Below are positions 1-64,000 of a stretch of DNA of 64,000 bases, piece by piece. The DNA is taken from positions 324,051 to 388,050 of the forward strand of contig MU001508.1 of the NCBI GenBank assembly GCA_010093485.1, written 5' to 3'. The notes beneath the pieces are model-generated. The model was given only the letters and a program-made list of their open reading frames with translations, did not search any database and had not been told where the DNA came from. Positions within the stretch are counted from its first letter, which is position 1, and every line of letters begins with the position of its first letter. The position numbers and the translations under genes are program-made. The DNA comes from Karstenula rhodostoma CBS 690.94. Taxonomy: Eukaryota; Ascomycota; Dothideomycetes; Pleosporales; Didymosphaeriaceae.

Positions 1-269
1 TATTCCCTAACAGTCGAACTTTGTTCGAATGGCTAGAGTTTCGACTAATTGCAGCTTCAGATAGCTGATACCTGTTCTACGCACACTCACGCTAGTCATC
101 TGTAACCTCAACTATGGGTAGGAGCAGGTAGTAAACTGATGGCTCGAGCGGATCAAGAGCCTGTAGCATAACGTGGTAGCGCGATGGGACTCTTTCTTTC
201 ATCGGTAACGTGCGACGGGATGCGCAGTGGTGGGCACAGACAAACTGACTTCGTGCGGCATTCAGCGAC

Positions 270-1806
270 TCACATCCTTCTCTTAACCCTGACCAAAGCA
301 CGCTCCACGACATTTCGGCCTAGCTGCGGGATACTTTTGGCGACGACATCGGTGTCGTGAGCCTCTTCACCCTCTTCCAGCTCCTGCTCTCGCAGGACCG
401 GAACGGCTCGTACTTCGTAGCGTCTAGGTGGGTCTCTCAAGCCAGGCCATATGTCCAGTGGTAGGAAGTCTCCTTGGGCGAGAGTAAACTGCTCGCGTGC
501 GCGCTCATCCTCAGCGTGCAGCCTGTCCAGCTCCTTTTGCGCTTCTTCGGCCTTTCGCTTCGCCTTCTCGTGTCTTCGCCTGCGCGATGATATCTCCACC
601 AATAGCTCAGCATATGCCAGATCGAACCGCTCATAGAAGTCCCGCTGGTTTTCCCACTCCTCGATCCCGTTCAGCAATGTAGGTCGCGTGTCGTCCAGCC
701 ACGAAGTGTGGAAGGCTCTCGAGGTGGCAATGTGGCCCTTGACCTCCTTTGCAATGTTCGCTATCATCTTGAGGATACTGCCCAGGGCGGAGTCCTCGTT
801 GCGTAGATGAGTGATGTGGTTGTCGATCTGCGACAGCAGATACGACATCTCAGAACCGTGTTCGCGGATCTCGGTCACAACATCTTCAACTTCTTGGGCA
901 TCCCTTTCCAGCACACTCAGCATCTCCTGGCGCTCTTCTTCCGAGATGGGCTCCGGAGGAGGACTGTGATCATCGCCCGCTGGCAACGAGACATCACCGG
1001 TGGCCTGCGTCACAGCAGCAGCACCGCCTTCGGTATGCCGGAGAGCAGTCACGCAGAGATCGTAATGCTTGACGAGAGATTGGAAAGCTTGTGCAGCTTC
1101 CCTCGCGTGTCCTTCAAGACCATGATACAGGGTAGGTATGGGGCTCGGCGTTGAGTTGGTGACGGGCGTCTTCGGGACATTGACAATGGACGAATGGAGG
1201 TTCTCGAGCGAGGTATCGAAAGCGTCGGTGCTCTCTTCGAGGCTTGATCGGGCCTCGTTGTATCTGTCTATGCAAGCTCTGAGCGAGTCCTCAAGAGCGG
1301 ACACGGTCGTGTTGTCGATGAAATCGTAGAGGTGCTTCTGCGGCGTGCCGGAAGGCTGGAGGGCAGACTCTATCGGCGTTTCGCGCAACACGGCGAGGGT
1401 CGAGTTCAGGGTAGCAAACGAGGTATCTAGGTCATGCAGCAGTTGCTGGCTGGTTAGTCTTCTCATCTCGCGCATAGAGAGATGAAGATACCTTGAATTC
1501 AGCCTGCACGTTGCCCTCCACGACGTCTATCCCGCGGCGCACAGCCTCCAGCGCGTCAACTTGCTCATCGACTATGTTTATGATGGACGTGTTCTTGGCG
1601 GCGAGAACGGCGTTTTCCTCCAGCAGCTCGCGCGCAGACGTCACGATGTCGTTGGCGCGCCATAGGATCGTCTGCGTCTGCAGGGAGCGCTTCGAAGCTA
1701 CAAAGTGGGTCACGAGGTCCTCGAGCGTGTGCGGCCTGTTCTGGTGCAGCGACCTTTGCGAGCTCGCGCTGGTAGTGGACGATGCTGGGGACGGTGGAGA
1801 GGCCAT
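270..1806 (-). CDS. atg17: Autophagy scaffold protein Atg17
   Basis: Atg17 is the cytosolic scaffold of the Atg1 kinase complex at the pre-autophagosomal structure. Two exons are read: 1806-1492 and 1445-270, with a 46-base GT-AG intron (1446-1491) in phase 0. The product is about 496 residues, normal for filamentous-fungal Atg17. The N-terminal stretch with ASKRSLQTQTILWRANDIV and the C-terminal LPLDIWPGLRDPPRRYEV match the family pattern as I remember it. The middle is heptad-rich and charged (for example RRRHEKAKRKAEEAQKELDRL), consistent with the long helical crescent. The start at 1806 is chosen because conserved sequence begins soon after it; an in-frame ATG upstream (1863) would add only a serine/arginine-rich tail. 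It is divergent from sconB across about 0.8 kb. Confidence 0.88.
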
Positions 1807-2598
1807 TGCACGCGGCTGGCGGCTGGTCGTCAGCAGCAGTGAGTAGGGTAGACAGCAGCGCAAGGATCAGATTGCATCTTTCCCAGGACAACGTTCAACG
1901 CGCAAACACCAACGATGCGCGCAAGTGAGATTCATTCATTGTTGTTGGTCGTGAGAGCTCAGGCACAGGCAGCAGGGCACATGCACGCTTGCAGCATCAC
2001 GGGCACGGCTGTCGGCGGCGGTGGAGCTGCGAAGGATGTGGGGCGCGGAACAGCAGCCGGCGCCGGCGCCTCTGTCCTGTCCTCAGGGCTCCGCGAGGGA
2101 AACGCGCGCCAATCATTTACTGACGTGTAGTGTCTGCATGCGCGGGAGCATCCAGCAGCTACACGGCAAGCGCGGGAGCACCGGCTGGTTTTTTCGTCTG
2201 GCGGTTGGGCGTGGGCGATGGTGTGTTCGGAGGTTTCTTGATTGCGTGCTTTGAGGTGCTCGGCGGCGACTTTCCTGCTAGTCATCGTTGCCCACCCGCG
2301 TCCCTCCCCCACACACGGCGCAGCATCAGAGCCAACAGCGCGAAAAGAAAATACCCAGCACCCGTCGTTATCGTCGCCCGCGCGCCCAGCACCACATATA
2401 GTGACCTTCCACCCCGCGACCCTGCCCAGCCGCCGTCTCGCTCACCGCTTGTGGAACCGCAGGACCCTGGGCAAGCCAGCACGCCATCTTGGGACATATC
2501 TCGCCTTCAGCGCTGCCCGCCCGAGCCTCCATGAGTGAGCCGCTGCCGGGACCTTCATAGGGACCCTATCCCTTGCGCCATCGCTCCGAAACCTTCGA
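1807..2598. other. Divergent intergenic region atg17/sconB
   Basis: This stretch separates the starts of atg17 (minus) and sconB (plus). It is GC-rich and then pyrimidine-rich towards sconB, as in fungal 5' leaders. I see no further gene and could not assign specific operators. Confidence 0.5.
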
Positions 2599-4841
2599 AT
2601 GGCGTCAAATACCACTCATGTCGCCGAACCTCGCGCGACCGACTCGACCTCTCTCCCGCCTTCGCACAGCCCCCCGACACGGCGACGACGACTCTCGTGG
2701 CGCACGTCCCTGTCGCAACATTCTGACATCTTGCGCGATCACCCTTCCGGGGTACATGATCCCCACACCGCTCTGATGCTCGGCCATGACCACGAAGGCC
2801 TTAGCGATCGCGTGCGACACCGTAGAGGGGAGGACGGGGAACAAGACACCGACCAGAACACTTCCTTTATGAACAAGAGCACTTCCACGAAAATCGAAAA
2901 GATGATCGCCCCGTATCTTGCCCAGCACATCCCCCAGCAGTACAACCCGCTCGGCGGTGGAGGAGAGCAGCATGTCTCAGGCCACACCAACACAAAGTAC
3001 TGCTACCGCCACCGACCCGACATGCTGTGTAGGAAGCAAGCAGACGAGCCGACCATGGAGCAGCTGCAGGAGGTATGTGTTCCCGATCAATCGTGCCAGC
3101 CATCGCTAACAGCACAAAGGAACTCGGAAGGGAATCGCAAAACGACCAGCAGAGCATCGCCAACGTTTGGTCCCTCTTCTCCGCAGCCCCTTCCAGACAA
3201 CGAAACCTCATGCTCCAAGGCATCCTCTCGACGTGCTGCTTTCCCCAGCTTTCTTTCATCTCCTCCAACGTCCGCAACCTCATCAAGATAGACTTCCTCT
3301 CCGCACTCCCACCGGAGCTGGGCTTCAAGATTCTCTGCTACCTCGACACAACCTCCCTTTGCAAAGCCGCACAAGTCAGCCAGCGATGGAGACAACTCGC
3401 AGACGACGATGTTGTGTGGCACAAGATGTGCGAACAACACATTGACAGGAAGTGCACAAAGTGCGGATGGGGTCTGCCTCTACTAGATCAAAGGAGACTT
3501 CGCATAGAGAAGAGGCGCATTCAGCTGCGTGCTTCTGGTCGAGGACTCAATGAATGGTCGCCGGACATCGACATCGCCCCTGCTGTAGATGGTCCCGCCC
3601 CACTAGGTCCTCTCCTATCTCACAATTCCGACCTTTCCGAAACCCCTTCCGGGTCCAAACGCTCTGCTGAAGATGACCCTTCATCGCCGGAGTCATCATG
3701 CAAGCGCCCTTGCACCGAGCAAGTGGCTTTTCAAGACCAGCAAGCATCATACTTCGACCAGCCAAAGAAGAGGCCATGGAAGGATGTTTACAAGGACCGT
3801 TTCAAGGTGGGAACCAACTGGAAGTATGGCCGCTACTCCACGCAGGTCCTGAAGGGACACACAAATGGCGTCATGTGCCTCCAGTTTGACGAGCGGACCC
3901 TCATCACTGGATCCTACGATAACACCATCAAAGTCTGGGATGTCAACACGGGCACCGAAATCCGCACCCTCAGAGGACATCGACTCCCCGTGCGGTGTCT
4001 GCAGTTCGATGATGCACGACTGATCACTGGGAGTCTGGATGGTACCATGAAGGTGTGGGATTGGAAGACTGGCGAATGCAAGACGACCATTCCGGCCCAT
4101 GAAGGAGGAGTCATCGGATTGCACATGGCAGACAAACTTCTGGCGTCAGGATCTGCGGATCATACCATCGCAGTCCATGATCTGGGTACGAAGCAAAAGT
4201 TCAGACTGCGTGGTCACGAGGATTGGGTCAACTCTGTCAAGATCGATCTGCCTTCCCGCACACTCTTCTCCGCTTCCGACGACCAGACTGTCAAGCTTTG
4301 GGATCTCGACACTAGGACCTGCATCAAAACTTTTGAAGGTCACGTTGGCCAGGTCCAACAAGTACTTCCTCTGCCCGCCGAGTTCGAGATTGACGAAGCG
4401 GATTTCTTGCCTAACGCACATAATGACTCCGACACGGCATCGCTCGCGTCGGAAAACTTAAATTCTGGCTCTTCGTTTGAAACGACCGACCTGGAGACCT
4501 TCTTCCCGAATGATCGGGATAGGCCTGCTCCGCCGACCTACATGCTCACCGGATCGCTCGATGGAACGATCCGTCTTTGGCACGTTCCCTCTGGACGTAC
4601 TATCCACCGCTTCTTTGGACACATTGAAGGCGTTTGGAGCCTCGCTGCCGATACTCTACGTCTGGTTTCTGGAGCCGAGGACAAGTTGATCAAGATTTGG
4701 GATCCTCGCACTGGTAAACATGAACGCACACTATCTGGTCACGAGGGCCCGGTGAACTGTGTGGGTCTGAGTGATTCTCGACTGATTAGTGGCAGTGAAG
4801 ATGGCACCGTGAGGGTGCACTGCTTCGTTAGCGAGGGATGA
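2599..4841 (+). CDS. sconB: F-box/WD40 protein, MET30-type SCF substrate receptor (SconB)
   Basis: This is the substrate receptor of an SCF ubiquitin ligase that represses sulfur assimilation when sulfur is plentiful (sconB in Aspergillus, scon-2 in Neurospora, MET30 in yeast). Two exons, 2599-3072 and 3120-4841, are joined over a 47-base intron in phase 0, giving about 731 residues. The N-terminal [16 protein letters not shown] segment and the [17 protein letters not shown] segment are hallmarks of this subfamily. The F-box ([31 protein letters not shown]) lies near residues 212-260. A Cys-rich [11 protein letters not shown] patch follows, then seven WD40 units with GH..WD spacing from about residue 390 to the end. 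An acidic/serine insert sits between two blades (about residues 570-605), as is common in MET30 proteins. The start codon opens the frame just ahead of a disordered Ser/Thr/Pro tail. Confidence 0.93.
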
Positions 4842-5836
4842 GCAGGCAACGCGAGTCATTTGCATTTGTTACCTTGATTCTAGCGTTCGATACCTGCCAG
4901 TATGGTGTTTCTGGATTTTCGACTTTGGTCAAACTATTTGACAAGTTTACTGGGTGGGCTAATGGGCACGATCGTGGGCGGCGTCCCAGCACTGTGGAAA
5001 ATTCTGGCGTTGGCAAACGGGCGCCACTAGATCGGCTTCTTCACTGTTTACTGCTGCGGCATAGCGGAATGCACGTGTGCACTCCAAATTTACGACTGTA
5101 TAATACCATCTGTTATCCTCCACATTCTTCCCAAGAAAAAAGCTAAGCAGATATTCGTGTGCCGAGGAGCGTCCTGTGCAACACAGCGCATACGCCCCCG
5201 GGATGGTGTGCGATGAGACCATCGGTGTACTCTGGTCGAGCGAATCGCCGGTGTACACTGCCCAGACCCCTCCTTCGGTGACCAAAGCACACCTTGCAGT
5301 CCGTCTGGCGAAACTTGCGTACAAGTACCGTAGATCTCCTAGCTAGTAAGCTGTTTAGCCCGGGGCAGTGTTCGTTTGAGTTGAGGCATTTTCAACACCC
5401 GCCCAACCACGTGAGCGAGACCACCTTACCGCGGGGTCGTCTACACCTAATCGGTGGGTGGATGCGGTATTTTCGAAGCACTTCTCAAAGAAGAGGGGGC
5501 CGTGTGAAGCCGGCGTCTTCGAAGCGGTCGAGCAGAGCGTCTCGAGTGCTGCTGCGAGGCTTGCTTGCGGTTGAGAGACGACGCAACAGCGAGGATTCTC
5601 ATATACCACGATACGGATACGTCTCGGAGGCCGAAACAAGAAGCTTTACCTTTGGAGCAGAGAAAGAGTCGAGCGAAGTCGTGGGCACGGCCTAGCATTC
5701 CAGCACTGCATCCATCCATCCATCACGCCGAATCCGTACACTACACCCGCAACCTACATAACTCCTCCCCATAATCTCAAACTCCGCCTCCTCCCCTAGA
5801 TACCAAACCAAACCAAACTATCCACCGCGCAACACC
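4842..5836. other. Intergenic region
   Basis: This is the 3' flank of sconB followed by about 0.7 kb in which no frame has protein-like composition or plausible splice structure. The end (about 5760-5836) turns C/A-rich, resembling a fungal 5' leader for the small reading frame that follows. Confidence 0.4.
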
Positions 5837-6028
5837 ATGGCCTCGCCCCCTCCCTCATCCCCATCGCATGCCCTCACAACGCCGCTGGTTCGCCCGCGGC
5901 TAGCTGCGTCGGCCACGCACTGGGTGCGCATTGAGAAGCACGAGGTGCGGTGTTCGTCGAGGGAGGCTGAGTTGTACTTTCTGATGGGGTTTAAGAGGGT
6001 GGGTGGGGGTGTGGGGGGGTTGGGGTGA
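5837..6028 (+). CDS. Possible small hypothetical protein (63 aa)
   Basis: A 63-codon frame starts at an ATG in good context (ACACCATGG) after a C/A-rich leader-like stretch. The product starts with a Pro/Ser-rich segment and ends in a Gly-rich tail (RVGGGVGGLG) that coincides with a G-rich repeat tract, so the 3' end may be wrong or spliced. No domain is recognised. It may be a genuine small gene or chance. Confidence 0.22.
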   Translation: MASPPPSSPSHALTTPLVRPRLAASATHWVRIEKHEVRCSSREAELYFLMGFKRVGGGVGGLG

Positions 6029-6521
6029 TGGGTGGGGAGGGGAGGTGGGACGCGGATGAAAAGGAAAGGGGAGGGGAGGGGAGGGGAGGAGATGGAGATG
6101 GAGTGCTTGGATGGCGTGTTGCCTTTCATACTGGCGTCATGGTTGAAGAGCTTCTGGAGGGTCTTATGGATGTGGAAGGAGGAAGGGGTTGAGATTGGCG
6201 TTATCGGACTTTTAGTGTGGGTGTTCTTGGGAAGGAGTTTTGCGAGGGAGGTTGGTGTTTCTGGAAGAATGGCAGGGTCTCGAAAGGAGAGGTTGGGTTT
6301 GGACGGTGCATTTGCTGACTATGTTGAATGCTGGATGGTATGGTGCTCGGTAAAACATGATGGATGGAATGGTATGATGCTCGCTTTCCGATGGCAGTCC
6401 TCGTTGCTAGGGTATAAAATGCAATGACTTGTCATCTCTTTCGTAGAATCGTAGCACTCATGAACAACAAGTATGCCCCGGACGGTATCCCGGGACTGTG
6501 AGAGGGTGACGGAGACGACGC
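6029..6521. other. G-rich intergenic region
   Basis: This stretch is strongly G-biased on the plus strand and includes the pentamer array at 6067-6088. It contains no convincing gene and serves as the 3' flank of the methyltransferase gene on the minus strand. Confidence 0.4.
6067..6088. repeat. GGGGA pentamer array
   Basis: Four tandem copies of a GGGGA/AGGGG pentamer lie in a purine tract, seen directly in the sequence. It is likely a simple-sequence repeat in noncoding DNA. Confidence 0.7.
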
Positions 6522-7847
6522 TCAATGCACTGCGCTCTCCGGCTTCCGTCCGTACACAAAGTAAAACCGGATATACATGTGCAGGCTCTTGTCCCGCACC
6601 TCTTCCCGCACCTTTGCCGTCATGACCTTGCACTCGGCTTCGCTCCAGCCCAGAATTTTTCCGAGAAAGCCCAGGGTGTAGGGCTCAATGCCTGGCGGCG
6701 TGCTATCAGTGTGGTGCACGAATGCAGCACTCGCGAGACGTACCTATCGCCATGTGCTCGCGTTGGTAGCGGCCAATCTCCTTCATCTTTGGATCCTTCG
6801 GCCATGGCCCAATGGGGACCTGCGACAGGGTGGTCAGCAATCGTTTGCATGCGCGCAACGCTCTGAAGTCGTCTCGCCCCAGTCCCCCGCATTCTCGCTT
6901 ATCGTGGGGCGTCTGCGACAAGACGCAAGACAGGGCCTGCATATACATATACGGACCTTTACTATTTTCTCGTGGACGTCGACAAAGCCTGCGCCCAACA
7001 GCCACTCCTTGAGCAGATGGCCTACGCGAATAAGTCTCCCAAAGTTCTGCGCAGCGTCATTGCACAGCTGCTGCCAATTTCTCAGGTTATGTGCACGCTC
7101 TATGGTGTCGTCGTCGCTCTCCACCCACGCCATGGGCTCCTGGAACTCCAGCCACCCTCCCGGTTTGGTGTTCTCATAGCACTGCGCGCACAGCTTTTCC
7201 CAGTCGTTGATGGCGCCCGACAGCCCGCGCCCATGGATCAGATCGAAGTGCTCGTGCGGGCTGTACACCCACTCGCTCTCGGCATCGTCGAGGTAGAACT
7301 TGACGTTCGGCGGCACCCAGCTGGGCTGGATGGGCGACAGATCGGTGCCGAGGACCTCTGACCCCGGGTTCTCGTCGCCAAAGTCCAACGCCCAGATGCC
7401 GGTGCCGGTGCCAATGTCGAGCACCCGCGCCGGCGTGACGGGGGACGCGAACAGCTTCCCGTCGAGCAGCATCAGGAAGATGTGGTGCAGCAGGTCGAGG
7501 CGGTCCTGCTCGTCTTCGTCGTTGGGCAGCACATACGCGCCGCTGCGGTAGCCATGGTACCGCCGGCCGTTGGAGTACTCATAGTTGACGACGAACGAGG
7601 CCAGCGAGGTGCTCGCCGCCGACTCGCTGTCAAAGGCCGAGTCTGCATCGCTGTCGGACGGTGTCGCCGTGTCGGCCTCCAGTGTCGTGACTTCTTGGTT
7701 CGCGTCCTGATCGGCGGGCGCAGGCACTGGTGGCAGCTCAGAGGCAGACGATGCTGGAGCTGGCGCGGTCGCTGCGTCTGGCGCCGCTGGCACGCTTGTG
7801 GCGGCCGACATGGCGTCTAGAGGATGCGCAGGCTCCTCGGTGCTCAC
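6522..7847 (-). CDS. LaeA-like SAM-dependent methyltransferase
   Basis: This is a class I SAM methyltransferase of the LaeA/Llm (UMTA) type common in filamentous fungi, where relatives act in regulation of secondary metabolism and development. Three exons: 7847-6957, 6819-6744 and 6691-6522, with introns of 137 and 52 bases, give about 378 residues. A Ser/Ala/Pro-rich tail of about 85 residues leads into YEYSNGRRYHGYRSGAYVLPNDEDEQDRLDL. Motif I is VLDIGTGTGIWALDF; then come LGTDLSPIQPSWVPPNVKFYLDD and WEKLCAQCYENTKPGGWLEFQE. The last exon (GFLGKILGWSEAECKVMTAKVREEV) matches family C-termini. The first intron has an unusual GTCCGT donor, chosen because it alone restores KVPIGPWPKDP in frame. 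Its target is unknown. It is divergent from the neighbouring P450. Confidence 0.85.
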
Positions 7848-8327
7848 AGCCCTGGCAAGCTCGTCTCGCGTGAGCAGTGAAAAGGTAAGGGGGGTTGTGT
7901 ACTGTGTACTGTGTACTGTGTACAGTACAGTGTTTCACCGGGGAAGTCGGCACAGTCGAGACGCTTCAGTTACTCATCAACACCCCATGTGCCAGACAAG
8001 CAATAGTCACCAACGCGGTTTCGATGCGGCGTCGTCTCTCCTGTCACTGAATTGGCTCCCGGGCACTCGACATGCCACACTCGCAGTCTCCACGTGGCAA
8101 GGGGCTTCTCCCGCAGGCGGCGCCATTCTCCCGGAAGCTAAGGCCGTTAGAGGGCCATTCACCCACGCGAAAAGCGCGACAACAAACCATGACCAAGCAT
8201 CACTCCGACGCTGCAGGAATAGCGCCCTGTGCGCTTGCGAGTTTCCGCTGCTTGACAAAATGCCACCTCCATCCTCCCTCCCGGGAAGCCACCAACAGCT
8301 CGAACCGTGGCTACGGATCGTGTCTCC
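7848..8327. promoter_or_regulatory. Divergent promoter region, methyltransferase/P450
   Basis: These 480 bases separate the start codons of two divergently transcribed genes, so they should hold both promoters. A heptamer repeat (7896-7923) lies about 50 bases ahead of the methyltransferase start. No factor-binding site was assigned with confidence. Confidence 0.5.
7896..7923. repeat. Four perfect TGTGTAC heptamers
   Basis: Four exact tandem copies of TGTGTAC are seen directly, followed by a GTACAGTACAGTG stretch. The array lies in the probable 5' leader or core promoter of the methyltransferase gene and is likely length-variable between strains. Confidence 0.85.
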
Positions 8328-10289
8328 ATGGCCTCAACCTCGCTAACGGGCGTCGCCATCGTCGCCTTCATGGTGTATTGGGCTGCCCTGGTGCTCTACC
8401 GGTTGTTTCTGCACCCCCTCGCCAAGTTTCCCGGACCTCGTTTGGCCGCGATAACGCCGTGGTATGAAGCATATTATGAGATTGTGAAGAACGGCCAGTA
8501 CTCGAAGAAGATATCGCAGTTGCACGATGAGTATGGTGTGTGCGCCTTCAATCGCCGCATGCGCTCGCGTGTTCGATGGCTGACACTTCAGGGCCGATTT
8601 TGAGGGTGACACCGGGAGAACTGCATATCAGAGACTCGCGCTTCTTCGAGAGCGTTTACCCGAAAAACGTATACCTCCACAAAGAAGGATGGGATAAGCG
8701 CTTCGGCAGCGAGGGCGGCTTGCTCCCAACACCTCATGCCCGAGTCCACAAACGGCGCCGTGCAGCTCTGAGTCCTATGTATGCACGCCACTTTCGGGAG
8801 TCTCTGCATGAGAGAGTGCAGGGTATCCTTGACTACATCATGTTGTGCTCACAATGCTTCGTAGGTTCTCTCGGAGGTCCATCATACAGTTCGTCCATAT
8901 CATCCACCGCCATGTTGAGACGTTTGCGACGCGCATGCAAGAGTTTGAGGGTCGCCAGGAGCCTTTGAACCTCACGCACGCCTTCCCGGCGTTGACCGGA
9001 GACATAATCATGGATTACTTCTTCGGGTTCAACTATGCCCAGCTCAAGGATCCGGAGTTTGCCTCGTTCCACGAGGCCTTCATCAAGATTGGCTCAGGTA
9101 TGCAGCGCCGGGGTAAAAAGTGGATGTTTCTGCTATCGTTACTGTCTGAAATGGTCAGACTTTGGTTACAAGCTAAAGCTAAAACACCTACTTCCACCCA
9201 ATTACCTCAATCTTGGACTATTTCACTGACTCTGTGCCCCACCATTTAGCCGGCCACGTGGCGACTCAATTTCCTGCCATCTTCCCGGTAGGCTCCAGTT
9301 CGATTCATCGTGTGGGCACTCTAAATAGGCTAACTTCTGTCAGATCATGAATTCGATTCCGGACTTTGTTACCGAGTTCTTGCAGCCTGCAGCAAAGCCG
9401 CTGTTGAAGTTTAAACGCGTAAGTTATTAGCCAGTCACATACCCAGTGACGGATCTAAACAGAGGTACAGGACCAAAGGGATGTGATTGCGCGTACATTG
9501 AAAGGCGACGATGTCAAGGTAAACGATGCGCAAAAGACCATCTTCCAGGAGATCTTGGGCTCCAAGCTTCCACCGGAAGACAAGACGCAGCGTCGTCTGG
9601 AGGACGAAGCACAAATCGTGATTGGAGGCGGTGTTGAAACGACCGCTTTTGCTCTTGCCATTGCTGCGTTCCACATCATCAACAAGCCCGAGATCTATGA
9701 GCGACTTCATGCCGACCTTGTTAAAGTTTTCCCGAACCGCGCCACCCTTGACCTGCACCCGCTCGAGCAGATGCCCTACCTAAAGGCCTGCATTATGGAA
9801 GCCGTGCGCATGGGCTACGGCCTAAGCGCGCGCAACCCGCGAACGCACGACAAGCCGCTCCGGTACAACGAGTGGATTATTCCTGCCGGCACGTGTGTCT
9901 CTCAAAGTATACCTGACGTGTCACATGATGAGGCACTGTTCCCTAAATCGCGGGAGTTCATCCCGGAGCGGTGGTTGGATGACCCGAAGACGAGCGACGG
10001 CATTCCGCTGGATAGGTTCATGGTCTCGTTTGGCCGTGGCACGAGATCCTGCTTGGGAATCACGTGAGTATACTCCAACAGCCTCTGGCATCTCTTATGT
10101 TTGCTAACGAGCCGTAGTTTGGCGTGGACGGAGCTCTACCTTACTCTCGGCATGATGTTTCGTCGCTTCAAGTTTGAGCTCTTTGAAGCTGACGTTACGG
10201 ACGTTGAGATGGCTCATGACTATTTTATCCCCGTTACTAGCCTCAAATCGAAGGGCGTGAGGGTTTTTGTCACCTCCACGGCCGATTAG
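8328..10289 (+). CDS. Cytochrome P450 monooxygenase
   Basis: This is a microsomal fungal P450, resembling those usually annotated as trichodiene-oxygenase-like. Seven exons: 8328-8535, 8592-8778, 8865-9097, 9250-9287, 9344-9418, 9465-10063 and 10118-10289, giving about 503 residues. An N-terminal membrane anchor ([20 protein letters not shown]) precedes [11 protein letters not shown]. The I-helix reads [15 protein letters not shown], the ExxR helix MEAVR, the PERF-type region FIPERW, and the haem loop [11 protein letters not shown] with the ligand Cys near residue 443. Every intron is GT-AG and all phases close. Substrate unknown. The ATG at 8328 is chosen because it starts directly before the anchor. 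The head-to-head methyltransferase suggests, but does not prove, co-regulation. Confidence 0.9.
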
Positions 10290-11415
10290 AGCAGTGGAGT
10301 GTGGTCAGGATACGGCGGTCATGATAAATTATCGACAGCGATGATACCCTTCAAGTGTATACTTGTTCCGAATGGCAATCGTTATGAGCATAAGATAGAA
10401 GCTAGTAGGCGTTTTCCAGCACCATGGTTTACATATCTGGTACGTTGACATATGATAGTGGGGGTAACGTTTGGCTACCACCTGGGGGTTTTCATGTTCG
10501 GTATGATGTCCACGCGATGCCATCGCTACCACGCCGTCGGAGACATCGGGCTCCGTTGAGTCCGACTTTATCGGGACATACACAGCCGACGTCCAGATGG
10601 TCTAACTACTAACTTCCGGAGTGTTTTGGGTTGTATTAGAACGATTCAGGTATTGCACGATGCGAGATAGAGGTCACGTAACGTGACATCCGATTAATCG
10701 AGTCTCTTTGTCCTGTCTCAGAATCAAAGTGGTATGTACATTCTGCGGCCGCATTGAGCGTATGCATCATCATAATGCTTTGTGTTTCTGTTCAATGTTT
10801 GGAACAAATGAGCGGCGGGCCGCTTTGGGTGTGGCTGTGAAGATCAGTCGCGCGTCTCATGACCATCTCCAAATGCGTGGAGCGTCTTTCGAGGGTATCA
10901 AGTTCAGGTATATTTATCAACTCATCTCAATCCAACCCTTGATGACGAGGGAACACATGCCCTAGAGATGGCGCACTGCACAGTACGGGTCTGAGGTCTT
11001 CCAACAGCTCACTCAAAATAAGAGGCAGCTGTTCGAGGTCGAGCACCTCCGGCCAAGTTTGGTAGGTGACGGATCGGGACATATATACGCACACGCGCTT
11101 TCCATTCCGGAGCGCCCAATGCGTCGGGCTCACCCAACGCTCGGCTTTTGTCTCAACCCCAGATTCAACCTCACGATCCGCATCACGCGCCCCCCGCGGC
11201 CGCTTTCGGACGCAATATCCACCGGGCGGTTTACTATCCGTGCGTTTGTTGCGTTTGCTCCCGCCTTGATATAAACGCGGTGGCCTGCTCTCTCCCATAC
11301 CACATTCCATTGCACACCTCTCGAGTAAACCCCACGCCAACGCACGCGAATCACACGCAACACTCGACATCCCTTGCTTGCTTAGAAAAACAACTTAGCG
11401 ACGAGTCCGGTCAAC
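10290..11415. other. Intergenic region
   Basis: This holds the 3' flank of the P450 gene and the promoter and leader of the sugar transporter. The last about 200 bases are C-rich leader-like sequence. No further gene is seen. Confidence 0.4.
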
Positions 11416-13086
11416 ATGCGCTGGGCACCTTCGGCTGCGAGCCGCGGCGGCAATGGGCGTGTCGAAGCCCCTGTCACGCTTCGGGGCTATCTTCTCTGCG
11501 TCTTTGCTGCCTTTGGCGGTATCCTCTTCGGCTATGATTCAGGTAAATATACGAGTATTTGTTCTCGCGTTTTTGAGTTGCGCTGACTTTGTGATTGTAG
11601 GTTACATCTCCGGTGTGCTGGCCATGGAAAATTTCCAGCATACGTTCGGTTCAGCTCCCGACTATACCATCAGTACCATGCAGAAGTCGCTCATCGTCTC
11701 TATCCTCTCTGCGGGTACCTTCTTCGGTGCGCTCATCGCAGGTTCCGTTGCTGATTGGATCGGTCGCCGCTCCACGATCATCGCTGGATGTATCATCTTC
11801 TCCGTCGGTGTCGTCCTCCAGGTCGCGGCATCCTCCGTTGGCGTCCTCGTTCCGGGCCGCCTGATTGCTGGCTTTGGTGTCGGGTTCGTCTCCGCCATCA
11901 TCATCCTCTATATGTCCGAGGTAGCGCCCAAGGCCGTCCGCGGCGCCATCGTTTCTGGATATCAGTTTTTCATCACCATCGGCCTGATGCTCGCATCTGT
12001 CGTCGACCAGGGTACACACGCTGTCGACAACTCCGGCTCTTACCGCATACCTATGGGCCTTCAGTGGCTCTGGGCCTTGATCCTAGGCACAGGTCTGTTC
12101 CTGCTTCCTGAGTCACCGCGCCACTATGTCAAGAAAGGCCGTCTCGATGATGCTGCTATTTCCCTTAGCAAGCTTCGTGGTCAGCCGATCGATTCGCCGT
12201 ACATCCGGGACGAGCTCGCTGAGCTGGTGGCCAACTACCGTTTCGAGTCGGAGCACATGCAGTCTAGCTGGTTGGACTGCTTCCGCGGTGGTTGGGCGCC
12301 GTCTGGCAACTTCCGCCGCGTGTTCCTCGGTATTGCCTTGCAAATGATGCAACAGTGGACCGGTGTCAACTTCAGTAAGTAACGTCATCTGCTCCATTCG
12401 ACTGCAAGCTAACAGTGACAGTCTTCTACTACGGCACCACCTTCTTCAAGCAGGTTGGCATCAAGAACGAGTTCCTCATCAGCATAATTACCACCATTGT
12501 CAATGTGGTCTCGACCCCGATTTCCTTCTGGACCATCGAGAAGCTCGGCCGTCGCATGCTCCTCATCTACGGCGCCGTCGGCATGTTGGTGTGTGAGTTC
12601 ATCATCGCGATCGTGGGCACCGTCGACGAGGGTTCCAAGGCCGCCGGCCTCTGCCTGATCGTCTTCACATGCTTATACATATTCTGCTTCGCAACCACCT
12701 GGGGCCCCGCCGCTTGGGTCGTCATCGGCGAGATCTTCCCTCTCCCTATCCGCGCGAAGGGCGTCGCTCTCTCCACGGCCTCCAACTGGCTCTGGAACTT
12801 CGTCATTGGCTACATCACACCGTATATGGTCGACGAGGACAAAGGCGACATGAAGGCCAAGGTGTTTTTCGTGTGGGGCGCGACGTGCACCATGTGCGTC
12901 TTGTTTGCCTACTTCCTTGTCCCAGAGACCAAGGGCTTGTCCCTTGAGCAAGTTGATCGCATGCTCGAGGAGACAACGCCGCGCAAATCGGCGAAGTGGC
13001 AGCCTACCGACTCATATGCCAATGGCGACGCTGATAAGATCGACGCCATCACCTCGCAGAACCTCGAGCACCGCGAGAAAGTCTAA
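11416..13086 (+). CDS. MFS hexose transporter
   Basis: This is a plasma-membrane sugar:proton symporter of the major facilitator superfamily, 12 transmembrane segments expected. Three exons: 11416-11542, 11601-12374 and 12422-13086, with introns of 58 and 47 bases, give about 521 residues. Sugar-transporter signatures appear in order: GGILFGYDSGYISGVLAM in TM1, DWIGRRSTIIAG between TM2 and TM3, PESPRHYVKKGR before the central loop, QQWTGVNFIFYYGTTFF in TM7, EKLGRRMLL, and PETKGLSLEQVDRM at the end of TM12. The organisation resembles fungal high-affinity glucose transporters. The start at 11416 gives a short cytosolic tail before TM1. Substrate specificity cannot be read from sequence alone. 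Confidence 0.9.
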
Positions 13087-13878
13087 CTACGAAGGCTGTC
13101 CATTGTCCTTCTTGGGTTGTATTATCAAGGGGTGTTGTTTTGCTAGAGGGATCTCGTGTTGCGAGGCACTGCGTTATGGATTCACATGAGCGTAACTAGG
13201 AGTCTTCCGGGGGTGGTAATGTGTTTCTCGGATATACCCCGGCGTATGGATGGAATAGTTTTGTCAGTAACGGCGTTGGTGGAGTTCACCATGGGCTTTT
13301 GTCCGGCCTCTTGTGTTTTGAGGGCTTTGCCGCTCAGCACGTTCACTTCTTGTATGGAATAGAAGGGACTTGGCATGGGAGATTTTCAGGCAAGACTGGG
13401 AATGGTACGCATCATGCATAGCGGAAGTAATGATGGCCAATGTGTAGTGTCTTCCTTCTGTGGACCTGAATCGAATTTGTGAATAATACTCCCTGGGTCG
13501 CTTGTTCTTAAAGCTGCACATCGTTTGAGACGAGAAGTCACGATCACACAATTTGTCACGGGTTTTTAGTTTTGAGGTTCTTTCATTGTTTGGTCGTCCG
13601 ACTGCTACGCTTCATGAATTCCATTCCCGTCCAGCATGTCTTAACTCTGAGCACACTCGGCTACCGGACAGAAATGAGATAGCCAGGAAATCATGCAGAC
13701 TGTCGGTGATAGACATGCCTTTGATTTCCAAGAACAACCATGAAATCGAGGAGAAATCGGTTAATCAGCACTGGGGTGCTGGCCACTCTGACTCTCTCAG
13801 GATCTCACGGCGAGTGCCGTAAGAGCCTTCGGTTGACGTCTTCTCCAAGTCGACGTCGACGCCGAGTCCTGCATGCAC
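13087..13878. other. Convergent intergenic region
   Basis: This lies between the 3' ends of the transporter (plus) and the MYND protein (minus). It could include a 3' exon of the MYND gene, because a donor-like GTAAGT sits on the minus strand at 13880-13875. No other coding potential is seen. Confidence 0.35.
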
Positions 13879-14748
13879 TTACCCGTCGTACTGCATCATC
13901 TCAGCAGCCCTTGCCGCATACTGGAGGTGCGCGATGACGGGTGACAAACTCGTAGTGTCCAAATCCATGATCATAAGTGGAACCTCCTCGAACTCCGGAT
14001 CCGAGTCCTGGTCCTCCGGATCCGAGTCCTGATCCTCCGGCTCGACGACGCCATAATCCAGCTCCATGTCTTTGTACTTCCGGCTCGTAGCGAAGAACGG
14101 ACCGCGCCAGTGGTGCGCAAGCTGCGGTCCGACGAACTGCGCCAAGCACGCGTTGATGCCGGAGCCATCCAAGAGGAAGTCCGCGCGGTGGTAGATGGAG
14201 AGCTGGTGGGCGAAGGTCCGGGCAAAGCGTTTGTCGTCGTCGAAGTCGAGGGTGCGCCAGTAGCCGTCGCCGAGGAGCCGATCCGTCGTGCTCTGCGCCA
14301 GGTTTTGATACCAGGGGGAGCCTTCGGCCTCGAGCCAGACGAAGTAAGGGACGCCGCCTTGCTCGGGGAAGTAGATGCCGCGGTAGAATTCGGGACCCGG
14401 ACGCTTCTGGAAGTGCTGGAAGCTGCTGCACAGGATGTCGTGTACAGGCTTGTCCTTCTCCTGGCACTTGGATGAGCAGTACGTCATGTTCTTACAACCA
14501 TCGCACACGAGATTCGCGGTCTTCTTGCAGGCGCCGCACTTGGCGGGGGTAAGCGTGGTGGCCGCTTTGGCGAGCGGTGCCAATCCCGCAAGCTGGCATG
14601 ACGTCTTGTGGGAACTCCAGGCGAGCCGTTGGCAGTCGGGGGAGCAATACCATGCTTTCTTGCAACGACCGCAAATTTTGAGAGGCGGATCGCTTTCAGC
14701 GGGCTCGCGGTTGCAGTGGCCGCAGGAAGGCGCGAGGGGAGGCGGCAT
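13879..14748 (-). CDS. Double MYND-type zinc finger protein
   Basis: This hypothetical zinc-binding protein has about 289 residues. Two MYND-like fingers are visible. The first starts CGHCNREP and runs through CGRCKKAWYCSPDCQ..H...C (about residues 9-52). The second runs CGACKKTANLVCDGCKNMTYCSSKCQ..H..LC (about 69-106). MYND fingers usually bind short proline-rich peptides of partner proteins. The rest (FYRGIYFPEQGGVPYFVWLEAEGSPWYQNL) resembles fungal MYND proteins of unknown function, and an acidic direct repeat, PEDQDSDPEDQDSDPEFEE, lies near the C-terminus. The stop overlaps a perfect GTAAGT donor, so a further 3' exon is possible. The start at 14748 puts the first finger at the N-terminus. 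Confidence 0.75.
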   Translation of the reverse strand: MPPPLAPSCGHCNREPAESDPPLKICGRCKKAWYCSPDCQRLAWSSHKTSCQLAGLAPLAKAATTLTPAKCGACKKTANLVCDGCKNMTYCSSKCQEKDKPVHDILCSSFQHFQKRPGPEFYRGIYFPEQGGVPYFVWLEAEGSPWYQNLAQSTTDRLLGDGYWRTLDFDDDKRFARTFAHQLSIYHRADFLLDGSGINACLAQFVGPQLAHHWRGPFFATSRKYKDMELDYGVVEPEDQDSDPEDQDSDPEFEEVPLMIMDLDTTSLSPVIAHLQYAARAAEMMQYDG

Positions 14749-17700
14749 CGTGAGCGCGGAGAGGAGTGCGGTGGAAGGTGGAAACGAGAGTGGAAAGTGG
14801 AAAGTGTGGAGAGACGCGGCGGTCCATTTATACGGCCTCGACCGGGAGATGGGCTTGTTGGTGAAGGTGAGAGTCAATGTAATTGTATGGCTGGTCTGTT
14901 TGCGCGGAGACTTCTGTCTCTCACTAGGTGAAGCCGCCTCGCCAATTACCCCAGTAAATAACTATAACATACAAGAGACTAGCTATAATGGGAAGTACGT
15001 TTCCATCAATATGAGCATTAATAAGACATCTCATTCCTAACTGTGTGGGGCAAGAAAAAAGAGCAGGATCTGAAAGATGTGGTTGACAGCAATAATAGCG
15101 TACGGGCCTGCCAATCATTTGAGTGAAATCTGATCAGTCTCTTCACGATCTTTATCCTGTTAGACACAAGGACGACACAAAAGTTATCAATGATTCATAG
15201 ATAAAGCAGACACATAGGGCCTGGATACAGGGTGATTAGGAACGTCAGAGCGCCGGATCTCCTATGCTGAACGTTTGTGACGTACCCATGCTAACCGCTG
15301 GTAGACTCCACGAATTCAGAGACTACGAGAAGGAAAAAATATAAATAATCCCAGGACTTTAGCCCTCGTATGGTTTGTAAAGTGGAGTGTACATTTATCT
15401 CTCTGGCCTGGCGATCTGATCGTGGCACCTTGGCTCTACGAGTCTGAACAATTTCTTTTTCCGAGGGCACGGATCCAGCAAACGTGGCCGCGAGCAAGTA
15501 GCCGTTTATTATTACGGATAAATATGAGCGCTTTCCCTCCACTAGACTAACAATTTTACAACGTGAACCCCTGTAGTATCCACATTGAATAGGACGAGAC
15601 ATGCACTGCCATTTAGGAGAATTTTCTTGGACCATATCAACCTCACGCCCGTGTTACAGCTCTCAGAAGCGCTGATCTTTTACATTTTTCTTTTCTTCTG
15701 CGTCTGTCTTATCAGCATATTAAAATTACGTTGGGTCGAATATTTTAAGTTGCCATCTATGTCGTGCTTGGATTACCAGCGTCGATCGGCATAATCCTCC
15801 CTGCAGGATGTAAAAGTCACCTTTCAAGTGACAGCCGCTTGTAATAAGGAAGAGTGAACTGCGCCTGCTGCCTTAAGCATGACGTGGCCAGCGCTAACCA
15901 GCGAAAATGAGATGCATCCTGCATTTAAACATGCAAGCGCAGCAGCATCTCGTTCCGATCATCTTGTTTCATTGCGTCTCGGATCTTGTGACTTCTTGAG
16001 CAGACTCCGTCGTCGGACTGTTGTATAATTTGCGACTAGAACGATACTGGAAAAAGCTTAATTCTGTAACAAGACGGAAGCACGCCGCTTGGCTCTTGGT
16101 ATGGAGACCCCTTACGCGCGAAAAGATGATGACATATTTTTGCTAATGTACGAAGGCTGCGCAACTCGCCACGTGCCCGATCGGAACCCGCCGTGTAGCT
16201 GGACTAATATGCACGCGAACTGAGCGACCTTTGAAACCTGGGCGGCTTACGTGGCATATGACTTTAGTTCTCACAACAAACTTTGCGCATGAGCGAGTTC
16301 TTCACGCCCGGCCACAGAGACGGCAGTCCTCGCGAGCAAGGCCCACTGTGCCCATGATTGCTCTCATCAGCACTAGCCAAGAGTGATACGGAGATATTCC
16401 GCCGGCGACAACGCACGCGATTGTCTGAGGCGTTCGCTGGTTCTGGTCATGTCGTACGCGTTGATATTATCCTGCGTAAATTCGCTAATGCTGGCGAACA
16501 GGTGGAAAAGCCGCGCGACACAACCGTAGTTGAAAGTGTCCCTCCTCGAAACTATATAAATATTCCGGGCGAAGCTTTGGATGGAATCCACGTGATCGAG
16601 ATACCAATGCATACGGACCATGTTTCAGGGATTCGGGATTTGACGTCTGTCCCTCGGGCAAGGCGGTGTTCTCACTCTTCGCAAGACTGGCCTTAATCGG
16701 AGGCCGACACTGCTTCGGAAATTCCTCCGACTGTCGCATTGCGCAAGATCCAAGAAAGAAAGTTTGCCAGGAAGCCAATTCAGACGGCTGGTGTAATGCT
16801 TCATGGCTGCTGTTTGGTCTTTGAAGAGAAAATGCCACCTTTGAAGGTTGTATGGGTATCCTAGAGAAGAGAGAAGCACGATTCGTCCACGAGCTGCAGG
16901 GCTTGCATAGCGCGTACATGCTCGCTGACGGTGCTCGTTGGAGATGACTTCCGCGTCGCTTAATCGGGTCACTCGGCTATCTTCCGTATTGACTACGAGA
17001 GTCTGGCAGCGTGCAGCACAAGTTCGTCGAAGAGAGCCATGGCCGGCCGGAGACGCAGCTGAAACGGGGAGAGGGTCTGGCTGGCATCAAGGTCAATAGG
17101 GTATAGTACCGAGGCCAGTAGTGGATGGGTTCTTGGTACGAACTGTGAAGCAGTGGCATAGGGTGGGCGTCGGCAAGTGGTAGACTGTAGCCCTGGAGTG
17201 CAATCGAAAACAATGGGAGCAGCCGCGAAAATAGAACCAGAACGTGGCGTACACTACTCTTGGATCGGACTATCTTCCCTTCTGTACTGATTGGAGGCAA
17301 ATGATAACTGTTTGGGGCCCTGCGTCTTGTGGGGTTGGTGGCGCGAGGTAACCAGGGCTAGCTCGTATCGTGCTCTGCTCGAGGCCAGTGATGGGCCCGT
17401 TGCGGCCCCCAAAAGCCAAGCGGCGGAATTTTGCCGGCACGCATGGCGGGCCGTTTGGAGGCGGCCCAGCGGGAGTGTGCGATCACTGCGATGATGAGAT
17501 GAGACGATGGCAGGCGTTGCAGGGCCCAGGTAGCGGTAGCGCCCACGCTAAATACCCTCCGCACAGGCCAACGGATGTTGGGAGCTGATTTCCTTGATTA
17601 AATGATCCTTTGCGTCTCACCCTCTGCCTCCCTCTAGGCGGCCGCAGTGTTGTCTCTTGCAATTTCTCAGTTGTCTTTGTAGCTTGTTTCTTGTAGGGTA

Positions 17701-17805
17701 ATGATGTATGCGTTTCTTGGGGACAAGCCGCACCTTGATGAGGCTATTGTGCATGCGGGATACGGCCTCGGCTATGGCAATGTATGCTCCCAAGGACAAG
17801 TACAT
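14749..17805. other. Gene-poor region (about 3 kb)
   Basis: I find no gene here. The part from about 14,930 to 16,300 is richer in A and T than its surroundings, with only short frames and no conserved motif. It may contain decayed repeat sequence, but I could not identify terminal repeats or transposase residues. Towards 17,600-17,800 it becomes the upstream region of the bZIP gene. Confidence 0.4.
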
Positions 17806-18581
17806 ATGTCTCAACGTGATGGGACTCGCGATACTGACATCACAAAGTGGCTACATCCCATTGCGGACAACACAGGCTTGGACACATCCAACGTGACTGA
17901 CAGTCTTTCATCGGCTTCGGATAACAACGCCTCCCTTGATGCGGACGTGGTCCCAGCTCGAAGAGGGAGAGGCAGGCCGCGGGTGAATACACCGCGAGAT
18001 GAGAGCGCTGTAGAGGTAGCTACTGGACTTCCGGTATAATGCACAGAAACTAAACGGCGTAGAAACGCCGCGCTCAGGTCCGAGAGGCGCAGCGTGCCTA
18101 TCAAAAACGAAAAGATAGCGCCACGGCCTCGGAGCGGAGGAGGTGCGACGATGTACTGCAAGTCCTTTCCGATCTTTCCATGGACGTGGAAGCACTGCTC
18201 CAAGCCGCTGCCGATGCAGGGGTGACGAAAGAAGAGGGCGAGCTTGCCGATCACATCCGCCGCCTGTGGTCGACTTACGACACCGCAATCAACAGCCCAT
18301 GTCTCGGTCCTGAGTTGCGATTGTTGCAAGTCAAGAACGAACGTCGCCAGGCTGCACATCAGAACGCTGGTCACCCCAGCACCGAGCGCAACACTCATGT
18401 GCAGCAACCGTCACATCAGAGAGATTCGATGGACCTCGACCTCGGACCCGTGAATGACCAGACACTCATTACTCCGTTCTCTGCGACCCAGATGAGTTAT
18501 CCTAGTTCAGGGCCTCGAAGCATTTATCAGGTGTGCAGAGAACGGCAAGCAGAGTTTCATCGTACCCGGAATTCTGCCTAA
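17806..18581 (+). CDS. bZIP transcription factor (AP-1-like fungal family)
   Basis: This is a nuclear DNA-binding regulator. Two exons, 17806-18015 and 18063-18581, join in phase 0 over a 47-base intron (CTAAAC branch site). The join recreates the signature region NTPRDESAVE-KRRAQVREAQRAYQKRKD: an acidic/polar lead-in, then the basic region (about residues 60-90). A leucine-spaced helix with SERRRCDDVLQVLSDLSMDVEALL follows. The product is about 242 residues. An upstream in-frame ATG at 17701 would add 35 residues; 17806 is preferred because the preceding segment lacks the usual Ser-rich composition, but this is uncertain. The zipper is short and irregular, as in many fungal-specific bZIPs. 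Target genes are unknown; the hydrolase and PLP enzyme downstream are candidates by position only. Confidence 0.78.
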
Positions 18582-19245
18582 CAGCGCTGGATCGAGCTAG
18601 CGGGCCGTCCCTGAGAGTTCCACTCAGTGCTCTTGACTAGGTATGCAGCCCAGAGCGCCACGTTGATGACATATATGTTCGCAGGTAGTAAGAGCGTGTT
18701 CGCTGGAACGATTTCGTATGTAATCGCCGCTGCAGGTGGGACTGGGGGAATCAATAATCCCACTGCGCTTTTCGTTCTGCCAGGCCAGGATGTACCGGCA
18801 GCAACCACTAGGAGCCACGTATAGCCGCGACACCACGCAACCGTCTTCCCGGTGGTTGGTGCTATTAAACATCCAAACCCTTGGGCACCACACCACACCA
18901 CACCACACCTGCACGCTAATATCGGTAGCATGGTGGGCTTACAAATGTCATCAGTGTGTGACTGCCGCTGTTGCACACGCGCAGTCTAAAAAAAAAGTTC
19001 GCGTTTATGATATTTCCGAGCGACGCATGCGAGACCTCATCCACCCTTTGCTTGTCTCAGCACACAGGAGACAAGTTATCTCCAGGCCCGGTATGACGCA
19101 CACATTTTGGCTTTGGCTATGCTTCTTCTTGGCGTTTCCTTGTTTGCGCTCAGTATAAAGCCAGGAGCGATCGGAGCTGCATTAGCTCAATACCACAACA
19201 CCACCTCCGATCGACCAACTACGAACTCTGGAAGTGGCGCACGAT
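18582..19245. other. Intergenic region with CCACA repeat
   Basis: This holds the 3' flank of the bZIP gene and the promoter of the serine hydrolase. A short CCACA pentamer array occupies about 18887-18909. No gene is seen. Confidence 0.4.
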
Positions 19246-20584
19246 ATGGACCGATTTGAGGAGTTACTTTCGCTGGCCACTCAGAGAGGCTCCAACGGAG
19301 TGCCTGGGGCAGCAGCGGCCGTGGTGGATAAGACTGGTACGTTTGACTGTCATGCGTCCCTTCAAAGATGAAGGATAAGCTTTGAAAGAACTGAACCACG
19401 CAACGCTGACCCATTGCCGCAGGCAACATCATATACAAGCATGTAGCCGGATCCAACGGCGCAAAGGAGGACGCGGCCGATCTCAGCTCCGACCAAGTGT
19501 ATTGGATAGCGTCGTGCACGAAGCTTGTGGCCTCTATTGCGGCACTGCAATGCGTGGAACGCGGCCTAATCACGCTCGACGAAAGTCTCGGCGTGCAACT
19601 GCCAGAACTTGCATCGCTGCCTATCATCGCCGCAAGTGGAGGAAAAGAATTCTTCGAGCTGCGCAATGCCACTAATCCCATCACACTTCGCCAACTATTG
19701 ACGCATTCGAGCGGCGTGGTCTACGATTGGCTTAGTCCCACGCTGTCCATGTGGCGTAGTTCACGTGGAGAAACCGCGCAACTCCCATGCACAGGCCGTA
19801 TCGACGAGGTCTCGTATCCCCGGATTGCCGAGGCTGGAGAGGTGTGGAACTATGGTAGGTTGAAATCAACACGTAAATTTTACAAAGATGTTTTCATTGA
19901 CCCTGACTCTACTCAGGCACGAATCTCGACTGGGCGAGCTTGCTCGTCGAACGACTGGCAAAAACTCCATTCGAAGACTACGTCACTCGAAACATTGCTG
20001 AGCCGCTGGGCATCAGGTCTTGGACGTGGCACCTTTCCCGCAAACCCGAGGTAGCGGAGAAGCTGATGCAGATGAGCGAGCGGAAACCAGATGGTTCACT
20101 CGCTCCAAGCAAGACGCCTATATGGGAAGAGCCCGAAGCTGAGCGCGGCGGCGCTGGAATGTACTCCACCATCGATGACTACATGCGCATCTTAGCGGAC
20201 ACACTCAAGGAGTCTCCCGTGACTCTCAAGAAAGAGGCCATGGACCTGATGTTCACGCCACAGTTCGAGGAAGGCAGCAAGCTGCAGAAGTCGATGTGGG
20301 ACATCGCGTGCGCACCCGTGGTAGGACTCAGTATGGAGGGCGTATCTCCCAATCAAGGACTTGGTGGGTTCTTGACCACTCATGACATCGACCGAGAGGA
20401 TTTCTATAAGCCCAAAGGTACTCTTGGGTGGCATGGGATGGCGAACCTTGCCTGGAACGCGAATCGCGAGAAGGGCCTAGCGTACTTCTTTGCAACGCAG
20501 GTTATCCCTTGGGGTGACGAGAAGAGCCAAGCGTTGATCAAAGAGTTCGAGGCCGCGGTGTGGAAGGCGTACACGCAGACTTGA
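19246..20584 (+). CDS. Beta-lactamase-fold serine hydrolase/acyltransferase (LovD/EstB-like)
   Basis: This enzyme belongs to the class C beta-lactamase-like family (PF00144), which includes EstB esterases and the LovD acyltransferase. Three exons: 19246-19336, 19423-19854 and 19917-20584 give about 396 residues. The catalytic Ser-x-x-Lys is S61-CT-K64 in YWIASCTKLVAS. The second-motif tyrosine lies in GEVWNYGTNLDWA (near residue 173), matching the Tyr position of LovD-type enzymes. ITLRQLLTHSSGVVYDW and ERGGAGMYSTIDDYMRIL are also family patterns. No signal peptide is seen, so it is probably cytosolic. Physiological substrate unknown. LovD-like proteins often transfer acyl groups in polyketide pathways, but no polyketide synthase is in this window. 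Confidence 0.88.
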
Positions 20585-21288
20585 ATCACAGCGCCAGGAC
20601 AGAAGTTTGAGTACAGGGTATTACCCGGAGGCAATATGTAAGTCAATTATACTCAGACCTTTGTGTTAGTATTGTACTCAATCCTTGCTTGTAATATTGG
20701 ATTCTGTATCTTCAACCTCGGACATATCTTGCCCAATTGTATAACATCCTCAAGCCGATTCACTCAATGTCAACTTCGCTGTGGTTGACCTGGAGGCTCC
20801 TGGTGATATATTTCAAACAAAATTTGTGGGGAACTTAGTAATGGGCGACTGCGAAACAGCGCTCCACATCGGCACTGTCGTCAAGTGGCGTGTACCCACG
20901 CACAACTGCTCGCACCTCCGCCACTACCCGTCGCTACAGGAGTACATGCCACCCGCCATGTGCATCCTCCCTCATCTGACGTGTCAATGTACATGGCACA
21001 TCTGATTGTTCTTGTTTGCAGAGGCTTTTTCGTTTCCACGCAGATCGAGCTTGCTCGTTCAGGGCAGTGTATACACCGCGAAGGCATTTGAGGAAGATTG
21101 AGGGCGTGCGTCATTGCAGTAGATATGTAGCGCCTTCCTAATTCGGCTACCCCTCACTACCCGCATGTGTCGTGCATCTATTTGACAATGCCGTCCACCA
21201 TCAACATCATCGCATGTGTGTATAAAGCTCCGCGTTGTCGTCTCATGTACCTTTAGCCCATCTGAACTTGTTTCCAGCAACACTCAAG
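20585..21288. other. Intergenic region
   Basis: This separates the hydrolase from the PLP enzyme and presumably holds the latter's promoter. Nothing else is recognised. Confidence 0.4.
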
Positions 21289-22682
21289 ATGTCCAAATCA
21301 TTCGACGTTGCCGCTGCCCGCGAGCGCTTCCCCGCACTGAAGCAGGACCAGGTGTTCCTTGACAATGCGGGCGGAAGTCAGACACTGGACAGTGTAATTG
21401 ATTCCATAACGCAGTATCTGTCCAAGACCAATGTGCAGTTGGGTGCTTCGTACCACACAGGCAAGTAGAAGTTGCATAGACATAGTAGGAGAAATACAAC
21501 TGATAGGATAGCGCAGGCAAGATCTCCAACACCAAATACGAAGAGGGCTACCAAGCCGCCGCAAAGTACATCAACGCCGGGCGCGACGAGATCGTGCTCG
21601 GCGGCTCCACCACGCAGCTCTTCATGAATCTTTCCTCGGCGATGAAGATCCCCGAAGGCTCGGAGATCATCCTATCGAAGATGGAACACGAGACGAACGT
21701 CAAGCCCTGGCTAGTCATGGCGGACCGCCTGAAGCTTACCGTCAAGTGGTGGGAGTCGCCGAAGCCGGAGCTGAAGCTCACGCCCGAAAACCTCAAGCCC
21801 CTGCTCTCCCCGAAGGTGAAGTTCGTCGCCTGCACTCACGTGAGCAATATTCTCGGGGGGATCCACGATGGTACGATACTCCCCGGTACAAAATCGCTAT
21901 GTCTTAGACATGGACACTTCGTACATAACCCCACTTTTGTGACTCAACTGACTTTGTACCCGCGAGGATAGTCAAGGCGATTGCGGACGCGGTGCATGAA
22001 GCTGGGGCGTTGTTCTGCGTGGACGGGGTGAGCTTTGCACCTCACCGGAAGGTCGACGTAAAAGCATTCGGCGTCGACTTCTACGCGTTCTCGTGGTACA
22101 AGGTGAGCCAACCTTCTACACAGGCCGTATTCTCTCTGCATGCAAGCTGACCCGGCCCAGGTCTACGGCCCCCACATCGCGGTCCTGTACGCTAGCAACA
22201 CCGCCCAAGAACACGTCAAGCCCCTCCCGCACTACTTCAACCCCACCAAAACCCTGGAAGACAAACTCGCCTTCGCCGCTTCCAACTACGAGAACGTGCA
22301 GTCGATCCCCAGGGTCGTCGACTACCTAGCAGACAAGAGCGATGTCATCGCCGCGCACGAGGGCAAACTGCAAACCATCCTGCTCGACTTTCTCAACTCG
22401 CGAGACGACATCACTGTCCTTGGGTCTACATCGGCAGACTCGGCTGTCAGGGTGCCGACCATCTCGTTTGTGGTAGACGGCAGGAACTCCAAGGAGGTTG
22501 TGGAGCAGGCGGACAAGATCAGCAATTTTGGAATCAGGTGGGGCCACTTTTACTCCAAGAGACTGTGCGATGAGGTGTTGGGGCTGGCGCCCGAGGGTGT
22601 GGTGCGCGTGAGTATGGTGCACTACAACACCGAGGACGAGATACGGGAGCTTGTCGAGGTGTTTAAGAAGATTCTGTCTTGA
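21289..22682 (+). CDS. Class V aminotransferase / cysteine-desulfurase-like PLP enzyme
   Basis: This is a fold-type I PLP enzyme of the class V aminotransferase superfamily, close to cysteine-desulfurase-like and isopenicillin-N-epimerase-like proteins. Four exons: 21289-21460, 21517-21870, 21972-22102 and 22161-22682 give about 392 residues. Visible features: FLDNAGGSQ near the start, ASYHTG, HETNVKPW, ACTHVSNILGGIHD, the FCVDGVSFAPHR motif with the PLP-contacting Asp, and K219 in FYAFSWYK, the expected Schiff-base lysine. GVVRVSMVHYNTEDEI closes the C-terminal domain. The first intron is GC-AG (donor AG/GCAAGT). The second is one of two related 101-base introns in the window. The reaction cannot be fixed from sequence; no catalytic-loop cysteine typical of desulfurases was identified. 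Confidence 0.87.
21871..21971 (+). mobile_element. Introner-like intron, copy A
   Basis: This is intron 2 of the class V aminotransferase gene, 101 bases, phase 1, GTACGA donor and GATAG acceptor with a CTGAC branch-like site. Aligned by hand without gaps, it matches the only intron of the Zn2Cys6 gene at 37285-37385 at 86 of 101 positions. The host genes are unrelated, so the intron itself appears to have multiplied. A short palindrome (ATGTCT/AGACAT, 21899-21911) is kept in both copies. Confidence 0.8.
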
Positions 22683-25600
22683 AGTGCAACAGCGGCGCAG
22701 GATAGAATAGAGAATGAACGTGCGGTGCAGTGACAATGGCACGAAGGGGCCTTCTGTGTTGCAATGCTCTGTGCCATATTCGGTAGGTCATGCATAGCAT
22801 AGCATTTCGATTACTCCTGCGTAGCTGCGGGGCATCAGTGGTAAGAGACAGACGTACCAGAGGACGATGGCGTCTAACAATCAACGACAGGCTAACAGCA
22901 GATACACCGCGTCAGTAGGTGGCTTTCGCTGAGGTGGTCGCATGTGATAAACCGAGCTCGGGGACCAGTGCTATAGCTAAACTCGATCGAGAAGGTGCTG
23001 TTCTTTGTTACAACGGCCCATGCGGCCTCGGATTGGGGGACGCTTTAACAGGTAGGTTCTCACGTGGACTGCAGCTTCTACAAAGTACCGGCATCGCCGG
23101 CATCGTCCGACTAACTGTATTCGCGAGCGTGGATGCGGACACATGGGCTGACGGCCGGTAATATGGCGGTACAGAGAGCTCACAGTACCCTTCTTCGATG
23201 CTTTTTGCTCGACGTGATTGTGCTGTTGTCGTAGTCTTCACCCCTCGTACCCTTAATTCGATCCGATTTCATCTATCAGCGTGCAATGTGGGTCTAATTG
23301 TTGTGGATTTCTTAGTCCTGTACGAGCTGTCCATCGTCTCGCCTGGTGCTTGTTAGAGAGCCAAAGGTGATGTTAACGAATGCGATTATGGTCGATTTGG
23401 CAGTGGCATGCCCCTCAGGCCGAAGCATCTAGACTGACAAGTTCGAACATGGGTTGAGCTGGAGTGACAGTGGGCAACACTCCAGCGAGCGGGGAAGGAT
23501 GAGGTGCCATGACATTCGAGCAACCAAGCAATGGTTGTCGGCTTCAGGAAGCGCAGCCAATCATGCGCTGGGGTTGGCCTCGTCAGAAATGCAGGCCCAA
23601 AGCTCCACCTTGGAGCGCATAGGATTCTGAAGTCGATCAGCTCTAGAACGGCCCTTGACGGGTCCCACGGGTGACATAGCGGGTAGGACCCTGCGTCCAT
23701 CTCCAGAGTTTGGCCCAAACAGCCTTCGCGGAGAACATGCCCAGCCAACGATACGCGTCTGCGTTTCGCAGTGATCAGCAGCGGGGTAAGCTTACAAATG
23801 TCCCGACAAGCTGATAGGACGGCCTTGCAAAGTTGCAGGTACCGTGTACTCATCCTGCGGCACAGGCACGGCAAAGAAGGCTGAGCGTCATCAGAGCGAG
23901 GTCTGCGTCTCGTCTGCGAAGAAGGCAGAAACGCTCTGCACACGCATTTCCAAAGCTAAATAGTATCTTGTTCACCATGTCGTCCCGTGCTGTCGTCTAG
24001 ACGGTGGTGTTTCAATAACGTTAGTTTCCACATGCGAAAAGACGTTTACCAAACTCAATTATGCATGCGGTGACATGCCCCGCGAAACGTGGACCCATGG
24101 TTACAGGCACCCGGGAGGTTCAGGAGACTGGTTCGCCCCTCTTTGCAAGGAACCATCTACTTGTAATAAAAGGCTACTCGAAGGCTTCATAAACCTAGAC
24201 GTGCTAGCCTCCCGAACCTTCTGGGTGGCTGCACAGCTGCGAACAGGGTCAGCCAAGAAAACAACCTGGGCGTTTTTGCTGGTAGCTCGAGAGACACGGC
24301 GGCGGAGGAGGGCATTTACTCTGAATAGATCCATCAGAGGTTTTTTTGAGTCATTGTGCTGAACGCTGTGTAGTCGCAGTAAGTGCGGTTGTGTACACAA
24401 TGTTGCACATGTCCTGCTGTCTGCCCATGAGGCCAGAATGCGGCCAGCTTAGAAATGCCCAACCGCCTCAGGGTCTGTAACGCAGCCGCCCGCTTCCGCC
24501 TAAGCGCAACCACAAGGTCCTGAACCACAGTATGGTTGGGGTTCGGAAGCTATCCGCCTTCAGTTCGTCGTGTGGCCTTGGAAAGGTGACGTCACGACGA
24601 AGGTGTGCACGGTTGCTCATGGGAAAGCCTGCTTCGCGACCGAGTGATCGTCATGGGCAAATTGTCAATTCCATCATCCCACAACGTCAACCGGCATGAG
24701 CATGGCGCATTTCCGGCACGGTGGGTCCGTTACATGTGGAAGGATGCTTTCACCGATGAAAACTAAGCGCTTCGTGATAGGTACCTGATTATCAGACCAG
24801 ATCCCGGCAACCGGCAAAAGAAGGAATTTCGCGCACGCTGACAGAGCTCGCGCAATTGGGAGACGCATGGGCGGGAATCAACCATTCTGCGGACGAATTC
24901 TTTCGAGGCTAAAGCTGGGTCCGTGTTCGCAGAAGACATGTTGTGGGAACAAGTAGGCTCGAGTTGGACGGAAACGGAAAAGCAATGCTGAGATGTGGTT
25001 AACCGCGGCGTGGCCCAGGTGTTTGTGAGGGGGGAATAGGGACCACCCCAGATTTTCGGGGATATGGCTCGGAGCTGCTCTACGGGCGACGTCATGGCGC
25101 AGATGGACGCTTTGTTGGGTTCCTGGGCTAAGGGCACTCGGGCTACTGTCTTCGTAAAAGTGGATGCAGGCAAGTCGCGAAGGCCGTCAGTCGGGGCTCC
25201 AGAAGGTCCGGAACGTGCTCAGCTGGCGATGGTCGCCATGCATACAGACGTCTGAAGCGCCACTTGCACGGGTAGCGTTGTTTAGGAGACGGGCTTGGGG
25301 TGGCTGCGTTCAGGGCGACGCGACGAGGGCGGTTGTAAGGGTCATTGGGGCTTGCATCGGTGCAAGCTCGAGACGCAAAGAGGCCCGGCGCCGACTGCCG
25401 TGAAGCCAAGGTGCGCAGGGGCTCGGTGGAGGAGAGGCGAGAGGCGCTTTGGAGAGACGCTTTGGAGAGGCGGGCAACGTGACCTCGCGCGCGCGCCGCA
25501 CCGGCCCGTTTGGGTCGCCTGGTTTGGCACGGCCAAACGATAAAACCATGGACGCCGACCGCAGCGTGTTAGAGGGCGACCTAGGCGGTAGTGCCGAGGC

Positions 25601-26288
25601 GTGTGGGGTTGGCGTGCCTGGATGTTGCTGTGATGCGAGACGCGCGCTGCATGGTGGTGTGACTTGCGACAGCCCTAGCAGCAGCGCAAAGCGGCGACGA
25701 GGCCGTCCAGCAGCACCGGCGACGCGACCGCGCAGGACGGGTGTGGCAGCGAGGGCGACGAGGGCGGTGGCGAGAGCGAGAGCGAGAGCGAGCGTGTTGG
25801 CGGCGCTGGCACTACAAGCGGGCGGGCGGTAGCAGTAGAGTAGAGAGCTTCGGGGCATGCGCGCCATCGCGATCGTAAAGTCGCTTCGGCCGGCGGGTCG
25901 GTCTGGCGCGTCCTCGCATCACCGATCGCTCGCGGCGTTGCTGATCTTGCCAGCAGATGGCATTTCAAGTTGGCCATGATGGATTTTCTCCCATTGCCAG
26001 CCGATTGCCATCTCCCGCCCGGTCGGTCCCCCCTCCCAACGCCTTTTATAGCTCCTCTGCCCACCGTGTCCCTCCTCCGCTCTCTGCCGCTTTGATTCTC
26101 CTCCACGTCCTCGCTACCGTTTTCGTCTGCTTGCCACCCATTCCAGCGGCGCATGCTTCGGTACACTTGGCCGCCGCCTGCTATAACTGCTCCCTACCCT
26201 GGCAGCATCCGCATTCCACATTGACACGCACCTTACCCCTACGCCTGTCTCACTGTCAACCTACCTACCACCAGCTATCACCACCGCA
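22683..26288. other. Long region without recognised genes (about 3.6 kb)
   Basis: I see no frame here with convincing domain content or splice structure. Several open stretches exist but have the odd Arg/Ser/Pro-rich composition of chance frames in GC-rich DNA. The last part (about 26,045-26,288) is C/T-rich leader sequence of the ATF-type gene. It may hold lineage-specific or noncoding genes that I cannot detect. Confidence 0.4.
26044..26050 (+). promoter_or_regulatory. TATA-like element upstream of ATF-type gene
   Basis: TTTTATA lies about 240 bases before the start codon at 26289 and is followed by a long pyrimidine-rich tract, an arrangement often seen at fungal transcription starts. If transcription starts just downstream, the ATG at 25957 would be excluded from the mRNA. 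Confidence 0.3.
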
Positions 26289-27272
26289 ATGCAGGTCGAA
26301 GCGACCATGCACCACGGCTTCGGCGAGCCCTCGTGGGCCAATGACGCCTACCTTGCGCTCGACAACGCCGGCGCCTCGTCGTCCGACAAGTGGACCGCTG
26401 CTCTCAGCAACCCACCCTCCTTCTCGCAGTCCGCCTTCACCATCCCCCCCTCTCTGCTTACCGCTGCTGCTGTTGAGCGCTATGGCCAAGTCACTCCCCC
26501 CGAAGACCTGTCTCCCGCGGAGCCACCACGCGAGCCGCTTCGTGACGCCTCCATTCCACTCGAGGAGCTTCAGAACGAGGCTCTCTTCCCGGGTCATCAG
26601 ATGCAAGCACTGCAGGATTTCCAGCCCCAACCAGCACAAGACGAACCCGCTCCGAAGCGCCGTCGTACCTCGCGCCACTCTTCAGCCAAGAACCAGCTGC
26701 CCCAACAAGACGGCCAGCCACCGAAGCGCAAGCGAGGAAGGCCGAAGTCGACCCCGCAGATGGTGGAGCACTATACTGCCGACGGCTTTCCATTCCAGGT
26801 TTCGTCGGCACGCCAATCGCATCTCGAGAAGAACCGCGTAGCCGCCCACAAGTGCAGGCAACGCAAGAAGGAATACATCAACGGTCTCGAGGCGCGTGCC
26901 CGCGAGTTTTCTTCCAAGAACAAGGCGCTCAAGGAAAACGTCGCCATGCTTCGCGAGGAAGTCCTGTCGCTCAAGAACGAAGTTTTGCGACACGCTGGCT
27001 GTGGTTTCTGGGCCGTCGACGAGTACCTCGCGCGATGTGCCGGCGACCTCTTGGGCGTCGACGCATCCAGAATGGGAGACCAGCACGCGAACAGGCCAAA
27101 GCCTAGCCCCATGACCAGCTCCTCGTCACTCCATCTGGACGATGTGCACCGTCGCCCGTCCAGCTCCGGCTCGATACTCAGTGCCATTTCTTCGCCAGAC
27201 ATCGACGACGACTATAGCGGTCTCGACTTCCTCCACGACATCGACGAGGACGAAGCGGAAGTATCCATGTGA
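26289..27272 (+). CDS. ATF/CREB-type bZIP transcription factor
   Basis: This single-exon gene encodes a 327-residue nuclear regulator. A Ser/Pro-rich N-terminal half carries two basic clusters (PKRRRTSRHSS and PPKRKRGRPKS, about residues 120-155) that could act as nuclear localisation or AT-hook-like signals. The bZIP domain (about 175-240) has the basic region SHLEKNRVAAHKCRQRKKEYINGLEAR, with the Asn-x-x-Ala-Ala-x-x-Cys-Arg pattern of ATF/CREB factors. Leucine-spaced heptads follow, then HAGCGFWAVDEYLA, which resembles the segment after the zipper in fungal Atf1/AtfA-like proteins. The C-terminus is acidic. Relatives govern stress, conidiation and nutrient responses; the orthology here is not settled. 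The start is the first ATG after the leader. Confidence 0.85.
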   Translation: MQVEATMHHGFGEPSWANDAYLALDNAGASSSDKWTAALSNPPSFSQSAFTIPPSLLTAAAVERYGQVTPPEDLSPAEPPREPLRDASIPLEELQNEALFPGHQMQALQDFQPQPAQDEPAPKRRRTSRHSSAKNQLPQQDGQPPKRKRGRPKSTPQMVEHYTADGFPFQVSSARQSHLEKNRVAAHKCRQRKKEYINGLEARAREFSSKNKALKENVAMLREEVLSLKNEVLRHAGCGFWAVDEYLARCAGDLLGVDASRMGDQHANRPKPSPMTSSSSLHLDDVHRRPSSSGSILSAISSPDIDDDYSGLDFLHDIDEDEAEVSM

Positions 27273-27895
27273 GGGAGGCTTTTGTGCCTGCTTCTTGCCG
27301 TTCTTCTTCAGCGAAACATGCTGCTTTGCCCGTCCACGTCTTCACGAATTATGATACCCGAACACTTGTTCAAAAGTTTCTTCTACCCTGTACAAGTTCT
27401 CTCATCTTGTATTACTTCATTATGGTGCTGTTAGCTCGGAGGATTCGTTTGCTCATGGAGCACGCTTGTACAAGCCACTGTCGCAGAATCCACGCGGAAC
27501 GTCGCGGCTAAGGAGGATGTGGTTGATTTGGCCATGGAAAAAAACATTCAAACTCAAGAAAGAAGATACATCAGCCGTCTGCCCACTGTCTCGCAGAGTC
27601 AGGTTACTCGAGTTGCCAAATCGAACAAGTTGACTTCGCAACCTCCGCGCTCTAGATACCCATTGTCGCTGTAGTGATGTTGCAAACTTTGCAAGCATGC
27701 TTATCCGATGTCCGCAAAAGTTGGTGCGTCTAATCATTGTCACTGTCGATTGCTTTCACATCCACAAGAATCAATTCACAACGCCCAAATTCCAACAGTG
27801 ACTCTTGACAACCATTGTTCCGAGATGGTGTTGCCCCTATACAGTACGAGATGAACATCCGTGGCGGCGGGTACTGTAGCGCTTCCCCGCCTCGA
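27273..27895. other. Intergenic region
   Basis: This is the 3' flank of the ATF-type gene. No gene is recognised before the relic that begins at 27896. Confidence 0.35.
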
Positions 27896-28352
27896 CTAAA
27901 CGTAATAGGCCATCCGTATGCGGTTGACGTTATCCAAGATCCCACAGAACGTCGCAAACGGCAGGCATGCATGCTGCTCAAAATTCTGCATCCACTCATA
28001 CTCCTGCGCCACGTCGAGAAGAGTACCTAGGTATGCATCGTGAACGTCGAGGGGGGAGACATCGAGCCGCAACCGATAGAAAAACGGTCGGAAGAAGTGC
28101 TGCATGGGGTGGGCGAAACTTCTGCCACCAAGGATGCGGTTGCGGCGAGATGCGTAGAGGCGTTAGGGAAAGATACAGTTCGCTCCTTGTGTGTCGGGTT
28201 GGAGCGCATACGAATCGGGCACGTCGGCCTCCGAGATATCTTTGGGCAGCGTCGTGCGTCTTTTTAGAAATCATTGGGTGGGAATAACCGTCGGTCCATA
28301 GTACAACAACTAGGTCCTTCGCTCAGGTTCGGCGAGATAGGGTACCGTACTC
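27896..28352 (-). pseudogene. Nonsense-interrupted relic of unknown gene
   Basis: On the minus strand one frame runs about 152 codons with protein-like composition but is broken by three in-frame stops. Its segments read VPYLAEPERRT, LLYYGPTVIPTQ, FLKRRTTLPKDISEADVPDSYALQPDTQGANCIFP and, after the last break, a 105-residue part containing MQHFFRPFFYRLRLDVSPLD and YEWMQNFEQHACLPFATF. I do not recognise the family. C-to-T changes at Gln or Arg codons could produce such stops, as repeat-induced point mutation does. Chance openness cannot be excluded. The inverted-repeat element lies about 360 bases away. Confidence 0.35.
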
Positions 28353-28706
28353 TTTTTGACAAGTAACTACCTAGTCCACCACATCCACCACGCTTCGAAA
28401 TGGTACGCTGCTGCGCAAGCCGATGCGGGAGCGCCCTGTACATGATTGTTAAGCAGAGTACGCGTTCAGTCCCTCGGCAGTTGCCAGTTGTACGGTGCTG
28501 TGTGCGGGTCGATGGGGCTTCGGTGGCGAACATGGCCCACAGGGAACGCGGACGGTACAGGCGCAGCGGTTGCTGGGTGTGACGGAGAACGGCGCGGCAA
28601 GAGAACTCAAATACAAGGCACCCGTGCTCCACAGCACAGTTTGACAAATGCTGGGGAGTGTGAAGGTTTGAACGATCGTGTCGTATGCGCGATGACGTCA
28701 GGATAC
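28353..28706. other. Flank between relic and MITE
   Basis: No recognised gene. The minus-strand relic may extend into this stretch, but composition gives no clear boundary. Confidence 0.3.
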
Positions 28707-28708
28707 TA

Positions 28709-28958
28709 CTGTGGTTGCAGCCATAAGTCAACGCAGTGGGTCTTCCAGAGCAAGGATATGTAATATATTAATTTTAAAAAAATTATTTAAAGAAGAAAGG
28801 GCTTAGCTTTTTTGAAAAGAAGCTTAGTTTTTTTAAGAAAGCGCCTAGCTCTTTTAAGTAGATTTAGATCTTCTTAAGTAAGTATTAAATCTCGCTAGGT
28901 AGCTTCTATATTCGGGCTAAGAAAGCCCCACTGCGTTGACTTACGGCTGCAACCACAG
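28709..28958. mobile_element. TA-flanked inverted-repeat element (MITE, Tc1/mariner-like)
   Basis: This 250-base element has terminal inverted repeats of 32 bases (28709-28740 and 28927-28958) that differ at one position. The repeats start CTGTGGTTGCAGCC. TA dinucleotides flank both ends (28707-28708 and 28959-28960), as expected for a TA target-site duplication by Tc1/mariner/pogo transposases. The interior is A/T-rich, with repeated CTTAG/CTAG-type words and runs of A or T, and no coding frame. It is therefore a non-autonomous miniature element, perhaps altered by C-to-T mutation inside while the ends stayed intact. No autonomous partner is in the window. Confidence 0.8.
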
Positions 28959-28960
28959 TA

Positions 28961-29766
28961 AACTCATGGTAGCTCTTTTCCTCTCGCGTCGATTGTTGGC
29001 TACATGTTCGCTGCTCGATATCAACAGCTCGGAGCGTTGTCTAGACACGAGATACCAATGACCAGAGTCACTGCCACTGAACCATCCAACACTGCGAGGC
29101 CCAAGCTGGGGCGAAACGCGTCTGGACGCCGACGATGGTTGCTAGGTTGTCTCCACGTCCACTTTTAGAATGGAGCTGAAGTAACGGACTCAAAAAAGCG
29201 GCAACATGGACAGATTCGAGCATGAATTCCAGGAACGAGTACTAGGTGGCGAATCTAGGGTCGCGAGTACAGGTCGCTGGAGATCACATGTATGCCTCTT
29301 CGGCCCTAGCGGCAATGGCGAGTAGTCCGCGCCTTCTCATAGGCTGGGGTACTTTGCCGCCCACTGACGTGGGCCCTGCCTCTGATAGCGAAGCCGCAAC
29401 CTCAAGTGAGACTGTATCATATCGCTACTCGAGGGCAGTCGCAGTACGAATCTTGTCCAAAATTCATGTCGCAATCAGCGCAGAGACGCTCGATCCTTTA
29501 CTCTACTAAAAATTCTAGCCGCGCTCTGTGCAACCGCAACAGAAGAATTGGAAAGGGAGCTGGAGCTCTGCGACGTTGCTTCACACTCGCACCTCGCCCG
29601 GTGTTTGCAGACCCAACGCCCAACGCGCGCACCGCTCAAGCCCGTTCAGCCTAACAGTCTGGCGGAGATCCCACGCTCCAGGTCTCAACCTCAGGTCTTA
29701 CTAGTGAGCCCGCGCGGCCTAGTCGGTCATTCCTCCGTTGATTCGGATAGCTGAGTACGGGCTTCG
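28961..29766. other. Upstream region of Zn2Cys6 gene
   Basis: No convincing gene is present. This presumably holds the promoter of the Zn2Cys6 factor starting at 29767. Confidence 0.4.
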
Positions 29767-32682
29767 ATGGAGAAGCTTGCCACCGCGGGTGCGCCAAAGG
29801 TCGCAATACCCCGAATATCGTCCCGAGAACCACCCGGTGAAAAAGATGATCAGCGGACGTCGCGCGTGAGGCGAGCTGTAAGTGCTGTGTACTATTACTA
29901 TCCGTGGCGACGTTTCTGTGCTAACCTTTACAGTGCCTTGGCTGCAGGAGGCGGAGTAAGTCGTTGCCTGAGGATACTCAACCACGCTGACAGTTCTGAA
30001 CGATTACAGAGGTCAAATGCACTGGTGACACGCCAAGCTGCGCTAATTGTATCGCAAACAAGTTGCAATGTGTGTACGACCAAGCCCGTCGTGACAAGCT
30101 TAAATCAGCTACGAGCAAGAATAAGGATCTTGTTTTGCTGCTGAAGGAACTCAGTCTGCGACCAAGTCTCGACGCCGACGATAGAGCCCGTATTCAGGAT
30201 GCTCTCGAAACATTCGAAGAGGATTCCATGTCAGCTGTCTCTGTCATATCTATGAAGAGAAGGAAACTATCGGTACATGAGGAGCTGGAGGAAGAGGACG
30301 ACGGACCTCCTTCAATCGGGTCAGACGAAGGATTGGCTATCTTGGACGAAGACCTTCTGCGCAGCCGCAAATCACGGTCAACTGGCTACGTGGGTCAGGG
30401 CGCTGGGGTTCAATGGTTACGCTCCCTACAGGATACACTCAAAACGGAGGGGCCTGACCAACAGACTGTCTCGGGCAACAGCGATGTGGACGAGTGGTCT
30501 TCTGCACAAAATTCTGGTTTATCTTCTTCAGTCACAGACGCCTCCTTTTACCTTGATGCCGACAGCGCCGAGTTGGACGTGGATGTTGATCCTTACGAGC
30601 TACCTCCGAAGGAAACCGCTTTCAAACTCTTCGAGTGTTACAGGCAAACTGTCCACACGTCATTCCCTGTCCTGCCACCTCAATTCGAAGACCAATTTCG
30701 ACGCTACTTTGAAACCGTAAAGCCAGAACGTCCGTTCACGGTTCCGGAAAGATGGTTGGCCATCTTGAACATCGTTTTCGCCATAGGCGCGCGATATTCG
30801 CACTTGATCAACGCCGAGTGGCAAGGAGAGGACCGGGATCACCTAATCTACATGACGAGGAGCGTTCGTTTGTTGGGCTCTTGGCCATTCGCTGCTGCGC
30901 CAGATTTGGCCTTGATACAGGTGGTAGGTTCGACAGTCATCAGTAGGCTCTCCACAAGAGTCGCACTCTTCAATGACATCAATTCGGACATTCATTGCTA
31001 ACGATAAACAGTCTGGCTTGTTAGCTTTCTACTATCAGGTTATCGGGCATGTCAGCAGAGGGTGGGTGATGATCGGTATTTCTATTCGCCTAGCTCTGGC
31101 TCTCGGTCTCCACCTGCGCAACGAGGATCCGAATATACCACCTAGCAAGAAGGAAACCATCCTACGTACTTGGTGGACCCTCCATGCCATCGAGTGCCAA
31201 CTAAGTGCTATCACAGGGCGACCTTGCGTTCTTAGCCATGAAGACTGCACGGTCGCACTGCCCATGGCTTTGTCTGAAGAAACACCTGGCCCTAACAGAT
31301 CTATCGACTCCACTCTACCTACTTGGGACAAGGAAACTTCGCCCACGCCGGCCAGTGGTAGTAAGTTGGAGAACGACCGCAGACTACAAACTCCACGATC
31401 GTACTTGGACGCGCATCTGAACATCGGCCTCATCATACAGAAGCTGTTATCTGCGCTATACTCTCCCCGTACCGCTCCGTACACGTGGGCGCACGTTCAG
31501 ATTACCATACCCAAGTTACTCCAGGAGTTGGACGACTGGAAACAAGGCGCGTTACCGGACAAAGATCTTCTTCATTCACAATCGTTTGCACAACCCGAGA
31601 GCCCGCGCGAAAGCCTCTTGCTTCGCTTCTACTACTTCAGCGCCAAGATTCTGATGACGCGACCGTGTCTGTGTCGTTCTGGACGAAAGACCAAAGATCA
31701 GGGTGATGCTTCCGTGATATTCGATCAACAAACAGCAGAAACTTGCGTGAAAGCCGCACTTGGCCTGGCTGGATTGCTGCCCGTTTCTGACCCCCAATCC
31801 TTGTACGAGAATGGTCCTTGGTGGTCGATCGTTCACATCAGTGAGTATTAGTTCTCTTGTGAATTGCTCTGGGTTACAATGCCTGGAATAGAAGTTTGAG
31901 TATACTGTGTTACCTCACGAGGAGCAATGCAGTAATAAAATATCTAGCCTAGTACTGTGCTGACCAAACAAATAGTTATGCAAGCGATGGCAGTCTTGCT
32001 CTTAGAACTATCCTATGAGATGGATAATATGCAAGGTGATCGATCAGATGTCAAAGGCAGCGTGAGAAAGATGATGCATTGGCTCGGTGCGATGCGTCAC
32101 ACTGATGCCGTTGTGGAGCGAGCACACAAAGTCGTCATCAGGATCCTGCAGCAACCAAAATTCAAGGCCATATTCAGCGAGCTTTTGGCCGAAGACAATC
32201 TTGCACATGAACTGATTCACCATGGTGCATTCAATTACGGGCATTCTCACCCGGAACCAACCGCTTACCCGCCCAGCGGAAGCTTGCCTCAAATGCCGCC
32301 GACTGAGTGGTATGGTGGCCCCTTCGCAGCCAATACCCAACGCAAGAGTGGAGACTTCAACCCGGCGGCAACGGATTCTCAACTGCTCGCAGGCCTAGGA
32401 CAATCCCAGGCACAGCAGCAGCTTCTGAACCAGATGCCATCTCAGGCCGAGCAGTATCAATATCTTGAAACCCCTTACAACAACAATTTCATGTTCTCGA
32501 ACCCGTTCATGACCAGCTACGATCAGGACGCACCGTTTGGGATGATTCCGGAGGATCTGTGGCCGAGACCTGGGGCTTCAGGGGATGGAGGCCTCGCCGC
32601 CGAGCAGCATGACGTCGGTCATCCAAACTACCCGTACATGATGGATGAAAACCCATCGGATGACCCACCTCAGCCGCAGTGA
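29767..32682 (+). CDS. Zn2Cys6 transcription factor with fungal-specific TF domain
   Basis: Five exons: 29767-29877, 29934-29955, 30010-30923, 31012-31840 and 31976-32682 encode about 860 residues. Joining exons 1-3 rebuilds a binuclear zinc cluster, C38-LG-C41-RRRKVK-C48-TGDTPS-C55-AN-C58-IANKLQ-C65, after the basic RTSRVRRA. Exon 2 is only 22 bases. The middle homology region (PF04082-like) includes SFPVLPPQFEDQF and LLAFYYQVIGHVSRGWVMIGISIRLALALGLH, then RTWWTLHAIECQLSAITGRPC. The tail is Gln/Pro-rich with an MMDENPSDDPPQPQ end. It should bind DNA in the nucleus as a pathway or nutrient regulator; targets are unknown. All intron phases close, which supports the model. Confidence 0.87.
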
Positions 32683-33392
32683 TTTGCTACGACCTGGATT
32701 CCCAGCTGGAGAACATCACCAGTCGATCAGGAGTATACCTCGGGGTTTTTGATGAGATAATGTGAGTGCTAGAGCTAATATCAAAACGGGTAATAAACGC
32801 TCCATTATAAGAAGCGGAATTTAACACCTTATGCTATGAATTAGTATAGCAAGTTCACAATAACAATCAACATGAATTTAATCAATCATACCTGTCGACT
32901 CGCACCGACATGACACGTATAGCTGAAGAAGCAGATGGTGGAATGCAAACGGGGAACGCGTGTCCAATCACCATATACTTTGCGGCTAATAGCATCATCC
33001 ATTAGACGATCCGAATGACTAACTTGCAAGATCTGGCTTAGTCCGACACGTAGCGAGCTGCAGGTGCTTACATTTGTTTTCAAAGTAGTCTGATAGGGTG
33101 CAGTTGAGGTAGCTTTAGATGGAGTTATGGGTTGAAGAGAGGAAGCTAGGAACTATGCTCGCACGATTATCTCGAGGAAGGATCTGATAGTACAGCTCGC
33201 TGGTGTTAGTGGCATGACGAAGAGAAATGTTAATGAGGCACCCACCTATGATTATGCACTAGAGTCCTCCAGGCGAACTAGATATCGAATGTGTATTAGG
33301 TATGTAAACCAACTGCATCCCTTGTGAAAGTACCAAGTGCAGAAACAAGTACCCGCACAAGAAGACCTATCCCCAAAATCTTACAGCTCCAC
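32683..33392. other. Convergent intergenic region
   Basis: This lies between two convergent genes and is partly A/T-rich around 32,800-32,900. No gene is seen. Confidence 0.4.
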
Positions 33393-34320
33393 TCAACCCA
33401 CATACTCAACAACCAACCTCAACCTCCCCCTGGCACAGACGTTCTTCCTCACCCACACAATCAACGGCATGAACACCACCTCCCTCCGACTCCCCATGGA
33501 CCTCGCCACCGCCTCCCCCTCCCAACACACCAGCGTGACGCTCTCCAACGCCTCGCAGTCAATCAAGCAACACAAATCCATCTCCTCAACGACCTCCTTC
33601 TTCAAACGCATCCGGGGAACGCACATGTCCGTGTACCCGGACCCTTTCTCCTCATCCATAGCCCACTCCGTCCTCACGCACACGGTAGGAGGGACCCCGA
33701 TCTTCACGTGGCGCAGGGCGGGGCACGCAGCGAGCAGCGCCTTGGTGGTGTGTGTGAGGTGCGGGCGCCAGGATATGGCGGGGGAGAAGACAAGGGTGTG
33801 GACGGTGGGCAGGGAGAGGACGCGGGTGGGAGGGCTGAGGTAGTGCGTGAGGCGTTGCACGGCCAGGACGTTGGGGAGGACGAGCTCGGTGTCGAGGAAG
33901 ACGCGGGGCGTGCATTCTGCGTGGATCTTGCGGTTTGCGTAGCAGAGGCTTGGGAGGGGGCCGGGGAGCGAGACGAGGCTGGTGGGTTGGAGGGAGTCGA
34001 CGTGGAGCTGGGGTGGGACTGTGAGGGCGAGGTAGTAAGCGTAGATGGTGTGCTGCGTTGCGTGTGAGTTTAGCGCGATATGCAAAACCGGATTTACGTA
34101 CTCGGATCTTCCGTGGTAGGTTAAGGAACTGGAACACGGCTCGTGGTCTTGGGGGTTCGGGTAGGACTTTTTTCTGGATGCGCTGCATGTTGCACTGGAG
34201 GCTCATGGCACTAACTCGCATTATGCCTTTCTGGCGCTCGATGCGAGGCTTGATAGACAGTGTTGTGGAAGACTCGGTCGTAAGATTGGTACGTCGACGA
34301 GAGAATATATTGGCAACCAT
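33393..34320 (-). CDS. Hypothetical 2EXR/F-box-like protein
   Basis: Two exons, 34320-34102 and 34052-33393, joined in phase 0 over a 49-base intron, give about 292 residues. The join reads FQFLNLPRKIRHTIYAYYLAL, the leucine/proline/arginine pattern of the short N-terminal module (2EXR or F-box-like) of many lineage-expanded fungal proteins. The second half carries PTVHTLVFSPAISWRPHLTHTTKALLAACPALRHVKIGV, resembling leucine-rich-repeat-like strands that often follow. Function unknown; such proteins are guessed to be ubiquitin-ligase adaptors, which is not shown here. Confidence 0.6.
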
Positions 34321-34525
34321 AATGTAATGATAGTAGAGCGGATTCTCCAGTTCGAGGTTGCTGCACTCTCAAGTACGATATCGAGGGTACACTCACAACA
34401 TGGATGTGTCGAAGAGTATATACAGAAGGCTTTCACGTTGTCTTGGGGTATAGAGTATTTATTGCAATATCCTATGTGAATCATCAGCATAACCAACAGA
34501 GGTGTACTCAACATTCACATATATC

Positions 34526-35230
34526 TCAAGCCTGTGCTACCCCCCATGCCTGACCTTCCCCTCGCCGTTCAAACTCCAAGATATCTTCGGTGAATTTGAA
34601 CAGCTCCTTACCACCAACCAATTCAGTGATCCAAAGACTCGCATCGATCCCCGAACTAACCCCCCCAGCGTTTACAATCCTCACACCAGCCTCCGTCTCC
34701 CCGCCATCCACCCACCTCTTCTTCACAATGTTAATTCTAGAATCCCCGCCTGCAGCTTTATCCGCATACTTCTTGAGCATATCATAGCAGATATGATGCG
34801 TCGTCGCCGTCCGCCCAGCCAACACACCCGCCGCACCCAAGATAATAGACCCGGAGCACACAGACTGCAAGATCCGATACCCGGTCTCTTTCCTCGGCGG
34901 CAACTCCGCGAACCTCTGCAAAAGCGCCAGCGTCTTCTGTCCATGCTCGCTGGCCACGAACTCCGCAACGATTTCCGGGTGCGCGCCGGGGACGACGAGG
35001 ATGTCGTAGTTTTGGAGCTGCTGTTCGACGTCCGCAAACGAGGCGCCGGGGACGTAGACCAGGACGCTTTTCTCGCCGCCGACGGGGTTTGTGTGTGCGA
35101 AGGTTTTGACGGAGAAGACCTGCGGTGTGCCTGGGGGTGGGCGCGTGGAGTAGACTTCTACGGGCCCGCTGAAGTCCATGATGTCGGCGCCTGCGTAGAT
35201 GAACACGCCGACGTTGAGTGCGGGTGCCAT
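34526..35230 (-). CDS. DJ-1/PfpI (class I amidotransferase-like) family protein
   Basis: This single-exon gene encodes 234 residues. NVGVFIYAGADIMDFSGPVEVYS at the N-terminus and YDILVVPGAHPEIV are the first strands of the DJ-1/PfpI fold. The nucleophile-elbow cysteine is C125 in ILQSVCSGSIILGAAGVLAGR, followed by TTHH, the usual arrangement of ThiJ/PfpI proteins. RIVNAGGVSSGIDASLWITEL is the C-terminal family motif. Members include glyoxalase III-like enzymes, isonitrile hydratases and stress proteins; I cannot tell which applies. It is probably cytosolic. Two Zn2Cys6 genes flank it within 6 kb. Confidence 0.87.
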   Translation of the reverse strand: MAPALNVGVFIYAGADIMDFSGPVEVYSTRPPPGTPQVFSVKTFAHTNPVGGEKSVLVYVPGASFADVEQQLQNYDILVVPGAHPEIVAEFVASEHGQKTLALLQRFAELPPRKETGYRILQSVCSGSIILGAAGVLAGRTATTHHICYDMLKKYADKAAGGDSRINIVKKRWVDGGETEAGVRIVNAGGVSSGIDASLWITELVGGKELFKFTEDILEFERRGEGQAWGVAQA

Positions 35231-35883
35231 TGCAGGGTATGAATGCAGTCAGGGCTACGCGACGGAGATTGGTTTTCTGTCTTGTATTTCTTTGCGAACT
35301 ACATTTGAATCCGTGGTTATTAATGATCCAGGAAATCGGCTCGGATGGTAGCCGGGTCGCCGTTCCGGTGTGAGCTAGGCATAAGCGGGACCTGTTGAAC
35401 TCGATGTGAAACCTTTCACCACTCACTCCGCTTCCGAAGATGGTAGCACCGATGACCGCCTATGGGGCTGTTATTTTATCCTAAAAGTGGGTTCATATGT
35501 CACAAAAACATGCCTAGCTGACAGGTCAAAGATGAACGTGGTAAAAAATCCACAAAAAAGCAAATGCAGCGGTGATTCCAATCGTAGGCCCGTTCCCTTG
35601 CTGCTTTGGAAGGCGTCCGCAACGCATGGTACGTACATACCTACTGGTAAACCCGGTTTGAACTATGAAGTAGCCTCACGCGCACATGGTGTGTCCGTAT
35701 ACGTTTGGTACTTCCAAATCCAAGCATGCTTCGTGAACTATCCTGTGTGACACCCTAGACAACCCAGGCGCACACAGTTTGCACTGTTGAATGCTCGCTA
35801 AACCTCTATAGGCCAACTAAAGCTCGGACAGAATACAGCAGGGAATGTAGACACGTCTTCAACGCTTCGTCATAGTACACAGG
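35231..35883. other. Intergenic region
   Basis: This holds the promoter side of the DJ-1/PfpI gene and the 3' flank of the second Zn2Cys6 gene. No gene is recognised. Confidence 0.4.
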
Positions 35884-37661
35884 CTACGGTCCAAAGCTCT
35901 CCATGGCGCGATGCTCTTGGTCCAGCTTTGCAATAGCTAACCACCCAATGCCTCTCAACGAACCGACTTTCCAATCCTCAAACACCATTCTAGCAAGACT
36001 CCTTTGTTCCAAAGTCGGCGCATACATAGCGACAAGAAACAGCGGCGAATGGAGCCGAAGATACGCAAAGCCAGTATCGCGGAGCCTCAAGTACCAAGAT
36101 ACTGAAAGTATGAGCGCGTAGTGGTCAGTCATAGAAGGTGGTAGAAATGAGGGATCGAGATGCGTGGAAGGTGGAGATGAGCTCGGTGGTGTATCAGGCG
36201 AGTGCCATGTCGGGCTCACGTTACTGGAAGAGGAGGAGGTGGGTGATGTCGATTTCGATCTCTGAGACGGCATGAAGGGAAGTGATGCCGTTGAATGCGC
36301 GGCAAGTGCATCATAGGTGGGCGCCAGCAGATCGAGGAGTATGTGGCAGGCGCTGAAGTACGCGTATGTCAGGCTCGTGAAAGGATCTCTGAAGTCGGTG
36401 TGGCCTGTCCCGGGACTGGTCCAACACAGTCGTTGTCCTTTGCTTTGTTGTGCATAACCGTTCCATAATTGGTTGACCTCTTCTCTTGCTTTCATGTATT
36501 CTTTCCTCTTGCGCTCGAAATCCACGGGTGACATCACCGCGCTTGAATTCGACTGGAGCTCCATTAGTCTGGCCAAGGGCGTAATGATCTGCATGCTGAG
36601 TGGCAGCCTTTCCTGCGTCCAACCGCAAGCTTCTAGAAGCACGCGTTTCATGACTGGATCGTCGCGGATTCGAGGATTGGACGTAGTGAGGTACACGAAA
36701 CATAGCTGTAGCCTTACATGGAAGAAGATGTTGATGAGCATAGGTCCAGGTCCATTTCCTCCAGGTCCTTTTGCTTTCTTGTCTCTCTGTGCTTTCGATG
36801 CCTGCTCCAGTGCATTGTCAATCATTTTTGCACAGGCAACGTTGTGCAATGCGAACCCCTCCCCAGCACTCGCTACTACCGACTCGAACAAGGTCAACAT
36901 CAGACTTGTCATGACCATGTACAGGTCTCCGCCTTTATCTCCTTTCTCTTGTAGTACTCTTCCCTGACAACGCAAGCTACCACCGTACAGTCCGTACGCA
37001 TGATGCAGTAGGGCAGCGTCCCTCAACTCTAAGCTACTAAAGGCTGCAGTTGTGGCTCGCAGGGCTAGACTCAGCGCTTCGTTCCTGTGGGTAGCCGATG
37101 AACTTTGTGATGTAGATGGAGGGAGTGCAGCAGCCATCCGCGGCAGCGCATGCAACCAGCTTGGTGTACGCCGAACTGCACCTGGCATATGTCTTCCTTC
37201 AGCACACATGAACGCGGTTAAGTTTTGAAAGAACGCCTCGCCCAAAACGTATCTGGGGCTGACGTCCACTTGCAAAACGTATGCCTATACTCGTGGGAAC
37301 AAAGTCAGCCGAGTTACAAAAATGGGGTTATGTACAAACTGTTCATGTCTGAGACATGGCGACATTGTACTGGGGAGTATCGTACCATCTCATCGGGGAG
37401 GGACCCAACGCCAACCGCTATGCCTCTGCCGTCCTCAAATCGTCGAGCGACTTCCAGAGAGGTGGCTTGAGGGGAGGGTTTCTTGGTTCGGGGCTTCTTT
37501 CCAGATGGATAAGAAGACGTGTCCACGAAAAGAAGGGGTGCATCGGTGGGACCCGGACATTGTCTGTTGAACCGTGTGCACATGGTGCAGTGTGGCATCG
37601 TAGCGTCACATTTTATACGCTTTTGGCGGCATGTCGCACATGCTTTAGTTCTGCGTGGCAT
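35884..37661 (-). CDS. Zn2Cys6 transcription factor
   Basis: Two exons, 37661-37386 and 37284-35884, are joined in phase 0 over a 101-base intron, giving about 558 residues. The zinc cluster is at the very N-terminus: C8-AT-C11-RQKRIK-C18-DATMPH-C25-TM-C28-TRFNRQ-C35. A basic linker (GKKPRTKKPS) follows. The remainder is a DUF3468-like helical region (GEAFFQNLTAFMCAEGRH, LSLALRATTAAFSSLELRDAALLHHAYGLYGGSL) of the type found in many fungal regulators, with a Ser/Pro/Thr insert around residues 430-465. Nuclear DNA-binding regulator; targets unknown. Its only intron is closely related to an intron of the class V aminotransferase gene 15 kb away. Confidence 0.85.
37285..37385 (-). mobile_element. 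Introner-like intron, copy B
   Basis: This is the single intron of the Zn2Cys6 gene, 101 bases, phase 0, donor GTACGA and acceptor TATAG. It is collinear over its full length with the intron at 21871-21971: 15 mismatches by hand count and no gaps. The shared palindrome is longer here (CATGTCT-C-AGACATG, 37344-37358). It sits on the opposite strand and in a different phase from copy A. Confidence 0.8.
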
Positions 37662-40141
37662 GCTGGAAGTAGGGGGTGTCTGTCTGCTGCAGTAGGTATG
37701 TGCAAGACTATAATGTACATGTGCTGGGAGTTGCTCTTGACACTTGATGCTGGCTCAACATGGGCCTAAATATTCCTCGATTGCGTGTATTGGAGAGACT
37801 GCAGTTCTCGAGTTATTGGTTGTCAGTCCGATGACTTCTGGATTCGCTGCTTCAATTGTGATAGGTCGGGCTGTGCATTGAGTCGTGATGTCGCAACCTA
37901 ATTTTTTTTTTCCGGACTGTGAGGCTCAATCGTCGTCGCGGAAGGAATCAGCGTAAGAGACCTTGTAAGGCTGAGACTCGGACTCTTGTGATGTGACGAA
38001 ACGCCGACCGAACGATCATGCATGCGACGAAAACACTTCTTGCAGTCAATCCTTGCTCTTGCGGTGCTCTGCTCTTCTTCGCTAGCAATCCCCAGCCTCG
38101 TCGGTTCACCTCGCTTTTCAGGTATCTCCGCTGTGCGGATAGGACCTGTACAAATCGTGGAAATATAAGAGGCGTGAGTAGTATCGAGAATGACAAACAG
38201 TGTAGAAGCGCGTGCACGCGTGATTCAGTACAGATCTCGAGATGTAGGCATCGTACGATGGAATGGAACGACCCAGCCCACTGGCTCAACGGTCGTACTT
38301 AAAACCACGCGCCGAGCAACATGCAAGCAGAGACCCAAAGGCGGGAGCAGGGGCCGCTCGACTGTGTATGACTCGCGGGCTCAACGGCCGACTGCGGCCT
38401 CGACGCGCATCCCAACCTTTTCTGCCAATGCAGAGAAGCGAGAAGCACGCATGTCGTACATCAGCAGATCCCTAGCAACGTCGAAAGCCGCCGTCGGAGT
38501 TCAGGGCAGTGCACACGGTGTGTTTGGTTGATGGGATGGGGGCCGTAGGATTGCGGAATCGGCAGAGTTGCGGCGGCGCGTGCACAGCTGAGAACGCACA
38601 AGCGTCAACGTCCGGCTCATCCCACTCGCTTCCCCTAGGCTTGCATCATCAACGCTCTCTGTGGGGCATCAACAATTCCTTGATTGTATGGCAAGGATGA
38701 AAAAAAAAATCTTTCTGTACGCCGCTATGCAAAGACTCCATATAGCCCGATTCGATGTCGATCATGGCTGGCTCGAACTGAAAGGATCCCATGAAGCCTC
38801 ACTTATCCCCGCCTCGCGGAAACAGATCCACCCGTTCTGATCGACACTCCGCAAGGGATTGATAGGTGCAACACGGCAACAACGACAACCCTCTTGCCGA
38901 CGGCCATGTGCTTTCCCCCCTCTAAATTGCAGGCGTGACCTGTCAGCTGCATACATACACGGGGGTTTGGACCTTGTCGTTCACGGTACTTGGACGCAGT
39001 TTGCCTTGTTCCAAGCCTCCTGCTCGCTACATGAAACAAACCAGACGATGTATACCGCAACGACAAGATCTGCCGGGATAGGCGATGGTGCCGCGGTACA
39101 GTGACCAACGACACTGTAGTTGCAGCCATGAGTAGTACGCCATCGTTTGGCTGCATGCTTCCGATCCCGATTGGATACTCTTACGTAGCTACACTGGGAT
39201 GCAAAAGCCACAGCCTGCATGCGTCTCTAGGCCGCCTACTACCTGAATCGGATAACACTACACATAGCAAGGAAAGTATCTCATGGGAATAGAACTCAGT
39301 CCAAGGACGACTCAAAATCAGCAGCTGCAGTACTAGGCCAAAGGGTCATGTACTGCAGTGCTCCTCGTGGAGTAACATAGTGTATTCAATCAAACTCTTA
39401 TTCAGCCAATGTACATGCTCGCTGATCCACAATCTTCCAGAAAGTCTATTCGTCGCCACCAACCCGCGGTTACCATATAACGTAGCAGCATGAAAAGCAA
39501 GCACAAATCCAGGAACGCCTCACCCGTGCGTTCGCCACTACGCCAGAAAAACAACTCCAGAGCCTCACGCATGCATTCGCCACAACACCTTCTTCCACCA
39601 AGGTCAGCATCACCTTGCGTGAGACCTGAACAATAGAAGAAGTGATTCCAAAGCCCCATCCGCGCGTTCACCACACCCACCAAGGCTGCCATCAGCACGC
39701 ATAACCATCAAACAAGATTATGGGGCATCGCATGAACAGAGACACCACAGCGACCGAAGTCCGAGGATGCGCGGCAGAACGAGGCAACATCCTGTGTTTC
39801 TACTTCGTCGCAACCATCTACCCTCTCTGTCAGTCCCAGCTCGTACGGCGAATAGCGTCCCAGGTTAATGTCACGGCAGAGAACGACGTTTATGAGCAAC
39901 ATGCCGCGTTTCTGCTTCTTTGTCGCAATGTCAGTCATGCTTGCTTCATCAGTACTGCTTTGCGTGATGAATAACGTACAGCAGCAATGTCACAGCTGAA
40001 CAAGCAGGCGTTGGAAACGACGCAACGACTCCATTGACTCATTGGTATAGCACGCCCAATCCCGTGTCATACACATAGTAGCATCCGTGCCATGAACATG
40101 GCCACAGGAAAAGTAACTTACAGGAGAGAAACCTCCTCTCT
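37662..40141. other. Long region without recognised genes (about 2.5 kb)
   Basis: No frame has convincing content. About 39,500-39,680 shows degenerate repeats of a word ending GCGTTCGCCAC. At 39114-39133 a 20-base stretch resembles the end of the MITE. It is otherwise the upstream region of the minus-strand Zn2Cys6 gene and the 3' flank of SMC3. Confidence 0.4.
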
Positions 40142-43100
40142 CTACGCCCCGGGCCTCTGACTCGTCTCCACAAAATCCAACGCCCCCTCCCGATCAAACA
40201 CGTCAATCTTGCTACTTGCGTTCACAAAGCTGACGGCATAGCACTTGTCCGCGACCAGCACCATCTCGGGCCTGAACGTCGTGCAGATGAACTGGCCGCC
40301 GCCCTCGCCGCTCTCTCCGCCCTTGCCCGACAGCTTCCGCAGCATCTCCGCGACCGCAGTGCGGTACTGCGCGTCGAGGTTGGCGTCGATCTCGTCGAAG
40401 AGGTAGAACGGCGCGGGGTCGCACTGCTGGATCGCGAAGACGAGAGCGAGCGCGCATAGCGCCTTTTGGCCGCCCGAAAGCTGCTGGATGCGCTGCTGCT
40501 CGTCGTGCTTGGAGTTGAAGGACACGGCGATGCCGACGCCCGTGTAGTTCTCCACCGAGGCGCCCTTGGCTCGGCGGTGGTCTTCGTCGTCGTCTTCACC
40601 GCGGCGCGCTTCGCGGTCGGAGCGCCGCTGGATGATGAGTCGGCCTTTGCCTGCGGGCACGAGCTGCACGAAGACTTCGGAGAAGTATTTTGAGACTTGC
40701 TTGAACGTGCGGGCAATGGCTTCGTCTTTGCGCTGATCGAGCACTTCGATGAGGTTCTCGATGGATTCGCGCGAGGTGCTGAGCTCGCCGCGGCGATGGA
40801 TCAGTTGTTCGCGGCGTTTGGTGAAGTCTTCGTATTGCTGGAAGGCTTTCTTGTTGACGTTTTTGAATTTCCGCAGGGCCTTGTTGACCTTTTCGAGTTC
40901 GCTGGCGAGCTGCATCATGTTAGCTTGGGCAAATCAGTGCTCATTTACTGCAACTTACTTTATCTTCAGACCACTTCGTATAACGGCGGTAGATATCTTC
41001 CGGCAGTGTGCCAAGATCCCGAAGATCTCGCTGCACCTCGTCCAGTTGCTTCTTGAGCTCGGCGCGCTTCTGCATATTTTTATCTAGGTTGCCTTGGTGG
41101 TTCTCTATCGCTTTTGCGATCTTGCGGTTCACTTGCTCTTTCTCGGCCCTGGAGGCTTCTAGCTCTATAAGCTGCGTGTTGGCTTCGTCGCGTGAACTCT
41201 CACGCTCTTTTATCTGCTGGTCGAGATCTGAAATCGTCTTGTCGATGGCCTTGAGTTGTCGCTGAACGTCCTTCAACCGTGTCGACTGGTTTCCGCCATC
41301 GCCTGAGCCACTCTGTTGAGCCAGCAGTCGATCAAGCCTTGGTCGCAGGAGCTCGCGAAGCTCGAGCTCAATCTCTGCCTTTCGAGTCTCTAAATCGACT
41401 CGTTGCGAGGTAATTTCAGAGAGTTGTTTGTTCACCTCTCTTATGGTGCTACCCAGAGATTGCAGTTGTTGTTCCTCATCCTTATTTAGCGCCTTCTTGA
41501 AGTCTGATGCAAGCTCCGCCTCCAGCTCACTCTGCTGAGTGGCGAGTGTGTTGATGTGCTGTCGAATCGACACTGCGTCTCGCTGGAAACGGTCGATTCG
41601 ATCTTGCTTCTGCTGCAGCTCGGCTTGCTTGTCGCGCATTTGCTGCCTCATCGGGATATAGCTGCTCTCGGCGTGTTTTTTCTGATACTCGGCCTTGCGT
41701 ACCTCGGTTGCTGCAGCGGTGACCTGTTGTCGAAGCCTGGCTAGCTCATCATCAGTCTCGCGCTCGCGGGTCTTCAGATCCTCAAGTTGCGCTCGGAGGT
41801 CGGCGACTTTGTTGTATGCGTCTATCTTCGACTTGCTGGGATCGAAGTATCCACCATGGTATCCGCCCTTCCTATGTGCTCGGTCGCCGTCCGGGGTGAG
41901 CGCCAAGACTCCTTCGTGAGTCCTTACAAGGCTCTGGCAGATGCTAAGCTCTGGACAAACGACGACTCTGCCGAAGACGTGCCTGATAGCTTTCTCGAAC
42001 TGCGGATCGTATCGAAGTTTTGGTAGCAATGGCTGCGCGTCGGCCGTCTGAGGAATATGTGTATGGCGTGGGCTAACGCGGTTCATCGCCATGAAAGTAA
42101 GTCGACCTCCCTTCTCTTTGTTGAGGAGAGAGATGACCTTGGCTGCAGTCTCGTCGGTGTCGCATACTACGTGGAACAAGGACGCCTGCGCGGCTATTTC
42201 GGTAGCGATCTTGTAGGGCGCGGGAACCTGTATCAGATCTGCAACCGTACCGTAGATGCCGGTGAGGTTGTGCTTTTCCTTCAGACGCTCCAAAGTCTCC
42301 AGACCGCGGCTGGTCGCATGGTCCAACAAGTGGTTCAGGCTGTTCTGGGCCTGTCGCAACTGCGTGTCTGCGTTCTTGACCTGCGACTGCAGTCTGTACT
42401 GCTCACGGTTCAGCGTTGATTGCTTGTCGTTGAGCGCTTGCTGAGCGTCCCTGGCTTTCTGCACGGCTTCTCCATGACCGACAGTGTTGTCGCCCTCGTT
42501 GGAGAGATTAGCTTCCAAATCGGAGATTTCCGTCTCGAGCGTTCCAATGTCCCCTCGGAGCTCATTTATGTCGTCGTCGGTCTGCATCTGCACAGACTTT
42601 CTAGTTGCCAGTTGCATCGTGATGGCGTCGATTTCCGCGCGGAGCGCATCGTCGCGTTGTCTCTTGCTGGTGTATGAGGCACCACGGCCCTGCTTATCGT
42701 AGAGGCGCTTCTGCTGTGCCTTTGCCTCAGCCAGCTGGGAGTTGACGATATCCTCTTCGTCCTTCTTCGCATTGTATGTGGGCAGCAGCTGTGCGAACTC
42801 GGTCTCGCGAGCAGCTATGTCGTGCCGCACCAGCGTGAGGTCTTTGTCGCGTTGTTTCTGAGACTGCTTCGCAGCTGACTGGCCGTCGGTGAGGTCGTTG
42901 AGCTCGAGCTCGATGGCTGCCTTTTGCCGCGAAGCTTTCCGCCGGTCGTCCTCCAGACGTGCGCGCTCGGCTGTCAGCAAGTCGACCTCGCTCTGCAGCT
43001 CAGCGATCTGGTCGGTGATGCGACCCATGTCCAGCTCGTTTTGCACAAACACGGCCTTTTGGTTGTCCACGTCGGCTGCGCCGTTGTGTCTCCGGGCCTC

Positions 43101-43877
43101 TATCCGGTTGAGGTCCGACTCCAGGCGCTCCTCGATGCGCGTGTTCAGGGTATGAAGGATGGCGCGGCGCTCGCGGTCGTTCTTGTTGTAGGCCTCGAGC
43201 TCCGACTTCTCGCCCTCGAGCTCGTCCAGGCGGGTGTTGATGTCGGCGACGAGGGTGTCGATGCGCTCGCACGACTTGTCCGTGTCGTTCATCAGCTTCA
43301 GACTGTCGGCACGGCGCTTCTCGTAGACGCTGGAGCCCGAGATCTCCTTGAGCAAGCTCAGTCGCTCCTCGTCCTTCATGTTGGTGAGCGTGGCGACGCG
43401 GCCCTGGGGCACAATGTAGAAGGGGTTGGAGCGCGACAGGCCGGCGGCTTCGAGCATCTCGTTGACCTCGCGGCGCGTGGCGTTCTTGCGGTCCATGGAG
43501 AACTCGTCCTTCTTCAGGCCGATGGTGCGGCGGAGGGTGAACTCGTCCTTGTTGTTGTGGAAGCGCCCGTCGCTGTTATCGAAGACGACCTCGACGTAGG
43601 CCGACTGCACGGGGGCGCCCGACCCTTCCTGTGTCCGTCAGCACCTGGTACGAAGTGGGTGAACAGGCCGTCGTACGTGCAGCAGCGCCTGGCGCTCCTC
43701 CTTGCTCATGTTCTCGTACTCGTCGCCCAGCACAAAGCGCACCGCCGAAAAGAAGTTGGTCTTGCCCGCGCCATTGCGGCCGACAATGACGTTGCTCTTG
43801 GGCGAGAAGGACTCGGTCTTGACCTGGTTCTTGTACGTCTTGAAGCCCTGGATGGTGATGTGCTTGATATGGCCCAT
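40142..43877 (-). CDS. smc3: Cohesin subunit SMC3
   Basis: SMC3 pairs with SMC1 and the kleisin to form the cohesin ring holding sister chromatids together. Three exons: 43877-43677, 43628-40959 and 40909-40142, with introns of 48 and 49 bases, give about 1212 residues, normal for the family. Walker A is GRNGAGKTN (about residues 33-41). K106 and K107 in [24 protein letters not shown] are the conserved pair acetylated by Eco1 in studied species. Long coiled coils flank a hinge near residues 500-680 ([14 protein letters not shown]...[16 protein letters not shown]). The ABC signature [36 protein letters not shown], including Walker B, is near the C-terminus. It is intact and nuclear, and will be constitutively essential. 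Confidence 0.96.
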
Positions 43878-44843
43878 GGTGGCGGCTGCGCGGGCGGGCG
43901 CTATGCGTCAATTCGTTTGTGCGCACGCGAGACGTGTTTCTGTGGGCGTGGGTGGGCGGTCAGGACATGGCCGTGCAGGCGTCGTGAATGCGAATGCGCC
44001 AGCACGACTAGCAAGCAAGACGCGACGACGCGACACTGGCTGACCCGCGATTTGCCAAGCCCCACACGGAGAAACCCCCCGCCGCGATGCTGCGCGCGTC
44101 ATCCTGGACTGAACGCGTCGAGCCTGAGTGCACCGTGTTCTCTCGAGGCAGACAATGCATGCATTTAGACCTTTGGCATCATCATATGGTCCGATCCGAG
44201 CCAGAGTGGCCTTGTGCGTCGAGTCGTCTCCCATCACCCGCTTCCGAGCCATTCACACGCCTAACATTTATCACCGCCTATGGCATTCAAGCTATTCACC
44301 GTCGTCTGCACTCTCATATGTCCTTCTGAAGCATCGCCTCCCGTCTAGCTGCCTGGACCAGCCGACCAGCCTCTTGTCGCTCTTGTGGACGGAGCACTTC
44401 GGACTGTAAAAGGCACGCCTACGCACTCGCCCTTGCCCTCAACCCCGTTCACCATTACCTTCTATTAACATCAAATAATCGTCTTTCTTATTTGCCATTG
44501 TCTTGTTATCTCACATATTGCGTGACTACCTTGGATACGTGAGTGCCGAATGTGACTTCCTCGTGACCTGGTCACAACCATCACCTTCCCCGAGTTGACC
44601 TGGGGACGCGCGATATGGAGAGACCCGGCTCTGGCTATTCACACCCAGCATGTTTCAATTACTGCGAGTTGCGAGGTCACGAGCTATGCCTGGTTCCAGC
44701 CTTTTGGGCCCGCCCCTCTCTACCATCCCAACAATATACAAGGCCCAAAGCTCTTCAACCGCCTTGCACAGCCTCCGGATCACTGAACCCCCCAACCACC
44801 AGATCATCCTGGTCGCATAGACGACACGACACTCCCAGCTTTC
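43878..44843. other. Intergenic region upstream of smc3
   Basis: This holds the smc3 promoter on the minus strand and a C/T-rich leader-like tract ahead of the small plus-strand frame at 44844. No other gene is seen. Confidence 0.4.
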
Positions 44844-45254
44844 ATGCACGACCATACTACCGCCGCCATGATCTACCGCGCAGTCCGCGCCTTCTTCTCT
44901 CGCCTCGACGCCTACTTCACCGACAGGCGCACTCACAAAGCCTGTAAGCAGCAATGGTCCAAGTCAAAGAGTCAAGGGCCTTCTTCACACACGTCCCTTG
45001 GCCCTGCAGTCAACGTCACGGATTACTTCCCGTCTGCACTCATACCCCTAGAGCACAAGAAACAGGACGATTCGCGACTACAGAACTCTATGAACTGCAC
45101 TAATACCAGACAGCGGCGCAGCCTCCCAGCGCATCTGAAGACGCCAACCACGAAACGGAAGACCAAGTACGACCAATGCGAACGGAGACGAACCCCAAGA
45201 CGAGCGTCACGCGAAAATCGAAAGCACAGCGGCAGCAGAGCTCATATACACTAG
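44844..45254 (+). CDS. Hypothetical basic protein (136 aa)
   Basis: An uninterrupted 136-codon frame follows a pyrimidine-rich leader. The product starts with MIYRAVRAFFSRLDAYFTDRRTHKA, a possible amphipathic helix, and ends in a very basic tail (KRKTKYDQCERRRTPRRASRENRK). No domain is recognised. The second in-frame ATG (eight codons in) is an equally good start. It may be a lineage-specific gene or chance. Confidence 0.4.
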   Translation: MHDHTTAAMIYRAVRAFFSRLDAYFTDRRTHKACKQQWSKSKSQGPSSHTSLGPAVNVTDYFPSALIPLEHKKQDDSRLQNSMNCTNTRQRRSLPAHLKTPTTKRKTKYDQCERRRTPRRASRENRKHSGSRAHIH

Positions 45255-45678
45255 AACTGGGCCGCGTTCGGGCCGCAGAGATGTTCTATCGCATGTAGGC
45301 CTATATGTAAGCTGAAGTATTGGGTTGGTGTTGGAAACTGGTGAGTGTCTGTGGTCCAAGAGATGGTAAAGCCTGGGACCCTTCAGCACTGTACCGTAGT
45401 TCGCCAAAAAACCAATTCACCGTTTCTACAAACATCGCCCACAATGTTTTCTACTGCCTTCTATCTCAAATCAACATCTTCTGCAGTGTATTACCAACCA
45501 AGTCACATCCACCTATCTTAACGACCAGACACGTTTTGCATACGCCACATAGCTGTACTCCAATAGCAGATTGCCAACCAAGTTATACCAGGATATACCA
45601 TCCCCTACAAAAACCAGCAGCATCTCATGTCCCAAGCCCTACCAGTCCACCCTACCAACCCCCCAACCTACAACCGCA
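45255..45678. other. Intergenic region
   Basis: No gene is seen. The end is C/A-rich and resembles a leader for the short frame at 45679. Confidence 0.35.
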
Positions 45679-45912
45679 ATGGCCCCCCCCTCTCTCTCTT
45701 GCTCTTGCTTCTGGCGCTTCATAACCCGCCACACATCCGCGCTCCTCAAACCCACACCCCCACACGCGCCTTCGGAGCTCGAGCTCCTCCCCAAGCCCAA
45801 GAAAACCGCACGCCTCATCGAATCCACTCTGCATCCCGTGTGCAAAGTCACCCTCCCACACCATCAACAGCGCCCCTACCGTAGACGCCTCCTAGCGCTG
45901 CAGATTTCATAG
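45679..45912 (+). CDS. Possible small hypothetical protein (77 aa)
   Basis: A 77-codon frame starts at an ATG in good context (CCGCAATGG) after a C/A-rich stretch like a fungal leader. The product is rich in Ser, Pro, Lys and His, with no recognised domain. Evidence is weak beyond start context. Confidence 0.22.
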   Translation: MAPPSLSCSCFWRFITRHTSALLKPTPPHAPSELELLPKPKKTARLIESTLHPVCKVTLPHHQQRPYRRRLLALQIS

Positions 45913-46730
45913 ATGGTGGAGCGGGCTTGGATGCGAGAGCGAGATGGTGGCGCAGTGGGGGGCGAGGGGGCAAGGAAGAGTGTGGTGAAGGAGGAGGTAT
46001 TTACGGAAGTGGGTGGAAGGTTGAGGGGTGTTTGCTGCATGCTAAGAGAGACTGGGAGGGTAATGGGATGGAATGGAAGGGGGGCGTATACAGTGGCTTG
46101 TCGAGGGCTGGAGGACGCTCTGGTAGCCCGTTAGGACACTCGCCATTTTGACCTCTGCTGGCTCTCGCGTGCATTCGACATTTGTCTGGAGAAATGTTGG
46201 AACGGGTTGCCGCTTGCTTGGACGCATCGCATTTTCAACATCTACGCAACGCCCTCACGAGGGCTATAGAGCTCATCCGAGAAGATACTAGTATAAGTTA
46301 GACTTTCGCAACCTTCCATGCATTGATTGCTGTTACGCTTTAGCAGGGATACCGAAAAATTGGACATCGAACACGACATCCTACTTACATGGACATCAAT
46401 ACCAAAGAGTTTAGACGTGCAGACGTGTGGCGAGGAGCAGCACCAAAGAAAATCCGGATAAAGTGGCATGGATCGGATAGTCTTCGATCGATAGAACCCA
46501 AGACCACGACAGCATTACAGCAAGTCCAAACTCGATGAAAAAAGCTTTGATTCACAAAAAGATCCACAGCGAAAGTGATAAGTCGGCTGAAAGACGCCAG
46601 TCCCATCGATCCCCCCAACCTTCATAGCTCGTAACCATGCCCCATCGCCATATCCACTGCAGGCTCTAAGTGTTACCCTAAAGCTCTACAAGGCCGGATC
46701 CCGCACTTTTTTTTCTAACCTAGCACCCAT
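45913..46730. other. Intergenic region
   Basis: This is the 3' flank of the trypsin gene on the minus strand. It is G-rich around 45,930-46,090. No gene is seen. Confidence 0.4.
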
Positions 46731-47598
46731 CTATGCGGCGTTCTGGTTGATGAAAGCGAGCTGAGTAGCGACGCGAGTGTAGACACCAGCCCAACCTTGG
46801 AGAGCACAGCCTTCACCAAAGGACACGACACCGATGAGGGTCTTGGTGCCGGTGGTGACGAGAGGGCCTCCGGAGTCGCCCTGGCACGAGTCCTTTCCAC
46901 CGGCGGCCTCGGCGGCGCAGACCATGTTGGCGGTGATGGCGGAGGCGCCGTACTGCGACTGGCAGGTGGAGCGGGCGACGATAGGGACGGTGACGTAGCG
47001 GAGGGCCGCGGGGGCGCCGCTGCCGCTGGAGCTGGTTAATCCCCTGTGCAGTGTGTTAGTTTTGTTTGGAGACGGGGAAAGATGGGGTCGTACCATCCAG
47101 CGACGGTGGAGGAAGAGCCCGCAGCCGGGTCGGAGCCGGAGGCCGGGAGGCTGACGTAGCTGATGGACGAGCTCGTGGGGATCGGGGTGGTGAGCTTGAA
47201 GATGGCAATGTCGTTGTTGTTGCCCGAGTAGGCGGGGTTGCTAATGACTCGGGAAACCTTGGAGGTGACGCCTCCGGAAGCCCAGGTCTGTGGTCATGTT
47301 AGGTCGAGATTTTCGAGGTTTAGTGTTCGCGTTGAAGATTTACCAGGCTTCCGGCACGGACGGTGTACGTCGAGGCGGAGTGAGTGGCACAGTGGGCAGC
47401 CGTGATGACAGTGTTGGCGTTCAGCAGAGAGCCTCCGCAATCGTGGTAACCGTTGACTAGAATGCTGACGATGTACGGGAACTGCCCGGCGGTAGCAGCA
47501 GAGCCACCGACGATTTGCACAGAGAGATCCTGAGGCTGAGCAGCAGGGGCAGCAGCCACGAGCGCGGGGAGCGCGAGGAAGAGGTTCTTGAGCTGCAT
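46731..47598 (-). CDS. Secreted trypsin-like serine protease
   Basis: This is an extracellular S1 endopeptidase expected to cut after Lys or Arg. Three exons: 47598-47344, 47287-47094 and 47043-46731, with introns of 56 and 50 bases, give 253 residues. A signal peptide ([20 protein letters not shown]) and short pro-segment precede the mature start IVGG at 29. The catalytic triad is H69 (ITAAHC), D111 (NNNDIAIFK) and S207 (CQGDSGGP). D201, six residues before the serine, is the trypsin specificity aspartate. Trypsins are patchily distributed in fungi and often linked with life on plants or insects. The start directly precedes the signal peptide. Confidence 0.94.
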
Positions 47599-48770
47599 GT
47601 CGAAGGTCTTTCCGGAGGGTCTGAAGAACGATGGGACTGGTTCGGAAGCGAATGGGGCGACTGGATGAAGAACAGACTGGAGAGGAACTCGGTGCAATTT
47701 ATATCAGTGACGGCTGTCAGTCTGATCGTATAGACTGACACAATGGCTGTTGTTGCCCACAACACTCACACATCGGCCGAGCCCGTACCAAGCGGTGGAG
47801 GTGAAGGTCCTGCCAAACATGTTCTACGCAGCTTGTCGACTATGGGGCCGATCCAGGGGCGTTTAAGCTAGTATGGAGCTATCATTGGTTATGGAGGGTA
47901 CCTGAATGCTTGCGTGATCACACGTCGGCAGTGAAGCCGAAGTGGAAGGTAAATTCCGTCTATCATCATGCTGCCAGTTAGATTCCCGAACGCATGCATG
48001 ACTAGGCGTACAAACCGAGATTCTATGCCAGTCAAGGAGGCAACCGAGCGGGAGATAGCCCACGATACTGCTGCCCATGGCAGGTAACAGGAGGGATCTG
48101 CGGACACGAGCTGGGATAGTGTATACACTGCAGTGCTTGGGCGACTACTGCGACAGAAACTAGTCCGGAATAGGTAGTTCGACAGATGGCCAAGTGAGCT
48201 TATTCTTGGCCTGGTTTATCAGATGTGCTTCTTCTGCTGTCCAGCGTGTAGTCATGAAGTCTTTGAGTGCGGCGTAGAATTATGCGACGTTTTGCGTAAC
48301 CGGATCATGACATCGGGCGACGCGAGACACGAGCGAATTGCAGCCTTGTGTATACCTGGCGCATGATGCCCATCTCGCTTGCCACCGTGGAAGCTTTGAG
48401 TGGTAAGGCTTGGCTCCAATGAAGTTGCTATGCGACCACCATATCGAAACCAAAGGAAACAATGCCCAGGCGCCAGGCCCTTACATAGTCGCGGAACGGT
48501 ATGCCTGGATCGTGAGGTGGGTTTTCAAGTGGACGGAAATTGAGCGATGGCGGACGCGTCGGGAAGGTGGCGGGGGTGAGGACGCGTCAGGAAGGTGAGA
48601 GGGTTTCTACTATAACGAGCCACGGCGCTAGTGGCGAGGCCCAACTCTCTAACCCCATCGCTGTCGCATGCATCAACGAGCACTCTCATTTGCTTGCCTT
48701 GGGATCTCTGCACTATTCGCACACTCCATTCCCAGAATCCTTCCTCTTCAACACTCGACGCGCTTGACCC
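47599..48770. other. Divergent intergenic region
   Basis: This lies between the trypsin gene (minus) and the membrane-anchored hypothetical (plus). A TATATAA-like word about 100 bases upstream of the trypsin start may be its TATA element. No further gene is recognised. Confidence 0.4.
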
Positions 48771-49319
48771 ATGCTCGCTCTGCCTAGAAGCGGACCTATT
48801 CTGCTCGGGTGCTTACTCTTCGTGGGCATACTCATATATTCCCTGCCGTTGTCATCGCCTATCTTCGTCCGCCGACAGTTGGATATGGAGAGCCTCAGCA
48901 AACCGTTCACCATCCAGATCAACGGCAAGCCCGTGGCCCCTGTCGATCCCAAAGCCGACGACGTTGTCCAGGCGCAACTCGGCTCCGAGGCGGCGACCTT
49001 CGAACTAAAGAACGGCCGACTGGTGTCTGGTGATTGGGTCTTGGGCCGGAATCTCACCGAGAATCGGAGCATGGCGCCGAAGAAGATTTCTTGGTTCAAG
49101 GCGGGCACGGAACCCGCAAACAGACTACATTCGGTGATTGCCTTTGAAGAGGGCGGAGAGCACAAGCTCAAGTTTGGAGGTGGCTTATTGATCGCGGAAG
49201 ACGGCGGTGTCTTTGTAGATCTCTTAGGAGGCAAGTATCCCATCCCTGTGATTTTCTGTGCTAACAGTTTGAAAGGAGAGGAAGTAATGGCTGCTTCACA
49301 ACTACAGTTCAAGGAGTAA
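48771..49319 (+). CDS. Hypothetical membrane-anchored protein (182 aa)
   Basis: One exon of 182 codons. A single N-terminal hydrophobic segment (GPILLGCLLFVGILIYSLPL, about residues 8-27) predicts a signal anchor. The rest is a compact, strand-rich domain with alternating Gly turns (FTIQINGKPVAPVDPK, FELKNGRLVSGDWVLGRNL, KLKFGGGLLIAEDGGVFVDLLGG). I do not recognise a named family, though similar fungal hypotheticals exist in my memory. A GT..AG pair of 33 bases near the 3' end would keep frame if spliced but is too short for a normal intron. Confidence 0.62.
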   Translation: MLALPRSGPILLGCLLFVGILIYSLPLSSPIFVRRQLDMESLSKPFTIQINGKPVAPVDPKADDVVQAQLGSEAATFELKNGRLVSGDWVLGRNLTENRSMAPKKISWFKAGTEPANRLHSVIAFEEGGEHKLKFGGGLLIAEDGGVFVDLLGGKYPIPVIFCANSLKGEEVMAASQLQFKE

Positions 49320-49814
49320 AACAGCGCTCAATCCTCGCCGACACCGGATTGGTGTCCATAGGCTTAGCATGGACGACAGCTGGAGATGAAAAGGTATGGC
49401 ACTGCTGTAGCTCGAAAAATCAAACACCAAGAGAAATGCGACCTGCTATGCTGGGAAGCTGCGTTGTCCTGGTCTTGTCTCGGCTCCACGGGGCAAACAC
49501 CTGTATTGAATGTATGCAACGCATGGCTCTTCTGTGTATTACATGTGTGGAGCGCCCAGAGTTGAAGCCGAAGTTTGAAGGTTTATGAACCGGCCTAGCC
49601 GGAACATTGAAATTGAACAGAGGAAAAGTAAGGTATATAGGTATATACACAGCCAAGAAGCTCTACTCGCGTTTCATACCCAAACATTACACACAAGTGT
49701 CTGTCCAGGCCATATCTCATCCATGTCTATAGTTACGTTTCTACCCCAAGCCAGCACCATTAAACATTCATCAGTTGAGAAGTGAAGCTCCAAATCTCTC
49801 TCCTATACGAAGCC
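49320..49814. other. Convergent intergenic region
   Basis: This separates the 3' ends of the hypothetical gene and the GH16 gene. No gene is seen. Confidence 0.4.
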
Positions 49815-51810
49815 TTACAAAGCGAAGACCATGACACCAGCAGCTACGGCGAGCAGGTAGCTCACAGTGCTGGTGGACGCCGCGCCGGGGAACTCCTGGA
49901 TAGGAGGGCTGGTGCCGTTGGGCGGGTTGGGGATAGCGCCTGTGGGGTTGGTCGGGTAGGGGACGCTGGGAGGCGCGCTGGTGTCGACAATGATGCCGCC
50001 CGTGGGGGTGACCGGGTAGGGCGGCACAGTGACGCTCACGAGCGTGGTGCAGTTGTCAGAGGACGCCGGCGGTGGGGGAAGGACCTCAGTGGTGGTGGTG
50101 CAAGGGGTCTCCTCAGGCGGCGGGACCGAAGATGAGGTCTCGGGAGCCGGGGTGGTCTCGGTTGCTGGTGGCGGGGGAGAGTCGGAAGTGGCTGGCGGAG
50201 TAGGGACAGACTCGGTGGACTCAGTGCAGGGAGTTGACTCTGGCGGCGGGGCAGAGCTGCTCTCTTCAGTGGGCGGTGTGGTCTGGGGAGGCGAAGGGGG
50301 GACGGTGCTAGACTCCTCAGTTGTCTCTGGGGGCGGCGGCGAGTCGGAGGTGGCAGGAGGGGTGGGGACAGACTCGGTGGACTCAGTGCAGGGAGTCGAC
50401 TCTGGCGGCGGGGCAGAGCTACTTTCCTCAGTGGGAGGTGTGGTCTGGGGAGGCGAGGGAGGGACGGTGCTGGATTCCTCGGTTGTCTCTGGGGGCGGGG
50501 GCGGGACTTCGCTAGTGCTCTCGGTGGGCGGGCTTGGTGGGGGAGTAGACTCCGGGGGCACGTCAGAGGTGGATGGCGGCGGTCTGGGGGAAAAGTTAGC
50601 AAAGTACATAGGTGATCGTTCCTCAATGTTCCACTTACACTTCAGAGCTGGAAGGCGGCGGGGGCACTTCACTGGTCGACTCCGGTGGGGGCGGGGAGTC
50701 AGAGGTGGCAGGTGGTGGGGGAACAGACTCGGTAGTAGAATCGGTGCAAGTGGTCGACTCCGGTGGGGGCGGGCTGTCGCTGGTCTCCGGCGGGGGAGGA
50801 GTGCTCTGAGGAGGCTGCGGCACATCGGAGGTCTCGGTGGTTGGGGGAGGGCCAGTCACGGTAACGGTCTCGACCTCGCAGTCGCAGGGTGTCTCCTCTG
50901 GGGGCGGGGTGCTGATGGTAGCTTCTTCGGTGCAAGGAGTGCTGGTGGCCGCAGCGCCGTCCTTGCTAGGCTTCTCGGTGGTCGAGGGCTTATCCTTGGA
51001 GCCACCGCTGGAAACACCCTCGCCGTCGATGACCTTGATCGACTCCCACGAGCCAGACTTGTCGGTCCACTCGTACTCCTTGCCGGGAGAGTAGTTGGTG
51101 ATCTTGACCTTCTCGACAACCTGGTTGAAAGGAGCCTGGGAATAATCGACCTTGCCGCCAGCCCAGTCCCGAGTGCCCTGATCCTTGGAGTCGCCGCCAG
51201 CCCAGATACCGATGCGGACGTTGCAAGGCGTCTGGGGGAAGTTCTTACCGCCGTTGGCATCGGCGTAGTTGAGGGTGCGCACGGGGGCGTCGTCGATGAG
51301 CCAGGTCAGCGCATCGGAGGTCCAGTTAATCGCATATCGGTGCACTTCCTCGATGCTAGGGACGTCGGCCATGATCATGCGGTCGTAGACGGTCGTGTTG
51401 CCCTTGCCGAAGTAGTTCATCTGGGCGTGGGTGGCGTCGCTGCCAATGAACTCCCAGTCCACCTCATCAAGATCGTCAGACTCCAAGACGATGGAGGAAA
51501 CGATGCCCGCGCCGGGGGCCGCCTTCATGGTGACCTCGACGTAACCGAAGTGGAGGTATCCGTCGCTCTGGATGGTGGGTGCGTCACCAGTCTTCTTGAC
51601 GCTGAACAAGATACCCTCGTCGGTGAATTCGGCGCCCTTTGCGGTCTGCTGCCATCCCTTGAGCGCGCCCTCTCCGTCCTTGAAGTTGCTCTCGAAGGAC
51701 TTTGCGATAGCGGGATTGTTATCGCAGTCCTTCTCCATGGGGTTGCACAGCGACCATGTCTGGGCGTTTGCGATTGCCGCGAAGGCGCTCGCCGTCAGGA
51801 TGTAACGCAT
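49815..51810 (-). CDS. GPI-anchored GH16 chitin-glucan transglycosylase, CRH family
   Basis: CRH/Utr2-type enzymes cross-link chitin to beta-1,6- or beta-1,3-glucan in the cell wall. Two exons, 51810-50639 and 50583-49815, with a 55-base intron in phase 2, give about 646 residues. A signal peptide (residues 1-16) precedes the GH16 domain. The catalytic ExDxE is E116-V-D118-W-E120 in DLDEVDWEFIG. YAINWTSDALTWLIDD and NVRIGIWAGG are also family patterns. After about residue 265 comes a long Ser/Thr/Pro tail with repeated PPPPESTxxxPPP and CT motifs, containing two 54-residue tandem copies. A hydrophobic C-terminal GPI signal (STVSYLLAVAAGVMVFAL) ends the protein. It will act at the plasma membrane or wall. 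Confidence 0.92.
50179..50502. repeat. Two tandem 162-base units in GH16 tail
   Basis: The units 50179-50340 and 50341-50502 are adjacent, of equal length and differ by only scattered, mostly silent changes. Each encodes 54 residues of Ser/Thr/Pro tail. They are in frame, so copy-number change would lengthen the stalk without disrupting the protein. Confidence 0.85.
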
Positions 51811-54406
51811 AATGGTTGTGGAAATGGGATTGTAATGTGGGTATATGGAAACGTGTGACCGAGGTAGAAAGGGGTTGGCTTTTGCCTGTTCGGGTGAAGG
51901 TAGTCCTCGCAGAGAATTCCGTTTGTTCGGTGACGTCGAGTCTCGCGTAAAACAAAGGCGGAGGGCAAGGAGTGAATGGGTGAATGAATGAACGCTCTAG
52001 AAAAGAGCTCTTGCCTCGAAAATGACAAGTAAACACAAAGAATGTACCAGTACGAAGATCGTCCTGCGAAGTGAATGTATGGAAGGAGTGTCTGGTTTTA
52101 AAAAAGAGCACGCAAAGACAGAAAGGAAGGTGATGTGAGGACTGTGTCCGGCCGTCAGCTGAAGTGACAGTCCGAAATCCTGCGAACGTGCGCCTCTATA
52201 AAAAGCGCCTAGTCCGCAAGTACGCAATTTCCGTCCAAAGCCATGGTTGATGAGGACAGGCGGTCGATCGCGTGCGGCCACTCAGGGCCGCGCATGGAGG
52301 CTCCTGTTTCGAAGGCTTGACGGACTTGAGTGGGCGCGCGCGGTCTTCGCTCACTCCATTTGGTGTTTCATGAAACAGTTGTGGGGACTAGCGGCATCAG
52401 AAAGCTTGCCGCCCCACGCTGGGCCTATCAGGTGCGACAGCGCCCCTGACACTGGCAGCTGTCTCCGGCAGCCGCTGCGTTTGAGGACGGCCGGTGGGAA
52501 GCCACCCAGGCCCTGTATTTCACATTCCACACCTGCGCCGCCCTGCGCAGCCCTGCGGGAGGCTGTGCATGGAGAAGCCAGCTAACATCACGTGCACCCT
52601 CGTCGTTGGTCGCTGGTTGCTGGTTGCTGGTCGCTGGTCGTTGGTCGAGCAAGTTGGACGGCAGTTCTTTGCCGGGATTTCGATGCGACAGGAGACTCTC
52701 TCTTGCACAGTGCCCAAGCGAATATCCTTCACAAGCGCCTGAAGATCTCGAGGGAGAAGAGAATATGATGTAATCCTGTCGATCGCTATCGCATATTCGA
52801 ACGACTGAATGAGCACTGGCCTGTAAATCGCCGAGCGCGCTGAGGCTGCGTGACGGCCAACGCTCCCGGAACACCGCTGTGGCTTTCGTTCTACCGACGA
52901 TTGAAGAGCACGTTTTCTCCACAGGCGATACCCTGTGCGAAGCGACGAAAGCTCGGCCTACATACTTGTGGCAGCACTTGGCGGGAGCTTGGAACCAGAT
53001 TCGGAAGAAACCAATGACCCCAAAAGGCCTCCTATATCTGCGAAGACCGACCGTGGGGTCGAAAAGGTCTGGGGGGAGTCTGGCCAAAAGCCTAATTCGC
53101 ACACGACCGCACGACATCCATAGAAGCTTTGATGGCAAGTTGGCGTTTTCCAGGCGTTCAGTCGGAAACAGGTGAGCTGTGCCAACGTGACCCCCGAATA
53201 GGAAATATGTGCAGGTTAGCGAGCTGGAGTCCGACGCGGCGGACTTGAGAAGCCAACACCTAGACACTGGTCGACCGCCGTATTGACCACTTCGTGGCCA
53301 CCTCGTCCGCATCTTGGTGGCGCGCACAGTAAGTCGTTTACCGGTGTGGTCGAGAAATTGCAGCCGGGCATTGCAGCGCGGCGCAGTACGCCAGGGCGTT
53401 GGAAAGACGAAAGTCGCTACATGCTCGCGCGTAAGGTCATCCGTTCTTGCTGGCCTGAACAAAGTCAACAATCGTACAACATGTTTCTTAAGATCGTCTC
53501 GGGTGTCCTTTTCGCGCTTATCAGAGCTTTCTTAGTGTCGTCGATGAACCTGCAGCTTCTCATCGTTCCCATCGCGGGCTAGCATAAGCCAACCGCAGCG
53601 TCAGAAACGAAGTCAAGCTGCAGTTTCTGCAGTTCAAGTGTATGGAGTCACCTCCAGTCATCACCTAGGCAGGAGGGTATGTGCTGTATGGGTAGTGACG
53701 TACCTTTGCCGTCCTCAAACGATCGCGCAGCCGTTGTTAGATCGGCTACCTGCGACAGATCAGCACCAGGTCAGTCGTGCGATATGCAAGGTCGACACTG
53801 TTCCAAGCCGTAAATCAGATCTTTTCAGTTGTTGAGTGCGTCTTCTATCGGATCCACTTTTAGAAGGGTTCCGTCCGACACCCAGACCGCAGTACGCGGG
53901 GTAGTATCCTGGGGATGACATCTTTGCGAAATGTGTCGCTGATGGCAAGACTGACTTACGCATTGCTAGCTAACGGTGTTGCAGACTACGGGAACGGCTT
54001 GAGACTCGGGCAGTCGCAAGCCAGGGCCCGCAAAAGAATCGCGCCGCATATCAATGGGTACAGAGTGGAACTGAAAGAGAAACAGTGCAAGGCATGAAGT
54101 CGTAGGTCTGTTTCATGGAGCTGCGACAGGCGCAGCAAGTGGGGAGCGAAAGGTAAAGGTTGAACAAGTAACGAGGAAGAACCCGGCGAACAAGGCAGGT
54201 GCACCCGATGTTTGATTAGTCATTAGCGTGATGCCTAACTTCGAAGGTACCTAGTTCCTCAACCTCCAACACCCATCAGCACCCGAGCAAATGTCCATCT
54301 CTATCTATACGTGTGCTATTAAGCTTTGCTAAATCATACAGAATTACAGGACTCGTGCATCATCTCCCAAAGCCTCTGTATCAGATCCTTCTATCTCAAC
54401 AAGCCG
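51811..54406. other. Long region without recognised genes (about 2.6 kb)
   Basis: This starts with the promoter of the GH16 gene. A short degenerate array of GCTGGTT/GCTGGTC words lies at about 52602-52648. Open stretches on both strands have chance-like composition. No RNA gene was recognised. Confidence 0.4.
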
Positions 54407-55754
54407 TCAGAGGTACTCATCATACTCACCGTCGATGCTTCCAACCCCCATCTCTTCCAGAAGAAGAGATTCGCTCTCAGCTATTAGTCTATCACTCTCA
54501 AATTTCATCTCGTGGCACAGAAACGCCGCATGCTCTTCCTCAATCATTGTCGTTAGCTCCCCGGCTGTCGGTCGCTTCTCCATGCTCATATCCAACGCAG
54601 CCATCATGCATCCGTTGAGCTTGTCGGAATACTTGGGTGTTGGCCGTCTCCTCCTCGGATCATACTCATGAGAGTCAAGGTTGATCGGTAAGGGTTTTCG
54701 CTCCGATTTGGCGGCCCAAAACTGGGTTTGAAAACTCTGTTCCCATGTCCAGTACATGTACCCCGTCTTGTCCTTCAGTAGCGCCTTCGTAAGCTGGGGG
54801 TTCACGACTGGTGGGAAGCCGTGTGCGAGTTCGTGAATAACACTCCCGGTGGCCCATATATCGCCGGCCGGCCTGGCCTCACGTCCTTCCCAAGTCTGTT
54901 CCGGCGGCCACGCTATCACTGTTCCGAACCAGCCCGGCATCCGTGCTTTGGACGGATCGTAAAATGCCGCCAAACCAAAGTCGCCCAGCTTGATGATTAT
55001 GTGGGAGAGGTCCTGTTTCTCTCCGAGCGATATGACAAAGACATTCTCCACCTTGATGTCGCGATGTACTATCGGGTGCCAATTGGCGTTATCCTTCGGG
55101 TCGCGACTAGCGGTATCTTAGCACGATGCTCAGAAGAACTTATACAAGACGAAACTCTGAGCACATATGGGCCTGCGTGTTGACTATCTTGGGGCAACAC
55201 AATGTATTCAGACTGCTGTCCTAACACTGTGCGGATAAACTTACCATCCGATGCCTTCGTGGAGAAAGGCTATAGCCGCTGAGAGTTGCCTAAAAATCGA
55301 CCACAAGCAGGCCTCGCTGGAGGTTTCCCGGCTCTTCTGCCACATGTCCTTCCCCAGCTCGAAAAGGTCTCCGAAAGGGCAGTACTCAAAGATGACCGCG
55401 TCCCCATGTAGCGTTGACGGCTTGGGCAGGTAGGCGAGGATGCTGATAATAGAGTCATGTTGTGGTAGCGACTTCAGAATCTCGACCTCGTCAGGAACGT
55501 CCTTTTTTTGGCTTCTTGTAGATCTTCACGGCTATTATAGAGCGTGACGATTTATGCTGCCGTGTTTCCACGTTGGATTCTGCTCCCGATCCAATAAACT
55601 TGCCTCGTTTGTGTTGATGCGGGAAGTCGTCCGCTGGGTTGATTGGTGTGGACACGCTTCCGCCGGATTGATGAGTTTGTGCGCTGGAGAAATCGCAATA
55701 CCAGTTTTTGCTGTGATGCAGATGTAAATGCGGCAAATGTAAGCCGCAAGACAT
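54407..55754 (-). pseudogene. Serine/threonine protein kinase, frame broken by one base
   Basis: Kinase motifs appear in order on the minus strand. A glycine loop (GKFIGSGAESNV) and the VAIK-type lysine in IIAVKIYKKP lie in the first frame. VEILKSL, VIFEYCPFGDLFEL and FLHEGIG lie in a second frame. After a 138-base intron (55107-55244) come VHRDIKVENVF, IIKLGDFGLAAF, a PPE triplet in place of APE, and AGDIWATGSVIHEL to the stop. The frame change falls at a run of seven A (plus-strand T, 55502-55508); six would keep one continuous kinase. All catalytic residues are otherwise present, so this is either a recent inactivating indel or a sequencing error. The start at 55754 is provisional, and an upstream exon may exist. 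Substrates unknown. Confidence 0.7.
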
Positions 55755-55842
55755 GCTGCGGGCTGCAATTTGAGCAAGCGGCCTGGCCGAGAGAAGGACC
55801 CTGTAGCAAGCGCGTGTCGTTGGTATAGAGGCGTAGGGTGGG

Positions 55843-56214
55843 TCATACTCGGACTTGGGTATTTCTGAGCAAAGAAATAGAAGCTGGAGTAGTAGTTGTC
55901 TCCGCCGCTAGTGAAGGAAGAATCAACCCCTGACGTGTTTCATTCACCACTGACCCAGGCTTGAGCCTAAAGACCTTAGCGAAATATTTAAGGACCAATG
56001 CAATTTGAAGTGAAGTCTCCCACTTTCCTGGAATTTCTAACTTCCATTGATCGCTCCGAGGCTTCGGAGAATGTTTGTGGATACTCGGTTCGATATTCAC
56101 GACGCGAACATGCGATGTGAGTATGGACTCTCCAGACTCCTCGACAACTTCACACACTTCGGGATAGCAAGTAGAAGCGGAGAGCTCAGTACTGTCCGCG
56201 TTATCTAAAGTCAC
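55843..56214 (-). CDS. Hypothetical 123-aa frame, possibly a 5' exon of the kinase gene
   Basis: This open frame has ordinary amino-acid composition (VCEVVEESGESILTSHVRVVNIEPS, ETSLQIALVLKYFAKVFRL). It ends 89 bases before the provisional kinase start on the same strand, and a GTATGA donor lies just at its stop. I could not find an acceptor that joins it in frame to the kinase. It could be a separate small gene, a kinase N-terminus damaged like the rest, or chance. Confidence 0.3.
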   Translation of the reverse strand: MTLDNADSTELSASTCYPEVCEVVEESGESILTSHVRVVNIEPSIHKHSPKPRSDQWKLEIPGKWETSLQIALVLKYFAKVFRLKPGSVVNETRQGLILPSLAAETTTTPASISLLRNTQVRV

Positions 56215-56489
56215 ATGCGATCATCGAGTTCACTTCTGTTGCCATGAATAAACACTGTATTCTTAAATTTTATCCAACCGCTGCTTAGATACAACAGAGC
56301 TTGTCTTCTGCAGTTTTCATACATATAGTGTTCTACAACGTACGTAAATATTGCTTGCTTGCTCAGAAGCTAGTCACATTCAAATGTATCCATGTTTAGT
56401 GTTCTAGGGTGACAAACATCTACACTGATCGCGCCGTGAGCCTTAACTTCCACACCACCCTGTGCCCCTGAGAAGGCTATAAAGATACA

Positions 56490-56886
56490 TTACCACGGGT
56501 CTGCCACTACCGTGACTGTGAGATTCCCCGATCGACCAATGACCATCCGCGTGCATGTCAGTAATTCCTCTGTCTCAGCGCGCGGCGCGAATCCTGATAA
56601 TACCCATATTAATATCTGGCTTACCTTCCCTACCAGATCCAACCTCTTGTTGTTTTTGGTGACCATGTGTGATATCGAAGGGTTCTTCTCGTGTGCGAGA
56701 AGGAATAGTAAAGAGAATGAATGCGGGGACAAAACCGACCATACCACAAATCGCCAACCCTGTTTCGTCGATACCTTGGCCGTATTTGTATACGTTTTTT
56801 GTGATCTGACTGTGGCCACCAACCACGGCATAAACTGTACCGGTAGTAAACAGGCCCATTATACCGAATTTCTTAACTGGTGCCAT
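56490..56886 (-). CDS. Small hypothetical membrane protein (113 aa)
   Basis: Two exons, 56886-56625 and 56569-56490, with a 55-base intron in phase 1, give about 113 residues. Two hydrophobic stretches are visible: FGIMGLFTTGTVYAVVGG (about residues 7-24) and ETGLAICGMVGFVPAFILFTI (about 40-61). The C-terminal half is polar. No family recognised. The composition and clean splice favour a real gene, but support is limited. Confidence 0.45.
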
Positions 56887-56911
56887 CTGAAGATTCTATA
56901 CGAGGCGGATG

Positions 56912-57779
56912 GGAAGTGCCATTGCTAAGACACCGGGTGCCGGTGCTCGATGGTATGATGTTTACACAACGCTCGAGAAGTCCAATCTGGTTCTGGCAGG
57001 CGGCCGTGCATCATCAGTCGGTGTTAGCGGATCGATGTCGGGAGTTGGGATTTCTCATCACACGAAACATCCGCGGGTTCTCTTGCGACAATGTCGCCGA
57101 GTACAAGATTGTCACTGCTTTAGGTAAAATCTTGCATGTAACCCAGAAACCGTATCCCGACTTGTACTGGGTACGTAGCCCTCACAAGGTCGATGTACCT
57201 CAAGCACAAGTTCACTACCTCATCCTACTTTGTTGCCTCGCGCTAAATTTGTTATCCCGCGTCTATGCTCTGCGTGGAGGTGGCCCAAAGTTTGGCATCG
57301 TCAAAAACTTCAAGCTCGAAACTTTCACGCAAAATCTTATGTGGGGAAGAAGTCGAAAATATACCCCGGACGAGATTCCTGCTTTTCGAAAGGCATTCGT
57401 CAACATGATAAACAATGTCCCTAACGATCCAAAGACCACACAATGGATGATTCACGCCTCCTCCCAGCAAGAACCGGGACGGAGGATAGTGAGCTTGGAG
57501 CTTGAGGATTTCTTGCAATTGTTTCCGTCTGCTCCTCCAGCATTCTTTGACGATTACCTTGCAATTATGGCTACTTATGACGACACTAAAAGTCGGCCCC
57601 TCGCTGAAATTACGGTGTTACTGAACAACAGCATGCCTGCGGGGCAAAGACCGACGATTTGGTCCGCTCCTAAAAAAAAAGATCTTGTCATCGTCGACCA
57701 TGGCGGTGACCATTTCTACAGGACGGTTGCTTACCAGTATCCGGTCGCCAGTATCGCTCGATCCCGAAGCCGGCTTTGA
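56912..57779 (+). pseudogene. Decayed BBE-type FAD-linked oxidoreductase
   Basis: This is a fragment of a berberine-bridge-type FAD oxidoreductase. The first frame reads GAGARWYDVYTTLEKSNLVLAGGRASSVGVSG, the FAD-binding core, then loses frame near 57045-57056. The next frame continues GFSCDNVAEYKIVTALGKIL, PYPDLYW and, after a former intron (57171-57266), ALRGGGPKFGIVKNFKLETF. That intron keeps a GTACGT donor, but the expected AG acceptor reads AT. The N-terminal FAD-attachment part and the C-terminal substrate/FAD closing segment are missing. A Gly of the SGLLGGG-type motif is changed (SGVGIS). These lesions together indicate a nonfunctional remnant. Confidence 0.75.
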
Positions 57780-58140
57780 CAACAATGGCAAAGAACGGTA
57801 GCAACTCCCTCGGCTTGAAGGGCGCCGACGGTCTATTCGTGCACATCCTCCTAGCAATTACCTGGCAGTATGCTTCGGATGCAAGCATAGACAGAGTGTA
57901 ATGTCCAGTGAAATGTAGAGTGAGAGCAGCAGACAAATGTATTTACTTCAATACAACGATCACTGTTCAGCTCACTATGTCGCGTGTAGAGCGTTGCACT
58001 GTTTTCATGAATGCATTCGGGGATTTTTTTGGAGGCCTTCAGTGTCATAATCATAACATACGCAGCGAGCCAAAGCGGCGACCCAACGCTCCTATCCGTC
58101 CGTCCATGTTATTCAAGTATAATGGAGCCACCGTACACGT
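57780..58140. other. Intergenic region
   Basis: This lies between the oxidoreductase relic and the CPV-motif gene. Nothing is recognised. Confidence 0.4.
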
Positions 58141-58722
58141 CTAGGCATGCGCGGGGCCATGCTGGCCTGTAACCGGGCAGACGGCCACGTCGCTTGCTGC
58201 CTGCAGGCTGGGGTGTGTGTGTACCGTATCCCTGTGGTGTCCGACCGACGCCTTTGTCACGGGGCACACGTCGCCCTCCTGAGCCTGGGTTGTGTCGGGG
58301 TGGTCGGGGGGCAGGATCGTGGTAGCGGTTCCCACGACGGGGCAGATGGCATCGTCCATGGCCTGGCTCTTGGGCTCCTGGACTGCGCTCTTGAGTGCTG
58401 GGCACTGGGTCGCGAGGGGCGACTTGGGCTCGGAGATGGGGACCGAGGGGTGCTTGTGGAGGTTGTGGTGGTGGTCGGTGGTGGCGCCTACAACTGGGCA
58501 CGTCTAGGTGAGGGCGTTAGCACAAATCAAAGGTAGGAACATGTTGAGTTCTCCTACCTGGCCGTCCTGGGTGAGGTCGACTTCGGGGTGGTTAGGCGGG
58601 AGGACATCGTTGGTCGAGCCGATGACTGCGCAGAGGTTAGCGACAAGAAATGCGTAGAGAGCTCCCAGTGACCGAGTTCCTGGCTGTCTCGACATACCTG
58701 GGCAAGCGGCGGCGGTAGCCAT
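58141..58722 (-). CDS. Small protein of duplicated Cys-Pro-Val motifs
   Basis: Three exons: 58722-58698 (25 bases), 58625-58558 and 58503-58141 encode 151 residues. Cys-Pro dipeptides occur at 7, 33, 65, 85, 111 and 140, most as CPVxG. A module CPVxG..LPPxHP..G..CPVxx..HH....HxHP appears twice (about residues 7-51 and 85-130). Cys-Pro with nearby His is the pattern of haem regulatory motifs in other proteins; metal or haem binding is therefore an inference. No signal peptide or membrane segment is seen, so it is probably intracellular. The splice model is supported because exon 1 joins exon 2 to complete the first CPVIG, and exon 3 starts with TCPVVG. Confidence 0.72.
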
Positions 58723-59071
58723 GTTGATCTCTGGAGAAGGAGTTGGGTGTACGGGTGTGTGTGTGCAAGTGGATTCTCTTTGTGTTTGCTGGAAGCGGTG
58801 AGGGGGCAGGAAAGTGGGCTGCTAATAACGTGAGGATGCAGTGGACCAGTTGTTAGCTCGTCGCCCCGTCGCGACTGCCTTTGGCCATTTGTAGACCTCA
58901 AATTGACCGGGGAAGGAACGAGCGTGATGTCATAGCGCCGCTTCCAGTCAGCGCACTCATCTGATCCTTGATTGGCTGAGTGCAGGGTACTGTGTAAGCG
59001 ATATACCAGCTCTTCCATTGGCTGACGTACTATCTTGTGACCGCCCATCTCATCCCATCCTCCTTCATTAT
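58723..59071. other. Upstream region of CPV-motif gene
   Basis: This holds the promoter of the CPV-motif gene and the 3' end flank of the next minus-strand gene. No gene is seen. Confidence 0.4.
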
Positions 59072-60010
59072 TCAAACAGGAGCCAGTTCGACCAAGACTT
59101 TCCGCCCCGCCACCGCGAATCCGCCGACGAGCCAGTTCTTGAGCTCCTCCATGCGCCCGAGAAACTCCCCTTCTCCGCGTCTATGCTCTTCACGCCACGC
59201 GACCCATACACCATGCTCGTAATCCTGCTCGTCCATCCATGGCCGAAACCATTTTAGCTCGATTCGCTCCAGGTGCTTCATACAAAACAGGCGCCCCAGC
59301 GAGTAGTGGTGTGCAGCCTCTTGTGCCGTCATCAGATCTCGAGCAGCGTAAAGTCGCCGATGATTCTGCGGAAGAAGCGTAAAAGTCGATGCATAGAACC
59401 ATAGTTTCATCGTCATTGTGTTTTCGCACCGAAGAATCAAATCCATGCTAGGCTTCGTCCAACACTTACGCACCTCCAAGTGCCGTACACGCCGGAAGCC
59501 TTGCTCGCCTGGGAACCATTCAAGAAATTTGGAAAAAACGGCACATGACTCTTCGTTGCCTAGCTCAAACTCGTGTGTACGAAGGTACCACAACCCGACG
59601 TCGAGACTGGTGGCATGGTTCACATGAAATATGTTGTAATGGCAGTCGTACAACATGTCTCCTACGTCATTTTCGTGCGGATTGATCGAGCGAATATGTA
59701 CGGGAATAATATTGGAATAGATCTCTTCCCTGAGCTCAAGAGGAAGGTTGGGGAGGAGGGTTTGCGAGCTGTCGACAGCATAGGGGCAAATCTCATCGAT
59801 ATAGCCGTCAAGACCTTGTCGGAGCTCCGCAAAGCTTGTATACGGCATGTGGTTATTGTTAGCCTGGTTGCTCTGAAGTTTCAAGGGCGGGGGGCGACCG
59901 TTTTCGAGTATGTGGAGTATGTTGATTAGGTCGCGAAGCAGAATGCTGATACCTAGGCAAGCCCACATATACCACGCGTCGACAGATACATGACAGATGA
60001 TGTTGAACAC
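59072..60010 (-). CDS. Hypothetical 2EXR/F-box-like protein (up to 312 aa)
   Basis: One open frame encodes up to 312 residues. NLPLELREEIYSNIIPVHIRSINP (about residues 88-111) has the LPxELRxxIY pattern of fungal 2EXR/F-box-like modules. Later segments alternate strands and helices (FHVNHATSLDVGLWYLRTHEFEL, VRHLEVRKCW, LERIELKWFRPW) as in this large, poorly known family. The first about 40 residues contain a hydrophobic stretch (WYMWACLGISILLRDLINIL) that may not belong; an internal ATG at 59848 (MPYTSFAEL) is a plausible true start, giving 258 residues. Function unknown. Confidence 0.6.
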   Translation of the reverse strand: MFNIICHVSVDAWYMWACLGISILLRDLINILHILENGRPPPLKLQSNQANNNHMPYTSFAELRQGLDGYIDEICPYAVDSSQTLLPNLPLELREEIYSNIIPVHIRSINPHENDVGDMLYDCHYNIFHVNHATSLDVGLWYLRTHEFELGNEESCAVFSKFLEWFPGEQGFRRVRHLEVRKCWTKPSMDLILRCENTMTMKLWFYASTFTLLPQNHRRLYAARDLMTAQEAAHHYSLGRLFCMKHLERIELKWFRPWMDEQDYEHGVWVAWREEHRRGEGEFLGRMEELKNWLVGGFAVAGRKVLVELAPV

Positions 60011-60419
60011 TGGACGATGACCATGGCCTTCACTATCGTTATCAGCTCCTGAAAAGCGCTACATGCCAAAGCATGTGGAGTTCCGTTCAGCCAGGGGATT
60101 TTCCCACGCAGTCCGATCCAGTTTTCATTGATGTTGCTCGGTCTTGATATTCACTGCTATCTCGTGGATCCTATCGCGTCGATAGCAAAAGTCGTTCGGT
60201 TGCGTAAAGCACAGAAAATGTCAGTGTACCTGTGGTCGATGTCCTGGGGCTTATCGTGTGCATCACACTTACTTGTGTCATTATGAGCCACAGCGTTGTA
60301 CAGGAACGCTTCACAATGTGAGTTACAAACACAAACATCTCCCCATGCTTTATAAAAGTCCTCTTTGGCATAAAATATACCTTTTAAGATTCAACACAAA
60401 CACTCAACGCTCCCGCGCA
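60011..60419. other. Divergent intergenic region
   Basis: This separates the minus-strand 2EXR-like gene from the plus-strand Cys-rich hypothetical, with A/T-rich leader-like sequence near 60,360-60,400. No gene is seen. Confidence 0.4.
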
Positions 60420-60902
60420 ATGGCTCCTGGCACCCTCAGCAGTAGACACAAGGAGTTGGGTGGATCCGTGACTTCTTCCAAAATCCGAAAGCCAACTGCA
60501 GCAACCGCATTGACGACCAAGAATGCTGAAAGGGCATACCTTATCACCGTCGCATTCAATGACAAGGGCTACAGTGTCGGTCGTTCGAAAGGCAGCACAG
60601 AACCATTCCCTGACTTTGGTGATTCAACCGGGGTTGCTGGCAGCCTAGGTGAAGCGCATTGCACATGCATGTTGCATTGCCAGCACAGAGTTTGCAAGCG
60701 CATCAGGGACAAAAGCCAAGGTGATTTAGTGCCCTCTTGCCCACACCCGCGTACTTGCAGGGAACTGTTACGATCGCGCCATGGCTTGAGGCCGCTGCAC
60801 TTGGTGCGGGCACCGAGTCAATCCTTACCTCCATGGTTGCGGTATGCTGGCAGGGGTCCGCGCCGCGCGCCCACGCCCACGCCTGCAGGTAAGAAGTCTT
60901 AG
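60420..60902 (+). CDS. Hypothetical Cys/His-rich basic protein (160 aa)
   Basis: One exon encodes 160 residues from an ATG in good context (GCGCAATGG). The first half (SSKIRKPTAATALTTKNAERAYLITVAFNDKGYSVGRSKG) is basic and Thr-rich. The middle holds a Cys/His cluster, HCTCMLHCQHRVCKR followed by CPHPRTC (about residues 81-115), that could bind zinc. The tail is Arg/Pro-rich. No family recognised; probably lineage-specific. Confidence 0.5.
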   Translation: MAPGTLSSRHKELGGSVTSSKIRKPTAATALTTKNAERAYLITVAFNDKGYSVGRSKGSTEPFPDFGDSTGVAGSLGEAHCTCMLHCQHRVCKRIRDKSQGDLVPSCPHPRTCRELLRSRHGLRPLHLVRAPSQSLPPWLRYAGRGPRRAPTPTPAGKKS

Positions 60903-61266
60903 TTAGTTGGAATTAGGTGGTATATTCATTGGAATCCTCATTTCATTCTTAGTATTTTGAATTACAGTTGCTTTCCGGGATATATCCCGTGGCTACGACA
61001 TAATCTGTGAGTTGCAATCCTCCACCTGGAGTCCTTCAAGTCGTGCTGTAATAGTGATGATTTATATGCCACAACATGAAGTAGCCAAAATAATACTTTA
61101 GAATATTGATGCAATGTACGTCACACTTTTCTCGCGTCACAATCAATTATTTGAAGATAGGTTTATGTATGATGTAATAAAAGCATTCTCAAAAACAACG
61201 CATTAGTATGCAACTTGAAACCAACTTTCCATGCCGGCCAGCGGCATAGATATTCAACTAGCTTAT
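60903..61266. other. Intergenic region
   Basis: This convergent spacer is A/T-rich (about 60,920-61,220) and probably contains 3' ends of both neighbours. No gene is seen. Confidence 0.4.
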
Positions 61267-62211
61267 TCAAGCCCAGATAATATCCTCCCTCGGACGATGC
61301 CTATGCCGCAGCACAAGAATCCCTATGTATATTTTCACCACCCACCGCCACGCCTCCCAGAGCTTCAAGAAATCTTCTCCGTCCTCAACAAGGCCCTCTT
61401 CACAGAGATAGATGACCTCACGCGTTGCGTGAGGGTTCCACCTTGCCCCCTCCTCTACCACGAACGCGAAAAACTCCGGCACAATCGTGTTCTTCCCACC
61501 AGCGTCCATGAAAGCATCAGAAAGCACGTAAGATGCAAAAGCAAGAATGAGACATGTCTCAAGCTCAAGACGGATCTGGGACGGCGGTGCAACGCGAACT
61601 GAATGGCGACATCCTTGATATGTCTTCGTAAGGCACCTCGTCATCTCGTCAGCAAGAGGAGAAGAGTTCAAACGCCATGGGGTTTTTGGACTTGCGAAGG
61701 CTGGGTGCGAGTGCTGATATCGCGACCTTGCCTTGCCGGAAGCGAAGTGCAGTGCAGTGCGCAATGCATCGCGCGCCTCGGCCACATGTATGAATACATC
61801 GTCATATTGCCTGACATCCGCCCTAACTGCACTCATTCCGTCAATAGGTGTCAGATCGGGTGCAAAGAGCGGGTGTGCGGGCGGCAAAAGACCAGCTTGA
61901 GCATGCGCCACGCGCATAGCCGCCTCTTCACACTCTACCACATCGAAGGTGGGGAAAGGCTCTGTATGATCCTCATATTTGTGGGAGGTGTCAATGCCGT
62001 GGGTCATCCATTCAGGACGTGATCTACCGTGAGAGAGTACCGGCGAGTTTGCTACCAGAAGGTCAGCGTACTTCTCGCTCTCGGTCAAGAGAATGGTGTT
62101 TGCGTTATCAGTCCTGCTGAGCGCCGGCGGCCGAAGCCATGCTTTTACTAAAGCGTAGATTATGCTGGTACCGTTTCCCCAGACCTGTTGAATGATGCCC
62201 AGAAAAGACAT
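61267..62211 (-). CDS. Hypothetical protein (314 aa)
   Basis: A single long frame encodes 314 residues of ordinary composition. The N-terminus has a moderately hydrophobic segment (VWGNGTSIIYALVKAWL, about residues 10-26). A helical region follows, including IRLELETCLILAFASYVLSDAFMDAGG and FFAFVVEEGARW, and the C-terminus ends in WRWVVKIYIGILVLRHRHRPRED. I do not recognise a domain. The length and the absence of breaks make a real gene likely; function unknown. Confidence 0.6.
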   Translation of the reverse strand: MSFLGIIQQVWGNGTSIIYALVKAWLRPPALSRTDNANTILLTESEKYADLLVANSPVLSHGRSRPEWMTHGIDTSHKYEDHTEPFPTFDVVECEEAAMRVAHAQAGLLPPAHPLFAPDLTPIDGMSAVRADVRQYDDVFIHVAEARDALRTALHFASGKARSRYQHSHPAFASPKTPWRLNSSPLADEMTRCLTKTYQGCRHSVRVAPPSQIRLELETCLILAFASYVLSDAFMDAGGKNTIVPEFFAFVVEEGARWNPHATREVIYLCEEGLVEDGEDFLKLWEAWRWVVKIYIGILVLRHRHRPREDIIWA

Positions 62212-63287
62212 TTTGGTCTTGATGTCTCGTTATCCAAGGTTGTGCCTTGGTCCAGGATGTCTTGCTAGATAAGTATATACATAGAGATAAGGGGATAAAT
62301 ATTACGGCAACAGCTCTGTATTTAAAAGAAGAACAGATGCACTGTTGACTCACTATGCAACCGCACAATGCGCTAGCCCCATTCATACCTCCTTCTTTGA
62401 TGTATTGCATAATGATGCCGCGGCATGTAGATATCCAGTTGCGAACACCTAGCCCAGTGCGGATTGAGCTGCCCTTTGAACTGTGTATATATTCTTTATG
62501 TAATACTGTTGTCATCGTTCCGAGTAAACAACCAGCGGCAATGCCATAGGACATAATGGGGGCCACGGAATCCGGCGTTCTCGCTATCCCTCGCCTGCAA
62601 AAAGGCCAGTGGAAAGGGACATCCACCGACTTATATCCTCAAGCGGAAGCTCATTCCCTGTTGCGCAATAACGATGGAAGGATCGTGTATTTCCTCCGAG
62701 GCTCAAACAAAAACGGGACCACCTCGCGATCATGACACTAGGTCAGGCACGTACTTGCAATGGCGTCGAACATTCCAGCGACACCAGCACCACTAGTGGT
62801 TGAAGCTTCGGACCTGCCGGCATCTCCGGACCGCAATCTAAATAAGCTCTCCTTCAGACGCGTTTGCATCTTGCGCCCGACATACTCGAAAGCCATGCAT
62901 TAGCCGGCAATTTGACAACCTTCATTAATGAGGGGAGTTCGTGCAGACCGCGCGATGCGGTCGTAATCGTTGTCATGAAGCCTGGTTTGCAGAAACAAGT
63001 CGGACGGGATACCACGGCAAGGGCGTTGCGCACCGGCGAGCTTGAATATTTGAGCTTCGGTAGTTGACGTGATCGTTCCTATTCGCGGCCAATGGTTGTG
63101 TTAGTGTGAGCAGGCTGCAGAGACAGAGTCGAATACGGCAGTTTGTGCGAGAGAGGAAGTATATGCTAACAATGTTTTGAGTTGACCAATAACTCTACGC
63201 GCGATGATACTTTATTTCGCTAGCTCCTTCCTCAACCACTGATTCCGTCTTTAACCACGGTTCCCTTCCTCACGCACCGTTTACTCT
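62212..63287. other. Intergenic region
   Basis: This holds the upstream region of the 314-aa gene and the 3' flank of the terminal dioxygenase-like gene. No convincing frame is seen. Confidence 0.4.
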
Positions 63288-64000
63288 TCACGCAGTTGGG
63301 GGCTTTCCGCCAAATCCGCAGTTCTTGCAGCTACAACCTGTCAGTCTGTGGTCCCGTGCATTAGAAGAGTGAAAACTTACGTGTCGGGATATCCAGTCCA
63401 AGGGCTGTTTGGGTATGGCTTGCCACCAGACGTTGTCCACATATTGACGGGCGCCGGGTTTCGCCTAGCCTTGGGGTTCACGCCAACGTCAATCGTTGCA
63501 TAAAGACCGTCTTCGATTTTACTACCGATGAGCGAGATCTTCATGACTGGATCATCGCCTCCCTGCTTGCCCATGTTGAAGAGGAAGTCCTGAGCATTGG
63601 TAGTCTGCTTCTGGGTGTTGGTGTTGTATGGTGCAGTCTTCTCGACTTGATTGAGGAAGTTTTGCTCGATGTAGAACTGACCGACATGAGAGATGGTGCC
63701 GCCAGAGATTGTATTGTTTGGGAGAAGGGTGGCGCCGTGGTGAACGATGGCTAGAAAGGATTAGACCATACAGTGTTCAGAATCGATGGAACGCAGGGTC
63801 TCACTATGTAAGTGGTTCGTGCGGCCAACGTAGTGGCCTGGAATGATAGTGATGAAGGTCGCGGTTCCGTTCGCACTAGTCGGCTGCAAGCCGCGAAGCG
63901 CATTGCTTACTAGAGACGATGGACCTCCGTCGCCATTACCACGGGCTTGAACGCCAGTATAGACACCCTATATTGTCAGCTCAAGTGAAAAGAAAGACAC
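63288..64000 (-). CDS. Intradiol ring-cleavage dioxygenase-like protein (5' end beyond window)
   Basis: This is the 3' part of a gene entering from the right edge. Exons are read as 63967-63805, 63750-63381 and 63330-63288, separated by introns of 54 and 50 bases; 63968 onward looks like the end of another intron (AATATAG acceptor). The translated part reads GVYTGVQARGNGDGG, then TATFITIIPGHYVGRTNHLH, where Tyr and the two His match the iron-binding GHYxGRxxHxH pattern of the family, and SGGTISHVGQFYIEQN. It resembles the extracellular intradiol-dioxygenase-like proteins of fungi. The last exon gives a TCKNCGFGGKPPTA tail; if unspliced, the protein stops at 63377-63379. The signal peptide region is outside the window. 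Confidence 0.82.

What the first reader, a model, noticed from the sequence alone, without database searches (positions are those of the whole stretch)
21871..21971. Two near-identical 101-base introns in unrelated genes: introner-like elements
Intron 2 of the class V aminotransferase gene (21871-21971, plus) and the only intron of a Zn2Cys6 gene (37285-37385, minus) align end to end without gaps, with 15 mismatches by hand count (86 of 101 match). The splice sites, a CTGAC branch-like site and an inner palindrome are all included. The exons around them are unrelated, phases differ (1 and 0) and both are longer than most of the window's introns. The simplest reading is multiplication of a spliceosomal intron, as described for introner-like elements of Dothideomycetes. 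Two copies within 16 kb suggests many in the genome.
Basis: partly seen in the sequence, partly recalled or inferred. Interest (0 to 1): 0.9.

Follow-up and report, generated by a model that had tools for sequence, protein, structure and literature searches.

The report
Spreading intron family in a fungus
The two look-alike introns belong to a family of at least 85 copies of one small mobile intron that has spread, splice-ready, through unrelated genes of the fungus Karstenula rhodostoma; such families are known, but this one shows paired ends and a one-sided choice of landing site that bear on how new introns arise.

Summary
Confirmed and extended. The two introns are 101 nt and match at 86 of 101 positions without gaps. 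The genome is Karstenula rhodostoma CBS 690.94 (Dothideomycetes, Pleosporales). At least 85 copies were found on 23 contigs, 41 of them strong; one pair is 101/101 identical in different genes. Most lie sense in coding exons (both flanks sense 60 of 83, both antisense 2). Homologous proteins support exact excision in both window genes. An unspliced frame from a relative, 97% identical and reading into the neighbouring intron 3, runs through the aminotransferase site, so that intron looks recently gained. A second, internally unrelated family (about 155 nt, 13 copies read) shares the terminal inverted-repeat design. No target-site duplication was detected. The 3' exon starts [G/T]CA far more often than at ordinary introns (CA at +2+3: 33 of 83 against 7 of 68). 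These are fungal introner-like elements: a new member of a known kind. RNA- or DNA-mediated mobility stays open; the one-sided target motif and the shared terminal module are the new clues.

The parts
21871..21971 (+). introner copy A (family 1, 101 nt), in a class V aminotransferase gene, phase 1
37285..37385 (-). introner copy B (family 1, 101 nt), in a Zn2Cys6 gene, phase 0
21876..21895 (+). copy A, 5' arm of near-terminal inverted repeat (element positions 6-25)
   Evidence: 18 of 20 positions pair in the family consensus; this copy has decayed pairs
21950..21969 (+). copy A, 3' arm of near-terminal inverted repeat (element positions 80-99), ending 2 nt before the splice site
37361..37380 (-). 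copy B, 5' arm (element positions 6-25)
37287..37306 (-). copy B, 3' arm (element positions 80-99)
21886..21924 (+). copy A, inner palindrome (element positions 16-54)
   Evidence: (self-match on opposite strand)
37332..37370 (-). copy B, inner palindrome (element positions 16-54)
21948..21952 (+). copy A, CTGAC branch-like site (element positions 78-82), overlapping the 3' arm
   Evidence: C78, T79, G80, A81 invariant in 30 copies; substitution rate 0.026 per site against 0.112 elsewhere (69 copies)
37304..37308 (-). copy B, CTGAC branch-like site
21972..21974 (+). copy A, target motif KCA at the start of the 3' exon (TCA)
37282..37284 (-). copy B, target motif KCA at the start of the 3' exon (GCA)
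22103..22160 (+). ordinary intron 3 of the aminotransferase gene (58 nt), 131 nt downstream of copy A; relatives' unspliced ORFs read into it

Best explanation
The two introns are copies of a non-autonomous mobile intron, a fungal introner-like element. Its mobile unit coincides with a complete U2-type intron (GTACG...CTGAC...TATAG), so a landing in a coding exon in the sense direction makes a ready-to-splice intron and leaves the protein unchanged. Shown: a family of at least 85 copies graded from identical to decayed; exact excision in both window genes judged by homologous proteins; near-terminal inverted repeats starting at position 6 and ending 2 nt before the 3' end; a second internally unrelated family with the same terminal design; no detectable target-site duplication; a preference for [G/T]CA immediately 3' of the insertion point. 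Strongly inferred from protein records: gain at an unoccupied site in the aminotransferase gene. Inferred, about 50%: the excised intron RNA, its ends held together by the terminal stem, is the intermediate, and it (or its copy) is joined directly into genomic DNA at nicks or breaks before KCA in transcribed genes. Not shown: which enzyme joins it and what reads KCA.
For: Copies: 98 candidate places, of which 83 match the family model, plus 2 beside them = 85 at E<1e-3; 83 of 85 have GT..AG near the expected ends. Recent activity: L018 and L019 identical 101/101 in different genes. Sense coding: spliced frame open at least 50 codons on both sides in 51 of 83, against 18 of 83 antisense, 10 of 83 unspliced and 28% of random placements. 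Codon model: both flanks sense 60 of 83, both antisense 2, phase-concordant sense 48; in the 41 strong copies 31, 0 and 26. Pfam match runs across the spliced junction in 15 of 20 peptides tested, chosen from the 45 of 83 with the longest frames. Absence in relatives: 87 of 120 listed aminotransferase alignments end at or just past the border of intron 3; P0030 (97% identical) continues VSQLNIDNVNSLHNS where Karstenula's unspliced intron 3 reads VSQPSTQAVFSLHAS, yet passes the introner site unbroken. Terminal stem: RNA z-score -5.4 and -6.0 for young copies L002 and L018, +0.3 for ordinary intron 3. No TSD in 12 tests on 69 copies. For direct insertion into DNA rather than cDNA replacement: ordinary introns 131 nt (supported by homologues) and 17-67 nt (predicted) away survive.
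Against: No RNA-seq. Terminal inverted repeats are also a DNA-transposon mark, and the target motif would suit an integrase. Selection could hide antisense copies, though it should not remove intergenic ones; the intergenic share of the genome was not measured. The at-least-20-codon frame criterion is weak in this genome: sense 73 of 83, but antisense 51 of 83 and random placements 71%; among strong copies sense 35 and antisense 25 of 41. 35 of 83 copies are not phase-concordant sense by the codon model, and two (L041 C8:1546555, L051) score antisense on both flanks, concordantly. The covariation test within family 1 is negative: no compensatory change in 18 pairs over 29 distinct sequences, and all 500 shuffles reach the observed values. 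One palindromic copy (L067) lies outside any visible reading frame and lacks a GT start.
Confidence: 0.85

Rival explanations
1. The elements are non-autonomous DNA transposons (MITE-like) whose terminal inverted repeats are cut and pasted by a transposase encoded elsewhere, of a type that leaves no target duplication; splice sites sit at the very ends and only sense copies survive in genes.
For: 18 of 20 arm positions pair. Two internally unrelated families share the ends (GGTACAA.GT / CCC.CGAGT.TAG), as MITE families driven by one transposase do (recalled). A sequence preference on one side of the target. TIRs occur in 72 of 177 introner families in PMC9860276 (passage read).
Against: No target-site duplication detected. 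None of the 41 strong copies scores antisense on both flanks and 31 score sense on both; intergenic position was not excluded copy by copy. No longer element with these ends was seen: of the 54 hits of the 5' end pattern, 52 lie in copies of about 100 nt that also hold the 3' end and 2 in 5' partial copies; ends with more than 3 mismatches were not searched. The mobile unit equals the intron.
Confidence: 0.35
2. Reverse splicing of the intron into another mRNA, then reverse transcription and replacement of the gene by recombination with the cDNA.
For: Mostly sense coding position, exact boundaries, no target duplication.
Against: Replacement by cDNA should remove nearby introns, yet intron 3 survives 131 nt from copy A (supported by homologues), and predicted ordinary introns lie 17 to 67 nt from four other copies. 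The exon signature expected of spliceosomal choice is absent on the 5' side of young copies (-1 G in 26% of 27).
Confidence: 0.1
3. The two introns are similar because the host genes or their segments were duplicated, or by chance or gene conversion.
For: The two copies lie about 15 kb apart, and copies cluster along the genome (24 pairs within 50 kb against 7.9 expected).
Against: Flanking exons are unrelated and in different phases. Neighbouring copies are no more alike than distant ones (0.806 against 0.801 expected, p 0.42, 16 pairs). The family is spread over 23 contigs.
Confidence: 0.02
4. The [G/T]CA bias is not a target preference but reflects better splicing or survival of introners followed by KCA.
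For: +1 G is also favoured at ordinary introns (44% of 68). CA at +2+3 is about equally common in young, middle and old copies (10 of 27, 12 of 27, 11 of 29), so it does not fade with age.
Against: The C at +2 is already 70% in the youngest third and 48% in the oldest, opposite to a survival filter. 68 putative ordinary introns lack it (C at +2 24%, CA 10%).
Confidence: 0.2

Closest known systems
Introner-like elements (ILEs) of Dothideomycetes (van der Burgt 2012, recalled and cited through PMC4457414 and PMC8469720; Collemare 2015, PMC4457414)
   Same: Near-identical full-length U2 introns in unrelated genes of a Dothideomycete; several families in one genome; decay into ordinary introns; more than one per gene; stable predicted fold; seamless insertion.
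   Different: Found here in Pleosporales, Didymosphaeriaceae. About 100 copies found in two families instead of hundreds. Insertion favours |KCA rather than the AG/GY that PMC8469720 attributes to van der Burgt.
[quoted passage not shown]
   Same: Near-terminal complementary arms a few nt from the first G and about 2 nt from the acceptor; no target-site duplication; seamless insertion on the coding strand.
   Different: Here canonical introns, not twin introns. The arms are 20 nt and unlike GUAUAAAAAC in sequence, and the 3' arm overlaps the branch site. Those authors report no exon bias; here +2 and +3 are biased.
Introners of Gozashti et al. 2022 (PMC9860276) and the DNA-transposon introners of algae (Huff et al., cited there and in PMC12403724)
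   Same: Families of intron-generating elements; many carry terminal inverted repeats.
   Different: No target-site duplication and no co-opted splice site here. [quoted passage not shown] Their supplementary species list was not seen, so Karstenula may be in it.

Membership tests
fungal introner-like element | near-identical introns in many unrelated genes | tested here: met
   85 copies; genes of different families; one 101/101 identical pair
fungal introner-like element | functional spliceosomal intron (GT-AG, branch site, exact excision) | tested here: met
   83 of 85 with GT..AG; homologous proteins continuous across the junction; splicing itself not observed, no RNA-seq
fungal introner-like element | gain at a previously unoccupied position | tested here: met
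   unspliced ORF of a relative runs through the aminotransferase site while entering intron 3; inference from protein records for one site, since relatives' DNA is not held
fungal introner-like element | stable secondary structure in young copies | tested here: met
   z -5.4, -6.0, -3.6 for three young copies; -2.2 and -2.4 for the two window copies (six sequences folded)
fungal introner-like element | preference for AG/GY sites (as PMC8469720 attributes to van der Burgt) | tested here: not met
   -1 G in 36 of 83 (26% in the young third), 3' flank KCA instead; a reported tendency, not a defining feature
TSD-forming DNA-transposon introner | target-site duplication | tested here: not met
   12 tests on 69 copies, lowest p 0.063
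TSD-forming DNA-transposon introner | terminal inverted repeats | tested here: met
   18 of 20 arm positions pair in the consensus; 94.4% of cells pair against 28-45% when slid
TSD-forming DNA-transposon introner | autonomous partner with the same ends | tested here: inconclusive
   none seen with the end patterns at up to 3 mismatches; no full repeat annotation possible
[D1,2] stwintron | nested second intron splitting the donor between nucleotides 1 and 2 | tested here: not met
   removal of one GT..AG unit restores the protein; 5' exon base variable

The most novel reading that the evidence does not exclude
A dedicated insertion system recognises a terminal module (GGTACAA.GT arm plus its complement next to CGAGT.TAG), moves internally unrelated introns that carry it (families 1 and 2), and joins their 3' end to sites reading [G/T]CA without duplicating the target. 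It would be neither classical reverse splicing nor TSD-forming transposition, and its landing sites would be predictable.
Probability: 0.3. Interest if true: 0.8.

Novelty: new member of a known kind. Interest (0 to 1): 0.58.

Why it matters
How new spliceosomal introns arise is a long-standing question. This family gives a compact test case: recent copies, an identical pair, two families with the same ends and different interiors, an apparently empty site in a close relative, no detectable target duplication and a measurable one-sided target motif. The motif discriminates between models: random break repair predicts none, and spliceosomal reverse splicing predicts a signature on the 5' side. 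The inverted repeats also contradict the published summary that ascomycete introners have none.

Tried and rejected
Local hopping was rejected: copies cluster (24 pairs within 50 kb against 7.9 expected), but near pairs are no more alike than others. Target-site duplication, tested at the exon/intron ends and flanks for 3-8 nt: none detected. The idea that the first intron bases GTACG are one half of a duplication whose other half is KCAC fails, because +2 is C (50 of 83) where T is needed and T is not enriched (13 of 83). Covariation within family 1: none. Other repeats in the sampled loci show no shared GT..AG borders by eye and were set aside without further test. A scan of the sampled loci for GT..AG segments with near-terminal inverted repeats of at least 14 of 16 gave 16 candidates, all in the two families (shuffled control 1). 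A query with an old, divergent copy (L089) found only itself; L060 found three older places not in my list (C2:424469, C4:1167148, C13:1031042), not fetched and not counted in the 85. Rfam: no match in window 21000-38000. No relatives' DNA is held for this genome (header), so presence/absence rests on protein records. A first, stricter control set of 22 predicted ordinary introns gave CA at +2+3 in 3 of 22 (p 0.024); I relaxed the threshold to get 68. Of the 98 places, 15 gave no separate family-1 copy: 4 are family 2, 1 is the other half of the L067 palindrome, 10 look like chance.

Full report
The observation. Both have GT..AG ends, CTGAC and an inner palindrome. Phases are 1 and 0.

The organism. 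A protein search with the second exon of the Zn2Cys6 gene returned a 100% identical Karstenula rhodostoma CBS 690.94 protein on a contig of the same length as ours, 1,506,074 bases. This is a Dothideomycete of the order Pleosporales, family Didymosphaeriaceae.

The family. Searches of the 44.3 Mb genome with either copy and with three end or centre patterns gave 98 places. DNA of all of them was obtained (the window itself). A profile from 30 copies found 85 copies at E<1e-3: 83 of the 98 places plus 2 beside them, on 23 contigs. Among the 69 copies of 60 bits or more, divergence from the consensus runs from 1% to 31%, and L018 and L019 are identical over 101 bases in different genes. The searches report capped lists, and three further old places appeared, so 85 is a lower bound.

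They are introns. 83 of 85 have GT..AG within a few bases of the expected ends (the rule allows 5 nt at the start and 9 nt at the end, so it is weak for decayed copies). After removal the frame is open at least 50 codons on both sides in 51 of 83, against 18 of 83 on the antisense strand, 10 of 83 unspliced and 28% of random placements; the median of the shorter side is 62 codons against 24, 16 and 31. The laxer limit of 20 codons separates poorly (73 of 83 sense, 51 of 83 antisense, 71% random). With a codon model trained on the flanks (leave-one-out), both flanks are sense in 60 of 83 and antisense in 2; 48 are phase-concordant sense, and the two antisense ones (L041 C8:1546555, L051) are concordant too. 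In the 41 copies of 95 bits or more these numbers are 31, 0 and 26. Of 20 spliced peptides scanned, chosen from the 45 with the longest frames, 15 have a Pfam domain running across the junction, two of them (L057, L101) by only about 10 residues on one side; of the other 5, two have no hit, two hits miss the junction, and the hexokinase halves meet at it. The annotated Zn2Cys6 protein reads exactly across 37385/37285.

They are recent gains. All 120 listed aminotransferase homologues (of 350) align across the junction; 93 have no gap within 12 residues, and the ten printed of the 27 with a gap have it at HEA/G, away from the junction. 87 of the 120 alignments end between query residues 160 and 178, that is at or just past the intron 3 border; the first 45 were printed. 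P0030, 97% identical over the aligned part, continues VSQLNIDNVNSLHNS where Karstenula's unspliced intron 3 reads VSQPSTQAVFSLHAS. It is therefore, by inference, an unspliced genomic frame that still contains intron 3 and yet passes the introner site unbroken. The relatives' DNA is not held. For the Zn2Cys6 gene, 21 of the 24 listed proteins cover the site: 13 have no gap within 12 residues, and the 8 with a gap have it before the junction, none at it. For L002, 119 of the 120 listed homologues (of 2041) span the junction, none with a gap; many of these are bacterial or distant, so for presence/absence only the closest (P0145-P0148, 77-89%) count.

Anatomy. Positions 6-25 and 80-99 form near-terminal inverted repeats (18 of 20 pair; two C-C mismatches). 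The 5' arm starts at position 6 and the 3' arm ends 2 nt before the intron end. Over 29 distinct sequences 94.4% of cells pair, against 28-45% when slid by 1-3 columns, but there is no compensatory change and shuffling the letters does as well. Three young copies fold strongly (z -5.4, -6.0, -3.6), the two window copies less (-2.2, -2.4), and ordinary intron 3 not at all (+0.3). The branch-like site overlaps the 3' arm. The 5' arm can alternatively pair within the inner palindrome 16-54, so the two folds exclude each other; that this matters is speculation.

A second family. Pattern hits led to a family of about 155 nt (14 places, 12 of them read, plus one more in L057: 13 copies by profile). 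It begins GTAAGAAACCCCGGGGTACAAGTT and ends AACTTGTACCCCCGAGTTTAG, with its own inner hairpin. The family-1 profile matched it only weakly at one end (L084, positions 1-32, E 3.0). In all 13 the spliced sense frame is open at least 28 codons on both sides. Five gene regions hold two or three introners, always on one strand; in two of them (L016, L085) one member is a weak match of 18 bits.

How it inserts. No target duplication was found in 12 tests on the 69 copies of 60 bits or more (lowest p 0.063). The 3' exon is biased: +1 G/T 63 of 83, +2 C 50 of 83, +3 A 42 of 83 (p 2e-6, 7e-9, 3e-8). CA at +2+3 occurs in 33 of 83, against a rate of 7% in the flanking exons and 7 of 68 at predicted ordinary introns of the same loci (Fisher p 4e-5). 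Family 2 agrees with 5 of 13. The bias is present in the young, middle and old thirds (CA 10 of 27, 12 of 27, 11 of 29; +2 C 70% in the youngest) and in all three phases (9 of 15, 13 of 33, 8 of 25 of the 73 copies with a phase call). On the 5' side only -1 G is clearly enriched (36 of 83), as at ordinary introns (44%), and not in the young third (26%). Both window copies are followed by KCA (TCA, GCA). The ordinary introns are predictions of mine, not annotations; the first, stricter set (3 of 22, p 0.024) points the same way.

Placement. Pairs within 50 kb: 24 against 7.9 expected, or 19 against 7.3 after collapsing copies within 3 kb (uniform placement; gene density not modelled; six contig lengths were filled with their mean). 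Near pairs are not more alike (16 pairs, p 0.42), so this looks like regional preference, not local copying.

Mechanism. The mobile unit equals the intron, most copies are sense and exonic, and neighbouring introns 131 nt (supported by homologues) or 17-67 nt (predicted) away survive. This favours direct insertion of an intron-derived molecule into genomic DNA over cDNA replacement. Inverted repeats, shared ends of two families and a target motif would equally suit a transposase acting on the ends. I put the RNA-derived route at about 50% and the DNA transposon at about 35%.

Literature. PMC12403724 (abstract, discussion and passages read) describes near-terminal complementary elements and seamless insertion without exon bias in Xylariales stwintrons. 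PMC8469720 (abstract and first part of the discussion) describes symmetrical introns without target duplication. PMC9860276 (passages only) states that ascomycete introner families have no TIRs or TSDs. PMC4457414 (abstract, introduction, first part of results) describes ILEs in Dothideomycetes and genes with two of them. PMC11889510 (passages) concerns rDNA introns of Pleosporales. Searches with introner alone (67 papers, 40 listed), Karstenula with intron (3 listed, not opened), and introner with Alternaria, Didymosphaeriaceae or Pleosporales showed no title or abstract describing this family (open-licence papers only; the supplement of PMC9860276 was not seen).

Noticed in passing
L067 (C7:1510785-1510916): A head-to-head palindromic version of family 1 made of two diverged 3' halves, without a GT start and outside any visible reading frame; perhaps a snap-back copy or two insertions.
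   Followed up: partly
window 20574-20676, 31875-31958, 39328-39416: Three short repeats of about 85-105 bp, of two related types with inverted ends resembling TACAGT..ACTGTA, like Tc1/mariner-type MITEs (type name recalled); relatives at C22:320084, C17:454261, C19:217874, C7:1156911, C8:627293.
   Followed up: partly
L041 (C8:1546555-1547940): One gene region carries three family-1 introners on the same strand, two of them separated by 45 nt; the middle one lacks the usual TATAG end.
   Followed up: partly
L046 C13:1450705-1450816, L114 C4:1635482-1635593, L100 C27:57177-57297: An unrelated dispersed repeat of about 110-120 bp, 79-89% alike, with an inverted partial copy at C4:1635628; nature unknown.
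   Followed up: no
window 50320-50454 and 50675-50815: Internal repeats in Pro/Ser/Thr-rich frames on the minus strand (ORFs 49815-50825 and 50635-51810) of what looks like a cell-wall glycosidase gene (gene kind recalled, not searched).
   Followed up: no
P0002, P0003, P0006, P0007 (relatives of the Zn2Cys6 protein): Their records start at MPHC or MPTC, 21 residues into the Karstenula protein, suggesting an intron inside the zinc-cluster codons of relatives that Karstenula lacks.
   Followed up: no
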